DNA of 64,000 nt from a virus (IMGVR_UViG_3300035663_000004:1-64000); one strand, 5' to 3'. Positions 1 to 64,000 are shown, counted from the stretch's first letter. Translations and numbers: made by a program. Notes: a model not told the origin generated them from the letters alone.

Positions 1-534
1 TTGCAAATCAAAAGGCTGTTGTTTCCAAAAATTTAAAACATCCTGTTTGCGAATGCGCATTTGATAAAGCGGCGCTATTGAATCGTATGGTTCTTTTTTG
101 CAGGCATCTTTAAGCCTTGCGTATCTGCGCGGCTCGTCATACCTTATCCCTATTGCGTTATCCCAATTTTTAAAACCAAGCGACTTCATAAATTTTTTAA
201 TCGGCGTGATTTTTAGTTCGGTAGTACAAAATCTGGCAACAACATTTGGTAGGTACTTGCGCTTTTTTATAAGAGCCTCATAAGGTTCTCCGTTTCTTGA
301 CGCGGTTTGAAAATCAACAACCTTAAATCCGTTTTCTGGGCAATATTCCAGCCATATAATAGGGGCAAAATAAACTTCAAAATCATGAACGAATTTTAAT
401 GTAGCTTCTTCTTCTTTTCCTGTATTTGCAAAGGCCAAAATGCGCTCATTTTCGGGCAAATTGTCGCAGAGTATTTTAGCCATCATGCCGGACGACCTAC
501 CGCCCGAAAATGATATTAGTGTTGGATGTGTCAT
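1..534 (-). CDS. PAPS-reductase-like PP-loop protein (3' end outside window)
   Basis: The frame is open from ATG at 534 to the window edge (178 codons, no stop seen). The N-terminus has the PP-loop motif SFSGGRSSG (residues 8-16), which binds the phosphate of ATP or PAPS in the adenine nucleotide alpha-hydrolase superfamily. Further on are RFCTTELKITP and a GIRYDEPRR stretch typical of phage PAPS-reductase-like proteins. In that family the enzymes activate or reduce sulfur donors, or act in nucleic-acid modification; the substrate here cannot be told. It is the last visible gene of the minus-strand replication operon and lies 34 nt downstream of thyX. No dnd partner genes are seen. Family assignment is firm, exact role is open. 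Confidence 0.8.
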   Translation of the reverse strand, partial: MTHPTLISFSGGRSSGMMAKILCDNLPENERILAFANTGKEEEATLKFVHDFEVYFAPIIWLEYCPENGFKVVDFQTASRNGEPYEALIKKRKYLPNVVARFCTTELKITPIKKFMKSLGFKNWDNAIGIRYDEPRRYARLKDACKKEPYDSIAPLYQMRIRKQDVLNFWKQQPFDLQ

Positions 535-568
535 AATTTAAATTTTTATGCAAAAGCACGGGTTGGGT

Positions 569-1207
569 TTAAAAACCCCAAGCGTTTATAGTGTGCTGAA
601 ATGGATTTCCTTGAATGTTTTTAACCGATTTCAGCATACTTTTTGCGATCTGCTGAATCTCTACCTGAGCATGGTCGTCCATGCGTTGGGTCAAAAAGTT
701 GTGGAAGCTCCGCATATTGAACTGAACATCGCAAGTGATCTGCGAATTGTACAGTTTAAAATACCGGGCAGATTCCTTTGCGCGCTTCCTGCCTAATTTT
801 GGGCTAAGTTCTTTTACGGCTTCGTGATAAAGTTCGTTTGACAGCCTGCTCAAGTCGTTTAAGCGATGAGCAAATCCTGTTCCGACCCAGTCTTCCGGAA
901 TGTAATACCGATCCTCTTTAATCTCTTTGTACCGTGCTGATTCGGCATTGATACTGCTAATCCGGTGCTTGAGTAGGTGAATGTGCGACGCTATATCGCA
1001 AGTGACCAAAAAATGAACGCTGGCCTTTTCAAAAGGTGTTCCGTGCGGTACGGGTTCTGCGCCCCACAACTGTTTGAGCAATGCCGGAATCCGGGCGCGT
1101 TTTGCGTCATTTAGTTTCCGGCTGGTAGAAGTCCATGCCGATAAGGCTATCACCTCGTCCGAGCCGTAATATCCGATCAATTCAACTGTATTTTCAAAGC
1201 TTCTCAT
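569..1207 (-). CDS. thyX: Flavin-dependent thymidylate synthase ThyX
   Basis: The 212-aa product matches ThyX, which makes dTMP from dUMP using FAD, NADPH and methylene-tetrahydrofolate. The signature RHRx7S appears as KHRISSINAES at residues 80-90, followed by ARY. The C-terminal part has FNMRSFHNFLTQR and an AQVEI segment, matching the conserved ThyX core. The first arginine of RHR is replaced by lysine, which is a notable but conservative change. The ATG overlaps the stop of the upstream gene by 4 nt, so it is translationally coupled in the replication operon. Together with the dNMP kinase at 6889-7404 it suggests the phage boosts its own dNTP supply. Confidence 0.9.
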   Translation of the reverse strand: MRSFENTVELIGYYGSDEVIALSAWTSTSRKLNDAKRARIPALLKQLWGAEPVPHGTPFEKASVHFLVTCDIASHIHLLKHRISSINAESARYKEIKEDRYYIPEDWVGTGFAHRLNDLSRLSNELYHEAVKELSPKLGRKRAKESARYFKLYNSQITCDVQFNMRSFHNFLTQRMDDHAQVEIQQIAKSMLKSVKNIQGNPFQHTINAWGF

Positions 1208-1992
1208 ATTGCAGCGGATTTAAGTTTTTGAATAATGAACTCATAAAGGAATGTGGCCTGTTTGGGGTTGCTGACAAAAGAATCGTGCGCGTCCTGAATA
1301 ACTACGCGCGCGCGTTCGGGGGATATTTTCAGGTTTGACAAAGGGCCGGACATCGAAGTCATTTCGATATATTGGTCTTCGGTCAATTCCTTTCCTGTGG
1401 CTGTCGGTATGGTCTTGTAGCGCGATGTAAACCAGTTTAGGTATGCAGCGTACTTTTCTGAAACGGCTTTAACCTGAGACGATTGTGTGCCATCTGCGGC
1501 CATTGTCCACCGGGCTTGGTTTATCCAGGTGGAAAACATTGGGTAAGGCCACTCTCCTTCCTTTTTCCCTTGCGCTGCGCCGGACTTTCGGATCGCCGTT
1601 TCCGTAACCATTGCGGAATACAGTTTTTGAACTTCTACCTTCGGGTTCAACTTGTACTTTTTGCAGGCTTTCAAAAATCCCTGCCATTCGACTTCGAGGC
1701 CGCGCTTGCCGGATGTTTGCGGCCATGCCGTGCGAACCTTGTCAAACGCCTCCTTTTCCGGGGACTTGTTTTTGTCGTCAATAAGAGATACGGATTTAGC
1801 CATTATGTCCGCAAAGATCAGCCCTTTTTCTTTCAGGCTTTCTATCGCGTACAATCCGTCAATCGTGTCGTACTGCGATATGGTGTTCTCAAAGTTATCC
1901 GGGGTAAACAGTTCGGGGGCTTCCGACAAAAGCCATAACAGCCCTATTTCCCGAAACGTCAAGTTGTGTTGTTTTGCAAATTCCAAATTCAT
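1204..1992 (-). CDS. Putative phage replication-initiation or helicase-loader protein
   Basis: This 262-aa protein is not recognised with certainty. The N-terminus (FREIGLLWLLSEAPELFTP, then a DGLYAIESLKEKGLI segment) looks like a winged helix of the kind found in phage replisome organisers. Near residue 165 it has YPMFSTWINQARW, close to the F.TWLN..RW motif often found near the C-terminus of phage replication O/DnaD-like proteins. It sits between a winged-helix gene and thyX with 4-nt overlaps on both sides and downstream of the primase/ATPase gene, which fits a role in loading the replication machinery. The function is inferred from motif and context only. Confidence 0.5.
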   Translation of the reverse strand: MNLEFAKQHNLTFREIGLLWLLSEAPELFTPDNFENTISQYDTIDGLYAIESLKEKGLIFADIMAKSVSLIDDKNKSPEKEAFDKVRTAWPQTSGKRGLEVEWQGFLKACKKYKLNPKVEVQKLYSAMVTETAIRKSGAAQGKKEGEWPYPMFSTWINQARWTMAADGTQSSQVKAVSEKYAAYLNWFTSRYKTIPTATGKELTEDQYIEMTSMSGPLSNLKISPERARVVIQDAHDSFVSNPKQATFLYEFIIQKLKSAAI

Positions 1993-2447
1993 AGACTTTT
2001 AAATTTAAAATGATAACCTTTTGTTTGCCTGCGTTTGCCGTTTGCTACTAAAGATATATGGCAGGTCGTAATACCCAACTGGCGCTGCGCCTCCATTTGC
2101 GATGGGTAAACAGTTTCCTCTCCGGTTTCAATCCGGGTAGCAATAACAGCCTTTGCGCCGTTTCCGTTTTTAGGACTTTGGCGCAAAACGCCTTCCGGAT
2201 CATTGAACCTAAAATCGCCTATATTGATTGAGTAGTTGTCTCCATTTTTTGACAGCAGCCCTATTGAAACATGATAGCGAAGCCGGGCGCGAAGCGACTT
2301 TTTGTGCTGCGTCAATTTGATTTTCTTAATATGCGGATAAAGGTGTGCTAATATTTCGTCAAAGTGCGTTGGCCTTTGATTCGATAATAGCAGCTCTTTG
2401 ATCTGCTTATTCGGGAATGCGTTGTAGTCAATCAAAAATTTAGGCAT
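1989..2447 (-). CDS. Winged-helix protein with C-terminal NUMOD-like module (paralogue 1)
   Basis: ATG at 2447 (MPKFLIDYNAFPN) gives 152 aa; a longer in-frame reading would overlap the upstream gene by about 200 nt, so the short start is preferred. The N-terminal half contains LRARLRYHVSIGLLSKNG, a winged-helix-like segment. The C-terminal half, TGEETVYPSQMEAQRQLGI followed by GKRRQTKGYHFKF, resembles the NUMOD1/intron-encoded endonuclease repeat helix-turn-helix. It shares this architecture with the next upstream gene (2440-2874), so the two look like diverged duplicates. No nuclease motif (GIY-YIG or HNH) is visible, so a DNA-binding regulator or replication accessory is more likely than a homing enzyme. 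Confidence 0.6.
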   Translation of the reverse strand: MPKFLIDYNAFPNKQIKELLLSNQRPTHFDEILAHLYPHIKKIKLTQHKKSLRARLRYHVSIGLLSKNGDNYSINIGDFRFNDPEGVLRQSPKNGNGAKAVIATRIETGEETVYPSQMEAQRQLGITTCHISLVANGKRRQTKGYHFKFKSL

Positions 2448-2874
2448 ATTCAAACCTGTATCCCTTGTATTCAAAGATTTTGTTTTTGCAGCACTCGCTA
2501 ATAAATCGGGCGTGGTGTTTTTTGCCAAACAATTTCTCTGCCGCGATCGTTTGCCCTTCGCAAATAAAAGATTCGCCCGTAACCAAATTTGTACACCTGA
2601 CCGGTTTGCATAGGTGCGTTGGCCTTTGTTTGAATCGGCGCAAATCTTCATTTAATCGAAGAAGCCTCGGATCGTCTTTATTCAAAGAATATCGGCACCG
2701 GCCCTCTTTTCTTAAAATTCCAATCCTGACCAAATACCGAAGCCTGGTCGTAATGTTTTTCAGCCCCGTCATTTCCTCGATTTCGCGCTCATACAGCGTT
2801 TTCATAAAAGCGCTCCTCAGCGCCTCAATGATACTTTTGTGCGGCTCTTTATGAATGTCAATCAGCATTCTCAT
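2440..2874 (-). CDS. Winged-helix protein with C-terminal NUMOD-like module (paralogue 2)
   Basis: The 144-aa product has an N-terminal segment, TRLRYLVRIGILRKEGRCR, parallel to RARLRYHVSIGLLSKNG in the neighbouring protein. Its C-terminus, TGESFICEGQTIAAEKLFG ending in YKGYRFEYA, again follows the NUMOD-like pattern of a helix-turn-helix plus a GY.F strand. Its 3' end overlaps the start of the downstream paralogue by 8 nt. Its ATG overlaps the stop of the gene before it by 4 nt. Both proteins are probably sequence-specific DNA binders. A catalytic domain is not seen. Confidence 0.6.
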   Translation of the reverse strand: MRMLIDIHKEPHKSIIEALRSAFMKTLYEREIEEMTGLKNITTRLRYLVRIGILRKEGRCRYSLNKDDPRLLRLNEDLRRFKQRPTHLCKPVRCTNLVTGESFICEGQTIAAEKLFGKKHHARFISECCKNKIFEYKGYRFEYA

Positions 2875-3236
2875 CCGTAAAAGATATTTAACTTAATGTG
2901 GTCGGTTTCTTTGTCAATGCGCAGACAGGACTTGTGTATCCACCTTTTCTTGTGCAGCGTTCGATACACATTCGAGCAAAAACTTTGCTTTTTAATATCG
3001 TTCCAATCTGCTGGAAACGGATATACCATTATGACAACTGGAACAAGGGACGTCTTTAAGGCGCTTGGCATAACGCCATCAAAATCTACATCCCAAACAA
3101 TAGGAGATTCTGCTGGGGATAGATGCCGAATGCAATGGCAAATCCGCTGAACGATTTTTGCTTTTTGGTTAACAGATATGTCATCCCGGCGGTCGGCTCC
3201 ATTGAAAATAATGTGAACTGGGAATTGTTGAATCAT
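2871..3236 (-). CDS. Hypothetical protein in replication operon
   Basis: The 121-aa protein is not recognised. It is mixed alpha/beta in appearance (VHIIFNGADRRDD near the start, LVPVVIMVYPFPADW near residue 65) and basic at the C-terminus, with three cysteines. It lies 15 nt downstream of the primase/ATPase gene and its stop overlaps the start of the winged-helix paralogue by 4 nt. It is therefore expressed with replication genes, but I see no motif that defines a function. Confidence 0.6.
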   Translation of the reverse strand: MIQQFPVHIIFNGADRRDDISVNQKAKIVQRICHCIRHLSPAESPIVWDVDFDGVMPSALKTSLVPVVIMVYPFPADWNDIKKQSFCSNVYRTLHKKRWIHKSCLRIDKETDHIKLNIFYG

Positions 3237-3251
3237 AGTGTTGAATTGAGT

Positions 3252-5219
3252 TTAAAATGGTACAAAATCGCTGTCCGGTGTTTCGGTGCTGTACGCCGCG
3301 TAAAACGGCATATCAAGGTTGTCGGCGGATACCTTCTTTGGCGCATTGCCCGTTGTAAGGACGTTGTTGCTATCCGCATACATAATAAACGGATCGAACT
3401 TTGCGCCACGGCTGTTGTAGTGCTTTACTTCGATACTGTCGTCGGATACAGGCTCTACGCTCAAACTGGCATCGCACTTATCCAGCATCGTGTTGCCCAA
3501 GTGGCCGCGCGGTGTCTTGTCGCCTTTTGTCAAGTGGAGAACAGGGAATATCATACACCCGCGCTCCTGCCATGACGCCAACACTTCGCCCATAAAAGTA
3601 GCCTCCTCAAGCGAGTTGTAGTCCTTGCCCAAATCCTTTATCCCGTCAATTACAATAACAGCCGGGTCATACAACTTCACCATACGATCAATAAACCGTA
3701 TCCTGTCGGTAAAGTATAGGTGTTTAATACGCGCCGGAAATAGCAGGTCTTTTACGTCCTCCGTTGTTTTGTTTGCCGTTTTTAGTATCCGGCCTATGGT
3801 TTGCATAAACCAAAACGGTGCCTGCTCGGTGTCGTACCAAAATATCGGGCCACCGGGTTTAAAGACAAACGGATCGTTCTTGTGGTTGTCGCTCAAGGCT
3901 GCGCCCATAATTGACGCAATCAATGATGTCTTTCTCGACTTTTGCGCACCGAAAACTGGAATAAGCGCGCCGGGGAAGCCTACTCCGATTTCTTTTGTGC
4001 CATACCCTTGTCTCGATTCAACCCAAAAGGTATAAGGCTCCTGAGCACCTACAAAAGCCTGTGACGTAATCTCTTTGACGTATGCGTCAAATTCGATGTT
4101 GGTCATTGCCTCTACTTTTGACGGCGGCGCTTTTTTCAGATCAAGGTCAAACCTATAATCCTTTACCGGCTCGTGGTAAACCGGAAGTTCATTGTGTTCG
4201 CTTGCGGCTGGAACAAGCGTTGGCGCTGCGGTCAAAATGGTCTTTTTCTCCGGTTTGTATTTGAATCCATTTTTGGACGCAAGCCAAACGATTGTAGCTG
4301 CTCCTGCTGCCGCTCCCCCGGATCGCCCTATCGAGTTCCATTTCCTTTCCGCCCACTTTCTAAAGTTAGATACGGCGTACTGGGGCGAATTTTCCAAAAT
4401 ATTGTTTGCGATAACCCTTCCCGATTCTCCAAAAGCATTTTTGCAGGCGGCCATAACCTTGAGGTATTCGTGATAGCAGGTCGCTACATTGATCCTGTTT
4501 GTGATTATGTACCCGGCTGCGCTGGCTGCGCACTCGTCCTGCTGCGCAAGGCTGGAGAAGTTTATAGTTTCAGCGGGCAGTTCTTTGGTTTGGTAGTTCG
4601 GATCGAAGTGCAATGTATCTGCATCAGCGCAAACGTAAAGCGGGAATCCGGGGCGCTCGTAAAAAGCATAAACAGGCTGACTTGCGCCCAATTTATCAAA
4701 GTTGCTTTCGCTTATCGAAAGCAATTCCGACAAATACGATATGCCCGCATTAAGCGCTACTCCGTGCATTGTCTTGTCCGTGTTGTCGGTCTTCAGCAAA
4801 ATTTTTACCCCATAAGTGCTGGGCGACAATCCGGCCAAAATAATACCCGGAGGCGCAAGTTCTTTGATTAGATTCAAGACAACTATGGCGGATGCGTTTC
4901 CGCCTTCGTGCTTAAAATCAATGTCAATTTGCAGAACGCCGTTGTATTCAAGATTGGCGTTGTTGTGATGGATCAGGCAGAAGCCCGAAGCCAAAAAGTA
5001 AGGCAACTGGCTTTTTGCGTGTGACAATGCGCCTGCCGCTTCTTTGGTATTTTCAGAATATGCCTTTGCTGCAAGTTCCGGCAAATCCAAATACTCCGCT
5101 GGCGCAAAACCTTGCAGAATACCCACAAGTTCATCAAAGCCTATGCGCGTATTCGGGACGTGCTTTGCTTGTCCGTCATACACCTTGTTGTTGCTCCAGG
5201 CAAAAAATAGTTCACTCAT
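3252..5219 (-). CDS. VirE_N/BT4734-like primase domain fused to RecA-like replicative ATPase
   Basis: Start taken at ATG 5219 (MSELFFAWSNNK); an ATG at 5261 would add 14 residues. The N-terminal ~250 aa resemble the BT4734/VirE_N family found in Bacteroidota mobile elements: KSQLPYFLASGFCLI, then NGVLQIDIDFKHEGGN with acidic residues, then SPSTYGVKILLKTD. The C-terminal half is a RecA-like fold ATPase: Walker A-like GAQKSRKTS near residue 423, FWYDTEQAP near 460, Walker B VIVIDGIKDL near 521 and an HLTKGD segment. Such fusions act at replication forks as primase plus helicase-like motor, which fits the gene's place in this operon. The domain families are well supported; primase activity is inferred. 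Confidence 0.75.
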   Translation of the reverse strand: MSELFFAWSNNKVYDGQAKHVPNTRIGFDELVGILQGFAPAEYLDLPELAAKAYSENTKEAAGALSHAKSQLPYFLASGFCLIHHNNANLEYNGVLQIDIDFKHEGGNASAIVVLNLIKELAPPGIILAGLSPSTYGVKILLKTDNTDKTMHGVALNAGISYLSELLSISESNFDKLGASQPVYAFYERPGFPLYVCADADTLHFDPNYQTKELPAETINFSSLAQQDECAASAAGYIITNRINVATCYHEYLKVMAACKNAFGESGRVIANNILENSPQYAVSNFRKWAERKWNSIGRSGGAAAGAATIVWLASKNGFKYKPEKKTILTAAPTLVPAASEHNELPVYHEPVKDYRFDLDLKKAPPSKVEAMTNIEFDAYVKEITSQAFVGAQEPYTFWVESRQGYGTKEIGVGFPGALIPVFGAQKSRKTSLIASIMGAALSDNHKNDPFVFKPGGPIFWYDTEQAPFWFMQTIGRILKTANKTTEDVKDLLFPARIKHLYFTDRIRFIDRMVKLYDPAVIVIDGIKDLGKDYNSLEEATFMGEVLASWQERGCMIFPVLHLTKGDKTPRGHLGNTMLDKCDASLSVEPVSDDSIEVKHYNSRGAKFDPFIMYADSNNVLTTGNAPKKVSADNLDMPFYAAYSTETPDSDFVPF

Positions 5220-5285
5220 GGCGGTTAAATTTGTTGTCAAGGATGAAAACCATGACGGCAATACAGGTAAGTACGAATAGCATAG

Positions 5286-5783
5286 TTAAGACTTGTTTTT
5301 AATTTGTTGTGAAAGTAAATAGTAGGGTATTTGATCCCTTATTCTGTCGGCCATTTTTTTCATTTCATCTTTAACGCATCCATCTGTCCGCTTGTGCTTT
5401 GTATGCCAAGCGTGCCAAATTAAATAATGTGTTGCGGCAGCAGATGTTGATATATCCCGCGTAACAACCGCCGTGTAAATATTGCACTCGCTGCCCTCCA
5501 GTAAAGCGGCCGAATCAATAAGTCCTTCCAGCGACAACGTTCCATCAAAAAACCTTTGAATCATTTGACCGGAATACGGGTTGTGCCGGAAATACGGTCT
5601 TATCATTTCGTATTTGACACGAATGATCGTTCTCTCCGTAAAGTAACGCTCAATCGGATACAACATCCAGTCCGGGCGCGCGCATTGTTCCCAAGCCTCC
5701 TGTATGGTCTTGTTGTAGCAAAAGGATAAAGAATCCTGACAGGGTTCCTCCCTTAACTTGTAAGCAAGTTGGGTTGCGGTCAT
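5286..5783 (-). CDS. Hypothetical protein with W..C.RPDWML motif
   Basis: The 165-aa protein contains AWEQCARPDWMLYPIERYF near residue 30, a pattern recurring in small phage proteins that have no assigned activity. Further on is SAAATHYLIWHAWHTK, followed by a basic C-terminus. Its ATG overlaps the stop of the nuclease gene by 4 nt. It is placed between a nuclease and the primase/ATPase gene. I do not recognise a function. Confidence 0.6.
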   Translation of the reverse strand: MTATQLAYKLREEPCQDSLSFCYNKTIQEAWEQCARPDWMLYPIERYFTERTIIRVKYEMIRPYFRHNPYSGQMIQRFFDGTLSLEGLIDSAALLEGSECNIYTAVVTRDISTSAAATHYLIWHAWHTKHKRTDGCVKDEMKKMADRIRDQIPYYLLSQQIKNKS

Positions 5784-6223
5784 ATCGTCTTTATTTTTAA
5801 AAATTCAGCCCAAAATTCCTGCGGTGCGTAGGCCGCAAGTTGGCAAAGCTTGTGAATCTGTTTGGTGTATATCCAGCGGATTTCGGTGGTTTCTCCAAGC
5901 CCATCGTTTAGCAACTTGTGTTTGAGCAAAAGGTATTTGACCTTGCTTTTGTCCCGGTCTGTTTCCCTTGCTCCCTTGCAGTCCACAATATAGGTAATCC
6001 CGGAAACAATAAACCGGAAGTCAACCGTCATATACACCTGATCCGCTCCACGATTGCTTATAAGGCGCACTTTTTTGTTTTTGTGAACAGACGGACCTGA
6101 TAGGTCATATCGTGGCTCATAGTCAAATTCTATGCGCATTTTTCTCAATGCCAAATAGAACTCCTTTTCTATGTTGCTCCGGAACTTCACATTGCCGACT
6201 GTGGGTTTTCTTTTCTTTATCAT
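5780..6223 (-). CDS. DUF1064-like PD-(D/E)XK endonuclease
   Basis: The 147-aa protein follows the DUF1064/phage endonuclease pattern: FRSNIEKEFYLALRK at residues 14-28, YEPRYDL, then VDFRFIVSG and YIVDCKGARETDRDKSKVK. The paired acidic residues in VDF and the D-C-K of VDCKG match the PD-(D/E)XK core. A later VKYLLLKHKLL helix is also typical. In this family the proteins are suspected resolvase-type or structure-specific nucleases in phage replication. It is coupled by 4-nt overlaps to the recombinase upstream and to a hypothetical gene downstream. Confidence 0.65.
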   Translation of the reverse strand: MIKKRKPTVGNVKFRSNIEKEFYLALRKMRIEFDYEPRYDLSGPSVHKNKKVRLISNRGADQVYMTVDFRFIVSGITYIVDCKGARETDRDKSKVKYLLLKHKLLNDGLGETTEIRWIYTKQIHKLCQLAAYAPQEFWAEFLKIKTI

Positions 6224-6804
6224 AGCGCGCGCATTGCCATCTCGATTTGGTCGTCCGCCAAACCTAAATAGATTATTGTTGTTTGTGTATTGTTGTGGTT
6301 GAATGCCCGCTGGAGCAGGAGCAATGCCTCCTGAGACGCTCCCAGTTCGGTGTACATTTTATATCCCCAAGACTTGCGGAAACTGTGGCTCGTGTAGTGA
6401 GGCCACTTTTGATCTTGGCAAATCTGCTGGATTTGGCTGTTTAGGTGCATAACCGAATACGGCAGCCTGCGTTTGGATCGGTACGGCGTTTTGAATACCA
6501 GCATTTGTTGGTTTATGTATCCGGATAGCAGCCAACATTGCCGGAATATGGCGCGGGCGGTGTCCCCAAAAGCGATTCGCCGCACCTTGCCCGTTCCCCG
6601 ATCCTTTTTGATTGACACGACAATATTGTCGGACAAAAGCTCTGCCCATGTTAGGGCGCGCCACTCTGAAATCCTGAGTCCGGTAAACAAAGGTACGGCC
6701 AGTAGCAATGCCGTCTCCCACTTTCCGCGCTCAAGGTAATTTAAAATTGCGGCCTTAACCTTGTCAAAGTCCGCTCTTTTCGCTGTTTTTGATCCCTGTC
6801 TCAT
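6220..6804 (-). CDS. Compact tyrosine recombinase (catalytic domain only)
   Basis: The 194-aa protein has the full catalytic set of the tyrosine recombinase family: Arg44 in TGLRISEW, His140 and Arg143 in SHSFRKSW, His170 in FNHNNTQTT and the nucleophile Tyr179 in IIYLG. There is almost nothing before the catalytic domain, so both the arm-binding and the SAM-like core-binding domains usual in integrases are missing. It may be a resolvase-like enzyme for genome dimers, or a minimal integrase. It is the first gene of the replication operon, 33 nt downstream of a consensus promoter. Confidence 0.8.
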   Translation of the reverse strand: MRQGSKTAKRADFDKVKAAILNYLERGKWETALLLAVPLFTGLRISEWRALTWAELLSDNIVVSIKKDRGTGKVRRIAFGDTARAIFRQCWLLSGYINQQMLVFKTPYRSKRRLPYSVMHLNSQIQQICQDQKWPHYTSHSFRKSWGYKMYTELGASQEALLLLQRAFNHNNTQTTIIYLGLADDQIEMAMRAL

Positions 6805-6836
6805 AAAAAAAGTTAAGTTGTAAAAAAAATGATACG

Positions 6837-6868
6837 CAAAGATATGCGTACCATTATCAAAAAAGCAA
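6837..6868 (-). promoter_or_regulatory. Bacteroidota-type promoter for the replication operon
   Basis: On the minus strand the -7 box TATCTTTG lies at 6844-6837 and a TTGC -33 box at 6868-6865, separated by exactly 20 nt. This is the TTG-N20-TAnnTTTG pattern of the main Bacteroidota sigma factor. It points at the recombinase start at 6804, giving a leader of about 30 nt. Confidence 0.7.
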
Positions 6869-6888
6869 GTATTCGGATAAAATTTTTA

Positions 6889-7404
6889 TTAAAATAAAAT
6901 TTTTATCGCTTCCCCCATCTTCCAGGCAGGGCCGGAATTGTCAACGGTAAAGAATAATTGATCGTCCAGTTCCGTTTCAGAGGGGTGGTTTGATTCCGCA
7001 ATTTGCGGCGCGTTGTCCCTCTTTACCCGAACGACAATGCCTCCTTTGTCCCTGACCTCAAGCGCTTCATTCAAAAACCGAACGTCGGTAATAATGTAGT
7101 TCTTTTCGGGTTTAAATCCGGAAAACAGGGCTTTTACCCAAACGTCTTTATGCAGGTTGTCGCGCATAGCGTCCGTGCCTATACGCTGAAGCATCTCCCG
7201 GCGAGTCATCCCCCATGCGGGTAAAAATTCGGACTTCCATGCCGGGGTGTCAACGATTTCTTCTCCTGTTATCAAAGAGTAAACCTGTTTGACTTTGTCT
7301 GCAAACGCAACAATTTCAAACTTATACTCCGGATACAGTTTTACAATCAGTTCCGCTAAGGTGTTTTTGCCGCTTCCGGCCTTACCCGTAATGCCAATAA
7401 TCAT
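6889..7404 (-). CDS. Deoxynucleoside monophosphate kinase
   Basis: The 171-aa protein starts MIIGITGKAGSGKNT; the Walker A loop GKAGSGKNT spans residues 7-15. The MTRREMLQRIGTDAMR segment, then VWVKAL and ITDVRFLNEA, match phage dNMP kinases of the T4 gp1 type, which phosphorylate dNMPs to dNDPs in the cytoplasm. It provides a logical partner to ThyX. A short gap (4 nt) separates it from a membrane protein gene upstream. The stop is embedded in an AT-rich inverted repeat. Confidence 0.85.
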   Translation of the reverse strand: MIIGITGKAGSGKNTLAELIVKLYPEYKFEIVAFADKVKQVYSLITGEEIVDTPAWKSEFLPAWGMTRREMLQRIGTDAMRDNLHKDVWVKALFSGFKPEKNYIITDVRFLNEALEVRDKGGIVVRVKRDNAPQIAESNHPSETELDDQLFFTVDNSGPAWKMGEAIKILF

Positions 7405-7408
7405 AAGC

Positions 7409-7699
7409 TTAAATTATGGTTGTTAGAAAATATCCAAACAGGCAGCCCGCTGTTGCGCCAAAAGCATACATGATGCGATCAATCTCCGAACCAAAAATCG
7501 TCCTCTTTACATTGTGCGTCCAAATTATGTTTATACCAAAAGATGCAATCGCCATGCCGACAATGTTGCCCTTTGTTAACATTATTGTGTTGACGCTCAC
7601 AAGCGCTATTTGCGTGAAAGCAGTAAAAAAAAGACGCAGTCCGTTGTAACGTCCATATTCTTGTACTGCTTTTTCGGAGGAGGGCTTATCCATACCCAT
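7409..7699 (-). CDS. Small membrane protein
   Basis: The 96-aa product has three likely membrane segments: FFTAFTQIALVSVNTIML, GMAIASFGINIIW and AFGATAGCLFGYFLTTII. A second ATG two codons later (MDKPSSEK) is an equally good start. No family is recognised. It is encoded between the exonuclease and dNMP kinase genes. Confidence 0.55.
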   Translation of the reverse strand: MGMDKPSSEKAVQEYGRYNGLRLFFTAFTQIALVSVNTIMLTKGNIVGMAIASFGINIIWTHNVKRTIFGSEIDRIMYAFGATAGCLFGYFLTTII

Positions 7700-7788
7700 A
7701 GGGCGAAAATTATAAAAAACAAAAAAGTTATTGTGTCAACAAAGGTTCCGATGGATTGCAGGATGCGTTCATTTTGTGAAAATTCCAT
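7606..7788 (-). CDS. Possible overlapping small membrane protein
   Basis: A 60-aa reading frame starts inside the 3' end of the exonuclease gene (ATG 7788) and ends 94 nt inside the 96-aa membrane protein gene. It fills the otherwise empty gap 7700-7768 and has one clear membrane segment, FVDTITFLFFIIFALWVWI. The long out-of-frame overlap is a reason for doubt. If real, only its N-terminal membrane helix is free of overlap constraint. Confidence 0.35.
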   Translation of the reverse strand: MEFSQNERILQSIGTFVDTITFLFFIIFALWVWISPPPKKQYKNMDVTTDCVFFLLLSRK

Positions 7789-8311
7789 ACTTGCTAAAAA
7801 TTTCGGCTAAAACTTCGGCCTGCGCTTCGGCATCATCGAGCGCATTGTGGTAGCCAGCGCGTTGTCTTTTTGCCTTGTGTAGTTCCGGATTTAGAGCGGA
7901 TATGGTTCTGAAGTCCAATATTTGATAATACTGCCACGGCGCTTTCTCTCCGGCTCTGCGGTAAAGTTCATCCAAAATAGCAATATCGAACTGGGGGCTG
8001 TTTGCCCAAACGTAAATATCCTTGCCTTGGTCGGAGATGTATTGTGAGAGCGTATGCAATGCCTGCCTTAGCGGTACGGCGCCTTCCGGATTGAGAGCGC
8101 CTTGGTTTGATTGTTTAAACCACCATTTCAACGTTTGAGTATCAACATGGCATTGATAGTTGTACTGCTGGTCTTCGATGTCAATGCCTATATGAATCTT
8201 GTTTAAGACTTCTACGCCGTCGGCGCTAAACACGCAGGCTCCGATAGAGAGAACGCAGCAACCCGGCTTCCGACCAAGCGTTTCAATGTCAATCATTATG
8301 TGTTTGTGCAT
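7769..8311 (-). CDS. DEDDh 3'-5' exonuclease (DexA/RNase T-like)
   Basis: The 180-aa protein has all five residues of the DEDDh exonuclease core: Asp8 and Glu10 in MIDIETLG, Asp109 in ANSPQFDIAIL, and His155 and Asp160 in YHNALDDAEAQ. The family removes nucleotides from 3' ends of DNA or RNA; phage members of this size include T4 DexA-type enzymes. The start overlaps the end of a small exported-protein gene by 23 nt. It probably acts in nucleic-acid turnover during infection. Confidence 0.8.
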   Translation of the reverse strand: MHKHIMIDIETLGRKPGCCVLSIGACVFSADGVEVLNKIHIGIDIEDQQYNYQCHVDTQTLKWWFKQSNQGALNPEGAVPLRQALHTLSQYISDQGKDIYVWANSPQFDIAILDELYRRAGEKAPWQYYQILDFRTISALNPELHKAKRQRAGYHNALDDAEAQAEVLAEIFSKYGIFTK

Positions 8312-8465
8312 AGTAGTAAAGTGTTTTGCCGCATTTCGAGCAAGCCATAAGGGCGTTTTTTGAATTGTACGCTATAAACTGCTCCGCGCAATTACACGGA
8401 TGTTTGTACTCAGAAAATGCGAAGTTTAAAAATAGGAATATCGCTGTTGCAAATAATTTTTTCAT
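8289..8465 (-). CDS. Small exported cysteine-rich protein
   Basis: A 58-aa frame from ATG 8465 to TGA 8289 begins MKKLFATAIFLFLNFAFS, a clean signal peptide. It continues with a CNC pair (residues 24-26) and CSKC (42-45), which together could bind a metal ion or form disulfides outside the cytoplasm. The A/T-rich leader is typical here. It overlaps the exonuclease gene by 23 nt. Function is unknown. Confidence 0.6.
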   Translation of the reverse strand: MKKLFATAIFLFLNFAFSEYKHPCNCAEQFIAYNSKNALMACSKCGKTLYYYAQTHND

Positions 8466-8469
8466 TGAA

Positions 8470-8706
8470 TTAAAGTTTTACCCTGTAAGACTGCACGGGG
8501 CTTTCTGTAAGTGAAAGTCCCAACTTGAGGGTGGATTTTACAATCTTTCCGGCCTGTAACAGGGCTTCAAAATCGGCTTCGGCCTCGGCGCTGCTATATC
8601 CTTTTATAACCATAATGCGGCGCAAAAACGACTGCCGGACTGTTATTCCAAGTTTGTCAAGTTCCCTTAAAAGCTGGTCGGTATCGCTCGTATTTTTCTT
8701 TTTCAT
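8470..8706 (-). CDS. Hypothetical small protein
   Basis: The 78-aa product is mostly helical (DQLLRELDKLGITV, then SSAEAEADFEALLQAGKIV). The layout of a lysine-rich start, two helices and a C-terminal strand could be a small winged helix, but no family is recognised. Its ATG overlaps the stop of the methyltransferase gene by 4 nt, so the two are coupled. Confidence 0.55.
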   Translation of the reverse strand: MKKKNTSDTDQLLRELDKLGITVRQSFLRRIMVIKGYSSAEAEADFEALLQAGKIVKSTLKLGLSLTESPVQSYRVKL

Positions 8707-9311
8707 TGTATTGTAAGTTGTATTCCTTTAGCCATGCGTTTTTTTGCCTCGTTGTAGTAGTGTTCGTCAATTTCAAAGCCTACATAATTGAACCTCATAC
8801 TTTCGCAGGCAATCAAACTGGATGCGCTGCCAACGTGCGTATCTAAAATTAGGTCGCCCGGTTTGGCGTAATTTTCGAGGAGCCAGCGGTAAAGGGCTAC
8901 GGGTTTTTGGCATATATGAATCCTTTTCTCGGGCGTGTTTCTAACGTGTTTGGCTATTTTAGCGTTGGAATCAAAAGAAGCCCAAGCCATTTCGCAATCA
9001 GCCAAAGTATCCGTGTGTGTCTTTTTGTCCCATATTATAAAGCATCTTGAAGGAGGAAGGTTAAAATAGTTCCCGCCCCAAATTATTTGATTTTTTGATA
9101 CTCTAAATAGCTCATCAAAATAATTATTGTTTGGCTTTGTATCCCAAGCGGCATCTCCTTTTTTGTACTTGTCAGCCCAAGTTCCGCCTTGTGTAAGCTT
9201 GTCGCCTAACCCATACGGCGGATCAACGATTGCCAAATCAAAAAACTTATCCGGATAGGATGGTAGCCCGTATTCGGGGTTCATACAGTCGCCTAAAATA
9301 AACTTTTTCAT
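8703..9311 (-). CDS. Phage DNA adenine/cytosine-N4 methyltransferase (beta-class order)
   Basis: The 202-aa protein has catalytic motif IV DPPY at residues 30-33 and the AdoMet-binding motif I near residue 160 as LILDTHVGSASS, followed by YVGFEIDEHYY. Motif IV before motif I is the beta-class arrangement for amino-methyltransferases of DNA. No restriction partner is encoded nearby, so it is an orphan enzyme that may mask phage DNA from host restriction. The IWGGNYF and IIWDKK segments are typical of this compact phage subfamily. Confidence 0.85.
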   Translation of the reverse strand: MKKFILGDCMNPEYGLPSYPDKFFDLAIVDPPYGLGDKLTQGGTWADKYKKGDAAWDTKPNNNYFDELFRVSKNQIIWGGNYFNLPPSRCFIIWDKKTHTDTLADCEMAWASFDSNAKIAKHVRNTPEKRIHICQKPVALYRWLLENYAKPGDLILDTHVGSASSLIACESMRFNYVGFEIDEHYYNEAKKRMAKGIQLTIQ

Positions 9312-9316
9312 TGTAT

Positions 9317-9463
9317 TTAAAACATTTCGTTATCGTATTGGACTTGCTTACACAACTCCATTGCTTCCCAATATGTGGCCTGTTTCTTTTTTTTGACTCT
9401 CCGTTTTTTCTTCTTTGCGTCTGCAAAGATTTCATCGAATGGCTGGTAGCGATTGTTTTTCAT
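9317..9463 (-). CDS. Small lysine-rich protein
   Basis: A 48-aa frame from ATG 9463 to TAA 9317 fills the gap before the methyltransferase gene. It carries a strongly basic stretch, KKKKRRVKKKKQ (residues 17-28), then YWEAMELCKQV. A nucleic-acid-binding role is possible. The leader is A/T-rich (TAATTTTTTTACA type), supporting the start. Confidence 0.5.
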   Translation of the reverse strand: MKNNRYQPFDEIFADAKKKKRRVKKKKQATYWEAMELCKQVQYDNEMF

Positions 9464-9486
9464 TGTAAAAAAATTATAGTTAAAAA

Positions 9487-9696
9487 TTAGGTGGGTCGGG
9501 CTTGCAGGGAATCCCGATAATCAAACATTAGATCGTCAATTATTTCATATTTCCCGGTATTGACATGCCACCTTCCAACCATACAAAAAGGCTCATCTTC
9601 AAACCACCAGGGTAATCCGTCAAAATCGGTTGCCGCATATCGCGCCCAAGTCGGCGCGTCTTTCCAAGGGTATTGCATTTCCTTTTCCTTTTCCAT
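9487..9696 (-). CDS. Hypothetical phage protein, Trp-rich
   Basis: The 69-aa product reads MEKEKEMQYPWKDAPTWARY followed by DGLPWWFEDEP. The W..AP.WA.Y...D.dG..WW pattern is a familiar one in small phage proteins without known activity. An alternative start is the Met at residue 7. The upstream T-rich leader favours the first ATG. Confidence 0.55.
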   Translation of the reverse strand: MEKEKEMQYPWKDAPTWARYAATDFDGLPWWFEDEPFCMVGRWHVNTGKYEIIDDLMFDYRDSLQARPT

Positions 9697-9707
9697 AATA
9701 AAAAAAA

Positions 9708-10958
9708 TTAAAGATTGTAAAATAGTTGCCGGATCAATCCTTCGTCTTTGTGATATACAAACGCGGTTGCCCGGCGCATATTGCCTATGAATGCCATTTT
9801 ATCGTGCCATGAATCAGTTGGTTTTAAAGAGGGACAGGTTTCGATCTCCAGCCCGTTTATCTCATTGGTCTTATTGTGTATTGACCAAACGTCTTTTGCT
9901 CTTTTATGCAGGTGTCCTACCCTTGCAAAGCGATATTTACTCGTTGTCCAAAACTCGCATTCGGATGAAACTACCGCCTGTATGTTGGTATTCCGAACTA
10001 CATCGCCGTGCATATACGCCAACAAGTTTTTACCAAAAGAAACATATTGGCGTCCGTTCAAATTTGGCTCAGGAAATTTTACGTTTGTCTTTTGGCCTAC
10101 TTTCGATCTTACGATCTCGTGTAAGGATAAGGTAGCGTGGGTGTCATGGTTTCCGTACACAAAGGGAACGATAATATTTGACTTTGCCGGAAACATGGCT
10201 ATCGTATCGTTGACCAATTCGGCTGCAAATATAAGGGACTTAAACCAATTTGAGGAATATTCCATTTGCGTTCCTCGCGTTGTTGTGCCAAATAAATTAT
10301 CAATATGCAAAAAATCGTTTCCAATAGGCAGAATAACAGTACCTATGTTTTTTTTGTCACTCAGGAAATTTTTTATTGCATTAAACCAAACTTTCCTAAT
10401 TGTCTCATAGCTCCAATCGTCTTTTACCCCTATTGCGCCTATATGCAGGTCGGGTATCATAATCTCAAGAGCGCAATCCCCTAAAACAATTTGCTTCGGT
10501 TCTGTTGCTGGTGTAGGGGTTTGTGCGTATGCCTGCTCAAGCCATGAAACGATAATGTCCTTTGAAACGCCCGGCATTGTTTTTCGCTTCCATTCAACGG
10601 TAATTTGGTGAAGCGGATTGACAACAGGGTAATGCGTTCCGTCCGGCCTTTTCAGTTTCATTCCAACTTCCCAGTAGTTCGTTTTCAATTTGTGCTGCTC
10701 CCATATCTCGGTGTCAACTTTATGGTATTGTATCAGGTCTTCAACGGATCTCAAAAGTTCCGAATAGTGGCTTATCGTAAAGTCGTTATTGGTTTCCTGC
10801 TTTTCGTAAAATTCAATCTTGTGGTGTTCGTCCTGCGTTTTCAGCCTTTTCAACGCCTCCTCAATACCAAGCGCTTCGGCGGTTTGTATCAAATCGCCCC
10901 ATTGTTCTTTGGTAGCTACTCCGGTATTGAGGCGGCGTCTGTGTTGTTCTTGTGGCAT
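9708..10958 (-). CDS. Calcineurin-like metallophosphoesterase
   Basis: Start placed at ATG 10958 (MPQEQHRRR, 416 aa). The family's metal-binding blocks appear in order: PDLHIGA (near 165), GNDFLH (near 211), GNHDTH (near 268), YMHGD (near 315) and GHLHK (near 349). Together they form the binuclear metal site that hydrolyses phosphoesters. The N-terminal ~150 residues are helical and charged with no recognised domain. Phage members of this type are often near replication and nucleotide genes. Substrate is unknown. Confidence 0.8.
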   Translation of the reverse strand: MPQEQHRRRLNTGVATKEQWGDLIQTAEALGIEEALKRLKTQDEHHKIEFYEKQETNNDFTISHYSELLRSVEDLIQYHKVDTEIWEQHKLKTNYWEVGMKLKRPDGTHYPVVNPLHQITVEWKRKTMPGVSKDIIVSWLEQAYAQTPTPATEPKQIVLGDCALEIMIPDLHIGAIGVKDDWSYETIRKVWFNAIKNFLSDKKNIGTVILPIGNDFLHIDNLFGTTTRGTQMEYSSNWFKSLIFAAELVNDTIAMFPAKSNIIVPFVYGNHDTHATLSLHEIVRSKVGQKTNVKFPEPNLNGRQYVSFGKNLLAYMHGDVVRNTNIQAVVSSECEFWTTSKYRFARVGHLHKRAKDVWSIHNKTNEINGLEIETCPSLKPTDSWHDKMAFIGNMRRATAFVYHKDEGLIRQLFYNL

Positions 10959-10985
10959 TAGTGCTTTATTTTCAGGCAAATATAA

Positions 10986-13900
10986 CTATTTGTTATAACC
11001 TTTAAACAAAGGAACAAAATTTTCTCCCCGAATGATCTTCCGGATTTCGTATTTGGTAAACTTTTTCTCCAGCATAATCCCCGCGATTTCCCTGTCTGTA
11101 AGTCCAAGTGCGCGTGCGTGCTTTATGTCTTTCTTCAGCGATTCGCATAATGCGTCTGTGCTAAACTTTGTAGTTTCAAACGCCTTGTTCAATTCCTTAA
11201 TTGCATCCTCGCGTGTTATTGCCCCATTGGCAACTTTCTTTTTTAAAGAACCAAGGGACTTTGTAAACACGGATCGCGCCTCTCCTTTGTCTGTGGAACG
11301 GTTATACATTCGGGTTCCAACTGCAACCTCCGGATTAAGCGTTTCGGTTTGTAGTCCTGCAAAACTTAATAAAACTTGGTCAAGTTCTTTGGGAATGCGA
11401 TTGCCTACCGACTCCTGTGTTGTTGCCATATAGAGGTCTTCGCCCGTTTTTACAAATCCGGGCTGCAACTGCCATACTAAAAATCGTCCTAAGTCCTTTA
11501 GGTTTTGTCCGGCCTCAACGCCTCCGTCTTCTTTGTCATACTTTAACAGCCACTCGCTTAACGCAAGGTTAGGGCGGTATATCCTTTGGTCATTCATTTC
11601 GTTTTTGTTTGACCAGGCCTGCCGGATTGCCCCCCAAACAAGGTTTTCAGAAACAAACGGCTCAACTAAATCATATCCGACCTGCGCTAAGCGTTTGCCT
11701 ATCGCCTTGTCTGTATCGGTTGTAAGGCGGTAGTATATCTTCTTGTAAAAGTTGTGCGGATCGGTGTATCCAAGATTGATAAAAGAGTAGGTTCCGTTTT
11801 TGTTTCCGGTATAGATAATCGTTGACGCCTGCTGCCACGGCTTTGAAAGGCTGCGGATTGCTTCGTCTTCCTCATCGTCTATGCCCATTAAGGCTTTGGC
11901 GTATGCCGCTGCTCCGAACGTCATACTTTGGAAAAACATGATACGCGCAAGGCGCAAAAATCCGTCAACCCGGAAGCGCGGATCGCGCATTTCCTCGATG
12001 GTTAGAGCAATCGTGTTTTTCGATGTTCTGAACATTTCAGCCGGGAACGCTACGAATGTTCCTGTGATAGGCCAGTTCCTAAATGCCTGAACGGCTTTAG
12101 GAACTTTTGAGTAGGTAGGCATAATATCCCGGACGATGCGCGCCGCCCGTTCCTCTGCAATCTTTGCCTGCTGTGGGGTTAATTGGTCAAAGTCTTTGCC
12201 GTATAAACCCCGCGCCGACCGCTGCCGCTCTTTAAGGTAGCCCATTACCTTAAAAATATCGTCCTCCATTTGGTACATATCCTCTGCGAACTGCAAGCCG
12301 TCTCTTACCCCGCGAATGCCTTTTGCGATCAGACGCTGGCGAAAGTTCCCGGTTTCGTAATCGTACAATCGCCCGGAAGACAAGTCCCAGTCGGCTCCTT
12401 CTGACTTCAGTTCGTCAATGGCTTTTTTAAGAACTTCCGATGTCGTCCCTGTTGAGATAATACCAAGTTCGGTCATGCGCTCTACTTCCGCTTGTCTTTC
12501 CTCGTTTGACTTTGGCCACAAACTTTGATGCACTACATTGAACGGGTCTCTAAAGCCAAATCCCTTTCGTGGATCAAGACTAAAGTATCCGTTCATGGCG
12601 CACAAATAAAGATTGGAAACAAAGTTCCTTGCGTGGGTAACGGGGCTTAATATCGTTTTGCCATATCGTATCGCGGAAACAAACTTGAGGTATGTTGCCC
12701 AAAAAGCATTTAATTCAGCACCCTCATACATTTCTTTCAAAGCCGTTTCAATTTCCGGGCTGGTGTACCATCCGTTTAACGGATCCATTGAAGGATTTTT
12801 TTCAGAACTTATTTGTCTGTAATATCCCGGAACAGGTGTGTCGGGCGGAAAAAAGAACTGGCCTTCAAATTGATCTTTGAGGCGCAGGAGCAGGTTTTGC
12901 GATTCAATCAGCGTGGCCATGCGCTGCATGGTCTTACCAAAATTTACGCGCGCGTCGCGGTATTCGCCTAACAGGTCGCGTATTTCTTCCGGTATATCCT
13001 TTCTTCCAATGAACGATGTAAGGTCTTTGCTGCCGGGTTTCCCGCGCTTCATAAACCCTTTTTGCTCTTGGTCTTTGTCAAGTATTTTGTCTATGTTAGC
13101 ATCAACGTTGGCTATTTGCTTTTGAAGTTCGGCTATCTTTTTACTTGGGTTGCTTTGTATGTCCAGGATTTTATCTTCCAAATCGGCATTCTTTCTGCGA
13201 AGTCCGGCAATTATTTTAGCCGACAATTTCATTTGATTGAAGTCGTCTCCGGGAATAAGGAGGATGTTTGCCAAATCTTCAGCAGCCATTTCCTTTGACT
13301 GGCGAAGCCTGGACGAAAGTTCGTTTATAATCTTTTGCTGGGCGTTTATTTGCCGTTGCGTGACCAAATTTGCGCGCCCTTTCTCGGCTGTAAACTGTGC
13401 CTGCTTTGAAGCAAGTTCGCTCATCCTTGCTTTAGCTTCCGCAAGCTGGTCTGAAATTTCCGTAACGATACGGTTTATCTTTGCGGTATTCGCGTCTATT
13501 TCATCCTGCAATTCGTCGGCGCTGGTATTCGCAAGGGTTTCAAGTTCATTAATTCTGCCCTGCCAAATTTCAATAAGTTTAGCTCTTGCCCTGTCCCTTA
13601 CGCCGGAATCAACGTTTTTGGCATACGACGGATCGTCATTAACCTTGTACGACCTGTAAAGGTAGGTTCCAAGTTCGTTTCCGTATCCGTCCAAAAATGC
13701 CTCAATCGCCATGTTCTCCTCTTTAGTCCGCTCGTTTGGCGACTTTTTGATAGCGCCCATAAACCCTTTCATCTCATTGTTACCGGCCAAATCAATTTGA
13801 ACGCCGCTGTTTTGCAGGACGGTCATAACAAATTTGTGGTTTCCTGCGCCTATGCGAACGATCTCCCGGCTCATACTGTCAATCGTTTGGCGCATTTCGC

Positions 13901-16900
13901 GGACTGCATCTGCTATTTCGGGCGGAAGTATCGAATAGTCGGCTTCGCCTTTCATAACATTATCTGCAATTTGCGCCCATACGCGCCGTGCGTTTGCTTT
14001 GCTCTCCGGCTTTTCCCCTTTGATATGGTTTTCCACCGCACGGTCAAAATTAGCCATCAAATAGTCCAAGCGCATAATGTGCTTTTTGATGTTGTTTTCC
14101 ATGCGATCAATCTCTGCCTTAATTTCGGGGCCAAGGAGGCCGGAACTTGTGAGCCACTCTTTAGTGAACTTCATTATCCGGTCAATCATAGACGCTGGTT
14201 TGTATGCGCGCTCTCCTCTTTTAAAGTCAAGGCGTCCAAATCCCTGCTGTTTAGATTCCTGTTCCCAAATATGCGCAACCTGGTTAGGGTCAAGAGCAAG
14301 TTCTATGCCTATCTTTTTGATCTTTACAAGTGCATCTTTTTGGCCGTTTTGCTGAATCTCGGTGGCTATCATTTTCCTTGCAGCGAGTTGGCGGGTAGCA
14401 AGGTCGGTATCGTTGGATGCTGCCGAAAACTGGAACGTTGCCTCGTTTTGTTCCCGGACGTACTTTGCGCTTTGCGGCGTTGCGGCAAAAACGATTTGCT
14501 CTTCCGGCGCTACGTCGTACAAAAGGAACGGCGGTATAGATTCCCGTGTAACGACCCGGACGGCGGGTTTACCAAACTGCTCGCGCACTTGGTCTTCGCT
14601 TTCAAAGATAAAAGGCTTTTGCGCCTGTGTAGCAAAGTAGTATTCGTTGCCTCTAAAAGTGATGCCGGGCGGTTTGTTTGCTACATCAAAAGTAAATCCG
14701 GCCTTTTCGCGCAATTTGGCGCGCTGTTCAACAAGACGCGCTTCAACCTCCCCGGCTGTCTTCAGATAGCCAAGGGTAGTAAATATTTCATTGAACTTAA
14801 ACGTTTCGTCTTCCAGTTTCGTAGCGTCGGCGGCTATCTTTTCGATTATCCGGTTTGTCTTTTCAATTTCCTCAAGGATCTTTGCTCCTTCCGGCGTATC
14901 AGCACCCGTGTTTTGCAGGTCGGTTTGCAAAGCGGCAAGGTGCTGACCGACCTTATTCATAACGTCTAACGGTGTTGTGCCGGGCGCAAAGTTTTCATAA
15001 TACTGCACCAAGTGCTGTATCTCGTGTAAAAGCGTTGACTTCATTTCTGCCGGCGAAACCCCTTCGGCCGCCATAATAACCAGTCTTCCGGTTTCGTCAA
15101 CAAAAAAAGCACCTGCAAGGCCGGCTGCTTTCGATTCGGCTTCGCTCAAAAACGCAAACTTTATATCTCTTGCCTGCGGATATGCCTGAAAAAAGGTTGG
15201 GTAGTCAAGTGCATCTGCAAGCGTTAAGTTTTCCGCTCCGGTTTGCGCCAACTTATCGGCGGCTTCCTGAGCGGTTTCGACCAGCATGGTCATTTCTGCC
15301 GAATTGATCTCATAACGCCAAAGTCCGTCAACGCCGCGATACCAGCCTGTAAGGTTCCAAATATCTTCGATGTCCACGCCCTTTTTCTCCATGCCTTTTG
15401 CCATAGCAAGCATACGATTGACTTGGGGCTGCAATGCCGCTGCGCCGCGTTCGCCTAATATCTGAAACTGGATGCCGTTTTCTCCGGGAACAGCAACGGC
15501 AATTTTCTTCGCCTGTTGCCGCAAATTTGATTCCCGCTCTGTTACGTTTGCCGGACGTTTTCCGCCCAACAAAGACTTTGCTACCGCGTCTGCGTATTGC
15601 GCGGCATTCATCGTTTTTGGATTGATAGCGGTAGCCCTTTCGTATCTGCTGAAAAGAGAGGAGAACCATTGCTTGAATTTTCTCCATGCCGAAGTGGTCT
15701 GCATCCTTGCGCCGGCCTCCCCGATTGCGGTAGCCAGCGCCTCCTCTAAAATGGCTTCCTCGCTCAATCCGGCATACATTGGATTGGATCGTATATCCGC
15801 CTCATATTGAGAGCCGCGCATAAGATTGATGCCTGCCTCATAGTGCGCCGGATCGTTCTCTTTAATCCAGTTGTTCCAAATATGGCCGAACTCGTGAACG
15901 GGTGTGTCAAGTCCTGCATAACGTGGATCAATGTACACCTTACCTTGGTAAACAAAACCTTTGACCGGCGTGTTTATACCATTAGCCTTCAGGATACGAT
16001 CAATCTCTGCCGTATCCATGCTGACCGAAACATTCGGAAACGCTTTTGCTACTTTCGACAAAGTTTTTCTCAGTCTTTTGTCGGATGGATTGTTACCGAT
16101 TTCAAGTTCTGACTTTACTTTTTTGATCGCTTTGTCAAGTCCGGGCTTTACGGCATTGCTTAATATCCTTGCAATTTTCGGGGCGGATATGCCGTTTCTT
16201 AGGGTTTGGCGAAGCGATGCGCCCGCCTGCCCCATTGACCGGGAATCCTCCATTGTGGATCGCATAGACGGGCTGCGGCTGCCTATTATCTTGCGAACCT
16301 GGTCAATTTTATTTTTCTTAAAGACGAAGCCGCCTGCTGTTTGGGAATACACGCCTCCCGCCGCTACAAGTGCGTCAACGTACATATCCGGCGCTGTTAC
16401 CACTATTCGGTCTGCCTGCATTTGAATATTGGATGTTGGCGCTACGGAATCCGGATCGGGGTCGGGCGTGTCCTCATTTACCTGTTTGCGGTATTCCTTT
16501 ACCTGTGCTACCTGTTCCGGGGTAAGCGGCGTCATTGCCTGTGTCGTTACCGCCTGTATCAGGTCGTCGGGCGCACCGTTCTCCTGCAAGATTTTTATGT
16601 CCTGCGGTGCGGTATTTTGGTTTACCGGAATTTGATCTATCTGTGCGTCAATAACCGTTTCGGCTATATTTCCGACTTCCGGATTTTCACTAATTGCCGC
16701 TTCGCTTTGCGCAGCGATTGTAGCAGCACCGATTCGCTCCCCGATAGTCTCTCCTGCGATAAGCGGCTCTGCATTCTCTTGAGTGACGCCTTCGCGATTT
16801 GGCTCAGCCTGTCCCTGTTCCGGCGTTGCTGTTCCGATTGCCTGTTGGGTTTCATAATTTGTTGTTGTGGTTTCAGAATCTTTTATTGTTTCAGCGCTTG

Positions 16901-19900
16901 CGCCTCTTTTTTGTTCACTTCTTATTTTTGCCCTTATTTCGCTTTCAATCAATTCCTGCACTTGCGGGGCAAGGGACAAAAAGCGTCCGTCAAATCCTTC
17001 TACTGACTCAACAGCTTGTTCAATATCAAAGGTGCCATCCTCGTTTACAAAGTTGTCAAGGAAAGCGGAAACCTGATCGTCAAGGTGCTGTTTAAGTTCT
17101 GGCAGCGCATCTTCATACGCTACGATGCTGGGTTCTTTTTGCCTTTCTGCTTCAACCTGTTGTTCAATATCGGTTTCCTGTAAAATGCCCGCTTCCCGCG
17201 CCTGTCCGCGCTCCATTTCCATTTCGCGCATTGTTTCGCCGGATTGCTCTGCAATGCGCCTGCGGGCGTATTCTCCGGGGCCGTCCAAATTGTCCTCAAT
17301 AAAATCCCAAATCATTTGCTCCGCCTGAATCTCGTCAATGCCCCACTTGTCTGCAATATCGGTTGCCATTTGTTCAATGCCTTGTGCGCCCTTTTGGGTA
17401 TATTTCAGCATTGTCCCTTTTTGGTCTTTTCTCCAGCCTTTAGAGGCGAACTTTTTTGATCCACTTGGGTCAACTCTTTCTCCGCTCAAAAACTTTAAAG
17501 CAATATCGTCTTGAGGGCTTTCGGCATCTAACTGCGCCCAAAGCGGACGATCTTTGCTTACAATGCGTTGGCCTTGTATTGCTTGTGCATTAACGCCGCT
17601 CATAAAAGAGGTAATATCTTCGTTGGCGTCCGCGTTTGGCAGTTCCTGCGCAACTATTTGCCGGACTATTGGAAACTGCTCCTGACCAATAGTCCCCTTG
17701 CTTTGATCAATTACCGTTTGCGTCATTTCGTCTATGTACGATTCCTTTAGCGCCTCCCCCCGCTGGTTTGGTATCGTATCAGCGGCAGCCATTGCCTGCT
17801 GAACATCGCCCATTTTTGTTTCGGTGCTTGTAACTACTTCGGATAGCGATGCAGGAACGGCAACTCCGGCCTGTCTTGCCGCTTTAGTTGCGCGCTCAAC
17901 CTCAAAGGCTTCTACGGTTGGAGATTTGGGCGCACTTACCGTCATCTCCATAGCGAAAGGATTAAATTCCTCTTGTGCTGGGGGCTGCGTTGTAGGCTGC
18001 TCCGGGACTGTTTGGGGCGCTGTTGCGGTCGTGGTTGCAGTCGTTCCGGCTTCTACCGCTTCCGGCGTCTGCGCTGCCGGGATCGCGGGTTCTGCCTGCT
18101 GTAACTCCGGAACAGTACCAACTTCTGCTGGCGCTACCATTTCCGGCGTTGTTGCTGGTGTTACTTCCGGCGCTACTCCGGGCTGGGTAGGCATTTCAGC
18201 CGCCTGTATTGTTCCGGCCGCCTGTTCTTCGGCCGGAGCGGGTGCGCCTTCCAGCATCTTTGCGATGGCAGCGTCGGCGTCTTTGATCTGCTGTTTTATT
18301 TTCTCTGCCTGCGCCGGAATAACTTGTCCGGAATCAACGGCATTTTGCATATCGTCCCTGTAAGCCTGCAAGGTAATTATATCCGTTTTTTGGTTGTCGG
18401 ATAGATTGGGCGGCAGGTTTTTCCAGCGGATATTTAGCGCTTCAATCCTTGCCTGGTATTGCTGTGCTTCTTCGGGTGAAATGACCTTGCTGTCAACAAG
18501 ATTGGATAGTGCGCCTGCAAAGCGTTCCGGGGACGCTACGGCTGCTCCAAACGCCTGCTTTTGGTAGGTAGCAATGCCGCCACCGCCCAAAAAAGACATT
18601 GGAGCGGTAACAACGGTAGTCAAAAGGATAGTTTCCTTAATTTCGTCCGGCGTCATATCCGATTGCAGGCTCGATCCTGTCATTTGGTTAAACTCGGATG
18701 CGACAATTTTGTCCGAAAGGCCTGTTAAAATTTCTTCACCATTTTCTCCAATAATATCTTTTGCCGCTGGCCACAATCGCATAGCCGCTATTTGTCCGGG
18801 CGTCATTTTTCCAACAAGGGCGCGCGCCTCCATTTTGCCAAGACTTTTTGCGCTGGCGCTGGCGGCCATGGATAGCGGGCGCGTTTCAATTCCACCAACG
18901 CCTATTTCAAGTGCGCTCATAATCCCGGCAGCGGTAAGCGCATATTGCGCTGCGTCTGCCTGGCTCATATTCATATCACGAATAGCCTCTTTGTAGTAGT
19001 TATTGTGCGCCATTGCGAAACTGGCCGCTGTTGCTTTTGCCGCACTTCCTCCGGCCATGCCGCGCGTAATAGCCAACCTTGCAATCACATCGAATGCTTG
19101 GCTTCCGAGGTTGCGGTATCCGGTAAACTCCTCTTTTGCAAGCGCTGGCGCCTGTTCTGTCAAATATTGCAGCTCTTTTTCTGTTGGCTGCACTTCGGTA
19201 ATTCTGCCGTTTGCAAATCGCTCATATACCCGCTCCACTTCGCCTTGCGAACTTACTGCAACTTCATAGTCCTTAGCCCCCATTTTGATTTTTGCAATGT
19301 TCTCAAACAGGGGGCGGTTTTCTGCCGTTGGTTTTGGCATATAAACGTCTTGAGATTCTTGCATTTGGTCTCCAATAGAGCCAATAAAATAGCCCAAACC
19401 CCGTAACTTTTCAAAGGCATCTGACCCTATTGCGTCTTTTTCGGTTTCCGGTATCATTGCGGACAATGTGCGCGGAAGAGTAACAACCTCTACGGCAAGG
19501 TTTCCCGCTAATCTCTTTGCCCAATCTACTATTGGAACATTTGGAAGCGGTAAACCTTCTGCTGGACTAATAGGATCAAGTCCGGCATCAACCAAACTGG
19601 TGTTTAATTTCTTGAGCCGCTCGTTTTTAAAATACTCAGGATTGTTTTTTTCAAAATCAACGTATGCCTGTTGCGCTTTGCCGTATCCGGCCATTGCGCC
19701 CTGCAAGTTTTTGTAGGGTTCTGTTTCGGTAATTTTGGTTATTAATTCAAGGGCTGCTGTTCGCTGCTGCTCGTCTTTGGGGTTTGATACGGATTGTACC
19801 GCTCCTTCAAGTTGCGCTTCCCAGTCTTTGCCGAAAAGCAATGAAAGGTCGTTCTTTGCTACTTTGGCCTGCAAGTCCAAACGATTTCCATATAGTTGCA

Positions 19901-20414
19901 AAGATTCAAGGTCGCGCCTGGCTTTATCATTGTCGGTGGCGTACTTTTGCTTCAGGTCGTAATCCTTTTCCATTTCCTTACGCAAAGCAATCCCCGCCTG
20001 CAAAGGATCGTCTTCGCCGGTGTACGCTGTTGCAATGGTCTTTGGCTTTTGCGCTATTTCTTCCGCTATGGTGGGCTGCTGCAAGGGTTGCATCATCCCT
20101 TGCTGCCCTTCCGATTCAAGGAGATTGACTTTGCTATAATCCGTGCCAATAGTCTCGGATAGCGGTAGCGATTCTTTCAATCCGGCTTCGGATTGGGTAT
20201 TTTTTTTTTTATAATCCGCAAGGGCGCTGCCCATATCTTTACGGAAACTGGCCTCATCTACCCCATCAAGGAGGCCGGCCTTGCTCATGTTTCGATACAG
20301 TCCGCCTACCGCTTTGTCGTCAAGAGAGCCTGCCCATTTGTTGTAGTCAACGCCGCCGTGCTGGCCTATGCTTTGCAGGTAGTCGTAAAGTTCCTTTAAC
20401 TGTTGTTCGTTCAT
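10986..20414 (-). CDS. Giant polyvalent virion protein with two zincin motifs
   Basis: The 3142-aa product is one of the largest here. The first ~90 residues are a helical domain. Between ~280 and 650 are Ala/Gly-rich amphipathic segments such as AALEIG-type and TTVVTAPMSFLGGGG stretches. A Pro/Thr/Ala linker occupies about 735-860. Two metallopeptidase-like motifs follow: HEFGH at 1507-1511 in a TPVHEFGHIW context and HEIQH at 1797-1801 in a LLHEIQHLVQ context. A coiled coil spans about 2310-2450, and the C-terminus (from ~2590) resembles the large polyvalent protein-associated domain (LPD38 type, GKTILSPVTHARNFVSN). Such proteins are packaged in the capsid and injected with DNA. Order and position suggest an ejection-protein role, with the peptidase domains acting in the host cell or envelope. 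Confidence 0.65.
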   Translation of the reverse strand: MNEQQLKELYDYLQSIGQHGGVDYNKWAGSLDDKAVGGLYRNMSKAGLLDGVDEASFRKDMGSALADYKKKNTQSEAGLKESLPLSETIGTDYSKVNLLESEGQQGMMQPLQQPTIAEEIAQKPKTIATAYTGEDDPLQAGIALRKEMEKDYDLKQKYATDNDKARRDLESLQLYGNRLDLQAKVAKNDLSLLFGKDWEAQLEGAVQSVSNPKDEQQRTAALELITKITETEPYKNLQGAMAGYGKAQQAYVDFEKNNPEYFKNERLKKLNTSLVDAGLDPISPAEGLPLPNVPIVDWAKRLAGNLAVEVVTLPRTLSAMIPETEKDAIGSDAFEKLRGLGYFIGSIGDQMQESQDVYMPKPTAENRPLFENIAKIKMGAKDYEVAVSSQGEVERVYERFANGRITEVQPTEKELQYLTEQAPALAKEEFTGYRNLGSQAFDVIARLAITRGMAGGSAAKATAASFAMAHNNYYKEAIRDMNMSQADAAQYALTAAGIMSALEIGVGGIETRPLSMAASASAKSLGKMEARALVGKMTPGQIAAMRLWPAAKDIIGENGEEILTGLSDKIVASEFNQMTGSSLQSDMTPDEIKETILLTTVVTAPMSFLGGGGIATYQKQAFGAAVASPERFAGALSNLVDSKVISPEEAQQYQARIEALNIRWKNLPPNLSDNQKTDIITLQAYRDDMQNAVDSGQVIPAQAEKIKQQIKDADAAIAKMLEGAPAPAEEQAAGTIQAAEMPTQPGVAPEVTPATTPEMVAPAEVGTVPELQQAEPAIPAAQTPEAVEAGTTATTTATAPQTVPEQPTTQPPAQEEFNPFAMEMTVSAPKSPTVEAFEVERATKAARQAGVAVPASLSEVVTSTETKMGDVQQAMAAADTIPNQRGEALKESYIDEMTQTVIDQSKGTIGQEQFPIVRQIVAQELPNADANEDITSFMSGVNAQAIQGQRIVSKDRPLWAQLDAESPQDDIALKFLSGERVDPSGSKKFASKGWRKDQKGTMLKYTQKGAQGIEQMATDIADKWGIDEIQAEQMIWDFIEDNLDGPGEYARRRIAEQSGETMREMEMERGQAREAGILQETDIEQQVEAERQKEPSIVAYEDALPELKQHLDDQVSAFLDNFVNEDGTFDIEQAVESVEGFDGRFLSLAPQVQELIESEIRAKIRSEQKRGASAETIKDSETTTTNYETQQAIGTATPEQGQAEPNREGVTQENAEPLIAGETIGERIGAATIAAQSEAAISENPEVGNIAETVIDAQIDQIPVNQNTAPQDIKILQENGAPDDLIQAVTTQAMTPLTPEQVAQVKEYRKQVNEDTPDPDPDSVAPTSNIQMQADRIVVTAPDMYVDALVAAGGVYSQTAGGFVFKKNKIDQVRKIIGSRSPSMRSTMEDSRSMGQAGASLRQTLRNGISAPKIARILSNAVKPGLDKAIKKVKSELEIGNNPSDKRLRKTLSKVAKAFPNVSVSMDTAEIDRILKANGINTPVKGFVYQGKVYIDPRYAGLDTPVHEFGHIWNNWIKENDPAHYEAGINLMRGSQYEADIRSNPMYAGLSEEAILEEALATAIGEAGARMQTTSAWRKFKQWFSSLFSRYERATAINPKTMNAAQYADAVAKSLLGGKRPANVTERESNLRQQAKKIAVAVPGENGIQFQILGERGAAALQPQVNRMLAMAKGMEKKGVDIEDIWNLTGWYRGVDGLWRYEINSAEMTMLVETAQEAADKLAQTGAENLTLADALDYPTFFQAYPQARDIKFAFLSEAESKAAGLAGAFFVDETGRLVIMAAEGVSPAEMKSTLLHEIQHLVQYYENFAPGTTPLDVMNKVGQHLAALQTDLQNTGADTPEGAKILEEIEKTNRIIEKIAADATKLEDETFKFNEIFTTLGYLKTAGEVEARLVEQRAKLREKAGFTFDVANKPPGITFRGNEYYFATQAQKPFIFESEDQVREQFGKPAVRVVTRESIPPFLLYDVAPEEQIVFAATPQSAKYVREQNEATFQFSAASNDTDLATRQLAARKMIATEIQQNGQKDALVKIKKIGIELALDPNQVAHIWEQESKQQGFGRLDFKRGERAYKPASMIDRIMKFTKEWLTSSGLLGPEIKAEIDRMENNIKKHIMRLDYLMANFDRAVENHIKGEKPESKANARRVWAQIADNVMKGEADYSILPPEIADAVREMRQTIDSMSREIVRIGAGNHKFVMTVLQNSGVQIDLAGNNEMKGFMGAIKKSPNERTKEENMAIEAFLDGYGNELGTYLYRSYKVNDDPSYAKNVDSGVRDRARAKLIEIWQGRINELETLANTSADELQDEIDANTAKINRIVTEISDQLAEAKARMSELASKQAQFTAEKGRANLVTQRQINAQQKIINELSSRLRQSKEMAAEDLANILLIPGDDFNQMKLSAKIIAGLRRKNADLEDKILDIQSNPSKKIAELQKQIANVDANIDKILDKDQEQKGFMKRGKPGSKDLTSFIGRKDIPEEIRDLLGEYRDARVNFGKTMQRMATLIESQNLLLRLKDQFEGQFFFPPDTPVPGYYRQISSEKNPSMDPLNGWYTSPEIETALKEMYEGAELNAFWATYLKFVSAIRYGKTILSPVTHARNFVSNLYLCAMNGYFSLDPRKGFGFRDPFNVVHQSLWPKSNEERQAEVERMTELGIISTGTTSEVLKKAIDELKSEGADWDLSSGRLYDYETGNFRQRLIAKGIRGVRDGLQFAEDMYQMEDDIFKVMGYLKERQRSARGLYGKDFDQLTPQQAKIAEERAARIVRDIMPTYSKVPKAVQAFRNWPITGTFVAFPAEMFRTSKNTIALTIEEMRDPRFRVDGFLRLARIMFFQSMTFGAAAYAKALMGIDDEEDEAIRSLSKPWQQASTIIYTGNKNGTYSFINLGYTDPHNFYKKIYYRLTTDTDKAIGKRLAQVGYDLVEPFVSENLVWGAIRQAWSNKNEMNDQRIYRPNLALSEWLLKYDKEDGGVEAGQNLKDLGRFLVWQLQPGFVKTGEDLYMATTQESVGNRIPKELDQVLLSFAGLQTETLNPEVAVGTRMYNRSTDKGEARSVFTKSLGSLKKKVANGAITREDAIKELNKAFETTKFSTDALCESLKKDIKHARALGLTDREIAGIMLEKKFTKYEIRKIIRGENFVPLFKGYNK

Positions 20415-20438
20415 GTTTGCAATTATGTTTGCGATTTT

Positions 20439-22094
20439 TTATTGTCTCCAGTCTCCGGGCGGAGGGGTTTCGGGATTTCTTTTTGCCGTGCCTCCAGGCC
20501 ATTGGTATTTAGGCAGCGTTTTTGCGCCTGTGTACGGCTTTTTATTGTGATTAAAGGCAAGGTCGTGAACCTTCAGCAGTTGGTTTTCTGTGTTTATGGT
20601 AATAGGGACAATAAGTTTTTTCTCTGTTCCCATTTGAACGTACTCAGCCCCTTCAATGCCTGCATCTTTTACTGCCTTTTCAACGGCTGCTTTTTGATCT
20701 GCCGGCCCTCCAAACAGGTCATCTGCTCCGCCTGCTCCGCCTTCTTTTTTTAGCATTGGAGAGCCTTCAAGCGATATTTCAAGTTCCCGGTATGGCTTGT
20801 TGTCCTTCATCTTTTCGACGACCTTGGAATTAAGGATGTTCATGTTTCCAATATATCCGCCTCCAAGGTAAAGGTATCCAGCCGCCTCATTGTAAAACTG
20901 CTTATCGGCGCTCATCATGTGTTTTAGCCATAACTCGCCGGAAGTTTTTAATTCAGCATCACCCAACCCTCTCTCGGTTTGCATAGCCGACTGGTCAAGT
21001 TTTTTGGTTTTGATGATTTCCTCTTTGACGTACTCAATTACCCTTTTTTGGTATTCAGCGTCGTCGTCTCCGTCTCTTGGAACAAGTCCGGGTTTGTCAT
21101 AGTGTTTAAGCGCGCGCGGATCGTCCATTACGATTCGACGGGCGGCAAGAGCGGCGCTTTCCTCAAGTTTCTTCATATCAACTTTTGACGACCCGCCTTT
21201 GGGGCCGCTAAAAGTTGTTGTACTGATTTCGGTTTGCTTTGAACCCGATTCGATAAACTTAACAACGTCAAAGGGCGCTAAATTGATCTGCTCCCGTTTA
21301 GCATCCTCGAATGCCATTTGCTCGAAGTTAGTTCTTCCGGCATCGGAGGCGCGCTTTTCAAGTGCGGAACGATCGTCCGCCTCCATAAGCGCTAAAGCAG
21401 ACTGATACGAGGACGCCAGTTTCGGCCCCAACTCCGGCTCCTGCAATGCAGCCTTCCCGGTTTCCGCAAGTTGTGCATCGTCAAGGGCAACGCCGGGGTT
21501 CTGTTCCGCCCTGGTCTTCATTACCTTGCTCCAGTATTCGTGACGATTCACAAAAGGAGTGCGCTCGATCAGTTGCGGGGGTTTTACGCCCGTATCAAGG
21601 GTTTTTGAAACGGGCTGGTCAAAAAACTTTTTACGCTCAACCAAACTATCTGCGGTATAAAAGTCCTGCGTTTTGCCGTCAATCTGTCCTCTTGTTACGT
21701 CAAAATCGGCCTTTATCTGCTTTGAGTAGGTACTCATCTGCTGGATACGCGAGTAGTTTTTGCGCCACTCTACCGACTGCGGGTCAAGGGAACTCCACGG
21801 GTCAACGCCGCCCTGCAAAAGTTGTGTGCCTTTGTCCTGCCATGAATTTAACTCCTGTTTCATTTCGGCATCATGTGCATACCAAAACTCCGGGTTAAAG
21901 TCCGTCATGGCCTTTATGGCAGCCATTGCAGCCTTGTCTCTCTCTTGGCGCGCTGCGGCTTTTTTTGCCTTGTCGGCCTGCGCTCCGGCTATCCACAATC
22001 CGGCGGCGTAGTCTCCGCCAGTCAGAACGGTAGCAAGTCCCGTTCCCTGCCTTTGATCGTGAACATATCCCTGTCGTGTTCCTACTCCGTCCAT
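20439..22094 (-). CDS. Putative internal virion / ejection protein
   Basis: The 551-aa protein begins with a Gly/Ala-rich segment (LATVLTGGDYAAGLWIAGAQ) followed by an Ala/Lys helix (ADKAKKAAARQERDKAAM). The rest is helical and highly charged with no signal peptide or enzyme motif, ending in the Pro-rich NPETPPPGDWRQ. It lies between a 253-aa and a 3142-aa gene with gaps of 4 and 24 nt. Three consecutive genes of growing size mirror the internal core/ejection gene order 14-15-16 of T7-like phages, so a DNA-ejection role is inferred by analogy. Confidence 0.5.
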   Translation of the reverse strand: MDGVGTRQGYVHDQRQGTGLATVLTGGDYAAGLWIAGAQADKAKKAAARQERDKAAMAAIKAMTDFNPEFWYAHDAEMKQELNSWQDKGTQLLQGGVDPWSSLDPQSVEWRKNYSRIQQMSTYSKQIKADFDVTRGQIDGKTQDFYTADSLVERKKFFDQPVSKTLDTGVKPPQLIERTPFVNRHEYWSKVMKTRAEQNPGVALDDAQLAETGKAALQEPELGPKLASSYQSALALMEADDRSALEKRASDAGRTNFEQMAFEDAKREQINLAPFDVVKFIESGSKQTEISTTTFSGPKGGSSKVDMKKLEESAALAARRIVMDDPRALKHYDKPGLVPRDGDDDAEYQKRVIEYVKEEIIKTKKLDQSAMQTERGLGDAELKTSGELWLKHMMSADKQFYNEAAGYLYLGGGYIGNMNILNSKVVEKMKDNKPYRELEISLEGSPMLKKEGGAGGADDLFGGPADQKAAVEKAVKDAGIEGAEYVQMGTEKKLIVPITINTENQLLKVHDLAFNHNKKPYTGAKTLPKYQWPGGTAKRNPETPPPGDWRQ

Positions 22095-22098
22095 ATTA

Positions 22099-22860
22099 TT
22101 ACGGTTTTATCATTTTCAAAAGAATGTCAATTTGCTCTTTAGACATTCCTTTCAAAAATTGAAAATTTGGCGTTTGAGATGCGGCATTGTAAGCGTTTCC
22201 GACTATATTACCCGCTGTACTCATAACCGAATTTCCTGTTCCTGCTCCGACTTGCGCCGCTGCTGCGGCCTGCCCCGCGCCTGCTGTTATGCCATTGCCG
22301 CCTACATAAGAGCTTAGGAACGTGCTGCCAACTGCGGACAAGCGATCAAGGGCGCTGAACAGGTTTTGCTGGCCTGCTCCGACCTGCTCCCGCGCTTCGT
22401 TGTATTGCATGGAATAGGGGGCAAACTTGTTCATCTGCCATTCCTGATCTTGGTATTTGGCGTACACACCAAACATATCCTGCAAGTTGCGCTCCTCGCG
22501 GATCTGCTGCTCGGCGCTGGCTATACCGATATTTTGCATGGCGCGTGCCTGATTGGCCTGTATCTGCCCTACTACCGCGAGCGGGTTGCCAACTTCGCGA
22601 GCGTTGGCAAAAGCGTTTGAGCCTGCCTGTGCTGCTCGGTTGCGCATTTCCGCCTCTCCGGGCATATATGGATCGGCTGCTGCCTGCCGGGACAATGCCA
22701 TAGCGGACATAAATCCGGATGGCGTTTCGTACTCCGGGCGTTTCAGATTCCGCAGGGTTTCCCGGCCTTCGCGCATTTGCCTGGCCGCGACTCCTGCTTG
22801 GAACAAAGAAGGAATTACCGAAGCGGCTGCGGATATAGCGGGTATTAAAAGAGGTGGCAT
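22099..22860 (-). CDS. Putative internal virion protein (gp14-like position)
   Basis: The 253-aa protein starts with an apolar stretch (LLIPAISAAASVIPSLFQAG) and continues with Ala/Gln/Arg-rich helices (NQARAMQNIGIASAEQQIRE). It contains a Gly/Ala segment GAGQAAAAAQVGAGTG before a short C-terminal helix. Small, Ala-rich, membrane-active proteins with this look form the outer part of podovirus ejection channels. It is the first of the three-gene set with the 551- and 3142-aa proteins. Assignment is by composition and order only. Confidence 0.5.
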   Translation of the reverse strand: MPPLLIPAISAAASVIPSLFQAGVAARQMREGRETLRNLKRPEYETPSGFMSAMALSRQAAADPYMPGEAEMRNRAAQAGSNAFANAREVGNPLAVVGQIQANQARAMQNIGIASAEQQIREERNLQDMFGVYAKYQDQEWQMNKFAPYSMQYNEAREQVGAGQQNLFSALDRLSAVGSTFLSSYVGGNGITAGAGQAAAAAQVGAGTGNSVMSTAGNIVGNAYNAASQTPNFQFLKGMSKEQIDILLKMIKP

Positions 22861-22896
22861 ATATCTTAATTTGGTTGCAAAATTACACTAAAAAAA

Positions 22897-23208
22897 TTAC
22901 AGTTGGTTTTGGTAAACGATTTCCAAAAAGTAGCGCTTATACGCCTTTTGGAGGACTTCCGGACATTGTTTAGCGGCATCTATAACCTCGTTCCAAATAT
23001 CCGGGAACTCGTGTACCTCTGCCCGAACCCCGTTTTTGTACATGGCTGTTGGCAGATAGGTTTCACCCCTGACCGAAAACTGGATAGCGTACACGGTTTC
23101 GTGTACGATTTTTGCCCCAATCGTTTTGAGCTTAACCTCCCGTGTTTCGGTAAACACGAAGTAGCGTTCGGTAAATAATTCGTCTTGCGTTTCGACCTGT
23201 TTTTGCAT
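22897..23208 (-). CDS. Hypothetical protein
   Basis: The 103-aa protein is beta-rich at its start (RYFVFTETREVKL) and helical at its end (WNEVIDAAKQCPEVLQKAYKR). It has no recognised motif. It is encoded 36 nt upstream of the putative ejection cassette and 11 nt downstream of another unknown gene, so may be a minor virion component or chaperone for it. Confidence 0.55.
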   Translation of the reverse strand: MQKQVETQDELFTERYFVFTETREVKLKTIGAKIVHETVYAIQFSVRGETYLPTAMYKNGVRAEVHEFPDIWNEVIDAAKQCPEVLQKAYKRYFLEIVYQNQL

Positions 23209-23219
23209 TGCTTAAAAAT

Positions 23220-23687
23220 TTATAAAGATTTTATGAATTTTATCCGATTGACAAAATCGTCAAACCGGGTTCTTGTTTTGGAAAAAGGATCGCGGCTAAA
23301 GTAGTGGCAGTACTCCTCATCGCTCATAAACACCATAGATTTGGCTATTTGGCTGGAGAACCCCATTTGCACCAAGTAGTCAACAAGTTGGCCGGTAGTC
23401 ATGTTCTCCATATCCTTCGCGGTTAACCAGCCCGTATCGTTAAACTCCTTGCTTACAATCCGCTCGAACGTAACGTGATCGGCGGAATTGAATGCCGCGC
23501 GAATTTGCATCATCTCGTCCTCGGTAAAAACGTGAATCTCAACCGACTTCAGCCCTACCGTTACCCGCTTAACCAAAGACGATATGCGAATATAAGTCTT
23601 AACCAACGCCGCTATGTGTTCCGCAAGTCGTTGCCGTTCCGGAGCGTGAACGCTCGCTCCGCTGTAAACCTCAGCCCTTATCTTCAT
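23220..23687 (-). CDS. Hypothetical protein
   Basis: The 155-aa protein shows a VKRVTVGLKSVEIHVFTEDE strand-rich region near residue 40 and a helical second half with TTGQLVDYLVQMGFSSQIAK. The family is not recognised. Its start overlaps the end of the YegP-like gene by 17 nt, so it belongs to the same transcript. Confidence 0.55.
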   Translation of the reverse strand: MKIRAEVYSGASVHAPERQRLAEHIAALVKTYIRISSLVKRVTVGLKSVEIHVFTEDEMMQIRAAFNSADHVTFERIVSKEFNDTGWLTAKDMENMTTGQLVDYLVQMGFSSQIAKSMVFMSDEEYCHYFSRDPFSKTRTRFDDFVNRIKFIKSL

Positions 23688-23853
23688 ATTCTACTGCTTT
23701 TGCCATTTGCTGAATAATACTTTTTACCGCCGAACGGCACGCCTCCATCCCCAAATAGTTGCGACCATACGCCAAAGGCATACCGTTCCCGGCATAAAAT
23801 ACCCAGGTATATAAACCTTTTTCGGTCTTTTTTATTTTAAACTTAGAAACCAT
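23671..23853 (-). CDS. YegP/DUF1508-like small protein
   Basis: The 60-aa protein matches the short YegP (DUF1508) repeat: KFKIKKTEKGLYTWVFYAGN, then YGRNYLGMEACRSAVKSI. The family is a single beta-beta-alpha repeat of unknown function, found as one or two copies; this is a single copy. It is the first gene of the minus-strand unit that leads into the ejection cassette. Confidence 0.6.
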   Translation of the reverse strand: MVSKFKIKKTEKGLYTWVFYAGNGMPLAYGRNYLGMEACRSAVKSIIQQMAKAVEYEDKG

Positions 23854-23925
23854 GGCACAAAATTATAAATAATTTTTATCGGGCGCTCGGTTTTTCCAAA
23901 AAATATTTTTACCTTTGCCGGAACG
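23854..23925. promoter_or_regulatory. Short divergent control region
   Basis: Only 72 bp separate divergent genes. A plus-strand -7-like box TACCTTTG lies at 23910-23917 and a minus-strand one, TAATTTTG, at 23865-23858. Both sit only a few nucleotides from their start codons, so transcripts would be almost leaderless. Neither has a good TTG box 20 nt upstream. The assignment is tentative. Confidence 0.35.
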
Positions 23926-24663
23926 ATGCACAAGCAATCAAAACTCACATACGGTAGAATCCTTGCGAAAATCGGCGCCGACCGGTCGCTTAGGAAGCCT
24001 ATGCGTCTGCTGTTTTGGTGCAAAGTCCACGGAATATCCCGCGTTCATTACAAGGACGATATTCCGTCGTTTTCAAAGTATCAAGTTCAAAAGTATCTTT
24101 CCGTCCTGCTCGAACACGGCTTTGTCGGGTTTGACCGGAACGGATACTACTATATCCGGTCGCTTCGGTTTGTAGCGAAGCGGCTGGGAATCGTCGGGCC
24201 TATACTGGCTCGACCGGATAAAGACGTTGTCTTTAAGGACAATACTTGGGTTTCCTATCTTATGGGCCATGCCGTACTCTCGTATGTCGGCAACCTTAGA
24301 AGCGGCAAATCCAAAAAACGCGCGAAGTGTCACACGGCCTCAAATTGTCATGAGCAGGGGAAGGATCTTCTCGACTTTTGTTCAAATTCTTATCAGGCAA
24401 ATTCAAGTGCTGACTCTCAAGCGGTTTCCCTCGCGGGTATTGCCAAAAAATTCAACATCACGATCTCAACTGCTTCACGTTGGCGCAGGAGGGGGCAGCG
24501 GGCAGGGTATGCTGTCTGTCGTCACTTAAAGTTCATACGCGACTTGAAAGGTGAAACTTTCAATGGCGTTCGGAATTTTTGCGAAGACGGAAAAGTCTTT
24601 TTTGCGATCAAGGGTAAGCTGTATCAGGAGCTTCCTGCAATACTTTTTGCGGATGATTTTTAA
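23926..24663 (+). CDS. DNA-binding protein with two helix-turn-helix regions
   Basis: The 245-aa protein has an N-terminal winged-helix-like region (FSKYQVQKYLSVLLEHGFV, then a GYYYIRSLRF wing). A second, classic helix-turn-helix lies near residue 170, SLAGIAKKFNITISTASRWR, followed by a basic RRRGQRAGY. A C-terminal domain (GETFNGVRNFCEDGKVFF) follows. It is transcribed away from the ejection cassette and upstream of the lysis genes, so it may control the late switch. No known regulator family fits fully. Confidence 0.55.
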   Translation: MHKQSKLTYGRILAKIGADRSLRKPMRLLFWCKVHGISRVHYKDDIPSFSKYQVQKYLSVLLEHGFVGFDRNGYYYIRSLRFVAKRLGIVGPILARPDKDVVFKDNTWVSYLMGHAVLSYVGNLRSGKSKKRAKCHTASNCHEQGKDLLDFCSNSYQANSSADSQAVSLAGIAKKFNITISTASRWRRRGQRAGYAVCRHLKFIRDLKGETFNGVRNFCEDGKVFFAIKGKLYQELPAILFADDF

Positions 24664-24691
24664 AGAAAAAAAACGTGCAAACAATATTGTC

Positions 24692-24769
24692 ATGAGCAGT
24701 TGTATGTATTGGTTGTATTTCTTTATATCCGTATCCGTATTTGTATATCCGTATTGGTATATGTATTGA
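24692..24769 (+). CDS. Possible hydrophobic micropeptide
   Basis: A 25-aa frame, MSSCMYWLYFFISVSVFVYP and five more residues, is almost entirely one membrane helix. It lies just upstream of the lysis genes. Its DNA is made of near repeats of TCCGTAT, so the hydrophobic translation may be accidental. Confidence 0.2.
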   Translation: MSSCMYWLYFFISVSVFVYPYWYMY

Positions 24770-24848
24770 TTACGATTTGAGGATCGAAGCTAATGCGCGC
24801 ACGCATACACGCACGCACGCGAAGGAACCCTCAAAAAAATGCACAAAA

Positions 24849-24974
24849 ATGCCAGCAACTTATTTTGCCATCGTGGCTATCCTTGTCTTATCGCTTTGGG
24901 TTTGCTTTGATTCCCTGCGGTCAATCATGAATCGCGAAAGCGCCGAAGACAAAGACCCGTTCAAAAATTTGTAA
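24849..24974 (+). CDS. Small single-span membrane protein of the lysis cassette
   Basis: From ATG 24849 the product is 41 aa, MPATYFAIVAILVLSLWVCF followed by a charged tail DSLRSIMNRESAEDKDPFKNL. The N-in or N-out helix with a short polar tail is of the type of small holin or spanin-like proteins. Its stop is one base before the ATG of the DUF5675 gene. A longer in-frame start upstream would run through low-complexity DNA and is not preferred. Confidence 0.5.
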   Translation: MPATYFAIVAILVLSLWVCFDSLRSIMNRESAEDKDPFKNL

Positions 24975-24975
24975 A

Positions 24976-25503
24976 ATGCAAAAAGTTGAATTAAACCGCT
25001 TTTCATGGCGCTCAGACTGCACGCTGGGCGACCTCATCCTGCCGGGAACGCAAAAGTTGGTGACGCTGGAACTTCCGTGGCAAAAGAATCAGCGACGGAT
25101 TTCCTGCATTCCGGCAGGCACATACATCGTTCACAAGCGATTCAAGGGTTTGATGCGATCGTTTGAGGCTATGGTCGCTTTCGCCAAAAGCGTTGGGGTG
25201 GAAAAAATCCCGGAATTTGCGCCTGGCAAAACTTTGATTTACAACTACGTCACCCGTCAATACTGGTGGGTGTTCTCTAATCAAAACTTTGGCGACCACT
25301 ACCACGTCCAAAACGTTGCAGGCAGGAGCGGAATTTTATTTCATACCGGGAACTATACACACCAAATCAACGGTTGTATTTTGCCTGGTCGTCGGCATAT
25401 GGACTTGAACGGGGACAAAATCCCGGACGTAACGCATTCCCGTTGGGCGCTGAACGTTATGCTTTCTCAACTTGGGGATCAGTTCGAGTTAAAAATTACT
25501 TAA
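24976..25503 (+). CDS. DUF5675 family protein
   Basis: The 175-aa protein fits DUF5675, a family common in lysis regions of Bacteroidota phages: TLGDLILPG, TLELPW, CIPAGTYIVHKRF, then VQNVAGRSGILFHTGNYT and NGCILPGR. The conserved His in LFHTGN and the Cys in GCILPG suggest a catalytic centre, possibly acting on peptidoglycan peptides, but activity is unproven. It has no signal peptide and lies between the small membrane protein and the endolysin. Confidence 0.7.
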   Translation: MQKVELNRFSWRSDCTLGDLILPGTQKLVTLELPWQKNQRRISCIPAGTYIVHKRFKGLMRSFEAMVAFAKSVGVEKIPEFAPGKTLIYNYVTRQYWWVFSNQNFGDHYHVQNVAGRSGILFHTGNYTHQINGCILPGRRHMDLNGDKIPDVTHSRWALNVMLSQLGDQFELKIT

Positions 25504-25526
25504 AATATTAAAACTTTCACAATACT

Positions 25527-26357
25527 ATGAAATTTGCAGTCATTACAAAAGAGAAAACGTATGAGGTTTCACCTTTGCCCGAACTTCGCTCCCGCAGGCA
25601 GTACACGATCGTGGTTGCCCTAATCATCCTGCTGGCTGGTCTTAACTACGTTTTGTGGGTTCCGACCCGAGTATCGGAAGTTATCCAGGTTGAGGTTCCG
25701 GTATCTCATATGTCTGTTGTTCCGGCGTCTGCTACTCCGGATCAGCAAATTCCTCCAAATAACCCTGCTATTTCGCACACAACCACGGCTGTATCGAAAG
25801 AACCCGCAAAAGAGCACCCATTGCAAGGGCGGAAAAAGAAAGCCAAACGTGGGGCAAATAAACGACAAATAGAAAAAGCGGATATATCTATTACCGGGGC
25901 AGTTGGTGTTGGAGATTTGGCTGCGGTTTCGCAATATCTAAAAAAATACGCGCCGCTGGCTGTTGCGGAGATGCGAAAACACGGCATTCCGGCTTCAATT
26001 ACTTTGGCTCAGGCCATTGTTGAATCCAATGTTGGTAAGTCAGCGCTGGCTTTTAGTAACAACAACCATTTCGGCATTAAGTGCCAGTCGCGGAATTGCA
26101 GGCGCGGCCATTGCACTAACCGAACGGACGATCACCACAAAGACTTTTTCAGAAAATACCCGTCCGTTGCAGATTCCTACAAACATCACTCCGTGTTCCT
26201 AAAGCAACCGCGTTACCGAAATTGCTTTGCTCATAACAAAAACTACAAAGAGTGGGCGAAGGAACTTCAGCGATCAGGATACGCTACCGATAAAACGTAT
26301 GCCGCTAAACTGGTGGCTACGATTGAAAAGCACAACCTTGGCAGGTTCGACAAATAA
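25527..26357 (+). CDS. Membrane-anchored glucosaminidase endolysin
   Basis: The 276-aa protein has an N-terminal membrane segment (YTIVVALIILLAGLNYVLWV, residues 27-46) and a Lys-rich linker. The C-terminal ~150 aa form a FlgJ/LytG-type beta-N-acetylglucosaminidase domain: SITLAQAIVESNVGKSALA with catalytic Glu166, then NNNHFGIKC, and FFRKYPSVADSYKHHSVFL. The enzyme cleaves the glycan strand of peptidoglycan. The N-terminal helix may act as a signal-anchor, letting it reach the periplasm without a holin. It ends 3 nt before a perfect palindromic terminator. Confidence 0.8.
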   Translation: MKFAVITKEKTYEVSPLPELRSRRQYTIVVALIILLAGLNYVLWVPTRVSEVIQVEVPVSHMSVVPASATPDQQIPPNNPAISHTTTAVSKEPAKEHPLQGRKKKAKRGANKRQIEKADISITGAVGVGDLAAVSQYLKKYAPLAVAEMRKHGIPASITLAQAIVESNVGKSALAFSNNNHFGIKCQSRNCRRGHCTNRTDDHHKDFFRKYPSVADSYKHHSVFLKQPRYRNCFAHNKNYKEWAKELQRSGYATDKTYAAKLVATIEKHNLGRFDK

Positions 26358-26360
26358 AAA

Positions 26361-26400
26361 AACCCGATCATTTTCGTGACGTCACGAAAATGATCGGGTT
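26361..26400. terminator. Perfect 40-bp palindromic bidirectional terminator
   Basis: The two 20-nt arms, AACCCGATCATTTTCGTGAC and its exact complement, meet without a spacer. A-tract before and T-rich tract after make it work as a terminator in both directions. It separates the plus-strand lysis genes from the converging minus-strand genes. Confidence 0.85.
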
Positions 26401-26422
26401 ATCGTTTTTGCTGGCGACTATC

Positions 26423-26704
26423 TTAGCGCAGCATTTCGGCTGCGTATTCAATCTCTTCGTCACTCAATCGAAGCGCAAGCAATTCAGCCTGCTGGTCAAT
26501 ATCAAGGCGTTGGTTGCTTTCGCCCCATTGCTCTCGGTATTCGATTTTCGTTGCGATCCGTCCCGCGATACCGCTGTTTGTGCGCCGGATACGCATTTCC
26601 TCCGGCCCCGCCTGCTTCGCCTCGATGATGAGTGCTTTTGCGACCTCAGCCGGGGTCAACAGGCTTTCCAAAAACGCGTTGTACTCCGCTATCCTCGCGC
26701 TCAT
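26423..26704 (-). CDS. Hypothetical protein
   Basis: The 93-aa product is largely helical and acidic (LLTPAEVAKALIIEAKQAGP, DIDQQAELLALRLSDEEI). It overlaps the end of the upstream gene by 59 nt in another frame, which is longer than usual. No family is recognised. It is the last gene of its unit before the palindromic terminator. Confidence 0.5.
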   Translation of the reverse strand: MSARIAEYNAFLESLLTPAEVAKALIIEAKQAGPEEMRIRRTNSGIAGRIATKIEYREQWGESNQRLDIDQQAELLALRLSDEEIEYAAEMLR

Positions 26705-27104
26705 CGCTGAAAAACGAATTGACGCGAATGCACTCGGTGTACTCTGCGTATAGGCTACACATTGCTACACGAAAGCGGTTTTTGTCATCCGGATCAGCCT
26801 TATCAAGCAGGAGCGGGCAGTTGACGCCGAATGCCTGCGGCCACAACCCTACCGATTCGTCGCCCATGTCAATGATGGCCAAAGAGTCAACCATCGTAAC
26901 GTCGTAAAACCATGCCGTTCTTACAGGCAAATACTCGGCATTTACAATGTAGTCGCAATGCCGCTTGTAAATCTCCATAACCTGCTGCTGGAACGGCTCC
27001 AGCATATCCGTATCGTGGTGCGCAAACGGACATTGCAGGTAGCAGTCAATCAAGTTTTCGTTGCTGACTACCGTAATCTTTAATGAGAAAACTGAACTGT
27101 GCAT
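26646..27104 (-). CDS. Hypothetical protein
   Basis: The 152-aa protein is not recognised. It is acidic, with DCYLQCPFAHHDTDMLEPFQ and RTAWFYDVTMVDSLAIIDMG segments and four cysteines. Its C-terminus overlaps the next gene by 59 nt. It is expressed from the promoter at 27406-27436 with its two neighbours. Confidence 0.5.
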   Translation of the reverse strand: MHSSVFSLKITVVSNENLIDCYLQCPFAHHDTDMLEPFQQQVMEIYKRHCDYIVNAEYLPVRTAWFYDVTMVDSLAIIDMGDESVGLWPQAFGVNCPLLLDKADPDDKNRFRVAMCSLYAEYTECIRVNSFFSDEREDSGVQRVFGKPVDPG

Positions 27105-27107
27105 TTG

Positions 27108-27368
27108 TTATCGCTTTTCAAATTTGGTGGCCAACTCCACAAAGTATCCAACCTTTGCGCTCATTGCCCAATTAGCAATTTTTTCCAAACCGACGTGACC
27201 GTAATCCCGGTATGCCGACAATATCTCATCATCGGTAAGTTCCGCATAGTGCGCCTCAGATTCAATAGCCTCCATAATGGCTTCGTGCATACGGTCTTCG
27301 GTGCATATCCATTCGCCTTTACACCTTTCAATTTTTTTCCGTACTGCTGTAATTACTATTTTCTCCAT
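27108..27368 (-). CDS. Hypothetical protein, first gene after early promoter
   Basis: The 86-aa protein starts MEKIVITAVRKKIERCKGEW and continues with acidic helices (HEAIMEAIESEAHYAELTDD). No motif identifies it. It is the first gene downstream of a consensus promoter with an adjacent operator-like site, so it is likely an early or regulated gene. Confidence 0.6.
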   Translation of the reverse strand: MEKIVITAVRKKIERCKGEWICTEDRMHEAIMEAIESEAHYAELTDDEILSAYRDYGHVGLEKIANWAMSAKVGYFVELATKFEKR

Positions 27369-27405
27369 TTTTTTAAAAGTTTTTGTTAATAATTAAATTG
27401 CTCTG

Positions 27406-27436
27406 CAAATATACGATAACAATTTTATTAGCGCAA
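27406..27436 (-). promoter_or_regulatory. Early promoter P2 (TTG-N20-TATATTTG)
   Basis: Minus strand: TTG at 27436-27434, a 20-nt spacer and TATATTTG at 27413-27406. It precedes the gene starting at 27368. The operator-like GTTAAC site directly abuts the TTG box on its upstream side. Confidence 0.75.
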
Positions 27437-27459
27437 CCTGTTAACATTTCGTTAACAAA
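27437..27459. promoter_or_regulatory. Operator-like site, copy A
   Basis: The core GTTAACATTTCGTTAAC has two GTTAAC half sites with a 5-nt spacer, directly upstream of the -33 box. The surrounding 23 nt recur with one change at 32682-32704, close to another promoter. The shared position suggests one regulator binds both. Confidence 0.55.
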
Positions 27460-27461
27460 AA

Positions 27462-27488
27462 GGGCGGACGATATTGCATCGCCCGCCC
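27462..27488 (-). terminator. Intrinsic terminator after the RHH-like gene
   Basis: GGGCGG pairs with CCGCCC and an inner CGAT with ATCG around a 5-nt loop. On the minus strand it is followed by TTTTTG. It ends the transcript of the 27516-28625 genes immediately before the operator and promoter of the next unit. Confidence 0.65.
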
Positions 27489-27515
27489 AATAATCAACCT
27501 CATGAAAAAATTTAC

Positions 27516-27701
27516 CTACTTACCTATTTCTGTAAGATGCTTGTTTAAGGCATCAAAGATCAGCTTGCTTCTTTCCTCTCCGCTTTTTGCGAGCCGCTCA
27601 ATCATCGGAAGCGGCAAGGATATGGATATGGAATAGCAGCGGTTTTCAGGATCAATCCGGGGTCGTCCCCGCTTTCCTTTTTTCTTTACTTTTTGTACCA
27701 T
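27516..27701 (-). CDS. Ribbon-helix-helix-like DNA-binding protein with basic arm
   Basis: The 61-aa protein begins with a basic arm KKKGKRGRPRIDPENR that contains an AT-hook-like GRPR core. Next comes a strand CYSISISLPLPMIERLA and a helix pair (ERSKLIFDALNKHL), the layout of ribbon-helix-helix regulators such as Arc or CopG. It is encoded 15 nt downstream of the SSB-like gene and just before an operator-bearing promoter, so it is a candidate for binding the GTTAAC sites. Confidence 0.6.
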   Translation of the reverse strand: MVQKVKKKGKRGRPRIDPENRCYSISISLPLPMIERLAKSGEERSKLIFDALNKHLTEIGK

Positions 27702-27716
27702 AGCGTTGTTTTAAGT

Positions 27717-28625
27717 TTAGAATGGCAGGTCGTCCGCTGCTACAATGGAGAACTCCCAGTTTTTTCCAATGGCGGCATTCAGCCCTGCGTTGTGTGAAAT
27801 GTTGACAAGTATCTCTCTTGCCTCGAAGTTGTCGTGCGCGGAAATTGCCCCGTACTTTTTCTCGTACTGCTCATAGTAGTATTTGGCCTTGTTGCAGATT
27901 TCCTGCATTTTGGCCTCATCCTCCATGCCCGTTGCCTTTTTTCCAATTTCCTGCTCAATGATCTGCGCAAACGTTTTCGGCAGAACGCTGTTTGCCTGAC
28001 TTGCCGGAACTGGTGCTGGTGCTTTCTTTTCAATCGCTGGCTCAATGCCGCTTTCGCCCGAACTGCCGGAAAAGATTTGCTTTTGTGCGTACTTGGCGAC
28101 GGACTTCCAAAACTCGTTCACCTTTTTGAACGTTCCGTCCTCGTCAATGCCGGGAACGCCATCCAAACGTCCCGTTTCCGCATTGTAAGGATATGCCTTA
28201 TTCAGCCAATTACCCGACTGGTCTTTGCAGGAGGCGCGCATAAGGCCATCCTTGTCGTAAAGAGCAATCTGAATGAACTTGTCCCAGTCCGCAGACTGGC
28301 CGGCCAAGGTGTTGAGAACAGACGATGTTGCGGACGATTTCCAATGATCTGAAAAAGACACGTTCCACTTTTCTCCCGGCCGTACTTCGATGGTCAACGT
28401 GTATTCCGTGCGGGCCGGAATACTGTACTGCTTGTTCTCCTCCTTTTCTTCAATGCCTATACCGCAAAGGTAGCCTTGAATGAACGATGCCTGCGTACCG
28501 TCGGGCAGCAGGAAATGACTCGGCGTTGTTGTCTTCGCCTTCGGATTGCTGGGGACTACCTTCACCCAGCGCGAATTTCCGGAACTATTTCCGGCAGGCT
28601 GAAAATCCCAATTTTTTTCTTGCAT
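27717..28625 (-). CDS. Putative single-stranded DNA-binding protein with acidic tail
   Basis: Start at ATG 28625 (MQEKNWDFQPAGN), with a TTTCAAATTTT leader; a non-preferred start lies at 28676. The 302-aa product has a beta-rich N-terminal region (TEYTLTIEVRPGEKWNVSFS), an Ala/Pro/Lys linker near 200-220, and a C-terminal domain ending in AADDLPF. That acidic tail ending in an aromatic residue is the hallmark of SSB proteins (DDDIPF in E. coli), where it recruits replication partners. The body does not clearly match a known OB-fold family, so SSB function is inferred from the tail and early-gene context. Confidence 0.5.
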   Translation of the reverse strand: MQEKNWDFQPAGNSSGNSRWVKVVPSNPKAKTTTPSHFLLPDGTQASFIQGYLCGIGIEEKEENKQYSIPARTEYTLTIEVRPGEKWNVSFSDHWKSSATSSVLNTLAGQSADWDKFIQIALYDKDGLMRASCKDQSGNWLNKAYPYNAETGRLDGVPGIDEDGTFKKVNEFWKSVAKYAQKQIFSGSSGESGIEPAIEKKAPAPVPASQANSVLPKTFAQIIEQEIGKKATGMEDEAKMQEICNKAKYYYEQYEKKYGAISAHDNFEAREILVNISHNAGLNAAIGKNWEFSIVAADDLPF

Positions 28626-28675
28626 AAAATTTGAAATTAGTTTGAAACAAAAATTTGACCTTTCTTTTTGAATCA

Positions 28676-28706
28676 CAAAGTTGACCTATTTTTTTTTACC
28701 TACCAA
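28676..28706 (-). promoter_or_regulatory. Promoter for the SSB-like gene
   Basis: Minus strand: TTG at 28706-28704, 20-nt spacer, CAACTTTG at 28683-28676 (one mismatch to TAnnTTTG). It lies about 50 nt upstream of the preferred ATG at 28625, which supports that start. Confidence 0.55.
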
Positions 28707-28783
28707 CTTTTTTCGACAAAAAATTTTCGCCCCTTTATATATATGCCGCCCTGCTACCCAAAAGGCAAAGGCAGGAGCGGCAA

Positions 28784-28820
28784 AAAAAAGTTTACGCCGA
28801 ACGGAAAAAAGTTTACGCCG
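28784..28820 (+). repeat. Two direct 16-bp repeats with 21-bp period
   Basis: AAAAAAGTTTACGCCG occurs at 28784-28799 and 28805-28820. The 21-bp period places both on the same face of the helix. It is upstream of the SSB-like promoter and could bind a regulator or replication protein. Confidence 0.5.
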
Positions 28821-29000
28821 TACAGAATCCGCGACTTTGGCCGAAAGCGGTCGGGCGCGACACAAAAAGTTTTAAGTTCTGGTTAAATTTGTTTTTTTTG
28901 TTTGGTCGCGGGGTTCGGTTTCATCGCGCCGGATTGTTGGCCGGGGTTCGGGTTCGGGTCGTAGTGATCGCGCGGATCTTTCCGATCGGCTCAGGTGGGC

Positions 29001-29036
29001 AAAAAAATAACCCGACAAAATAGCCGGGTTATTTTT
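29001..29036. terminator. Intrinsic terminator ending the 32.6-29.0 kb operon
   Basis: AAAATAACCCG at 29004-29014 pairs with CGGGTTATTTT at 29025-29035 around a 10-nt loop. Flanking A and T tracts allow action in both directions. It follows the stop of the gene at 29044 on the minus strand. Confidence 0.75.
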
Positions 29037-29043
29037 CGGGTTC

Positions 29044-29220
29044 CTAAATTTTTTCCTGCTTGTAAATTTTCCAGGCTCGCCCGAAAATTTTCATCGGCGG
29101 CGCGTCGGGTTCTTTCTCTGCCCTAATTAGGGCGCTGCGTACTTCGCGCGCGTCTTGGTCGTTGGCTTGTTCGTCTTTCCATACGCGGCCGCAGTGCCTC
29201 AAAAATTCTTGGTATTTCAT
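29044..29220 (-). CDS. Hypothetical small protein after hairpin repeat 1
   Basis: ATG 29220 gives 58 aa (MKYQEFLRHCGRVWKDEQAN, then REVRSALIRAEKE and GRAWKIYKQEKI). A longer start would read through the hairpin repeat, so the short start is chosen. Two helices with basic ends are likely. It is the last gene of the early operon. Confidence 0.5.
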   Translation of the reverse strand: MKYQEFLRHCGRVWKDEQANDQDAREVRSALIRAEKEPDAPPMKIFGRAWKIYKQEKI

Positions 29221-29231
29221 GTTTATAAAAA

Positions 29232-29268
29232 TTTGCCCGCTCTCGGTTATGAGGGCGCGCGGGTGAAA
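29232..29268 (-). repeat. Intergenic hairpin repeat, copy 1
   Basis: One of three 37-nt copies between adjacent genes. On the minus strand it folds as a GCCCGC/GCGGGC stem (the copy has one G-to-C change) with an inner CTC/GAG, followed by AAATTTTTATAAA and a start codon about 12 nt on. It lies between the RadC-like gene and the gene at 29044. Confidence 0.8.
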
Positions 29269-29275
29269 AGATAAA

Positions 29276-29719
29276 CTAAATTTCTCCGTTGTCGGCAAAG
29301 CTGTAAAAATCGCCGTCGGGGGCTAAAATAATATGATCTAACAGAATAATATCTAACAATTTCCCCGCGTCGGCTATCGCCTTAGTTAGTTTCCGGTCTG
29401 CATCGCTGGGCCGGAGTTCTCCGCTCGGGTGGTTGTGCGCAATAATTAGCGCGCTGGCAAGACCTTTGCAGGCGGCCCCAAAAAGTATTTTTAAATCTAC
29501 AACTGTGCCGGCTATACCTCCGGCGGATAATTCTACAAGGCCTAAAACTTGGTTCCTTCTGTTTAGCAGGAGCGCTTTAAACTCCTCCTGCATTTCGATT
29601 TTTTTCGGGTTCCAGCTTTCGCGTAAAATTTCGTGCGCTGAATGCGACCCGGTAATTTTCGGCCGGTCTTTGGCTTTTACTTTGGCGCTATAAAAAAGGC
29701 TTATTTCCGCAACTTCCAT
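29276..29719 (-). CDS. RadC-like JAB/MPN+ domain protein
   Basis: The 147-aa protein is a stand-alone RadC/JAB domain. The metal-binding motif is HNHPSG at 95-100 followed by Asp108 in SDADRK, giving the HxH...D arrangement of JAMM metallo-proteases; an upstream Glu is in MQEEFKALLLN. It lacks the helix-hairpin-helix usually found N-terminal in bacterial RadC. Mobile elements often carry such proteins; the biochemical role is unknown. It is flanked on both sides by the hairpin repeat. Confidence 0.8.
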   Translation of the reverse strand: MEVAEISLFYSAKVKAKDRPKITGSHSAHEILRESWNPKKIEMQEEFKALLLNRRNQVLGLVELSAGGIAGTVVDLKILFGAACKGLASALIIAHNHPSGELRPSDADRKLTKAIADAGKLLDIILLDHIILAPDGDFYSFADNGEI

Positions 29720-29731
29720 TTTTTATAAAAA

Positions 29732-29768
29732 TTTGCCCGCTCTCGGTTATGAGGGCGGGCGGGTGAAA
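29732..29768 (-). repeat. Intergenic hairpin repeat, copy 2
   Basis: Identical to copy 3 over 37 nt. It lies exactly 500 nt after copy 1, immediately upstream of the RadC-like start codon (29719). The hairpin is followed by an A/T-rich ribosome entry tract. Confidence 0.8.
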
Positions 29769-29771
29769 TAA

Positions 29772-29969
29772 TTATTTTTCTGCTGGTTTAAAAAGCGCGT
29801 GCGCTGCAAATTTGTTACCGATAAAGTCTTCTATATTAAAAAAGGCAATTTTTCCGGATTTGTTGCGCTTATCGTATTGTTTTACCTTCCATCCTTTGCG
29901 GGTTCTCTGTAAAAGTTCTACTTTTATGTCCGCGTAAAAAACGTGCTGCCAAACTTGCCCTACTTCCAT
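29772..29969 (-). CDS. Hypothetical small basic protein
   Basis: The 65-aa protein (MEVGQVWQHVFYADIKVELL, then RKGWKVKQYDKRNKSGKIAF) has a beta-strand-rich, Lys-rich pattern like small SH3-like folds in phage proteins, but no family is recognised. It starts MEVG, close to the MEVA of the RadC-like gene, and both share the same preceding hairpin. This suggests the upstream regulatory segment was duplicated with the first codons. Confidence 0.5.
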   Translation of the reverse strand: MEVGQVWQHVFYADIKVELLQRTRKGWKVKQYDKRNKSGKIAFFNIEDFIGNKFAAHALFKPAEK

Positions 29970-29979
29970 GTTTTAAAAT

Positions 29980-30016
29980 TTTGCCCGCTCTCGGTTATGA
30001 GGGCGGGCGGGTGAAA
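29980..30016 (-). repeat. Intergenic hairpin repeat, copy 3
   Basis: Third 37-nt copy, between the stop of the gene at 30020 and the start at 29969. The flanking tract is slightly changed (TTTTAAAATTTT), while the hairpin itself is kept unchanged. Confidence 0.8.
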
Positions 30017-30019
30017 AAA

Positions 30020-30334
30020 TTATTGTTGTTCTGGCTTCGGTTTGTCTGCTTGCGCGTGTTCGGGGTATCGCCTCAAAAACCCCAACCAAAAAGCCGGATA
30101 AACTTCTGCGAATTCGGGCGGGTTTAGTATTGCGGCGCGCTCAGAAAATATATATTCTTTTTGTGCTGTGCTGTGTTCTCCGGTTGCCAAATCGAAAACT
30201 TGGTAAAAGCCGGGGCGCTCTATTGCGACTACCGCCAAAATATAGTATTGAAATCTTGCTACCGCTGTTTGGCCGGGTTCGCAATATACTTCTAAATTGT
30301 CGGCTATGATGGCAAAAAACGGGGGCTTTTTCAC
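30020..30334 (-). CDS. Hypothetical protein with GTG start
   Basis: The 104-aa protein starts at GTG 30334, whose bases overlap the upstream stop (GTGA). It is beta-rich early (FFAIIADNLEVYC, QYYILAVVAIERPGFYQVFD) with a Pro-rich charged end. No family is recognised. No ATG is available near the 5' end, and the 4-nt overlap supports GTG. Confidence 0.5.
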   Translation of the reverse strand: MKKPPFFAIIADNLEVYCEPGQTAVARFQYYILAVVAIERPGFYQVFDLATGEHSTAQKEYIFSERAAILNPPEFAEVYPAFWLGFLRRYPEHAQADKPKPEQQ

Positions 30335-30702
30335 GGGTTGCGCTCTTTTTGGGTAAAATAAGAGTCTTCTTCCTCGTCGCCGAAATATCCGTTTTCCTGC
30401 AAATATTCGATGGCTTCAGCGTCCCAGTATTCGGGCGCGTTGTCTTGCAAAAATATTGCAGCGTCTGCGGCATCTTCGTTGTCGTCTCGAAATAGCGCCA
30501 CTACTTCGTAATAACTGCCGAAATCGTGCGGGAAAGATTGCCTTTTCAGGCGTATTTTTTCGCACTTTTCCGGGTGCTTCCTGCGCAGTTGGTCGGCATA
30601 TGCAGCGCACTCAAGGCGCGCGCGCTCTGAATAGTCGGGGTCCCCTACTTGCGCGCATTGTTCCCCGTGGGGGGTCGGGCCCAGTTCTATGTAATCTATC
30701 AT
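30331..30702 (-). CDS. Hypothetical acidic phage protein
   Basis: The 123-aa protein begins MIDYIELGPTPHGEQCAQVG, then DYSERARLECAAYADQLRRK. The GP..HGE.CAQVG opening recurs in phage proteins of unknown role. The second half is strongly acidic (DDNEDAADAAIF, GDEEEDSYF), and a DNA mimic or partner protein is conceivable but unproven. Confidence 0.55.
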   Translation of the reverse strand: MIDYIELGPTPHGEQCAQVGDPDYSERARLECAAYADQLRRKHPEKCEKIRLKRQSFPHDFGSYYEVVALFRDDNEDAADAAIFLQDNAPEYWDAEAIEYLQENGYFGDEEEDSYFTQKERNP

Positions 30703-30787
30703 TTTTGAAAAAATTTAGGTTATCTAAAAATAATGGATGTCAAAACGGCGTAAAACAGCCATTTAAAAAGTTTTTTGGCGCGTTTTC

Positions 30788-31255
30788 TCATTCGGTTATC
30801 CTTTGAACCTTAAAAAAATTCCGGTGGTACATTAGGTACCTCGTTGCTTCTTCAAGGATGTTAACCGGCCCTTCGCTGCCGTCCTTCAAGTAACACCAAC
30901 CAAAAAAAGTAGTATCTATTCCCATTTGCCGGGCTGCGTCTGCCCAGCTTTGCGGTATCGCGGTATCTATTTCGGCGTCGGGGCGCAAAACGGCGTCTGC
31001 GACTTCCCGTTTATTTGCCCAGATTGAAAAAAGCGCGCGCGAAATATAGGCGGCTGAATCATACGCGGGCGGCCGCATATCAAAAAGTTTTTTCTGCTGC
31101 CAAGGCAAAAAAAGCGCATCGGCGGCGGCGCGTAATTGTGCGCTGGGTTGAAGCTCTTCCTGCATTGTGAAGCCGTCAAACGTGAAAAAATTCCGTTTTT
31201 TTGCTCTATTCGAGTCAAAAAAATACTTTTTTTCCTCAAAAAATAGACTTTCCAT
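30788..31255 (-). CDS. Hypothetical protein
   Basis: 155 aa from ATG 31255; an internal start at 31165 (MQEELQPSAQ) would give 125 aa. The longer form lies 11 nt after the preceding stop and has an A/T-rich leader, so it is kept, though its first 30 residues are very Phe/Lys-rich. The rest is helical (ALFSIWANKREVADAVLRPD). No family is recognised. Confidence 0.5.
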   Translation of the reverse strand: MESLFFEEKKYFFDSNRAKKRNFFTFDGFTMQEELQPSAQLRAAADALFLPWQQKKLFDMRPPAYDSAAYISRALFSIWANKREVADAVLRPDAEIDTAIPQSWADAARQMGIDTTFFGWCYLKDGSEGPVNILEEATRYLMYHRNFFKVQRITE

Positions 31256-31266
31256 GTTGAAAAAAT

Positions 31267-31704
31267 TTAATTTTTAAATATAAAAAAATATTGTCCCTCG
31301 TATGGTTGCTCTCTTTCGTGTCCGTCATAACTGGCAAGCTGCGGCCCGCGGCCGTCGTATCTCAATACATCATCTATCCATCTGTCCAAATCAAAATATG
31401 GTAACAAGTCTTTCGATATTTCGTGCGCATAGCACTCGAAAAAAATATTTTCTACGCGGGCGCGGGCTGCTTCGTCTGCTTCCGCGTCTGTAAGGACCAA
31501 GTACTCGTATCTGCCTATTGTGTAGGTGTCGCCGTCTCGCGTCTCTTCAATGTCTTGCAATGTTTGGGCGTCTTCTTCCGATATTTCGCCGTTTTCGTCT
31601 GGCTCTGCAATGATTTCAAGGTGTAGCGCAAGCGCTACGACCTTTGCGGCGTATTCATATACTGAAACGCGCGTTTCGTTGTCGTGGTCGTGGTCGTTGT
31701 GCAT
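31267..31704 (-). CDS. Hypothetical acidic protein with His/Asp-rich start
   Basis: The 145-aa protein starts MHNDHDHDNETRVS and is strongly acidic in the middle (EIIAEPDENGEISEEDAQTL). Near the C-terminus is RGPQLASYDGHE followed by YEGQYFFIF, similar to the LASYDG.E motif of other phage early proteins of unknown role. Acidic early proteins can be DNA mimics that block host nucleases; this is only a suggestion. Confidence 0.55.
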   Translation of the reverse strand: MHNDHDHDNETRVSVYEYAAKVVALALHLEIIAEPDENGEISEEDAQTLQDIEETRDGDTYTIGRYEYLVLTDAEADEAARARVENIFFECYAHEISKDLLPYFDLDRWIDDVLRYDGRGPQLASYDGHEREQPYEGQYFFIFKN

Positions 31705-31735
31705 TTGAAAAAAAATTGTGAAGTGAAAAAATAAG

Positions 31736-32149
31736 TTATGGGTGTGCCTTAATGATTTTAAAATTTGCGGTCGGCATTAGCAGCGCTGCAGCCTCCTGCA
31801 CCGTGTCGGGCTGGTCGTTGCCTTGGTTGTCGCGGTGAAACTTCTCTAACTGGTCGGCGCTGACTCCCTGCGCGCTTAGCGCTTCTGATAGCGCGGTAAT
31901 TAGTGCGTCCTGCCTGCGGTCGTATCCGTATCCGCCGGCGCGGGCGCCTCCTTCGCTCCATCGTTTAGGATAGTCGGCGGTTGGGTTGTAAATCCATACG
32001 CAACACGACGCGCGCGCGTCGGTTTCATAGAAACGGGCCGTTATGACCTCGCAAATTTGCGGGCCGTCTTCTGTATTGATGATGGTTAGTACTGAAATTT
32101 GCGCGCTGAAGTGTTTTGCGCGGCGGTTCGATATTATACTATGGTACAT
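31736..32149 (-). CDS. Hypothetical phage protein with GGARAGGYGYDRRQ motif
   Basis: The 137-aa protein contains SCCVWIYNPTAD, then GGARAGGYGYDRRQDALITA. This Gly/Arg-rich motif recurs in small Bacteroidota phage proteins of unknown activity. It is an early gene in the operon from promoter 32641-32671. Confidence 0.55.
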   Translation of the reverse strand: MYHSIISNRRAKHFSAQISVLTIINTEDGPQICEVITARFYETDARASCCVWIYNPTADYPKRWSEGGARAGGYGYDRRQDALITALSEALSAQGVSADQLEKFHRDNQGNDQPDTVQEAAALLMPTANFKIIKAHP

Positions 32150-32177
32150 GGTATTTGTTTTTAAAGTTTAAAAAAAA

Positions 32178-32378
32178 TTATATACCGTCTTCGCTTGCCA
32201 TTATTCCGATAATAGCGCCAACAAGCGCAAACGCTGCATGGTAAAGCGTCCAAAGTACCCACAAAAGAATGTTTAACCTTTCGGGGCAGTAAGCGCTTCC
32301 GGCTGTTGCTGCGGCCAAAAATCCAGCGCCAACAAGCAAAGAAAAAACAATACTTAACACAATAATCAAATAACGCAT
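32178..32378 (-). CDS. Small two-span membrane protein
   Basis: The 66-aa product has two membrane helices, LIIVLSIVFSLLVGAGFLAA and LWTLYHAAFALVGAIIGIMA, separated by a short polar loop with a Cys. No family is recognised. It is the second gene of the early operon, so may act in the host inner membrane early in infection. Confidence 0.6.
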   Translation of the reverse strand: MRYLIIVLSIVFSLLVGAGFLAAATAGSAYCPERLNILLWVLWTLYHAAFALVGAIIGIMASEDGI

Positions 32379-32422
32379 AATTTTAATATTTTAAATTGAA
32401 AAAATTTAGCCTGCCTCGTCAG

Positions 32423-32463
32423 GTGCGGGGGGCAAGTTCCGCACTACGCCGCGGGGTCGCGGC
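32423..32463 (-). promoter_or_regulatory. Two adjacent stable RNA hairpins
   Basis: GTGCGG/CCGCAC (32423-32444) and GCCGCG/CGCGGC (32448-32463) lie between the lipoprotein gene and the next gene. Neither is followed by a T tract on the minus strand. They could be an attenuator or mRNA-stability element. Confidence 0.5.
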
Positions 32464-32471
32464 GTTTCGGC

Positions 32472-32600
32472 TTATCGGGCTATCCGAGTCCCGCAGCCTT
32501 CGCCGACTTTGCCGATGCCGTGGGAAGTTGCGCAGGATTGCAGGCAGATGGCACCGAAAATAAGCGCGAAAACAAAAGTAACAAAAGTAGATTTTTTCAT
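32472..32600 (-). CDS. Tiny lipoprotein
   Basis: A 42-aa frame from ATG 32600: MKKSTFVTFVFALIFGAICL then QSCATSHGIGKVGEGCG. The signal peptide with the lipobox-like LQSC directs lipid attachment at Cys23, leaving a ~20-residue mature peptide. It is the first gene after the early promoter. A tiny early lipoprotein is the kind of product used for superinfection exclusion, by analogy only. Confidence 0.6.
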   Translation of the reverse strand: MKKSTFVTFVFALIFGAICLQSCATSHGIGKVGEGCGTRIAR

Positions 32601-32640
32601 GGCGTAAAAATAAATTTAACTGTTAAATAAAATGATAGCA

Positions 32641-32671
32641 CAAAGATAAGGGCGCTTTTTGCATCTGTCAA
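32641..32671 (-). promoter_or_regulatory. Early promoter P1 (TTG-N20-TATCTTTG)
   Basis: Minus strand: TTG at 32671-32669, 20-nt spacer, TATCTTTG at 32648-32641. It drives the run of small genes down to the terminator at 29001-29036. An operator-like GTTAAC site lies 10 nt upstream of the TTG box. Confidence 0.8.
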
Positions 32672-32681
32672 GTATTTTTTC

Positions 32682-32704
32682 CCTGTTAACATTTCATTAA
32701 CAAA
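32682..32704. promoter_or_regulatory. Operator-like site, copy B
   Basis: CCTGTTAACATTTCATTAAC continues to AAA and matches copy A at 22 of 23 positions. The second half site is ATTAAC instead of GTTAAC. Like copy A it lies directly upstream of a minus-strand promoter. Confidence 0.55.
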
Positions 32705-33180
32705 TAGGAATATAGTAATAATAGGAACGCGCGCGCGCGTATGTGTGTGCGGGCTGCGCTGTCCTTCTCCCTACCTTTGCCCCTACCTTTCTCCTTACCT
32801 GAATTACGGGCAGCGCGTGGAGTATTGCGCGCGCTGGTCGCGTTCGCTGCGCCGGTGCCGTCCGTCTGTGCGCGCGTCTGCTGCTGCTGCTATCTTTTGG
32901 CCTACTCTTTTCCCTTGTTTCTTTTTGCGCGGTTATTTAATGCGCTGGGCTGCAATACATTACGCGCGTTTGTTGAATGTATGCGTATTAATGCAAGTTT
33001 GTTTTGCGCCTCCATTTAAGCGATTCCGGCCGAGCTTGCGCACGAATCGCGCGCGCCGGATATATAGGAAACGCGCGCCCGGGGTGGTTTGCGATTTCGA
33101 TTTCGGAACGCCGCCGACCGCCCCACCACCTATACATCAACCGGCAGCGTGTATCCTAATTAAAAAAAACAAGAAAAAAA

Positions 33181-33212
33181 TTTGCTATCAATAATAATCG
33201 CCTGTATCTTTG
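33181..33212 (+). promoter_or_regulatory. Promoter of the chaperonin operon
   Basis: TTTG at 33181-33184, a 20-nt spacer and TATCTTTG at 33205-33212 form a consensus Bacteroidota promoter. It lies about 30 nt upstream of the first small gene and reads toward groEL. Confidence 0.8.
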
Positions 33213-33241
33213 CCACACATTTTTTAACTAAAAACAAAACT

Positions 33242-33352
33242 ATGCAGCAACAACAACGCTATCGAACTCCAATCCTGCCATGGATTCTACTGCTCACTTC
33301 CGCCTTGGCTTTGGCCTGTTTCTTTGTCGAGGCAAAATCGTTAACAATCTAA
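33242..33352 (+). CDS. Small single-span membrane protein
   Basis: A 36-aa frame, MQQQQRYRTPILPWILLLTS then ALALACFFVEAKSLTI, is one membrane helix after a polar start. It is the first frame after the promoter. No family can be named at this size. Confidence 0.5.
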   Translation: MQQQQRYRTPILPWILLLTSALALACFFVEAKSLTI

Positions 33353-33365
33353 AAAACAATCGACA

Positions 33366-33740
33366 ATGTTTACAGAAAAAGACCTTGTTGCTTTTGGAAA
33401 CTATGTTGTTTCCGACCAGTTCATTTTTGACTCCGCCTTTGCGTTCGGCTTCGGCCTGTCCAACATGGACAACATCACGGACGAAGACTTGTCGCTATTC
33501 CATTCCAACCATGACCGCCTGCTGGAGGCTGAAGTTGTCGGGTCATACACCAAAACTCAAATGGTGTCTTTTGCCCGCTATATGCGCAGCGATGAACGCG
33601 CTCAGCGGATCATGGATTTGATTACTGACCCGGAAACTTTTGAACTAAATGAGGACGAATTGATGAGCGGCTATCTGATTGCGATGCGACAGGTAAGTGA
33701 TGCCGACATTGAAAACTGGAAACTGTTGGCGTATGCTTAA
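33366..33740 (+). CDS. Hypothetical acidic protein
   Basis: The 124-aa protein starts MFTEKDLVAFGNYVVSDQF and has FGLSNMDNITDEDLSLFHSN followed by an acidic helical region. No family is recognised. Its stop overlaps the ATG of the membrane protein gene. It is the second gene in the chaperonin operon. Confidence 0.6.
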   Translation: MFTEKDLVAFGNYVVSDQFIFDSAFAFGFGLSNMDNITDEDLSLFHSNHDRLLEAEVVGSYTKTQMVSFARYMRSDERAQRIMDLITDPETFELNEDELMSGYLIAMRQVSDADIENWKLLAYA

Positions 33741-34086
33741 TTGGAAGTTTTTGGCCTTTCAGGCGGTTGCGTGTTTTTTTTACCACGTTTCGCTGGAAAT
33801 GTACGAATTTGACGCTCGGACGTTTGCCTGGATATTCATGTTGGTTTTCGATATGCTTTTATTTCCGCTCCCGCTGGTCGTTCTTTTGTCGTACATGGTT
33901 TTACAAGGTCAATCTATTTCGGGCTGGAGTCGTTTGGTTCACGCGCTTTATGCGGCCAACGTTTTGTCTGTACTATGGCGTTACCAATCTGAAGTATTAA
34001 ACCCTTTGGTTGTATTTGCTATCATTATTTTTTTAACAACTTATACAATTTTACTACGTTATGGGTTACTACCCTCAGTCAGATAA
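33733..34086 (+). CDS. Multi-span membrane protein overlapping groEL
   Basis: From ATG 33733 the 117-aa protein has about four membrane helices (FLAFQAVACFFYHVS, FAWIFMLVFDMLLFPLPLVV, LVHALYAANVLSVLW, LVVFAIIIFLTTYTILL). Its end overlaps the groEL start by 26 nt, so it is co-transcribed and maybe coupled. No family is recognised. Confidence 0.6.
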   Translation: MLNWKFLAFQAVACFFYHVSLEMYEFDARTFAWIFMLVFDMLLFPLPLVVLLSYMVLQGQSISGWSRLVHALYAANVLSVLWRYQSEVLNPLVVFAIIIFLTTYTILLRYGLLPSVR

Positions 34087-35653
34087 GACAAAGTTTTGTC
34101 AAGGCGTTGAAATGATGCTCCGTGTTGTTGGTTCAACGATGGGGCCGGGCGGGAATCCGGTTCTTGAATGCGCCGGGCTGGATGCTTCGTATCGTCGCCT
34201 CATCCGGGACGGCAAAGAAACGCTGAAACTGATTCAGCCGAACGACCCGGAAATGTATGAGCCTATTGCCCGAATGAAAGATGTCGCGGAGGCTGTCGTC
34301 CGGCGTGCTGGCGACGCCACAAGTACGGCTACGATCATTTTGGGCAGCGCTTTTCTTCATATCGAAAAGGCTATTAAGGATCACCCGGAACTGAACCGGA
34401 GCCGTATTGCCTTTCACGTTCGGCAGGCTTCAAAGATTGCTTTGGCTGAACTTGAAAAGCGCAAATTGCAGGTTACTACAAGTCAGGACTTGGAGAACGT
34501 TGCAACGATTTGCGCGGCCGGGGATCGTGAAATCGGGTCTGTTATCGGTTCGATGATTGAAAAGATTGGTGCGGACGGGACTGTCAAGGTTGAATACCAC
34601 GACAAACCGGGTGTTGAGGCGGTAATTGTTCCGGGCTACAAGTTCCAGGGCGGTGTGTACGGCATTGACCAATACAATGGTCGGCGCGGCCTCGAATTGG
34701 ACAACCCTCGTGTTGTCGTTGTCGGCGACGAAACGGGTTTGGTGGATTACAAGATGGATGTTGCCCCTATTTTGGCGGAAGCGCAAAAGTTTGGCGACAA
34801 CCGTCCGCTGGTGGTATTCGTGTTGTCTGCCGAAGGGTCTGCCCGCGCTACGTTGCTTCGTCCTTTTGTAAATGGTGCGGATGGCAACACGTTCCGTGCG
34901 CCTGTTTGGCTGGTTCGCATTGGTGCTGGCGGTGTAAATACCTGCGCGGACATTAGTGCTGTTACCGGGGCAACCTTGTTTGGCAAGTTGAACGGCAAAA
35001 TGATTTCCAAGATCAAGGATTCGGACTTTGGCGAAGCGGCTTCGATTGTTGCTACTACGGAATCCGTAACGATTGTTTCTTCGGACGATCAAAAGGCGTC
35101 TGTAAAGGATTATGTGAAGCGGTTGGAGGCTTCGATTGCCGAACATCCGGAGCTGGAGGAAAAAACGCGCGAACGCATTGCTGCGGTAACGGGGGGTGTT
35201 GGATTGATTCGCGTTCCGGCTTCTACGCAATCTTCCGGCTTCTACTATCAGGAGGTTGTTGACGACGCTTGGCGGGCTACGCGGGCGGCTATCAACGGCG
35301 GTGTTTTGCCTGGCGGCGGGGCTGCGTTATCAGGTGTTGCTGAAAATCTATTCTCGATTCATGCAACGGCTTGGTCGGAGGAGGCATTGGTGTACGATGC
35401 CATTGGTCATGCCTTTTACGGTGTATTGAAGACGGTGTGTAACAATGCCGGATTTGAAGTTGACTGGGGTAATATTGAATTTGGTTATGGTAAGACTTAC
35501 GACATTGTTTCCGGTGAAATGAATGTAAGCTCGCTTGAGTGCGGGGTAATTGATTCTGCTCCTGCGATTATGGCTGCTGTTGAATTGGCTTTGGCTGAAC
35601 TTGCTTTGTGGGTCAATTCGGAGTATTTGTTGGTTCAAAAATTTGAGCAATGA
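34061..35653 (+). CDS. groEL: Phage-encoded divergent GroEL chaperonin
   Basis: The 530-aa protein covers the full chaperonin fold. Conserved ATPase elements are visible: TMGPGGN at 26-32 (TLGPKGRN in E. coli), RDG with Asp50 (Asp52), AGDATSTAT at 83-91 with Asp85 (Asp87), Asp402 in VVDDAWRATRAA (Asp398) and VLPGGGAAL. Thus hydrolysis is probably intact, although the usual GDGTTT is altered to GDATST. The C-terminal GGM tail is missing; the protein ends VQKFEQ. It is coupled by an ATGA overlap to a groES-like gene. Phage GroELs are known in some large phages, usually without their own GroES, so the full set is unusual. Clients may be the giant virion proteins. Confidence 0.9.
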   Translation: MGYYPQSDKTKFCQGVEMMLRVVGSTMGPGGNPVLECAGLDASYRRLIRDGKETLKLIQPNDPEMYEPIARMKDVAEAVVRRAGDATSTATIILGSAFLHIEKAIKDHPELNRSRIAFHVRQASKIALAELEKRKLQVTTSQDLENVATICAAGDREIGSVIGSMIEKIGADGTVKVEYHDKPGVEAVIVPGYKFQGGVYGIDQYNGRRGLELDNPRVVVVGDETGLVDYKMDVAPILAEAQKFGDNRPLVVFVLSAEGSARATLLRPFVNGADGNTFRAPVWLVRIGAGGVNTCADISAVTGATLFGKLNGKMISKIKDSDFGEAASIVATTESVTIVSSDDQKASVKDYVKRLEASIAEHPELEEKTRERIAAVTGGVGLIRVPASTQSSGFYYQEVVDDAWRATRAAINGGVLPGGGAALSGVAENLFSIHATAWSEEALVYDAIGHAFYGVLKTVCNNAGFEVDWGNIEFGYGKTYDIVSGEMNVSSLECGVIDSAPAIMAAVELALAELALWVNSEYLLVQKFEQ

Positions 35654-35964
35654 TAATAGTAACTGAAAAGGAGTTCAAGGCCATGCAGCCCGGACTAAAC
35701 CGGGTATTGGTTATTCCGGACGTTGACGATCACGTTGACGCCGCTACGGGCATTCAGATTGCGCGTGACGAAAGCGAGCGCGAACAGGGTGTTATTGTGG
35801 CTTCTTCTGATGACGCCGTAAAGGCCGGGTATAAGGTAGGCGACCATATTGTGTATGCCAAGACAAGCATGGAGGTTTTTGAGTGCGAGGTTAATTTTGG
35901 TGACAGGGTTAATACGCTTCGGCTTCGTGTTGTTGACTGGCACGATATTGCTTTAAAATATTAG
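35650..35964 (+). CDS. groES: GroES-like co-chaperonin
   Basis: The 104-aa protein aligns with GroES: GLNRVLVIPDVDD near the start (DRVLVK), TGIQIARDE in the mobile-loop position (GGIVL), GVIVASSD (GxVVAVG) and YKVGDHIVYAK (VKVGDxVLF), ending LRVVDWHDIALKY like the last strand of the barrel. The hydrophobic loop tripeptide that docks into GroEL reads IQI. The start is coupled to groEL (ATGA). It should form the heptameric lid for the phage GroEL. Confidence 0.8.
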   Translation: MIIVTEKEFKAMQPGLNRVLVIPDVDDHVDAATGIQIARDESEREQGVIVASSDDAVKAGYKVGDHIVYAKTSMEVFECEVNFGDRVNTLRLRVVDWHDIALKY

Positions 35965-35968
35965 GCTT

Positions 35969-36262
35969 ATGACAAGATTGCAGCAAATTGGTGTTTTATT
36001 GATTGCCCTGCATATCGTGTTTAGTTTCACGGGTGTGTATCGGGCTGTTTCTGCTCCGAGTTACGATGTGTATGTTTACACGGGTAATCAGGGGTATTTG
36101 TTCAAGGACGTCCGGGTTGGTTTTTCCAACTTATGCGTTGTTCCGGACAGTTCCGGTGTTTTGGTTTTGTATTCCGGTGTTGCCGGGAAGGAAATATCTG
36201 TGTCGGGTGTAAAGAGTTGTGATATTGTTGCTGTACGAAAACCGCTTTTGTTCCCATGGTAG
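35969..36262 (+). CDS. Hypothetical protein with N-terminal membrane segment
   Basis: The 97-aa protein opens with LQQIGVLLIALHIVFSF, a membrane anchor or uncleaved signal. The rest is beta-rich with two Cys residues (FSNLCVVPDSSGVLVLYSGV, VSGVKSCDIV). It starts 4 nt after groES and overlaps the next gene by 7 nt. Function is unknown. Confidence 0.55.
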   Translation: MTRLQQIGVLLIALHIVFSFTGVYRAVSAPSYDVYVYTGNQGYLFKDVRVGFSNLCVVPDSSGVLVLYSGVAGKEISVSGVKSCDIVAVRKPLLFPW

Positions 36263-36957
36263 GAGATTTGTCTTTATATGTTGAAGTCGCTCCGGTTGGG
36301 GACGTTTCTTTTGACAAGGACACGGGGGTGTTGGTCAATGATTTTGTGGATGTCCATATTCTGCGTTCCCTGCTTGTCCGTGTTGTTTCCATACCGGGGC
36401 GGCTTCCGTATTATCGCCATGAGGTAGAGGCTGTTGGTTCGATGTACAAAAAGAGCAAGTCTCGGTTTGTGTCGGAATGGTCTCAACGGATGACGCACCG
36501 TAGTTGCGAGTACGATGTTCCTGTTGAGGTGTCTGTTGGGGACTTGGTTTTAATGCAGCACTTACCGAATTTGGAGCAGCCGGAAGGTGTGCGGTATGTT
36601 AGGTACGATCAGCTGGTTGCCCGGCTTATGAAGTTATCCGGGGGGTTGTATCCTTTGAATGGCCACCTGTTGTTGCGAATGCCGGAAGACGAAAAGGGGT
36701 ATATTGATCCTAAGTATAAGTGGCGAAATTCTTTGACGCGCGGTGAAGTGATTGCGCAAGGGTGTGCGGTAAGGGGGTACAAGCGTTGGCCTGGGTTTCG
36801 GGACAAAGTTTCTGAAAACTGGGTTGGCAGGACGGTTTATTTCCGGCCTTACAGCGCGGTTAGGATTGAGAATGATACGCACCGGACGATGGATTATTCT
36901 TCTCCGTGGCCATATTATCGAATTAGCAAGCCGCAAATCTTATCATGGACGGACTAA
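36256..36957 (+). CDS. Putative tandem (two-domain) GroES-like protein
   Basis: The 233-aa protein shows two successive segments with a GroES-like pattern. Domain 1 (about 5-124) has SLYVEVAPVGD, a TGVLV mobile-loop-like tripeptide at 23-27, LVRVVSIPG, and VEVSVGDLVLMQH ending in VRYVRYDQLVA. Domain 2 (about 132-230) has LNGHLLLRMPEDE, GYIDP, RGEVIAQG (GxVVAVG), NWVGRTVYFRPYSAVRIEN (VGDxVxFxxYxGxEV) and YYRISKPQIL (YLILRxxDIL). Two fused co-chaperonin domains are known in chloroplast Cpn20; a phage version would be new to me. Its location two genes after groES supports the call. Sequence divergence keeps confidence moderate. Confidence 0.5.
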   Translation: MVGDLSLYVEVAPVGDVSFDKDTGVLVNDFVDVHILRSLLVRVVSIPGRLPYYRHEVEAVGSMYKKSKSRFVSEWSQRMTHRSCEYDVPVEVSVGDLVLMQHLPNLEQPEGVRYVRYDQLVARLMKLSGGLYPLNGHLLLRMPEDEKGYIDPKYKWRNSLTRGEVIAQGCAVRGYKRWPGFRDKVSENWVGRTVYFRPYSAVRIENDTHRTMDYSSPWPYYRISKPQILSWTD

Positions 36958-37586
36958 CGGGTGTACTGCAATTTGACACGACAAAGATGCGGATTGATCC
37001 GCAGGCAAGCGGGATGCTTTGGGAACGGTATCCGGAACTTGCTATGCGGAAAAACCTTTGCAGTATTGATACGTTTACATTTAGTCAGTTAGATGAGGAG
37101 CCTGTTTCTTTGCAGGATTTGAATAAAACGATTATCTTTGTGGCGTATTTCTGCGATCCGGGCAGTCCGTTTTTTTCGGAGGTTGTTTTGGATCACCGCA
37201 TGAAGGTTTGTTTGGATGCGGCTGGAATTACGGGTAGGTTGAGGACGCTGGTTTTGTCGCGGCATTGGTGGGTTTCGAGGGTTATGACAGAATATTTGAA
37301 ATTAGTGCATAGCCATGAGTTTGAGTTGTGGTTGAGTTTGTCAATGGACTATGCGGAAAAAATGGCATATTTGCGGCTACCGCTTACATCTTTTGTTGAC
37401 AATATGGAAAGCGCAATGAATGCCCGCGATAAGGTACAGAAAAGCGCTCCGGCGCTGAAGGATGAAATCAAAAAGTTAGAGACAAAGTTGTTCCCGAATG
37501 CCTATGTAGTGGATGCGGCTGTGGAAACAATAACAGCGGACGGTATAGGGGGTTGGGCGGAATACTTTGCGATGGATAAAGAATGA
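36945..37586 (+). CDS. Hypothetical protein of the chaperonin operon
   Basis: The 213-aa protein overlaps the tandem-GroES gene by 13 nt. It has a mixed N-terminal region (LNKTIIFVAYFCDPGSPFFS, TGRLRTLVLSRHWWVSRVM) and a Lys/Glu-rich helical C-terminal part (RDKVQKSAPALKDEIKKLET). No family is recognised. It could be a virion protein or an accessory of the chaperone system. Confidence 0.55.
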   Translation: MDGLTGVLQFDTTKMRIDPQASGMLWERYPELAMRKNLCSIDTFTFSQLDEEPVSLQDLNKTIIFVAYFCDPGSPFFSEVVLDHRMKVCLDAAGITGRLRTLVLSRHWWVSRVMTEYLKLVHSHEFELWLSLSMDYAEKMAYLRLPLTSFVDNMESAMNARDKVQKSAPALKDEIKKLETKLFPNAYVVDAAVETITADGIGGWAEYFAMDKE

Positions 37587-37612
37587 ATTTTTTAAAAATA
37601 AAATCAAGTAGT

Positions 37613-38056
37613 ATGAAATTCAAAGCACTTCTTTTCTTTTTTGCCTTTTTTTGTGCGGCTTTTGTCTCCGCGCAATCAAACGCATCAAAAGTCGTTCCGT
37701 GGGTTCAAAACGGCGACTCTCTTTCCGAAAACACGACTCTGGCCTATGAGCTTGCCATTGGCGGAACAATTGATAAAACAAAACTGTGGAACTACTCAGT
37801 TATTGTTTTTGCCGATTCGATTTCCGGCGCCAACGCCGGGACGGTTCAACTTCAAATTTCCAACGATCCCGCCGGAACGGCCTCGCCTATTTGGTCTAAT
37901 TATGGCACGGCTGGAACTATTGACGGAACCGCAGATCAGTTTTTTAACTACGAAGGGACGCTCTATGCTCGCCGCCTCCGTGTTTTAATTACCTCTCCTG
38001 CCGGAACCCGAAAAACTGCTATTCGCCTGCGTGGGCTTTTCCGACAAGTTGAATAA
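37613..38056 (+). CDS. Secreted-type hypothetical protein
   Basis: ATG 37613 gives MKFKALLFFFAFFCAAFVSA, a textbook signal peptide with cleavage before or after AQ. The mature ~125 aa are beta-rich (WNYSVIVFADSISGANAGTV, QLQISNDPAG, LYARRLRVLITSPAG), a jelly-roll-like pattern seen in fibre or attachment proteins. It is the first of several exported products in this fibre region, and ends before a strong hairpin. Confidence 0.65.
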   Translation: MKFKALLFFFAFFCAAFVSAQSNASKVVPWVQNGDSLSENTTLAYELAIGGTIDKTKLWNYSVIVFADSISGANAGTVQLQISNDPAGTASPIWSNYGTAGTIDGTADQFFNYEGTLYARRLRVLITSPAGTRKTAIRLRGLFRQVE

Positions 38057-38080
38057 AGAAGTTCTGCTGCATACGTTACC

Positions 38081-38111
38081 GGGCGCACGAAACGGAAGTT
38101 ATCGTGCGCCC
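38081..38111 (+). terminator. Strong 10-bp hairpin before the fibre genes
   Basis: GGGCGCACGA pairs perfectly with TCGTGCGCCC around an 11-nt loop, followed by ACCTTTAAG and the next ATG at 38122. The T tract is poor, so it may be an attenuator or mRNA-processing signal. Confidence 0.6.
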
Positions 38112-38121
38112 ACCTTTAAGA

Positions 38122-39369
38122 ATGAAAAAGTTATCTTTATTCATATTATTCTTAGGCTTTTTCTTCCGGTTGTTTAGTCAAGGGACTGTTTTGACAACGG
38201 AGGGCGGGAAGCCTGTTATGTTAAACCTCGACGAAATGCGCACGGTGCGCCCTGTTACGTCGGGGTCTTTGATTTTATACGGATCGGCATTGCGCGCTAT
38301 TTACGTTTCTGAAACGCCTGCGCAAATTGCAGGATCGGGGTGCGGTCAAATAGCGCTTGTAAATACGACCGACGTTGGCAGGAATACGATTGTTGGCATT
38401 GGCGTTCGCCATATTGACGCGATTCGGAAAACATCCGACGGCAAAGCGAGTATTGCAATGAATGCGACCAATATTCCGGCTATGAAAAGCGTGGAGGATT
38501 TTGAAGCGATTGTCTTGCGGATTGCGGTGTGTTCTACCGGCCCTGGAGGCAACGGGTCTTCTGCGGGCGGAGATCGGGACAGTATTGAAGCGATGGTTTA
38601 TGTTCCGACTACCGGGCGGCTTTCACTTATAAATGAATCCGGGGATAGCATTAGCGTAGTTATAAACAATCAAACGCTGTCTGTAACAGGAGATAGTTTA
38701 AGTATTAGTTTTGGCAATAAAGTAAAACTGCCGTCAAAAAGCCTTTTGGATTTGGCATCTGAATTGCCATATTATGTTAGCGATTCCGCGGCGCTGGCTG
38801 CTGGTCTTGCTCCAGGCGCGCCCTATTTGTTGGAGTGCAATAATGACTACAATTTACCTTCCGGGCTTTTCAAGGTTGTAAAAATTTGTGGGTATGACTG
38901 TTTTATTGTTTTACGTTTTTATACAAACGATGAGGAGGCTGCGTCTTCCGGGGTTCCTGTTGGCAGGGAATATGTTTTGGATGATGACAACGCTTTGGGG
39001 GTTCTTTACGGCTTCATTAAAGTTCTTACAAATGATACGCTAAGCACGGGCGGATTGATTTGCAATGACACGCTGCCTGTTTATGCGTCTGACGCTTTGG
39101 CTATATCCGGCGGCCTGGCTGTTGGAGATCAATATGAAACTTCTGACGAAAATACCTATGGCGCTCCTGCTGGAATTGGTCGTATGGTTTCGTCTTCAAA
39201 TACTTTGTCCGGCACAACTCAGGTTTGCTGTGACGAAAATGACAATTTGCCTTTTTTCAGTAACGATTCGGCTGCTATTTCCGCCGGATTGTTGGCCGGA
39301 GAAAAGTATTATCTTTTAAAATCGAATACATACGGATGGCCGTATGGAACAAAAAAGACTGTTCAATGA
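38122..39369 (+). CDS. Exported fibre-like protein with four internal repeats
   Basis: From ATG 38122 the 415-aa protein has a signal peptide, MKKLSLFILFLGFFFRLFSQ. The N-terminal half is beta-rich. From residue 215 on there are four ~50-residue repeats with the pattern LP.Y.sD..A...GL..G..Y....N.yG.P.G....V (about 215, 272, 316 and 376). Similar repeats occur in Bacteroidota phage structural proteins. Its stop overlaps the start of the giant fibre gene (ATGA), which suggests the two act together, perhaps as fibre and base or cap. Confidence 0.65.
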   Translation: MKKLSLFILFLGFFFRLFSQGTVLTTEGGKPVMLNLDEMRTVRPVTSGSLILYGSALRAIYVSETPAQIAGSGCGQIALVNTTDVGRNTIVGIGVRHIDAIRKTSDGKASIAMNATNIPAMKSVEDFEAIVLRIAVCSTGPGGNGSSAGGDRDSIEAMVYVPTTGRLSLINESGDSISVVINNQTLSVTGDSLSISFGNKVKLPSKSLLDLASELPYYVSDSAALAAGLAPGAPYLLECNNDYNLPSGLFKVVKICGYDCFIVLRFYTNDEEAASSGVPVGREYVLDDDNALGVLYGFIKVLTNDTLSTGGLICNDTLPVYASDALAISGGLAVGDQYETSDENTYGAPAGIGRMVSSSNTLSGTTQVCCDENDNLPFFSNDSAAISAGLLAGEKYYLLKSNTYGWPYGTKKTVQ

Positions 39370-42300
39370 ATCAAAAGTTTTTCCTTTCCGCCTTGTTTGT
39401 TTTTTCCTGCGGCATTGCGGGCGCGCAGGGTATCGTAAAGGGTTCCGGCATCATTTACAGCGATTCGATTCCTACGCATAGTGTAGATACGCTAAAAGAA
39501 GCGGAAATTGCTTTGGATGTCCGCACCGGGAATTACTATCAATGGAGCCGCGATTCGGTCAAGTGGGTGTTCTCCGGATTTAGGGTTGAGATCAAGCCCG
39601 GCGCCTGTTCTGCCCCAACGTACATTCCGGGGCGCAATCAGTCTTATTTCGTTTCCGACACTTGCGGAACATTTTATTTTTACAACGACACGCTTTGGAG
39701 GCAGGTTAAGGGGACGATTGCAGACGGAGATAAAGGAGATATAACGGTATCCGGAAACGGACTAAACTGGAATATTGACGCCGGAACGATTGGCGCTACC
39801 GAACTTGCGTCCACGTCTGTTGCTCCGGGAACGTACTCAAATGCTACGGTTACCGTTGACGCCGACGGTCGTATAACAAATGCCGTAAACGGGCCTACCG
39901 GCGCGCGCGGCATATATGATGGATCGGGAACTACCGGAGATTCTACGGTTGTTGCAAGTATCAAAAAGGAAATTCAGTTTAGGTCTGATTCTACGGATGC
40001 TTCATTTTTGGTGGACTTTACGCCGAATGATCTGTATGGAACCAACGCGGCTGTTCGCCCGGACTCTTTGAACTTCCTGTTTTTTAATTTAACGGGTTCA
40101 TCGCGTCTTGTTATTAAGTCGGACGGCATTTCCGCTATTACAAATACGGCAAACCCGTCTTTGCGGCTTACCGGGAACCCTGCGATATACAGCGCGGACT
40201 ACTCTCCGTTTACGGATCGTGAATTGCCGGACTACGCGGCGGTAAAAAAAATCGTTGTAGATTCTGTACAGGTTATAACTGTAACAAACGACACGGCGTA
40301 CTTGAGTCGGTCTGGAGGAATTATTCCATTGAAAAAATACGCTCAGGTTATTGATACGTTTTCAAGGCTTAATGATACGCTTTTTATATCTTTGAGCAAT
40401 GACAACGCCCCTGCTGTTAGTGCCATTATTGACGGTAGCTCAACAAATGAAATTCAGGACTTATCGTTATCCGGTCAAACGCTTTCTTTGAGCAATGACC
40501 CAACAACGGTGACGCTTCCGGTTATTGGAGTATCCGGCGGAACAGGAATTACAACAAGTTCGTCGGGCGGCACGGTAACGGTGACAAACGCCGCGCCGGA
40601 TCAAACCGTCTCAATTAGCGGATCGGGTATTACAACCGTTACGGGAACTTATCCGGTCTTTACCGTCACCAGCACGGAAAACGACGGATCAACTTCAAAT
40701 GAAGGTAGCCTTACAGTAGGAGCCGGAATAGCAACTACAAGCGTAATATCCTCAAATACAAGCGGAAGCACAAACGTCACCATTGAAGCCGGGTCTAATA
40801 TAACGTTAAGTGAATCAGGAAATACAATTACGATTGCATCTACGGCTGCCGGGGTAACGGATGGAGATAAAGACGATATTACGGTTTCCGGCTCCGGCGC
40901 AAACTGGAATATTCGAAATGACTCGGTAACAAGCCCTAAAATATTGGACGGAACTATTGCGCTGGCAGACATGGGCGCTAACAGCGTGGACTCAACAAAG
41001 GTGGGCGACAAAACGCTTAGTCTTAGTGATCTCAACGGGGCATGGGGGGTACAAAATGGATTCGTGTTGAAATGGAATGGGTCTAACTGGCGACCCGGGG
41101 CGGATAATACCGGGGCGGACGGGAACGGCATTTATGGCGGCGACGGAGATATACCAACCGGCACCGACGCGACATTGCCGCTCAATAGTTTTTTTAGGTT
41201 TGAATGGCCAAGCGGAAATACAGCCTTTATAATGGATGATTTTGGCGACACGGTTTATTTGGCCGACCCTTCGCTGGCTTCTTCTGTTTTGGTTTCCGCT
41301 TCAAAGGTCGGCCTTCGCTCAACAGGGAATATCGAACTTTGGGGTGGCACGGGCGGCGCTAAACTTCGGATGTTAGAACCGACGGGATCGGGAACTAACT
41401 ATACTGAAATTCAGGTCGGCGCACAGTCAACGGACATAACTTATACTTTGCCAACAACAACCGGATCGAATGGTCAATACCTGCAATTTACGACTGGCGG
41501 CCAGTTGCAATGGTCAACGGTGGCGGCCGGGGTAACGGATGGAGATAAAGACGATATTACGGTTTCCGGCTCCGGCGCAAACTGGAACATACGCAACGAT
41601 TCAGTAACAAGCCCAAAGATATTAGACGGGACGATTGCGCTGGTGGACATGGGCGCAAATAGTGTTGACTCAACAAAAATAGGCGACAAAACTGTAAGCC
41701 TTAGCGATCTTAATGGTGCGTGGGGCGCAAATGCAGGATCGGTGCTAAAATGGGACGGGAACAACTGGAGGCCGGGAACAGACAATAATACCGACGCGCA
41801 AACGCTATCTATTAATAGTACAACGGTAGGCAGTAGCGAGCGGTTTGCTGTTTCGATTTCCAGCGGGAATACGGTTAATTTTGACGTACCACAAGGGACG
41901 GTTACCTCGGTTGGTATCACTCAACCCGCTGCCGGAATAACAGTAACTAATAGCCCTGTAACAACAAGCGGAAATATAAGCCTTGCGCTTGCAAATGACC
42001 TTGGCGCGGTTGAAGGGCTTACCACGAACGGTATTGCGGTGCGGACTGGTGACAACACATGGACAACAAGAAGTATAGCGGGCGCGGCGGACCCTTCATC
42101 CACCGCATTACCTACTATAAACGATTTTAATGGCGTCAATGGTAACCCCACAATATCAATAAGCACATCAACAAGCACCACAAAACTAACGGCGCTTGTT
42201 GCTACAACCGCTAACATTACATTAAGCGGGACGCAAACGATTGATGGTGTTGCGCTAAGTGCAGACAACAGGGTGCTGGTTAAAAACCAAAATACAGCGA

Positions 42301-45300
42301 GCCAAAATGGCTTATATGTAGTTAGGACAACAGCGTGGGTCAGAGCAACAGACCTTGATGCAAATACCGAATTAAACAATGGAGTTTTGGTTTACATTAG
42401 TCGCGGGACAGCAAATGGAGGCAAATACTTTAGGCTCGCAACGTCAACAGAACCGCCATTAACCATAACCACAAGCGCTTTAAGCTTTAGCGAAACCCTT
42501 GGCGCTGGCGTGACGGACGGCGACAAGGATGATATAACGGTATCAAATTCAGGCGCAAACTGGAATATTAGAAACGATAGTGTTACGACTCCAAAAATCC
42601 TAAACGGAACAATCCTGTTTGAAGACATTGGCCAAAACAGCGCATCGCCCGGACAGGTTATCAAGTGGAACGGGACAGCTTGGGCGGCGGCGGCCGACAA
42701 TACAGGCGGATCGGGTTCGACTGATTTAAGCTGGACGGGCGCTTCTTCGCCTTATACGCTTAATAGTTCTTCTGGCACGGATGTGGATTTCGCGCAAGGC
42801 GGCGGCATAACGCTTTCAACAAGCGGGGCAACCTTGACTATTGCGGCTACGGATCAGTCCACGACAAACGAATTACAGACACTTTCTACGGCTACAAATA
42901 CGGTAACGCTAAGCAATAGCGGCGGCAGTTTTACGATTGCAGGCGGCGGCATAAACGCTGCTTCAACATCGGGTTCTACTATTACAATAACCGGAACAGA
43001 GGTGGATGGCTCAACGACAAATGAGATACAAGACCTTTCGCTTTCAGGCCAAACGCTTTCTTTGAGCAGCGACGCTACAACGGTGACGCTTCCGGTTATC
43101 GCGGTATCGGCTGGAACTGGAATATCCACAAGTTCTTCCGGCGGCACGGTGACGGTGACTAATTCGGCGCCCGACCAAACAGTAGGAATAACCGGAACCG
43201 GAATAACAGTAGTTTCTAATTACCCAAACTTTACTCTTACGGCGGCCGATCAGTCAGCCTCAAACGAAGTGCTAACAATTTCCGATGGCACAAACACCGA
43301 GGCTCTGGGCGGTCAAACATTAACAGTTGCAGGCGGTGGTATCAATACGGCATCCTATAATGCTACAACCAATACGCTTACGATTAGCGGCACCGAGAAT
43401 GACGGATCAACCTCAAACGAAGGTATTTTAGGTGTAGGCGCTGGATCGGGAACAACCGCTACAATTACAACAAACACAACAACCGGGAATGCTGTAACTA
43501 TCGCGGGCGGTGGTATTGTGGCTATTACAAAAACAACAGGTACGAACGGCGGCACTATTACTATTACCGGCACCGAGGCGGATGGCTCAACTACGAATGA
43601 ATTGCAAACGCTTTCCACGGCAACAAATACCGTTACACTCAGTAACAGCGGCGGAAGTTTTACAATCTCTGGCGCTGGCATTAATACGGCATCTACTTCC
43701 GGCTCAACTATAACTATAACAGGAACCGAGAACGACGGCTCAACTACAAATGAACTTCAGACGTTAAGTACGGCGACAAACACCGTTACGCTTTCTAATT
43801 CAGGCGGCAGCTTCACAATAGCAGGTGGTGGTATCAATACAGTATCCACAAGCGGGTCAACTATTACTGTTACTGGAACTGAAAACGACGGCTCAACCAC
43901 AAACGAACTGCAAACAATCGCCAACACATCCGACGCAACCAGTCATACGGTGACGCTGTCTAATTCGGGCGGGTCGGTGCAGTTGATTCAAGGCGCTGGT
44001 ATTGATCTTACAACAGGCGGGAACAGCGGCGCGGGAACGGTTACGATTGCGGCCACAAATAGCGGCACGGTTACATCGGTAGGCATCACCGCACCGGCCG
44101 CCGGCATAACCGTAAGCAATAGCCCTATCACGTCGAGCGGGAATATTACACTTGCGCTTGCGGATGATTTAGCGGCGGTAGAGGGATTAACGAGTATAGG
44201 TGTTGCTGTTAGAACCAATAATGTGCCGCCAACATGGACAACAAGGTCTTTAACGGTAGCTAATCCTATTTCTATACAAAACGCTACGGGCGCAAGCGAT
44301 AATCCGTTTATATATTTAAACAATGGAGATTACGGCGATATAAGCATTGCAAACTCTAATTTGCCCCTCGGGCTTCGTGGCGATGTTTGGACGATTGATG
44401 CCAACGTAGTAGATTCAACAAACGTCGGCAACAATACGTTGAGCGTTGACGATATTAACGGCGGGTGGGGCGTTCAAACCGGGTCTGTATTGAAATGGAA
44501 CGGGACAAACTGGCGTCCGGGAACAGACGAAACAGGCGGCGGCGGCGGCGGCGTGACCGACGGCGACAAAGGCGACATAACGGTATCCGCTTCCGGCGCT
44601 ACGTGGACGATTGATAACACCGTTGTGAATTACGCAAAAATCCAAAACATATCCAACACAAACCGCATTTTAGGCCGGGCAACGGCCGGGGCTGGATCAG
44701 TCGAAGAGATAACAGTTGGTGGCGATTTGACCCAAAGCGGGTCAAATTTTACGGTTGCTAACGACGCCATCACTTTTGCGAAAATGCAGAACAGCGCAGC
44801 CGCCGGGCTTTCGGTAGTTGGGCGAAGCGCAAACAGCGCCGGGGATTTCGCCGAAATAAACGCGGGCACAGACGGCTTTGTGTTGCGCAGGTCGGGTACT
44901 ACTTTGGGCTTTGGGACGGTGGCGACGGCGGGGATTGCGGACGCGGCGGTGACTTACGCAAAAATCCAAAACGTAGCAGGTAACAGCGTGTTGGCTCGTA
45001 CTGCCAGCGGATCGGGCACCCTTAGCGAGGTGGCGCTTTCGGCTTCTAATTTGTTAGGTCGCGGTAGTACGGGTAATGTGAGCGCGATTACGTTGGGTAG
45101 TAATTTGTCTATGTCGGGCACAGCCCTTAACACGACCGGGCATCCAACAATCACGGGAACGCCAACGACAAACGCGATACCGAAATGGACATCAAGTTCG
45201 GCGCTGGGTTCGACGATTGTCCAAGAGTCAATTTCTGGCGCGGACACGATCATTCAGATCGTTGGCCGGGACGCTTTGCGGTTGCCGCTGGGGACTACGG

Positions 45301-46223
45301 CGGAGCGGCCGGGAACGCCTACTATTGGTATGACGCGCTATAATACTACTAATGGGGCGTTTGAGTATTATGACGCGGACGCGTGGGAAACGCCGCTGAT
45401 TTCGGCTACGGGTACGGGACTTGGTACGGCGGGAAATGTGTTTTTTGCGGATGCGAATGGGCGGGCAAGCGGATCAACAAACCTTTTTTGGGACGCGACT
45501 AATAGCAGGCTGGGTGTTGGGACAAGTTCGCCGCAAAGTCAGTTTCACTTTGTAACGAACGTTTCAGGCGACCCATCAAACTTCGTTGTAGAGCGATACA
45601 CAGCAAACGCAAACATTATCCAGCGCCGCGCGAACGGAACTATTGCGTCGCCAACAGCCTGCCTTAATGGAGATGTATTGGGCGCAAACGCTTTTCGTGG
45701 CCATAACGGGACGGCGTTCGCATCCCTTTCATCTGTAGTCATGCTTGCTGTTGCTACGGAAAACTGGACAACCTCTGCAAATGGCGCGAGGTTTACAATT
45801 AACACGATTCCTAACGGGGCAACTTCAGGAAGTGCACGATTTACAATTAACCACAACGGCAACGTAAATATTGGTAGCGGCACAAGTCCTGAAAACAGGT
45901 TGCAAATTGAAGGCACCCTCGGTCGCAACGCGCCCGTATCAACTGACGCCACAGCATACGTCATGACAAATGACGTATCTACCACGTGGCTAATTTGTGA
46001 CGAAACAGCAACAACAACGATCACCCTTCCGGCGGCATCAAGTTGGAGCGGCCGCGAACTCACAATCAAAAATATCACCGCTTTTGCGGTGAACTCAAAC
46101 GCGTCTAACGTTTTGCCTATTGGCAGCAATACGGCGGGAACGGCGATACTTTCAGCAACGGCTGGATCGTGGGCGCTGCTGGTATCAAATGGCACGAACT
46201 GGGTTATAATGCAACGCGGATAA
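39366..46223 (+). CDS. Giant repeat-rich tail-fibre-like protein with signal peptide
   Basis: From ATG 39366 the product is 2285 aa, starting MNQKFFLSALFVFSCGIAGA with cleavage near AQ. Most of the length consists of recurrent beta repeats: a DGSTTNELQTLSTATNTVTL unit in several copies, GTVTSVGITAPAAGITV units, and GVTDGDKDDITVSGSGANWN modules followed by VLKWNG..WRPG. The C-terminal ~300 aa have LGVGTSSPQ, GNVNIGSG and a long Thr/Ala beta region ending GTNWVIMQRG, typical of the distal part of long phage fibres. No peptidase S74 chaperone domain is evident, so trimerisation must rely on another factor. Host-surface binding is the likely role. Confidence 0.75.
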   Translation: MNQKFFLSALFVFSCGIAGAQGIVKGSGIIYSDSIPTHSVDTLKEAEIALDVRTGNYYQWSRDSVKWVFSGFRVEIKPGACSAPTYIPGRNQSYFVSDTCGTFYFYNDTLWRQVKGTIADGDKGDITVSGNGLNWNIDAGTIGATELASTSVAPGTYSNATVTVDADGRITNAVNGPTGARGIYDGSGTTGDSTVVASIKKEIQFRSDSTDASFLVDFTPNDLYGTNAAVRPDSLNFLFFNLTGSSRLVIKSDGISAITNTANPSLRLTGNPAIYSADYSPFTDRELPDYAAVKKIVVDSVQVITVTNDTAYLSRSGGIIPLKKYAQVIDTFSRLNDTLFISLSNDNAPAVSAIIDGSSTNEIQDLSLSGQTLSLSNDPTTVTLPVIGVSGGTGITTSSSGGTVTVTNAAPDQTVSISGSGITTVTGTYPVFTVTSTENDGSTSNEGSLTVGAGIATTSVISSNTSGSTNVTIEAGSNITLSESGNTITIASTAAGVTDGDKDDITVSGSGANWNIRNDSVTSPKILDGTIALADMGANSVDSTKVGDKTLSLSDLNGAWGVQNGFVLKWNGSNWRPGADNTGADGNGIYGGDGDIPTGTDATLPLNSFFRFEWPSGNTAFIMDDFGDTVYLADPSLASSVLVSASKVGLRSTGNIELWGGTGGAKLRMLEPTGSGTNYTEIQVGAQSTDITYTLPTTTGSNGQYLQFTTGGQLQWSTVAAGVTDGDKDDITVSGSGANWNIRNDSVTSPKILDGTIALVDMGANSVDSTKIGDKTVSLSDLNGAWGANAGSVLKWDGNNWRPGTDNNTDAQTLSINSTTVGSSERFAVSISSGNTVNFDVPQGTVTSVGITQPAAGITVTNSPVTTSGNISLALANDLGAVEGLTTNGIAVRTGDNTWTTRSIAGAADPSSTALPTINDFNGVNGNPTISISTSTSTTKLTALVATTANITLSGTQTIDGVALSADNRVLVKNQNTASQNGLYVVRTTAWVRATDLDANTELNNGVLVYISRGTANGGKYFRLATSTEPPLTITTSALSFSETLGAGVTDGDKDDITVSNSGANWNIRNDSVTTPKILNGTILFEDIGQNSASPGQVIKWNGTAWAAAADNTGGSGSTDLSWTGASSPYTLNSSSGTDVDFAQGGGITLSTSGATLTIAATDQSTTNELQTLSTATNTVTLSNSGGSFTIAGGGINAASTSGSTITITGTEVDGSTTNEIQDLSLSGQTLSLSSDATTVTLPVIAVSAGTGISTSSSGGTVTVTNSAPDQTVGITGTGITVVSNYPNFTLTAADQSASNEVLTISDGTNTEALGGQTLTVAGGGINTASYNATTNTLTISGTENDGSTSNEGILGVGAGSGTTATITTNTTTGNAVTIAGGGIVAITKTTGTNGGTITITGTEADGSTTNELQTLSTATNTVTLSNSGGSFTISGAGINTASTSGSTITITGTENDGSTTNELQTLSTATNTVTLSNSGGSFTIAGGGINTVSTSGSTITVTGTENDGSTTNELQTIANTSDATSHTVTLSNSGGSVQLIQGAGIDLTTGGNSGAGTVTIAATNSGTVTSVGITAPAAGITVSNSPITSSGNITLALADDLAAVEGLTSIGVAVRTNNVPPTWTTRSLTVANPISIQNATGASDNPFIYLNNGDYGDISIANSNLPLGLRGDVWTIDANVVDSTNVGNNTLSVDDINGGWGVQTGSVLKWNGTNWRPGTDETGGGGGGVTDGDKGDITVSASGATWTIDNTVVNYAKIQNISNTNRILGRATAGAGSVEEITVGGDLTQSGSNFTVANDAITFAKMQNSAAAGLSVVGRSANSAGDFAEINAGTDGFVLRRSGTTLGFGTVATAGIADAAVTYAKIQNVAGNSVLARTASGSGTLSEVALSASNLLGRGSTGNVSAITLGSNLSMSGTALNTTGHPTITGTPTTNAIPKWTSSSALGSTIVQESISGADTIIQIVGRDALRLPLGTTAERPGTPTIGMTRYNTTNGAFEYYDADAWETPLISATGTGLGTAGNVFFADANGRASGSTNLFWDATNSRLGVGTSSPQSQFHFVTNVSGDPSNFVVERYTANANIIQRRANGTIASPTACLNGDVLGANAFRGHNGTAFASLSSVVMLAVATENWTTSANGARFTINTIPNGATSGSARFTINHNGNVNIGSGTSPENRLQIEGTLGRNAPVSTDATAYVMTNDVSTTWLICDETATTTITLPAASSWSGRELTIKNITAFAVNSNASNVLPIGSNTAGTAILSATAGSWALLVSNGTNWVIMQRG
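40848..40909 (+). repeat. 62-bp exact direct repeat within the fibre gene, copy 1
   Basis: The stretch starting GCCGGGGTAACGGATGGAGA and ending AAACTGGAA is repeated without change 678 bp downstream. It encodes the start of a GVTDGDKDDITV module. 678 is a multiple of three, so recombination between the copies would delete 226 residues in frame. Confidence 0.9.
41526..41587 (+). repeat. 62-bp exact direct repeat within the fibre gene, copy 2
   Basis: Second copy of the 62-bp repeat, identical to 40848-40909. Outside this block the two modules differ at many synonymous sites. Confidence 0.9.
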
Positions 46224-46238
46224 AACAAACATTAAAAT

Positions 46239-46871
46239 ATGAAACACATCCTTTTCCTTCTCCTTTTCCCGGCTGCCTTGTTGGCGCAAGATCAACCGGA
46301 CACAACCGCCGTCACCTATGAAAACCGGGGCGGCATCTTTTACACCGTCACGAAAACAACGTTTCAATCCGGGCGGATCGTGACCGAAGAAACGCCGCTT
46401 GGCGCGGACACAGCAGGCGTGGTAAACGCCATTATCGGGCCGGTATTCACAGCCACAACCGACGCCGCAAACAAGGCTATACAGGTGGCACGGCTTAACC
46501 GGGTGCGGCAACAGGTGGTGGCGGCCAACGCGGCGCTCAACGGGCTTGTTGGACAGGATTATTTTAGCGTGGTACAGAACGCCGTTGGCCAGGAATTTTT
46601 GCCGGATTCATTACAAAGTATCCCGGCTACTATGCGCGTTGACGGCGGCTCTCCCATCACCGCATCAATCCGGCGAAACGCCGCCGGGCGCTTGGTATTT
46701 AGGCAGGGAACGCAGAACTTTACGCTGGATATCGTTAGCCGTAATTGGATACGCTTGCGGCGCTATCAGGGTACGGAAACGCTGGCGACAGACGCCGTGA
46801 TTGTTGATCTGTTCAAAGAAACTGAAGGGCGCTGGATTTCTCTTGATCTTAAATATAATCTGCGAAAATAA
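46239..46871 (+). CDS. Exported protein of the fibre cluster
   Basis: The 210-aa protein starts MKHILFLLLFPAALLAQDQP, a signal peptide cleaved near LLA/QD. The mature part has a helical middle (NKAIQVARLNRVRQQVVAAN) and a beta-rich C-terminal region (RLVFRQGTQNFTLDIVSRNW). It is encoded 15 nt after the giant fibre and its stop overlaps the next start, so it may be a fibre connector or assembly factor. No family recognised. Confidence 0.6.
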   Translation: MKHILFLLLFPAALLAQDQPDTTAVTYENRGGIFYTVTKTTFQSGRIVTEETPLGADTAGVVNAIIGPVFTATTDAANKAIQVARLNRVRQQVVAANAALNGLVGQDYFSVVQNAVGQEFLPDSLQSIPATMRVDGGSPITASIRRNAAGRLVFRQGTQNFTLDIVSRNWIRLRRYQGTETLATDAVIVDLFKETEGRWISLDLKYNLRK

Positions 46872-47989
46872 TGGCGAACAAAAAAATTTCCGAACTTGAA
46901 CCCGGCCAACAGGTAGTTGCGGACACGCAGTTACCCGGTTCACTGGGCGCGCAGACGTTCAAGTACACGGCTGACCAACTGGCTGCCTACGTTCAATCTA
47001 AGGACACGGCGGGCGATATTGACGGGCCGCTGACCGGTGCCGAAGTAGTCGGCATTCGCGGGCGCTCGGTATCTGCGACGGAGCCAACGAACGGGCAGAT
47101 ATTGCAATGGAACGGTACGGCATGGATCCCGGTCGCTGCGCCTGCCGCTGCGTTCACGCCGGTGGTATACGAATATAGCAACCCCGTTACCAACGAACTG
47201 CTTACAATCCCGACCGGCGCAACGCTCATAGATATTATTTGCATCGGCGCTGGCGCTGGCGGCGGTTCCGGGCGCCGGGGCGCTGCGGGGACGGTTCGCT
47301 GTGGCGGAGGCGGTGGCGGTTCCGGTACTTTTTCTACCATCACGGTACGCGCGGGCGATATTGACGGGCCGCTAAAAGTTACGGTCGGCGCTGGAGGGAG
47401 CGGTGGTACAGCCCGTACAGTGGACAGTACAGACGGCGCGAACGGTAGCCCTGGCACGTCTTCGCAGGTTACGTCGAACACGAACGCGATATTGTGTTTT
47501 GCGCTCCGAGGCGGAGCGGGAATAGGGGGTACCACATCAAGTGGCCCTGGCGGTGCTGCTGGTACGTCTGGCGACTTTCAAGGCAGCGCCGGCAATTCGG
47601 CGTCAACAAGCGGCGGAGCGGGGCAGGACGCAGGCGCTGCTTCGTCGAGAGGCCCGTCGGGTGGCGGCGCTGGTGGCGGTATTACATCCGGCAACGCCGC
47701 ATCGGACGGTAGCAGCGGGCAGTCGGTGGTTCACGGGCAAATCTTGGTCGTGAACCGGGGCACGGTCGCAAACCCAAACGCGTCCGGGGGGTATTCGCCG
47801 TTACAGGGGCAAACAACTGGCGGCGGCGGCGGCGGCGGTGGAGCGTCCAGCCTAACCGGCGCTGGAGGACTTGGCGGTAACGGCGTACGCGGCGGCGGTG
47901 GCGGTGGTGGTGGTGCGAGTGTGAACGGAAACAACTCCGGCGCGGGCGGCAACGGCGGCAATGGTTACGTGCGTATAATCTTTTTGTAA
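46871..47989 (+). CDS. Tail-fibre protein with glycine-rich receptor-binding tip
   Basis: The 372-aa protein begins KKISELEPGQQVVADTQLPG, the common KISEL opening of phage fibre proteins. A short beta region follows (ILQWNGTAWIPVAAP). From about residue 120 it is an extended Gly-rich region with blocks such as GAGAGGGSGRRGAAG and TGGGGGGGGASS, ending GNGGNGYVRIIFL. Such glycine sandwiches form the tip of adhesins like gp38 of T-even relatives, where loops decide receptor choice. Unlike its neighbours it has no signal peptide. Confidence 0.7.
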   Translation: MANKKISELEPGQQVVADTQLPGSLGAQTFKYTADQLAAYVQSKDTAGDIDGPLTGAEVVGIRGRSVSATEPTNGQILQWNGTAWIPVAAPAAAFTPVVYEYSNPVTNELLTIPTGATLIDIICIGAGAGGGSGRRGAAGTVRCGGGGGGSGTFSTITVRAGDIDGPLKVTVGAGGSGGTARTVDSTDGANGSPGTSSQVTSNTNAILCFALRGGAGIGGTTSSGPGGAAGTSGDFQGSAGNSASTSGGAGQDAGAASSRGPSGGGAGGGITSGNAASDGSSGQSVVHGQILVVNRGTVANPNASGGYSPLQGQTTGGGGGGGGASSLTGAGGLGGNGVRGGGGGGGGASVNGNNSGAGGNGGNGYVRIIFL

Positions 47990-47990
47990 T

Positions 47991-48113
47991 ATGAACATGA
48001 AAAAAATTATCCGGGCATTTTGGGCGGCGGTGTTCTGTGCAGTAATACTGCCCACCGTCGCGCTGGCAGCCGTCACGATGAAAGCAGCGTCCGGCATGGA
48101 CGCAGACGTATAA
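47991..48113 (+). CDS. Small exported peptide
   Basis: A 40-aa frame, MNMKKIIRAFWAAVFCAVIL then PTVALAAVTMKAASGMDADV, is a signal peptide plus a ~15-residue mature part. It starts 1 nt after the fibre-tip gene and its TAA overlaps the next ATG (TAATG). Function unknown. Confidence 0.5.
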   Translation: MNMKKIIRAFWAAVFCAVILPTVALAAVTMKAASGMDADV

Positions 48114-48319
48114 TGGACGTAACATCCGAACTTGCAGACATTATCGGGCCGCGCCGGGCGGGCGAAGCAATAGAAGCGCTATGCATTATTGCGGAAAACC
48201 TGCGCGGAGATCACCCGCACGCACGCATGGTGCTGGTGTTCGACGGCGTCAGCGCGCCACAATGGGGTAAGGCGATTGACCGGACGCGCATTGAAGATGA
48301 GGAGGCGAAACCGGGCTAA
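48113..48319 (+). CDS. Hypothetical small protein
   Basis: From ATG 48113 the product is 68 aa (MDVTSELADIIGPRRAGEAI, then EALCIIAENLRGDHPHARMV). It is coupled by a TAATG overlap to the exported peptide gene. Helical, no recognised motif. Confidence 0.5.
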   Translation: MDVTSELADIIGPRRAGEAIEALCIIAENLRGDHPHARMVLVFDGVSAPQWGKAIDRTRIEDEEAKPG

Positions 48320-48442
48320 TCGTGCCAGACCCGGCTAATTGCGGCGAATCCGCCCTAATTAAGTTTTGCCGGGAAATTGAAAAAAATACCGTAACTTCGC
48401 AGCGCGAAACACACAAACCAACGCTAACGAAAAAACAATAAT

Positions 48443-48646
48443 ATGTTAACTGAAATTATCAAAAAAAACTGGCTTACTACCGCAATCGGCGTGCTGCTGA
48501 TCGGCGGCGCAATCGGTGACGCTGCCGTGTGCATCGTGAACGGCGGCGGGCTATTCGAGTGCGTGCAGGCGGCGTGGGTAGAAATCCTGGCTGCCGTCGG
48601 GTTCATTTCCGCTAAGGACGCCGCGCCGGAAATTCCGGGGAAATAA
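48443..48646 (+). CDS. Small holin-like membrane protein
   Basis: The 67-aa protein has two hydrophobic segments, LTTAIGVLLIGGAIGDAAVC and a weaker VQAAWVEILAAVGFISAK, with a short polar tail. This size and pattern fit a phage holin or a small membrane protein next to the tail operon. It precedes the sheath gene by 33 nt and follows a 120-bp gap with a weak TAACTTCG box. Confidence 0.5.
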   Translation: MLTEIIKKNWLTTAIGVLLIGGAIGDAAVCIVNGGGLFECVQAAWVEILAAVGFISAKDAAPEIPGK

Positions 48647-48679
48647 CCCCCAAACTTGTAACAATCAAAACAAATATAC

Positions 48680-50104
48680 ATGCCCGCATCATATCTTCAT
48701 GGGGTAGAAACCATTGAAATCCAAAAAGGCGCGCGCCCGGTGCAAGTCGTGAAATCGGCCGTTATCGGTCTGGTCGGCATCGCTCCGAAAGGCACGCCCA
48801 ATTCGCTTACCCTGGTGCTGAATGCGCAGGAAGCCGCGACGAAGTTCGGCAGCGAACTGCCGGGGTTTTCAATTCCGCAGGCCCTGTCCGCAATCTATGC
48901 ACAGGGTGCGGGAACGGTTCTGGTAGTGAACGTTTTCGATCCGGCGACCATGACGACCGCCGTAACAAACGAAACGAAAACAATTACGAACGGCAAGGCG
49001 AAAACCACGAATGCCCCAACAAACACGGTGGTCGTGACGAACAACGCAGGCACAACGACCTACGTCGCTGGCACGGACTACTCGATTGACGACTTCGGAA
49101 ACCTGACGGTACTGAACTTCACCTCCATTGCCGAGAGTAGCGCAATTAAGTTCGCCTATTCGCACCTGAACGCATCCGCGATCACGCCGTCAGTAATTAT
49201 CGGCAGCGTGAACGGTTCCGGCGTTCGCACCGGGTTCAAGTCCCTTGCGCTGGCTTACTCGACGTTCGGATACACCCCGAAGGTGCTTATTGCGCCGAAC
49301 TACTCGCAGGAATCCACCGGAGCCGTTGCTGCTGAAATGATTGCCCAGGCCGAAGCGCTGAAGGCGGTCGCAATTATTGACACGCCGAACAACACGACGG
49401 TGGCAACGGCACTCACAGGCCGCGGGCCGTCGGGTACGCTGGCAGGCTGGAAAACCAGCAGCAAGCGCGCCGTATTGGCATACCCTAACGTGAAGGTGTA
49501 CGACGCCGCTACTGACGCCGTGCAGGTTCGCCCGTATTCCGGGTACCTCGCTGGTGTTATCGCCGCAACCGACCTGAATGAGGGTTACCATATTAGCCCG
49601 TCGAATCACGAAATTCAGGGCGTAGTCGGGCCGGAGCGTACGATCACGGCTGCAATTAACGACGCATCCACGGAGGCCAACGCGCTGAACGAAGTCGGCA
49701 TCGTGACGCAGTTCAACTCGTTTGGCACCGGCCTGCGCGTCTGGGGCAACCGCTCCGCATCGTGGCCTACCAACACAGCGCCGGATAACTTCATCCCGGT
49801 TCGCCGGACGGCTGATATCCTGCACGAATCCGTAGAATACGCGATGCTGCCGTTCATTGATAAGCCGCTGAATCAGGCTACCATTGACGCGATCCGCGAA
49901 TCCGTGAACGCGTTCATCCGTACGCTGATTCAGCGGGGCGCGCTGATTGACGGGAAATGTATCTACAACAAGGACAAGAACCCGGCAACCGAACTGGCAC
50001 TGGGACACGTCACGTTCGATATCGAGTTCCTGCCGCCGACGCCCGCCGAACGGATCACGTTCGAGAGCTTCATTGATATTAACCTTTTCCGCTCACTCGC
50101 ATAA
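48680..50104 (+). CDS. Contractile tail sheath protein (P2 FI-like)
   Basis: The 474-aa protein starts MPASYLHGVETIEIQKGARP and continues VQVVKSAVIGLVGIAPKG, the typical N-terminus of P2-type sheath proteins. A central inserted beta domain (TYVAGTDYSIDDFGNLTVLN) is followed by the conserved C-terminal region VWGNRSASWPT, FIPVRRTADILHESVEYAML and a final FDIEFLPPTPAERITF. Sheath subunits surround the tube and contract to drive it through the envelope. It opens the tail operon and is followed at 13 nt by the tube gene. Confidence 0.9.
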   Translation: MPASYLHGVETIEIQKGARPVQVVKSAVIGLVGIAPKGTPNSLTLVLNAQEAATKFGSELPGFSIPQALSAIYAQGAGTVLVVNVFDPATMTTAVTNETKTITNGKAKTTNAPTNTVVVTNNAGTTTYVAGTDYSIDDFGNLTVLNFTSIAESSAIKFAYSHLNASAITPSVIIGSVNGSGVRTGFKSLALAYSTFGYTPKVLIAPNYSQESTGAVAAEMIAQAEALKAVAIIDTPNNTTVATALTGRGPSGTLAGWKTSSKRAVLAYPNVKVYDAATDAVQVRPYSGYLAGVIAATDLNEGYHISPSNHEIQGVVGPERTITAAINDASTEANALNEVGIVTQFNSFGTGLRVWGNRSASWPTNTAPDNFIPVRRTADILHESVEYAMLPFIDKPLNQATIDAIRESVNAFIRTLIQRGALIDGKCIYNKDKNPATELALGHVTFDIEFLPPTPAERITFESFIDINLFRSLA

Positions 50105-50117
50105 TTAACAGAAAAAA

Positions 50118-50636
50118 ATGAGTATTCAAGTTAACCGCCTTACCAACGCTAACGTGTACGTTGACGGCGCAAACATGATCGGGCGGGCGGAAGAGGTTAC
50201 CCTGCCGAGTATCACGCACAAGATGGTCGAGCACAAGGCGCTCGGTATGATCGGGCTGACTGAATTTTTCGCCGGGATCGACAAGATGGAGGCGAAAATT
50301 AAGTGGAACTCGTTCTACCCTGACGCGATGAAAAAGGCCGCCAACCCGGTAACGTCTGTGAAGTTGCAGGTACGATCCAGCCTGGAGGTGTACACCGCCG
50401 AAGGCCGAATTGAGCAGCAGCCGGTCGTGTGTTTCCTGACATGCCAATACAAGGGGTTCCCTATGGGCAATTTCAAGCAGCACGACAACGTCGAACTGGA
50501 AAGCAACCTTTCCGTGTATTACTGCCGTCTGGAAATCAATGGCGAAGAAATCACGGAAATTGACGTGCTGGCCAATATCTACAAGGTGGCGGGCGAGGAC
50601 ATTCTCGCGCAATACCGCAACAACCTCGGAATCTAA
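50118..50636 (+). CDS. Major tail tube protein (P2 FII-like)
   Basis: The 172-aa protein (IQVNRLTNANVYVDGANMIG, EEVTLPSITHKMVEHKALGM, then GFPMGNFKQHDNVELESNLS) matches the FII tube protein of contractile tails. Its length is close to that of P2 FII (about 170 aa). It stacks as hexamer rings inside the sheath. Confidence 0.85.
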   Translation: MSIQVNRLTNANVYVDGANMIGRAEEVTLPSITHKMVEHKALGMIGLTEFFAGIDKMEAKIKWNSFYPDAMKKAANPVTSVKLQVRSSLEVYTAEGRIEQQPVVCFLTCQYKGFPMGNFKQHDNVELESNLSVYYCRLEINGEEITEIDVLANIYKVAGEDILAQYRNNLGI

Positions 50637-50673
50637 TTGGAGGCCGGGGCGGCGACGAGGAAAAAAAGCCGAA

Positions 50674-50704
50674 AAGCCCGGCGCGTGCATAACGTGCCGG
50701 GCTT
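50674..50704 (+). terminator. Terminator-like hairpin after the tube gene
   Basis: AAGCCCGGC pairs with GCCGGGCTT around a 13-nt loop. An A tract precedes it but no long T tract follows. It could reduce read-through so sheath and tube are made in excess over later tail proteins. Confidence 0.55.
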
Positions 50705-50738
50705 AACTACGGATATTACACATACCAACACACACACT

Positions 50739-50990
50739 ATGACAGAAATCACACTACCGTCCGGGGCGACGGCAACGATCGAGCCGGGGAAAGGTCGGCA
50801 CGTTCGACAGGCGCAGAAAATGAGTGAGGGCGACAATTCCATGTATCTGAACTGCATGATGGCGCAACTTGTAACGGTGAACGGTGCGCGCCTGGTTCCT
50901 GAGGACTTCGACGAAATGCCGGCCGGTGACTACTTTGAGTTGCTGGCGAAATTTTCGGAGCAAAATTTTTCGTCAGCCCAAAGCAAATGA
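50739..50990 (+). CDS. Tail assembly chaperone (gpE-like)
   Basis: From ATG 50739 the 83-aa protein (MTEITLPSGATATIEPGKGR, then KMSEGDNSMYLNCMMAQLVT) has the length and placement of the P2 gpE-type tail assembly protein. It lies between the tube and tape measure genes. In P2 the E frame is extended by frameshift; here the next gene has its own ATG (ATGATGA overlap). Confidence 0.7.
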   Translation: MTEITLPSGATATIEPGKGRHVRQAQKMSEGDNSMYLNCMMAQLVTVNGARLVPEDFDEMPAGDYFELLAKFSEQNFSSAQSK

Positions 50991-51112
50991 TGTTTCTCGC
51001 GCATTTTTCCGGCTGGTCGTACAGCGATATAATGGAAATGCCGAGCGATGAGTTGTTTTTTTGGGCTGTCGAAGCCGAAAAATTGCACCGCGAAATCAAT
51101 AGAACAGAATAA
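50987..51112 (+). CDS. Small GpE-family tail protein (E' equivalent)
   Basis: A 41-aa frame, MMFLAHFSGWSYSDIMEMPS then DELFFWAVEAEKLHREIN, has the W.....i..m...EL..W...A pattern of the GpE family. It overlaps the upstream stop and ends 20 nt before the tape measure gene, exactly where a gpE/E' product is expected. It is very small but fits the family size. Confidence 0.65.
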   Translation: MMFLAHFSGWSYSDIMEMPSDELFFWAVEAEKLHREINRTE

Positions 51113-51132
51113 TACCACACACACCCGCACCA

Positions 51133-53169
51133 ATGCAAAGGGTACTTGAAGTTGCCGTAATACTTTCCGCCGTTGACCGTATGACCCGCGTGGTTAATAC
51201 GGCTACCGCGAACGTTGTGGCGAAACTTCAGCACGTGGAAACGCGTGCGCAGCGAATATCGAAGCAGTCGTTCGCGATGGGGCGGGATATGGGCGCAATG
51301 GGCATTGCTGCCGGGGCCGCGCTGGCTGTTCCGATCAAGAAGGCCGCCGAGTTCGAGACGGGTATGGCGAATATACGCAAGGTCGTGGAGGGGTTATCCG
51401 ACCCGAAAGCGCTCGCTTCATTCGGCGCGGAAATCCGAAACCTTGCGCGCGAAATACCAATACCAATAGACCAACTTCAGGAACTTGTTGCGGCGGGCGG
51501 TCGCATGGGAATACCGCGTGACCAACTGATAGCGTACACGCGTGAAGTCTCGAAAATGGCGACGGCATTCGACGCCGCACCGGGGGAGATCGGCGAACAG
51601 ATGGGAAAGTTAGCGACGGTGTATAATATTCCGATACCGCAGATCGGGAAATTAGGCGATGCGATTAATTACCTGGACGACAACGCAATCGCGAAGGGTA
51701 CGGATATTATAGACGTTATGCGGCGCGTCGGCGGTACGGCGCAACAGGTGGGCCTGGGCGCTAATAACGTCGCAGCGCTGGCGTCCACGTTCCTGACGCT
51801 GGGTTCGTCGGCGGAGGTATCTGCGACGGCATCCAACGCGCTGATCCGCGAACTTGCAATAGCGGAGCAGCAGCCGAAGCGTTTCCAAACCGGGCTTCGC
51901 GCGCTGGGTATATCCGCGTCCGAATTGCAGAAAAATATGTCTATTGACCCGCAAAATACTATTTTGGGGGTACTCGACAAATTGAACGCGCTGCCGCAGG
52001 AGCAGCGCATCGGGGTTACTACCCAATTATTCGGCAAGGAATACGGCGATGACGTCGCGCGGTTGTCGTCTGGCATCGGCGAATACCGTCGGCAACTCGG
52101 ACTATTGAACGACCCGAAATTAGGCGGTTCTATGCAGCGCGAATTTGCCCTGCGACAACAGACGGCCAACGCTCAAATGCAGATATTCCGCAACAACGTG
52201 CAGAGCGTATCCATTGCGTTTGGTTCGGCGTTGTTACCGCACCTTAACAAGGTTATGCAGGCGCTTACGCCGATTATTATTAAGTTCGGCGCGTGGATTG
52301 ACCGGAATCAAAAACTTGCGGGCGGTATTGGCATGGCTATTGCGGCGTTCGCGGCATTCAGCCTGGCAACGTCCGGCGTTATGTACATTGTCGGCGGCGT
52401 TGCGAAAGCGATAGAGTTCGGTTCTATGGTTATGGGGCCGCTGACGAAGGGGCTGGGGTTCGTAGTTAAGGCGTTCAATATATTACGACTTGCTGTTCTG
52501 GCTAACCCGGTTATCGCAATCATAACCGGTATCGCCGTGGCGGCATTCATAATCTATAAGAACTGGGACAAGATCGGGCCGTGGCTGGCGAAGTTGTGGG
52601 AGAACGTGAAAAAAATATTTTGGAAATTCTGGGAATGGTTGAAAAACTTTTTTCTGAACTATCACCCGTACGGGCTGATTATCAAGCACTGGGGGAAAAT
52701 AATGGAGATCGGAAAAATGTTCTACAACGCCGGGGTGAACATAATTAAGTCACTGTGGAACGGTATCAAGTCGCTGGCTATGAAGCCGGTTGAAGCGATC
52801 CGGGACGTGGTGACGAAAATGCGCGACTACCTGCCGTTTTCGCCCGCGAAGGTGGGGCCGTTCCGCGACCTGCACAAGGTGCGAATCGTGGAAACAATCG
52901 CGCAGGCAATCGTACCGCGTCCGCTTACAATGGCGATGGGTACGGTCGCCCGCGCTGCCGCCGACGTGCTGAATCCGGTCGGGCCGTCACTTGCGCCCGC
53001 TGCATCCGGCGGCGGTGTTACGATTAATTTCCAGCCGAACATTACGTGGACGGGCGGTGTGACAGAACAATCGAAAACAGACCTGCTGGCAATATTCCGG
53101 CAATACGAGGGCGAACTGGTTAAGATGGTGGAATTGGCGATGGAAAAGAAAAACAGAACGCGATATTAA
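51133..53169 (+). CDS. Tail tape measure protein (gpT/TP901-like)
   Basis: The 678-aa protein has the TP901 core early on (AEFETGMANIRKVVEGLSD, then IPIPIDQLQELVAAGGRMGI). Hydrophobic segments follow near 395-425 (GIGMAIAAFAAFSLATSGVM) and 455-470, with a Trp-rich WENVKKIFWKFWEWL stretch. The C-terminus is PVGPSLAPAASGGGVTINFQ. Length suggests a tail of roughly 100 nm at 1.5 angstrom per residue. It is the ruler for the tube and may enter the membrane on injection. Confidence 0.85.
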   Translation: MQRVLEVAVILSAVDRMTRVVNTATANVVAKLQHVETRAQRISKQSFAMGRDMGAMGIAAGAALAVPIKKAAEFETGMANIRKVVEGLSDPKALASFGAEIRNLAREIPIPIDQLQELVAAGGRMGIPRDQLIAYTREVSKMATAFDAAPGEIGEQMGKLATVYNIPIPQIGKLGDAINYLDDNAIAKGTDIIDVMRRVGGTAQQVGLGANNVAALASTFLTLGSSAEVSATASNALIRELAIAEQQPKRFQTGLRALGISASELQKNMSIDPQNTILGVLDKLNALPQEQRIGVTTQLFGKEYGDDVARLSSGIGEYRRQLGLLNDPKLGGSMQREFALRQQTANAQMQIFRNNVQSVSIAFGSALLPHLNKVMQALTPIIIKFGAWIDRNQKLAGGIGMAIAAFAAFSLATSGVMYIVGGVAKAIEFGSMVMGPLTKGLGFVVKAFNILRLAVLANPVIAIITGIAVAAFIIYKNWDKIGPWLAKLWENVKKIFWKFWEWLKNFFLNYHPYGLIIKHWGKIMEIGKMFYNAGVNIIKSLWNGIKSLAMKPVEAIRDVVTKMRDYLPFSPAKVGPFRDLHKVRIVETIAQAIVPRPLTMAMGTVARAAADVLNPVGPSLAPAASGGGVTINFQPNITWTGGVTEQSKTDLLAIFRQYEGELVKMVELAMEKKNRTRY

Positions 53170-53170
53170 T

Positions 53171-53455
53171 ATGTTATACCCGGATATTGACCACGCTAAC
53201 ACAAAGTTCCAGGCGCTCGACACGCTGCCTGCAATGGTGCAACAGGTACTAATCGCTGAACGCCGCGTATTCATGACGGAGATGTACCGCGATGGTGTGC
53301 GGTTTTCCGGTACGCTGATCGCGAGGCCAAAAGACTGGAACGACGCGCGCCGCATTGCATACGAGCGCGGGCTGGGCGAAACGGTGGAAGGGTGCATTGA
53401 GGATATTATTCGGGGTGTTTGCCCGCAAAAAAAACTTACACTAAGTGTAAATTAA
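53171..53455 (+). CDS. Hypothetical tail-operon protein
   Basis: The 94-aa protein (LYPDIDHANTKFQALDTLPA, RRVFMTEMYRDGVRFSGTL) starts 1 nt after the tape measure stop. It is not a recognised P2 gene. It may help tape measure packing or be a baseplate factor. Confidence 0.5.
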   Translation: MLYPDIDHANTKFQALDTLPAMVQQVLIAERRVFMTEMYRDGVRFSGTLIARPKDWNDARRIAYERGLGETVEGCIEDIIRGVCPQKKLTLSVN

Positions 53456-53461
53456 AAAGAA

Positions 53462-54319
53462 ATGTACCAACTCGGCGATATACAATTTGAGGGGCTGCGG
53501 GGCTTGGACTCGCTGAGCAAGACGCGTGAAGCCGTCTATGCAGAACTTCCGCTAATGTCCGGGAAACCGCGACTTCAGCGCACGGGTACGGCATTGCAGA
53601 CCGTTTCGGTATCTGTATCATTGCACGCCGCATTCACTGATCCAGCTGCAGATATTGCAGCGCTGGACGCGTATCGCGAAGCAGGCGAAGTGCTGCCGCT
53701 GATCACCGGCGAGGGCGAGGTGGTCGGGGACTTCGTGATAATTTCCATTGAAGAAACCGTCACGCAGACGACGCCGACCGGCCGCACAATCAGCGCGCAG
53801 GTGACTATGTCGCTGAAAGAATACAACGACCCGAACAAGTCGGTAACGCTGGCACAGGCGGCACAGTCTGCAGCGTTCGCCGTCGGGGCCGACAAGGTCG
53901 TGCCTGTTCGCCTGGTACGCCCTCCGGTTACGGAAATGTCCGTCACTTCGCAGCAGGTGGAGGCCGGTAACGCCGCATCGCGTGACAGTATCGCGACCCT
54001 GCGAAAAGCGCCGTTGAACACGCCGCAGCAGGCGTCCCTGCTGGTGCGCGCAAAAAAGGTTCTGGAGGCTGCCGAAGCCGCATACAAGTCGGCGAAAGAC
54101 GCTGTATCTGCATCCGCTAATCTGGCTGCGAAAGCGCCGCAATTATCCGCACAACTTGACGGCGTCTTGGCAGTGGTCACTACGCTGGCTGCGCAGATCG
54201 CATCGGGTAACGTCGCCAACGCGCTGACGGCTGCCGATGCACTCGAAGCCGCACTGCCTGGACTGGCTGACGCCGTTCGCCCGCTGAATGCAATACTAAT
54301 GACCCGGCAACCGCAATAG
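53462..54319 (+). CDS. Tail protein U (gpU-like) with C-terminal extension
   Basis: The 285-aa protein has a gpU-like N-terminal domain of ~125 residues (LGDIQFEGLRGLDSLSKTRE, LPLMSGKPRLQRTGTALQTV, ITGEGEVVGDFVIISIEETV). gpU caps the tail in P2. A C-terminal ~150-residue extension is Ala-rich and helical (AAEAAYKSAKDAVSASANLA) and is absent in the P2 protein of about 160 aa. The extension might bind the neighbouring X and D proteins. Confidence 0.75.
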   Translation: MYQLGDIQFEGLRGLDSLSKTREAVYAELPLMSGKPRLQRTGTALQTVSVSVSLHAAFTDPAADIAALDAYREAGEVLPLITGEGEVVGDFVIISIEETVTQTTPTGRTISAQVTMSLKEYNDPNKSVTLAQAAQSAAFAVGADKVVPVRLVRPPVTEMSVTSQQVEAGNAASRDSIATLRKAPLNTPQQASLLVRAKKVLEAAEAAYKSAKDAVSASANLAAKAPQLSAQLDGVLAVVTTLAAQIASGNVANALTAADALEAALPGLADAVRPLNAILMTRQPQ

Positions 54320-54321
54320 AT

Positions 54322-54543
54322 ATGCCTTACACCGAATACATCACGAACGAGGGCGACCGCCTGGATATGATAGCGTACAAGGCGTACGGCGACCCGTTCG
54401 CCTGGGCTGACGTATTGCAGGCTAATTCGGCGCTGCCTATTCAGGCTGAATATCCGGCTGGCATCCGCGTGATGGTTCCGATATTGGAGCAGGCCGCTGC
54501 AACGCAGCCCGCTGCTAACCTGTTACCGCCTTGGAAGCGTTGA
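54322..54543 (+). CDS. Tail protein X (LysM-like)
   Basis: The 73-aa protein (PYTEYITNEGDRLDMIAYKA, then DPFAWADVLQANSALP and AGIRVMVPILE) has the gpX pattern with a LysM-type fold. It lies between U and D as in many contractile tail clusters and helps fix the hub to the tube or peptidoglycan. Confidence 0.85.
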   Translation: MPYTEYITNEGDRLDMIAYKAYGDPFAWADVLQANSALPIQAEYPAGIRVMVPILEQAAATQPAANLLPPWKR

Positions 54544-54547
54544 AAGT

Positions 54548-55528
54548 ATGAAAGTACGGGAAATAGCCTATAAGATAACCTACAATAATAAGGACGTAAC
54601 GGCCGACCTGACGCCGTACGTTACGGGGGTGACGTACACAGATAAGACGGAAGGCGAATCAGACACGATCGAAATACAACTTGAAGATACGGACGGGCTA
54701 TGGCGCGGGGCATGGTATCCGACGAAGGGCGATACATTGCAGGTGGAGGCCGGATATACCGACCTGCTGCTGCCGTGCGGCGTTTTTCAGATAGACGAAA
54801 TAGAAATAAGCGGGCCGCCGGACGTGGTATCAATCCGGGGCATGGCAACGGGCACGCAGCCCGCAATCCGCACGCGCAACAATTCGGCGCACGAAAACAA
54901 GACACTGCGGGAAATTGCCAATACCATTGGAGGCGCTCACGGGCTGACTGTGCAGGGTGAAATCGAAGAAATCCGAATCAATCGCGCAACACAATATCGG
55001 GAAACCGACCTTGCGTTCCTTAAGCGCATATCGTGGAAGTACGGGCATGTTTTCAGCGTTCGCGGGGACTTGCTGGTGTTCCAGACAATCTATGGACTGG
55101 AAGGCGCTGACGCGGTGTCTGAAGTTGACCGCACCGACCTGATACGGTACAGCCTGACGGATAAGACCGCCGAAACGTATAAGGCTGCGGAGGTGAAGTA
55201 CCACGATCCGGTACAGAAAAAAGTTATCCGCCACACGGAGACGGCGACGGCTGCCGATACGTCCGGCGATACCCTGGTACTGCAATGCAAGGCGGAAACG
55301 CCAACGCAGGCGCAGGCGCAGGCAAGGGCGGCGCTACACAGGGCGAACACGCGGCGGCAATCCGGCAGCCTGTCCCTGCCTGGTGATCCGCTGCTGGTGG
55401 CTGGCAGCAATTTCACGCTCACGGGGCTGGGCGTATTATCCGGCATGTATCATATCGAAGAAAGCAGGCACTCGCTATCACGCGCAAGCGGATATACGAC
55501 CGACCTGACGGTGAAAAAGGTCGGCTGA
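54548..55528 (+). CDS. Late control D / baseplate hub protein (gpD-like)
   Basis: The 326-aa protein starts with AYKITYNNKDVTADLTPYVT and contains QLEDTDGLWRGAWYPTKGD, FQIDEIEISGPPD, DLAFLKRISWKYGHVFSV and AEVKYHDPVQKK, the gpD/gp27-like hub order. The hub holds the spike. It ends inside the stem of an intrinsic terminator. Confidence 0.85.
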   Translation: MKVREIAYKITYNNKDVTADLTPYVTGVTYTDKTEGESDTIEIQLEDTDGLWRGAWYPTKGDTLQVEAGYTDLLLPCGVFQIDEIEISGPPDVVSIRGMATGTQPAIRTRNNSAHENKTLREIANTIGGAHGLTVQGEIEEIRINRATQYRETDLAFLKRISWKYGHVFSVRGDLLVFQTIYGLEGADAVSEVDRTDLIRYSLTDKTAETYKAAEVKYHDPVQKKVIRHTETATAADTSGDTLVLQCKAETPTQAQAQARAALHRANTRRQSGSLSLPGDPLLVAGSNFTLTGLGVLSGMYHIEESRHSLSRASGYTTDLTVKKVG

Positions 55529-55560
55529 CCATTTTGGCATCGAAAAATGGTCGTATTTTT
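55527..55560 (+). terminator. Intrinsic terminator overlapping the gpD stop
   Basis: GACCATTTT at 55527-55535 pairs with AAAATGGTC at 55544-55552, followed by GTATTTTT. The gpD stop TGA (55526-55528) lies at the edge of the stem. The tail operon is split here, and a new promoter follows. Confidence 0.75.
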
Positions 55561-55590
55561 AACGTTCATTGTACATTTTTGACGTTCGTT
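55556..55590 (+). repeat. Two direct repeats with 20-bp spacing before a promoter
   Basis: TTTTTAACGTTCATT (55556-55570) and TTTTTGACGTTCGTT (55576-55590) differ at two positions and are two helical turns apart. They lie about 30 bp upstream of the promoter at 55621 and look like paired protein-binding sites. Confidence 0.5.
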
Positions 55591-55620
55591 ATATTTTTTG
55601 AAAAAAAGTTACAAAAAAAC

Positions 55621-55651
55621 TTGCGCGTATTTGCATAACGCAGTATCTTTG
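55621..55651 (+). promoter_or_regulatory. Promoter within the tail region (TTG-N20-TATCTTTG)
   Basis: TTG at 55621-55623, a 20-nt spacer and TATCTTTG at 55644-55651. It gives the 55699 gene and the following structured RNA their own promoter, independent of the tail operon. Confidence 0.8.
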
Positions 55652-55698
55652 TATCATCAAACAAACAAAATATTTTTTACTCACTAATTTTTTGAGAC

Positions 55699-55959
55699 AT
55701 GAAAAAGGTTTTTATTTCACTGTACGGTACTGTTTCTTTCACCCCCAATGCTACAACAGTTGCCACTGCGTTAATGCACTGCAACAAGCCGCGTAAGTAC
55801 GCAGAGGCGGCAGAAATCGCAACTATGAACGCGAAAAGCGTTTCTGATATTGAAAAAATGGATTTTGATTGGATGAATCGCTGTATTCAATCTGTTGCGG
55901 GCGGAAACGTGTTTTGGTATTTTTCCAACGTGAAGCCGATAGCACTCTCTCACTCTTAA
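55699..55959 (+). CDS. Hypothetical protein expressed from its own promoter
   Basis: The 86-aa protein (MKKVFISLYGTVSFTPNATT, KPRKYAEAAEIATMNAKSVS, MNRCIQSVAGGNVFWYF) does not match a tail gene. It lies in a small inserted unit with its own promoter and terminator between tail genes D and V, a typical place for a moron (a phage-borne accessory gene expressed in the lysogen). Confidence 0.6.
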   Translation: MKKVFISLYGTVSFTPNATTVATALMHCNKPRKYAEAAEIATMNAKSVSDIEKMDFDWMNRCIQSVAGGNVFWYFSNVKPIALSHS

Positions 55960-55964
55960 TTTTC

Positions 55965-56055
55965 GCCCGGATTGGCAGCCGGACTTGGAGGAAGCGGCAA
56001 CCTTAATCGGTTCTGAAGGCGGTTTTTACACGCGGTTCGAATCCGCATCCGGGCA
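55965..56055 (+). tRNA. Possible tRNA or tRNA-like structure (anticodon unclear)
   Basis: A perfect 7-bp acceptor stem GCCCGGA/TCCGGGC encloses 76 nt and is followed by a discriminator A. A T-arm with loop TTCGAAT and a 4-bp G/C stem is in the right place. A D-like hairpin GCCG/CGGC with a TTGGAGGA-containing loop and an AACC/GGTT anticodon-like arm can be drawn. However, the spacer before the D arm is too long and the anticodon loop has 6 nt. The 91-nt length would suit a type II tRNA. It may be a degenerate tRNA, a tRNA mimic or an attachment-site remnant. No CCA is encoded. Confidence 0.4.
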
Positions 56056-56107
56056 CACGAGGACTTATCATGGGATCTCGGCAAACGAGCCGGGGAAATT
56101 GGTTCTG

Positions 56108-56139
56108 GGACGCGCTGACTGCTGGCGCGTCCTTTTTTT
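56108..56139 (+). terminator. Intrinsic terminator of the inserted unit
   Basis: GGACGCGC pairs with GCGCGTCC around a 9-nt loop and is followed by seven T residues. It closes the transcript of the 55699 gene and the tRNA-like element before the baseplate genes. Confidence 0.85.
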
Positions 56140-56159
56140 GTCACCAACACACACACAAT

Positions 56160-56387
56160 ATGATCGAACTAACGCATCACGTCGGACAAATTTTCCTGCA
56201 CCGTTCCGGCGCTCAGTACCGCATTACGGCGGCGTACGGCGGACACGGTTCAATACCGGAAATCTATCACCTAACCATGCACAAACCGACCTCCGCAATT
56301 TTGCGGGCTGACCAATGGAAAATATGCGTAACTTTGCCTGAGCTGCAGGGCGAATTTCAACACCTTGCGCACTTGGATATTGCTTAA
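56160..56387 (+). CDS. Hypothetical small protein upstream of the spike gene
   Basis: From ATG 56160 the 75-aa product (MIELTHHVGQIFLHRSGAQY, then GGHGSIPEIYHLTMHKPTSA) lies after the terminator at 56108-56139. It ends LPELQGEFQHLAHLDIA and overlaps the spike gene start by 23 nt. Function unknown. Confidence 0.5.
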   Translation: MIELTHHVGQIFLHRSGAQYRITAAYGGHGSIPEIYHLTMHKPTSAILRADQWKICVTLPELQGEFQHLAHLDIA

Positions 56388-56901
56388 GTACGGAAACATC
56401 TGTGACATTGACGCGGCCAACGGACTGGCACGCGTTCAATTCGATGACGACGGCGTCACGTCGGGCTGGCTGCCCGTCGTGACGCTTGGCGCGTCCGGCA
56501 ATTCGTATTCGCACGCGTTCGACGTGAACGAGCATGTAGCGTGCCTGATGGATGAGGACGCGGAGAACGGCGTTATTCTGGGCGCTATCTACTCGCAGGC
56601 GCAGCAACCAGACGGCGGCAACAAGGACAAGGTGCGGGTGAAATTCACGGACGGCGCAAGCGTCCAGTACGACCGCGCGGCGTCGAAATTGTCTGTCAAG
56701 GTCGGCACGACAGAACTGGATATTACTGAGGACGGGTTCGTGGTGAAGCGGGGCAGCGAAACGCTGAAGGCAATTATATCCGACCTGATAGACGCGATAC
56801 TGGCGGAAACACACCCGACCGGGGTAGGGCCGTCGGGAACGCCGATCAATGCGGCGCAATACACGGCAATCAAGAACAGGCTTCCTAATCTGTTCGATTA
56901 A
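56365..56901 (+). CDS. Baseplate spike protein V (gpV/Mu gp45-like), TTG start
   Basis: The 178-aa protein has KYGNICDIDAANGLARVQFD, then SGWLPVVTLGASGN and HVACLMDEDAENGVILGAIY, the OB-fold pattern of gpV-type spikes. The C-terminal part is a short beta-helix (VKVGTTELDITEDGFVVKRG). No ATG is available before the conserved part; TTG at 56365 or 56380 must be used. It punctures the outer membrane at contraction. The overlap with the upstream gene suggests coupled translation. Confidence 0.85.
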   Translation: MRTWILLKYGNICDIDAANGLARVQFDDDGVTSGWLPVVTLGASGNSYSHAFDVNEHVACLMDEDAENGVILGAIYSQAQQPDGGNKDKVRVKFTDGASVQYDRAASKLSVKVGTTELDITEDGFVVKRGSETLKAIISDLIDAILAETHPTGVGPSGTPINAAQYTAIKNRLPNLFD

Positions 56902-56952
56902 CGCCGGAAGCAGCCCTCGGAACGCCGCCGAAAATATCTGCGAAAAAAAACG

Positions 56953-56960
56953 TATCTTTG
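56953..56960 (+). promoter_or_regulatory. -7 box TATCTTTG close to a start codon
   Basis: TATCTTTG is a perfect -7 element, 5 nt upstream of ATG 56966. No TTG box is found 20 nt upstream, so activity is uncertain. If active, the mRNA would be almost leaderless. Confidence 0.35.
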
Positions 56961-56965
56961 CGCCC

Positions 56966-57211
56966 ATGCCACTATCGAAGACAGAACTGAAAAACACCAT
57001 CAAAACCGCGCTGGCGGCGAACATCACGAATACCACGTCGTTCGACGGGGCGATTGACGCGCTGGCGGCCGCAATCGCCAACGCGGTGGCGAAGGCTGTG
57101 GACGACTACGTCACGACGGCAACCGTCACCAATATCCCCGTGCTGGTATCGCCTGCTGGCGCCGTCACCGGCACAATTTCAACCACCATTGCGGGCATGA
57201 TAACGCCATGA
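56966..57211 (+). CDS. Hypothetical baseplate-cluster protein
   Basis: From ATG 56966 the 81-aa protein (MPLSKTELKNTIKTALAANI, then ALAAAIANAVAKAVDDYVTT) is helical with an apolar C-terminal end (PAGAVTGTISTTIAGMITP). Its stop overlaps the gpW start (ATGA). Proteins of this sort appear between V and W in several P2/Mu-like clusters without known role. Confidence 0.6.
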   Translation: MPLSKTELKNTIKTALAANITNTTSFDGAIDALAAAIANAVAKAVDDYVTTATVTNIPVLVSPAGAVTGTISTTIAGMITP

Positions 57212-57711
57212 ATATATCGGATATCAAATCGGCAGACTGGGCGCTGGCTACTTCGGGACTTCGCGAGGTGGTGGAGGGGATTGACGATATTAACCAATGT
57301 ATTGCAATTATCCTTAGTACGAAAAAGGGCAGCGACCCGTTCCGTCCAACGTTCGGTTCTGATATCTGGGACTGGATAGACCGACCTATTGCGGCGGCGC
57401 TGCCGAACATGAAGCGCGCAATATTCGACGCCGTCGGGCTGTGGGAGCCGCGCGTCACGGTGACGTCGGTATCACACGAATTTCAGAACGAGGCCGCGGT
57501 GAGCGCTCCGGTTCAATCCGGTATCCGGTTCCGGGTATTCTGGAAATTGAAGGAAACGCAGACGACCGGGCAGGCGCTTGTGACGCTGGGACTGTACGAC
57601 GCCGTCGCGAAGGCAGCGCAGCAGGTGACGCCGGTGCTGACTGATTATCTGCTCACAACCGAATCCGGCGACGCGCTGACGACGGAAACAGGAGACAATA
57701 TCGTAATATGA
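57208..57711 (+). CDS. Baseplate wedge protein W (gp25-like)
   Basis: The 167-aa protein contains SDWALATSG-type start, EGIDDINQCIAIILSTKKGS, then DPFRPTFGSDIWDWIDRPIA, the gp25/gpW signature, including the FG(S/C)DIW core. gp25-like proteins join the sheath's first ring to the baseplate. It overlaps both neighbours by 4 nt. The C-terminal ~60 aa (SGDALTTETGDNIVI end) are an extension over P2 W. Confidence 0.85.
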   Translation: MNISDIKSADWALATSGLREVVEGIDDINQCIAIILSTKKGSDPFRPTFGSDIWDWIDRPIAAALPNMKRAIFDAVGLWEPRVTVTSVSHEFQNEAAVSAPVQSGIRFRVFWKLKETQTTGQALVTLGLYDAVAKAAQQVTPVLTDYLLTTESGDALTTETGDNIVI

Positions 57712-58811
57712 CGCAACCGCAATTTTTATCTCTGGACGGCGAGCAGATCGTATCTGAACTAATACAGATATACGAGGGTATCACCGGGCGCGTGCTGCAA
57801 CCGGCGCAACCTGAGCGCCTGCTCATCAACGCGTTTGCATACCGCGAACTGATCCTGCGCCAACAAATCCAGAACGCCGCGCTGCAAACGCTGGTGTCGT
57901 TCGCGTCCGCGCCCGCGCTGGACTACCTGGGCGAACTGGTAGGGGTACAACGCCTGTCCGCATCGGCAGCGTCCTGCACGCTCCGCTTCACGCTGATATC
58001 CGGTCACGGCGGGGTAGTTATCCCTGCCGGTACGCGGGTGGCAAGTCAGGACGGAAAAGTAATTTTCCGGACGGCCGAAAATGCCGACGTGAACGCAGGT
58101 GTCAATACATCGGACGTGTTGGCATTCGCTGACAATATCGGCGCAATCGGCAACGGGTACGCCGCCGCGGAAATAATCGAGATACTCGACCCGCAGCCGT
58201 TCATTGTATCGGCGTCTAACCTGTCCGTCACTTCGGGCGGCGCGGACGCTGAAACTGATGATGAACTGCGGGCGCGCATCAAGTTAGCGCCGGAACAATT
58301 CACGACGGCGGGCAGCGTTGGTGCCTATCAATTCCATGCGAAATCCGCAAGTCCGGCAATTCTGGACGTGGCGGTAACGTCGCCTTCGCCGGGACTGGTG
58401 AACGTCTACCCGCTGGCTGAAGGCGGGCTGCCGACTTCGAGCGCAATACTGAATCTGGTCGCCGCTGCCTGCAATGCGGAGCGCGTTCGCCCGCTGACGG
58501 ATACCGTCGCTGTGCTGACGCCGACCGCCGTGACGTATGATGTGGAGGTGGAAATCGAGTGCTACAACACGGCCAATACGACAGTGATACAGGAGCAGAT
58601 CGAGGCGGCGCTACAGGCGTATTGCGACGGACGTACCCGGCAGATCGGCAAGGACATTACACGCTCGCAGATTATCGGGCTGTGCATGGTGGATGGCGTG
58701 TACGACGTGACGGTGGTGGAGCCTGCTGCCGACGTGGTAATTTCCGCAACGCAGGTACCGGTGCTCGATAACCCTATTTCCGTCACGATAACCGGACTTG
58801 TGAATGGCTAA
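57708..58811 (+). CDS. Baseplate protein J
   Basis: The 367-aa protein matches gpJ: EQIVSELIQIYEGITGRVLQ, ERLLINAFAYRELILRQQIQ, LDYLGELVGVQRL, then GGADAETDDELRARIKLAPE and TAGSVGAYQFHAKSA. gpJ forms the wedge triangle with I and W. The size is slightly above P2 J. It overlaps gene I by 8 nt. Confidence 0.9.
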   Translation: MTQPQFLSLDGEQIVSELIQIYEGITGRVLQPAQPERLLINAFAYRELILRQQIQNAALQTLVSFASAPALDYLGELVGVQRLSASAASCTLRFTLISGHGGVVIPAGTRVASQDGKVIFRTAENADVNAGVNTSDVLAFADNIGAIGNGYAAAEIIEILDPQPFIVSASNLSVTSGGADAETDDELRARIKLAPEQFTTAGSVGAYQFHAKSASPAILDVAVTSPSPGLVNVYPLAEGGLPTSSAILNLVAAACNAERVRPLTDTVAVLTPTAVTYDVEVEIECYNTANTTVIQEQIEAALQAYCDGRTRQIGKDITRSQIIGLCMVDGVYDVTVVEPAADVVISATQVPVLDNPISVTITGLVNG

Positions 58812-59523
58812 TACAGTCGCAACCGGCATATCATTCGCGCCGCATCTGACAGCGTTCGACGAGGCGGCACGGCAACGACTGGAAGGCATTGACCTGACGC
58901 CGCTGCTGATGTACGTCGTGGATACTACGCACGTCGAAGCGCTGCCATATCTGGCTGAACAGTTCGACGTGCTGGGGCTGGAGGGCTGGGCCTTGGCCAA
59001 CACGGAGGCAGACAGGCGGGCGCTGATTAAGCAGGCGATTGAACTGCACCGGCACAAGGGTACGGTATGGGCGATCCGCAATGCCGTGCGCGCCGTTGGG
59101 TTCGGTGAGTGCAATATTACGGAGGGCGTCGGCGTGGACTACAACGGCGAGTATCTGTATTCCGGTACGATTGACTATGAGGGCGGCAACTGGGCGACTT
59201 TTCGCGTAATTGTCGAAATACCGAACACGCGACCCGTTACGCTGGCAGAGTTTTCCAGGCTGCGGGCAATTATCGAAGCGTATAAGAATATCCGCAGTCA
59301 CCTGGTGGACGTATCGCTGCGGGTGAACCTGGTGACCGAACACACCCTGCCGGAAGATACATTAGACTTTTGGGCTGGTGATGCGCAGACGGACACGCTT
59401 ACAAGCGGGGCGAATTACGACGGCGCAAGCGGATACGCCGGGGCGTACAATTACGATCAATCTAATGATCCGGGAACAATCACAATTGAGATCGGCGGGT
59501 TCGCAGTGACTGAAAATTTCTAA
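58804..59523 (+). CDS. Tail protein I
   Basis: The 239-aa protein has FDEAARQRLEGIDLTPLLMY, LPYLAEQFDVLGLEGWALAN and KQAIELHRHKGTVWAIRNAV, the gpI pattern. gpI completes the baseplate wedge and holds the fibre. The C-terminal part (GANYDGASGYAGAYNYDQS) is an extension. It starts 8 nt before the J stop. Confidence 0.9.
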   Translation: MANTVATGISFAPHLTAFDEAARQRLEGIDLTPLLMYVVDTTHVEALPYLAEQFDVLGLEGWALANTEADRRALIKQAIELHRHKGTVWAIRNAVRAVGFGECNITEGVGVDYNGEYLYSGTIDYEGGNWATFRVIVEIPNTRPVTLAEFSRLRAIIEAYKNIRSHLVDVSLRVNLVTEHTLPEDTLDFWAGDAQTDTLTSGANYDGASGYAGAYNYDQSNDPGTITIEIGGFAVTENF

Positions 59524-59541
59524 TCGAAAAAATATAAAAAA

Positions 59542-59985
59542 ATGGATATACGAAACGACACTATCGCACCTAAAGGCGTATTCGAGATGCGGGTGTACAA
59601 TGCCGACGGCTGCCTGATTGACCAATACGAGGACTGGAATCTGATCGTGAACGGCGGGCGGTCTGCCATTGCATCACTGATCGGGGCGGCGACGTCCACG
59701 AAGGACGTCACGCAAATTGCATTCGGCACCAACGGCGCATCGCCGGTACTGACGGACGCCGCAATCACGACGCAGTTCAAGAAAGCCGTCGGGGCTGTGA
59801 CCTATCCGGCAACTGGACAGGTGCGCTTCGCCTGGTCGCTGGAATTGGCGGAAAACAACGGCGTTACGATCCGGGAGTACGGGCTGCTATGTCAGGACGA
59901 CACGCTGTTCGCCCGCAAGGTGCGCGCTGATATCGCGAAAACATCGGACGTCCGCCTGGAGGGCACATGGACAATTATTTTCTAA
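59542..59985 (+). CDS. Fibre-associated tail protein between I and H
   Basis: The 147-aa protein contains VNGGRSAIASLIGAATSTK, ITQFGTNG-like segments (QIAFGTNGASPVLTDAAITT), then REYGLLCQDDTLFARKVRAD and a final TWTIIF strand. This pattern recurs in proteins encoded next to fibre genes of P2-like phages. It is probably a proximal fibre or connector piece. Confidence 0.65.
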   Translation: MDIRNDTIAPKGVFEMRVYNADGCLIDQYEDWNLIVNGGRSAIASLIGAATSTKDVTQIAFGTNGASPVLTDAAITTQFKKAVGAVTYPATGQVRFAWSLELAENNGVTIREYGLLCQDDTLFARKVRADIAKTSDVRLEGTWTIIF

Positions 59986-60001
59986 CTGAAAAATCGAAAA
60001 A

Positions 60002-60874
60002 ATGGCAAATCTGACTGAATCACCGGTGTACGAAGCCGGTATATATCAATTAGAAACGACCGACCCGGTATTGGGCGGTTCTTCCGGCATTGCTAACCTT
60101 CAGGGCAAGCAACTCGCCAACCGGACGGCGTGGCTGAAGCAAAAAATTGACAACTTAGGCTTCGGTACAACAGGCGTACCTGTGTACGCTGGCAATCTAA
60201 ACAGCCTGCTGGATACCGGCTGGTGGTACGCCACGACGGCAACAACCAACAAGCCGACGGGCGCAAGCGAGGGGTTCGTCCAGGTGGTCGAATACGTCAC
60301 GCTTGGGTACTCTTATCAAGTGTATCACTCGATCACCGTTGACCGAATCTGGACGCGCCGGATTACGGACGGGCCAACGTTCGGGGCGTGGTCGGAAATC
60401 GGGCGCGCTGCCGACCTGGCTACGCTGAACGATCAACTGATCGGGAGCGTGGCGGCGTTCGCAATGAATACGCCGCCGACGGGCTGGTTCAAGTGCAATG
60501 GCGCTGCGGTATCACGCTCGCTGTACGCCGGGCTGTTCGCGAAGATCGGCACGACGTTCGGCGTCGGAAACGGAAGCACGACGTTCAATCTGCCAGACTT
60601 GCGCGGTGAGTTCGTACGGGGCTGGGACGACGGGCGCGGACTTGACGTTGGGCGCGTGTTTGGTTCGGCACAGGGCTACGCGACCGAAGCGCACACGCAC
60701 TTTCTTCGTATGCAGACGCTCGGAGGAATTAACAACAACGGGAGCAGTCCGTATGCAACGACCGTAGCGAATAGCAACGATAGCACAACCACGATGACGC
60801 AGGCGCAGGTCGGCGGCGAAGGGGAAACGAGACCGCGAAACATTGCCCTGCTATACGCAATCAAATGGCAATAA
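60002..60874 (+). CDS. Tail fibre H with collar domain
   Basis: The 290-aa protein begins NLTESPVYEAGIYQLETTDP, then SGIANLQGKQLANRTAWLKQ, the common N-terminus of P2-type fibre proteins. The middle (DTGWWYATTATTNKPTGASE) is a beta repeat. The C-terminus is a phage tail collar domain: MNTPPTGWFKCNGAAVSRSL, FNLPDLRGEFVRGWDDGRG and HTHF. It is short for a P2 H fibre (about 670 aa). It is followed by its assembly chaperone. Confidence 0.85.
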   Translation: MANLTESPVYEAGIYQLETTDPVLGGSSGIANLQGKQLANRTAWLKQKIDNLGFGTTGVPVYAGNLNSLLDTGWWYATTATTNKPTGASEGFVQVVEYVTLGYSYQVYHSITVDRIWTRRITDGPTFGAWSEIGRAADLATLNDQLIGSVAAFAMNTPPTGWFKCNGAAVSRSLYAGLFAKIGTTFGVGNGSTTFNLPDLRGEFVRGWDDGRGLDVGRVFGSAQGYATEAHTHFLRMQTLGGINNNGSSPYATTVANSNDSTTTMTQAQVGGEGETRPRNIALLYAIKWQ

Positions 60875-60889
60875 ACAATCATTGATAAT

Positions 60890-61318
60890 ATGAACACACA
60901 ACACACACACGAACCCGTGCCCGTCTATTGTTACGACGACACGGGCAGGTACACGTCATGGGAATACGCCGACCCGAATCCGCTGGAGCCGGGCAAATAC
61001 CTATTGCCGGTAAACGCTACGCTGACGCCGCCGCCTGACTGGAGCAAGGGCGAAGTAGCGCGCTGGGACGGCGAACGCTGGGCGGTGGAGCCTGACGATA
61101 CAGAGGTTCAGCGCCATGCAGCGTTTCAGCGATCAAGGCGCAACTACCTGTTGGCCGCATCGGACTGGACGCAATTACCTGACGCGCCACTGACGGCTGA
61201 TGAGGCGCAGCGATGGCGCGAATACCGACACGCGCTGCGTACAATTACGACAGACCCGGCATGGCCTTACGTTGCGTTTCCTGATCCGCCGGAAAAGGAG
61301 CCAATAATACAGGCTTAG
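60890..61318 (+). CDS. Tail fibre assembly protein G (Tfa-like)
   Basis: The 142-aa protein has the pattern of fibre assembly chaperones: PVYCYDDTGRYTSWEYADPN, WDGERWAVEP, then RRNYLLAASDWTQLPDAPLT and WREYRHALRTI. Such proteins trimerise and fold the fibre tip. Position directly after the collar fibre confirms the pairing. Its stop overlaps the stop of a converging gene. Confidence 0.85.
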   Translation: MNTQHTHEPVPVYCYDDTGRYTSWEYADPNPLEPGKYLLPVNATLTPPPDWSKGEVARWDGERWAVEPDDTEVQRHAAFQRSRRNYLLAASDWTQLPDAPLTADEAQRWREYRHALRTITTDPAWPYVAFPDPPEKEPIIQA

Positions 61319-61452
61319 AAAGGTTCGCCGTCGCATAGCGCTAACAATGCCTGTGCGCGCTGGTATGCCTTGAGTCCGGTCGCTGGCTTGGGCTTAGGCG
61401 TGCGTGTTTTGGGGCGTTTGGGGCGGACGGGGGAAAATGGATCGAGTTTCAT
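61315..61452 (-). CDS. Small proline/lysine-rich protein
   Basis: A 45-aa frame from ATG 61452: MKLDPFSPVRPKRPKTRTPK, then PKPATGLKAYQRAQALLALC. The basic, Pro-rich start suggests nucleic-acid or protein binding. It is downstream of recT, after the terminator hairpin, and converges on the tail operon with a 4-nt overlap of stops. Confidence 0.45.
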   Translation of the reverse strand: MKLDPFSPVRPKRPKTRTPKPKPATGLKAYQRAQALLALCDGEPF

Positions 61453-61459
61453 AATTCAG

Positions 61460-61494
61460 AAAAAATGCCCCGGCAAACACAAGTTCGCCGGGGC
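61460..61494 (-). terminator. Terminator after recT
   Basis: GCCCCGGC at 61467-61474 pairs with GCCGGGGC at 61487-61494 around a 12-nt loop. Read on the minus strand it is followed by ATTTTTTC. It ends the recombination operon. Confidence 0.75.
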
Positions 61495-61500
61495 GTGTTA

Positions 61501-62304
61501 CTATATAAGGTGTTCGTCTACCTGTTCGGTAGGTTCGTCCGTGTATTCAATATATTCGGCGTCTGTGGCTTCGGTGGCAGGCTTAGCAGCGTTCGCCGTT
61601 GTGATTGCGGCGTTAATATCCGCTGCTGCCTGACGTGACGCCGGGGCTGGCTTCGCCGGGGCTGGTGCTGCGTGCTGGGCGCTAATTGCGGCGTTCAACT
61701 GATCAACGACCGGTATAGGCGAAGAAGGCACGCGCGGCGGCGTAACGTCGTGATATTCGATGTCGTGTACTTCGTCAGCGGTGAGTAGTCCCATCGCTAC
61801 CTCCGGGGCGTACAGGCGCGAAAAGAACGCGGCGGCACGGTAACGCAGCATCAAGTCCGGCATTGACTGCCACTTACTGCCTGTCTTGCTGAACCATCCC
61901 TCTTTTTTTGCCATCCCAATTGAAACGGGCGGCCCCTCCAAAATTTCGCCGCTGGCCAAGTCCTTAGCGACGGCGAAACATTGCCGCGCATCACCGTCGC
62001 CGGATAACTGAAAGCGGAGCGGGGAAAACTTGCCTGACGTATTGATACAGGCGATTAGGTACGTCGCTGACCACGACGGCCGGCCGTGTATGATATGCAG
62101 GTTCTGCATCACCATCAGCGGTGACGTGCCGATGCGGTTCGCCATTTCCAGCGCCACGAGGCAGTTCGCGATGTTGCCTTGGTAGTCCTTTGGCACCATC
62201 GTGGTGGTGGACAGCATTTTCGCCACGCGCTGCCCCTGCTCGAAAGCATCGCCGCTGGCATATACGCTGACGTTTTGCGGCTGGATTGAAAGTTCTTTTT
62301 TCAT
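61501..62304 (-). CDS. recT: RecT-family single-strand annealing protein
   Basis: The 267-aa protein fits the RecT family: QNVSVYASGDAFEQGQRVAK, STTTMVPKDYQGNIANCLVA, LMVMQNLHIIHGRPSWSATY, then GWFSKTGSKWQSMPDLMLRY and SRLYAPEVAMGLLTADEV. RecT proteins anneal complementary strands in phage recombination. The C-terminus is Ala/Pro-rich with an acidic end. It is encoded 27 nt downstream of a PD-(D/E)XK exonuclease, the usual partner. Confidence 0.85.
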   Translation of the reverse strand: MKKELSIQPQNVSVYASGDAFEQGQRVAKMLSTTTMVPKDYQGNIANCLVALEMANRIGTSPLMVMQNLHIIHGRPSWSATYLIACINTSGKFSPLRFQLSGDGDARQCFAVAKDLASGEILEGPPVSIGMAKKEGWFSKTGSKWQSMPDLMLRYRAAAFFSRLYAPEVAMGLLTADEVHDIEYHDVTPPRVPSSPIPVVDQLNAAISAQHAAPAPAKPAPASRQAAADINAAITTANAAKPATEATDAEYIEYTDEPTEQVDEHLI

Positions 62305-62331
62305 AATATTGAAAATGTTTTTGTTGTAAAA

Positions 62332-63186
62332 TCAAAGTTGCTTAAATATATACTCTGGGAGCGCCAACCGCTCTAACTGGTCGGAATACCCCGGCCAAAC
62401 GCCCGCCTGCAGGCAGTCAAGGTAGGTGCGAAGGTCGCGCATATATGCCTTGTGACCGAGTTCCAGGGTTCGCTCATCCGCGTAGTAACACGCAACGGCG
62501 AAGGGGTATTCCTTTTCCACTACGACAAATCCGAAAATCTGCGGAAAATTTCCAGTCGCGTGGTAGAAGCCCTCGGAATAGAAGGCTGCCTGCACATGAT
62601 AGCGCCACGAAAGCGCGGAGCGGCCGAACGAATCCGGGCTGGCGTCTGTGGTGGTTTTCAAGTCAATCAGGATATGACCGCTGCCTAACTTCCCGATCCA
62701 GTCCGGGCGGCACTTGCACTTCGCCCCCGTTTCAGGTTCCGTGAATTTCAACGTCTTTTCTGCAACGCCGTCTCTCAACAAGACACTGGCGGCAGGGTGC
62801 GCATGTACGGCGTCGCGCATGCGACATGCCTTATCGTAATCGTCCGATTCGACAACCGTGCGGCCGTTGAGGCCGTGATTGAACGCCGCCCACCATTCGA
62901 GCGCAAATTGCGTTTCTTCGCTTGGTTTTTTCGCGTTAATCTGCGCAGCCGTCGGACGGCGCGGCGCATCCGGCGGCAGGATAGCGTATTGGCTATCCAG
63001 CAGGTGGGGCTGGAGCAGCACGTCGTTCGTGATCGAGCCGACCACGAAGTGTTTTTTCGGCATTTCGGCCGGTCGGTCGGGGTTAATGTATTTCGCCCAA
63101 TAATGATACGGGCTTCTGGCAATCAAGTCAAGACCGGACTTGCTGATCCGGCTGACGTCGGCGTGGTAATCGTCGCGTGTGAGCAT
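62332..63186 (-). CDS. PD-(D/E)XK exonuclease, RecE/YqaJ-like partner of RecT
   Basis: Start at ATG 63186 (MLTRDDYHADVSRISKSGLD, 284 aa). The SKSGLDLIARSPYHYW opening and FVVGSITNDVLL are typical of the RecE-like exodeoxyribonuclease VIII group. The catalytic core lies at 160-180: RPDWI with Asp162 and ILIDLKTTTD with Asp175 and Lys177. HVQAAFYSEGF is the conserved QAA...Y helix. It makes 3' tails for RecT. Confidence 0.8.
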   Translation of the reverse strand: MLTRDDYHADVSRISKSGLDLIARSPYHYWAKYINPDRPAEMPKKHFVVGSITNDVLLQPHLLDSQYAILPPDAPRRPTAAQINAKKPSEETQFALEWWAAFNHGLNGRTVVESDDYDKACRMRDAVHAHPAASVLLRDGVAEKTLKFTEPETGAKCKCRPDWIGKLGSGHILIDLKTTTDASPDSFGRSALSWRYHVQAAFYSEGFYHATGNFPQIFGFVVVEKEYPFAVACYYADERTLELGHKAYMRDLRTYLDCLQAGVWPGYSDQLERLALPEYIFKQL

Positions 63187-63238
63187 AATAATAAGGTGTG
63201 TGTTAATGGCAATATGCCGGTGAAAAAAAAATCTTGGG

Positions 63239-63275
63239 CAAAGATACAACGTTTGCGCGAATTTGCGTAACTTTG
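63239..63275. promoter_or_regulatory. Divergent promoters between exonuclease and HTH genes
   Basis: Minus strand -7 box TATCTTTG lies at 63246-63239, plus strand TAACTTTG at 63268-63275. The -33 elements would overlap across GTTTGCGCGAATTTGCG and are not perfect TTG boxes at 20 nt. The two promoters share 22 bp, so a single bound repressor could shut both. Confidence 0.6.
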
Positions 63276-63305
63276 CACCGGATTTTTTTCAAACAAAAAT
63301 AAAAT

Positions 63306-63500
63306 ATGGACATTATCGAGAATCTGAAGGCGCGGTGCAAGGCCGCCGGAACTAACCTCACGCAGTTGTGTATGGACGCGGGCGTTGACCGAAGCGTTGT
63401 CGAGCGCTGGAAAAAGGGTACGAAAACGCTCACGCTGCTGGCACAACTGGAGGCGGCTCTGCAAAAGCGGGAAAAGGAGGTGCGCGATGGTAACGCTTAG
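63306..63500 (+). CDS. Small HTH (Cro/CI-like) regulator
   Basis: The 64-aa protein starts IENLKARCKAAGTNLTQLCM, then DAGVDRSVVERWKKGTKTL, a XRE-family helix-turn-helix. It lacks a dimerisation or RecA-cleavage domain, so it is Cro-like. It is transcribed divergently from the recombination operon and probably represses it via the shared promoter region. Confidence 0.75.
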   Translation: MDIIENLKARCKAAGTNLTQLCMDAGVDRSVVERWKKGTKTLTLLAQLEAALQKREKEVRDGNA

Positions 63501-64000
63501 ACCGTACCAACAAACGGCCGTTGAGCGAATTCGGCAGGCGTATTTACAGGGCGCGCGTTCGCCGCTGCTGGTACTACCCACCGGTGGGGGGAAGACGGTC
63601 GTATTTTCGCACATCGCCGCCACGTCCAGCGCGCGCGGCAAGCGCATACTGATCCTGGTACATCGCATCGAACTACTCAGGCAGACCGCGAAGGCGCTGC
63701 AACGCGCCGGAATCCAGCCGGGGCTAATTAATCCAGCTTACACTCCGAACTATCGCGCACCGGTGCAGGTAGCGATGGTGCAGACCATGGCGAAGCGAAC
63801 GCATTATTTTCGGAAAATGCCGTTCGACCTTATTATTACCGACGAGTGTCACCACGTTGTAAGCAAGACGTACCGGGATATTCTGGCAGAATTTCCGAAC
63901 GCATATCAATTAGGCGTGACGGCTACGCCTGTTCGCGGCGACGGGATGGGGCTTGGCGTGACGGCTGGCGGCGTGTACGATACGCTGATTATGGGGCCAA
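63487..64000 (+). CDS. DEAD/DEAH-box superfamily 2 helicase (3' end outside window)
   Basis: The frame from ATG 63487 overlaps the regulator by 14 nt and stays open to the window end (171 codons). Visible motifs are LRPYQQTAVERIRQ (Q-like region), Walker A LPTGGGKT at 30-37, motif Ia VHRIELLRQT, DECHHV with Asp119-His122 (DExH) and VTATPVRGDG. It matches phage SF2 helicases that follow Cro-like genes. It would unwind DNA or RNA in replication or recombination. Confidence 0.85.
   Translation, partial: MVTLRPYQQTAVERIRQAYLQGARSPLLVLPTGGGKTVVFSHIAATSSARGKRILILVHRIELLRQTAKALQRAGIQPGLINPAYTPNYRAPVQVAMVQTMAKRTHYFRKMPFDLIITDECHHVVSKTYRDILAEFPNAYQLGVTATPVRGDGMGLGVTAGGVYDTLIMGP

Follow-up and report, generated by a model that had tools for sequence, protein, structure and literature searches.

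We analyzed an operon of an uncultured phage that harbors genes for a GroEL homolog (530 amino acids [aa]), a GroES homolog (104 aa), and a larger Cpn10-like protein of 233 aa. On balance, we favor the reading that it encodes a self-contained phage chaperonin, which would work independently of the host, use GroES and very likely also the 233-aa protein as lids, and fold phage proteins. Phage GroEL/GroES pairs, and triples with a larger Cpn10, are already known. New are a GroEL that is at most 29% identical to all sequences found except that of one sibling contig and whose apical residues appear largely replaced, and the location of a large Cpn10 gene inside the GroEL operon.

Operon and phage genome

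The virus record comprises 87,523 bases (~87.5 kb), and its first 64 kb are the stretch of DNA analyzed here (the window). Genes in the window encode a tail sheath, tape measure, baseplate, endolysin, and RecT, and the remaining 23.5 kb of the record carry genes for a primase, terminase, portal, and a fused head protease/major head protein. The source is an uncultured contractile-tailed phage and, with tail, head, and packaging genes on the same record, the chaperonin locus lies, as the initial annotation had assumed, in phage DNA and not in host DNA. A sibling contig of 32 kb (94 to 97% identity) shows an identical gene order; besides this contig, no close relatives were found in viral contigs or in bacterial genomes. 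No GroEL was seen on contigs with related tail sheaths, a weak negative result given that these contigs are fragments. Among isolates, the tail sheath is nearest to those of phages of Klebsiella, Escherichia, and Pseudomonas, and a relative of it was present in 1 of 148 Bacteroidota genomes sampled. The host is tentatively placed in the phylum Bacteroidota on two grounds, the promoter motif described below and the company of other GroEL-carrying phages.

A candidate Bacteroidota-type promoter, TTTG-N20-TATCTTTG, is located at positions 33181 to 33212 on the plus strand, as are the genes of the operon. The match to the consensus is exact, while the three matches found in the 64-kb window, against 1.15 expected, are not significant alone, so that the argument for the promoter is its position and not the count. 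The earlier description of the operon as promoter driven thus holds for the consensus match but gains nothing from its frequency. Scans for sigma-70 promoters and for terminators gave scores no higher than those of shuffled sequences.

Downstream of this motif lie a leading open reading frame (ORF) of 124 aa (33366 to 33740) and a hydrophobic ORF of 129 aa (33697 to 34086) that overlaps the start of the GroEL gene (34061 to 35653). The GroES gene (35650 to 35964) is followed by an ORF of 97 aa with an N-terminal hydrophobic segment (35969 to 36262), the gene for the 233-aa protein (36256 to 36957), and an ORF of 213 aa (36945 to 37586) that is strongly conserved in the sibling. The coupled run ends at 38056 with an ATGA-coupled gene for a protein of 157 aa with a Sec-type signal (37583 to 38056). 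Each later start overlaps or almost touches the end of the preceding gene. GroEL, GroES, and the further GroES-like gene belong to a single translationally coupled operon, in agreement with the initial annotation. The giant fiber ORF beyond the run begins at 39336 and comprises 2,295 aa; the previously given size of 2,285 aa is correct if counted from an inner ATG, but is short of the whole ORF.

In a pairwise comparison with the single sibling contig, dN/dS was 0.10 for the GroEL gene, 0.045 for the GroES gene, and 0.057 for the gene of the 233-aa protein. Purifying selection acts on each of the three, and these values (0.045 to 0.10) indicate that they are maintained. The 97-aa and 213-aa ORFs gave 0.31 and 0.017, respectively.

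GroEL and GroES homologs

By homology across its equatorial, intermediate, and apical domains, the predicted 530-aa product is a group I chaperonin. It matched Pfam Cpn60_TCP1 above the curated cutoff (E = 2.7e-21), PHROG 5725 "chaperonin groEL" over residues 11 to 526 (E = 9.5e-56), and GroEL in the PDB over residues 7 to 523 (E = 2.8e-38), in line with its earlier description as a full-length homolog. Mapping on Escherichia coli GroEL also bore out the residues reported as kept in the ATPase site: Asp50, Asp85, and Asp402 of the phage protein correspond to D52, D87, and D398, and all are invariant. In E. coli numbering, the retained ATP-site residues are T30, G32, D52, D87, T89, D398, and D495, and D498 of the phage protein is a kept ATPase residue. 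Two further features had been recognized correctly: the GDGTTT loop reads GDATST, with the aspartate and the first and third threonines kept and the changes G88A and T90S, and the C terminus (...LLVQKFEQ) lacks the GGM tail.

In contrast to the ATP site, the residues of the apical domain responsible for substrate and GroES binding are, as judged from the alignment, largely replaced. The changes comprise Y199V, S201G, Y203D, F204Q, L234A, and L259R, while L237 is kept and V263/V264 read L and V and are still hydrophobic; the region is hard to align. The salt-bridge pair R197/E386 is G/Q in the phage protein. A kept ATP site together with changed apical residues fits a GroEL that departed from the host GroES and coevolved with a lid of its own, and the extreme divergence suggests an orthogonal chaperonin.

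Apart from the sibling, identity of the phage GroEL to phage and bacterial matches covering most of the protein did not exceed ~29%, and it amounted to 25 to 28% for the Bacteroidota GroELs sampled. Because of the latter values, the gene is, on sequence grounds, not recently derived from a housekeeping gene of the host; acquisition of a housekeeping groESL operon from the host is disfavored both by this identity and by the reversed gene order. The phylogenetic check proposed in the initial annotation gave a divided answer. A FastTree phylogeny nested the protein, on an extreme branch, within a clade of 76 sequences that all come from phages, but an approximately unbiased (AU) test under a mixture model did not reject joining it to cellular GroEL of Bacteroidota (P = 0.73, with a saturated branch), so that this placement stays compatible with the data.

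The start codon of the GroES gene at 35650 overlaps the GroEL stop codon as ATGA, confirming the coupling noted earlier. The 104-aa product matched Pfam Cpn10 with an E value of 9e-4 and 19.7 bits, which is 1.4 bits below the cutoff of 21.1. It was therefore of interest that a profile built on 51 GroES sequences from phages, from which the window and the sibling were left out, clearly recognized it: in whole-domain alignments under six parameter sets, none of 755 real ORFs of similar length and none of 300 shuffled sequences scored as well. By this measure, the protein has Cpn10-domain homology. At the position of the mobile loop, where a hydrophobic G-I-x-L-like motif is expected, GIQI is aligned to GIVL.

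The 233-aa Cpn10-like protein

Searches with the 233-aa protein returned no significant match in Pfam, PHROGs, PDB sequences, or phage genomes, and a custom profile test was therefore needed. For its C-terminal half (residues ~125 to 233), 0 of 755 ORFs and 0 of 300 shuffles were as good under all six settings, and the alignment to the GroES profile spans the entire Cpn10 domain. An AlphaFold2 model of this domain reached a pLDDT of 68.6, with strand regions near 90, and its 30 best PDB matches were Cpn10/GroES, T4 gp31, and the Cpn10/Cpn20-type co-chaperonin chains of 7ekq. Because GroES sequences were part of the underlying alignment, the model is not independent and supports rather than proves a Cpn10 fold. 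The profile test clearly supports a Cpn10 domain in the C-terminal half.

For the N-terminal half, z scores of 2.4 to 3.1 were obtained, and between 0 and 15 of the 755 ORFs scored as well depending on parameters (~1%), which is weakly suggestive of a second Cpn10 domain. The earlier claim of a second GroES-like product past GroES is accordingly borne out for the C-terminal half, while the N-terminal half reaches only the ~1% level. Its score resembles those of the N-terminal halves of some known large phage Cpn10s. A model of the full-length protein, built from a two-sequence alignment, was unusable (pLDDT 36.6).

We also compared the full-length protein with a family of two-domain phage Cpn10s of ~195 aa. 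Neither hmmsearch nor hhalign gave a significant result, a profile alignment yielded z = 0.64, and BLAST against the large Cpn10 of the elemoviruses was not significant either. Since the full-length tests were nonsignificant, the protein was not assigned to this sequence family; an alignment by eye was not counted, and a MAFFT alignment with the family misplaced the N terminus and was therefore kept out of modeling. The two may possibly share the same kind of architecture.

Chaperonin sets in other phages and proposed function

Phage GroEL/GroES sets are common in viruses of Bacteroidota. GroEL was described in Flavobacteriaceae phages in 2017 (PMC5332604), and a 2024 study reported it along with GroES for phage Panino (PMC11590407). 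Our searches recovered GroEL from at least 582 IMG/VR stretches as well as at least 193 phage records; the larger Cpn10 of ~195 aa is encoded by at least 595 IMG/VR stretches. The initial view that GroEL is confined to a few large phages does not agree with these counts. Nor do such phages usually lack a GroES of their own: among the 80 nearest IMG/VR loci, 44 have a GroES gene next to GroEL, which lies immediately upstream in 33 of them and immediately downstream in 11; in the other 36, some of them truncated at contig ends, GroES is nonadjacent. Pairs or triples have also been annotated or reported for immuto, Calle, elemo, and Panino. The second Cpn10 of ~195 aa was present in 9 of the 11 loci with GroEL followed by GroES versus 0 of the 33 with the opposite order (Fisher P of about 8e-8, with loci treated without correction for kinship).

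An operon with two co-chaperonin genes had been called unusual, but elemovirus and Callevirus records annotate all three genes. In the elemoviruses (Flavobacterium phages vB_FspP_elemoA-F), GroEL is likewise followed by a coupled GroES, a larger "chaperonin cpn10" of ~180 aa is present, and the nucleotide loop is altered as well (GDSTTC). They differ in a smaller genome of about 60 kb, a GroEL only ~21% identical to the one described here, and a large Cpn10 gene that lies 5 to 6 kb away and precedes the terminase gene instead of being part of the GroEL operon. Callevirus and other Pervagoviridae (Cellulophaga phages Calle and relatives) also possess GroEL together with a small Cpn10; a larger Cpn10 of 194 aa is encoded separately, and both of its halves match the GroES profile. 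However, their GroEL is ~23% identical to ours, the small Cpn10 gene is found two genes ahead of GroEL, and the large one is located in the structural block, two genes ahead of portal. In Flavobacterium phage immuto and Bacteroides phage DAC16, GroES also adjoins GroEL but comes first, and their Cpn10 scores clearly; no second Cpn10 was found within the ~6 kb read.

According to the reading favored here, the phage GroEL would form ATP-driven rings, GroES would bind to its apical rim as a lid, and the 233-aa protein would very likely cap this rim too. It draws on the family matches, the residue map, the profile tests, the C-domain model, the dN/dS values, the gene order shared with the sibling, and the association of gene order with the large Cpn10. 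Points against it are the ~1% level of the N-terminal half, the full-length family test (z = 0.64), and the full-length model (pLDDT 36.6) of the 233-aa protein, as well as the lid-free chaperonins of EL, OBP, and AR9 and the elemovirus and Panino large Cpn10s beside terminase, which may serve head assembly.

This last observation leads to the strongest alternative, to which we give a minor but real chance, namely, that GroEL and GroES form a working chaperonin while the GroES fold of the 233-aa protein serves otherwise, e.g., as an assembly factor for heads or packaging, and does not cap GroEL. In Panino, as in the elemoviruses, the large Cpn10-like gene directly precedes terminase and is apart from GroEL, the crAss-like phages cr108_1 and phi14:2 have a weakly Cpn10-like ORF shortly upstream of terminase, and the Pervagoviridae core genes include a Cpn10 that is listed alongside structural genes (PMC8776804); the N-terminal domain of the 233-aa protein is, moreover, barely recognizable. 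In the phage studied here, however, the gene resides in the GroEL operon, distant from terminase at ~78 to 80 kb of the record, and among the 44 loci with adjacent GroES, the large Cpn10 accompanies the order of GroEL followed by GroES.

It is improbable that the GroES-like proteins serve the host GroEL in the manner of T4 gp31, with the phage GroEL acting separately and free of a lid. RB49 CocO also acts in this way, and the structurally characterized phage chaperonins EL gp146, OBP gp246, and AR9 gp228, which are divergent GroEL-like proteins as well, work without a co-chaperonin (PMC7185714, PMC9598537), whereas the phage here has a GroES gene coupled to its GroEL and a larger, possible second co-chaperonin. 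Such pairs are common across phages, and the altered GroES-binding residues of the apical domain, which could be taken to favor service to the host GroEL, are equally or better explained by coevolution with a private lid. A chance resemblance to GroES, with the 233-aa protein being an unrelated product encoded within the operon, is very improbable, since, despite the lack of library matches and with the custom profile alignment as the sole significant test, no real ORF or shuffle equaled its C-terminal half, the alignment covers the full domain, and the best structural matches are all of Cpn10 type.

Returning to a self-contained phage chaperonin, it would fold one or a few phage proteins, presumably late in infection. 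In lambda, T4, and related phages, such chaperonin systems most often serve head proteins, and a head protein is for this reason the likeliest client, the candidate being the 653-aa fused head protease/major head protein. The GroEL cage holds about 60 kDa. The clients suggested in the initial annotation, the 2,285-aa fiber and a protein of 3,142 aa, are both far above this capacity and hence unlikely; the fiber (2,295 aa, ~250 kDa) was also rejected for its Sec-like signal, as it and neighboring proteins begin with hydrophobic Sec-type export signals.

GroES and the 233-aa protein may even share one mixed lid, by analogy with chloroplasts, where Cpn10 and Cpn20 form such lids (PMC4242682, PMC5780408). 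Chloroplast Cpn60 systems likewise pair one GroES-sized with one double-length, two-domain co-chaperonin (Cpn20), but they are organellar and built from multiple kinds of subunits, and the resemblance in lid formation is hypothetical for the phage. More speculatively, a lid in which GroES-sized and two-domain Cpn10 subunits form a mixed ring could have arisen independently of chloroplasts, orthogonal to the host GroEL/GroES, and could extend to several hundred uncultured phages with a second Cpn10; we regard this as unlikely. The operon raises the testable questions of why a phage would need a private folding cage and why it would need two lids. Such sets occur in many Bacteroidota phages and are accessible in culture in the elemo and Calle viruses.

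Cpn10-like genes in other phages

In Bacteroides phage DAC16, gene 261 (positions 5676-5936 of the DAC16 stretch L007), annotated as hypothetical, encodes a clear Cpn10 (Pfam E=1.6e-21) and is directly followed by the GroEL gene, 262, which likewise carries the annotation "hypothetical". Unannotated, weakly Cpn10-like ORFs were found in the crAss-like phages cr108_1 (L005:8857-9333, 16.1 bits) and phi14:2 (L008:7767-8153, 5.6 bits, not significant), in both cases a short way upstream of the terminase gene.

Export-type signals in the fibre region

In the "fibre" region, four consecutive genes encode a Sec-type hydrophobic signal at the N terminus, ending in SAQ (37583-38056), FSQ (38104-39369), AGAQ (39336-46223), and LLAQ (46239-46871). 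Such signals are odd on virion fibres, whose assembly is cytoplasmic.

Virion and other phage genes

The 3142-amino-acid protein (10986-20414), proposed in the initial annotation as a chaperonin client, matches LPD23, one of the large polyvalent protein domains, with E=2.5e-14. Part of the protein also matches a virion structural PHROG. Past the window, a single 653-amino-acid ORF (L004:1721-3679, i.e., 81721-83679 of the virus record) joins the maturation protease and the major head protein (PHROG 4523, E=2.8e-190). The tail sheath (48680-50104) is 45 to 49% identical to records of Klebsiella, Escherichia, Pseudomonas, and Salmonella phages, and a 100% identical sheath occurs in one IMG/VR contig (L177). 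Furthermore, a phage-borne phosphoadenosine phosphosulfate reductase homologue was identified (separately numbered stretch L003:5431-6276, E=3.9e-54).
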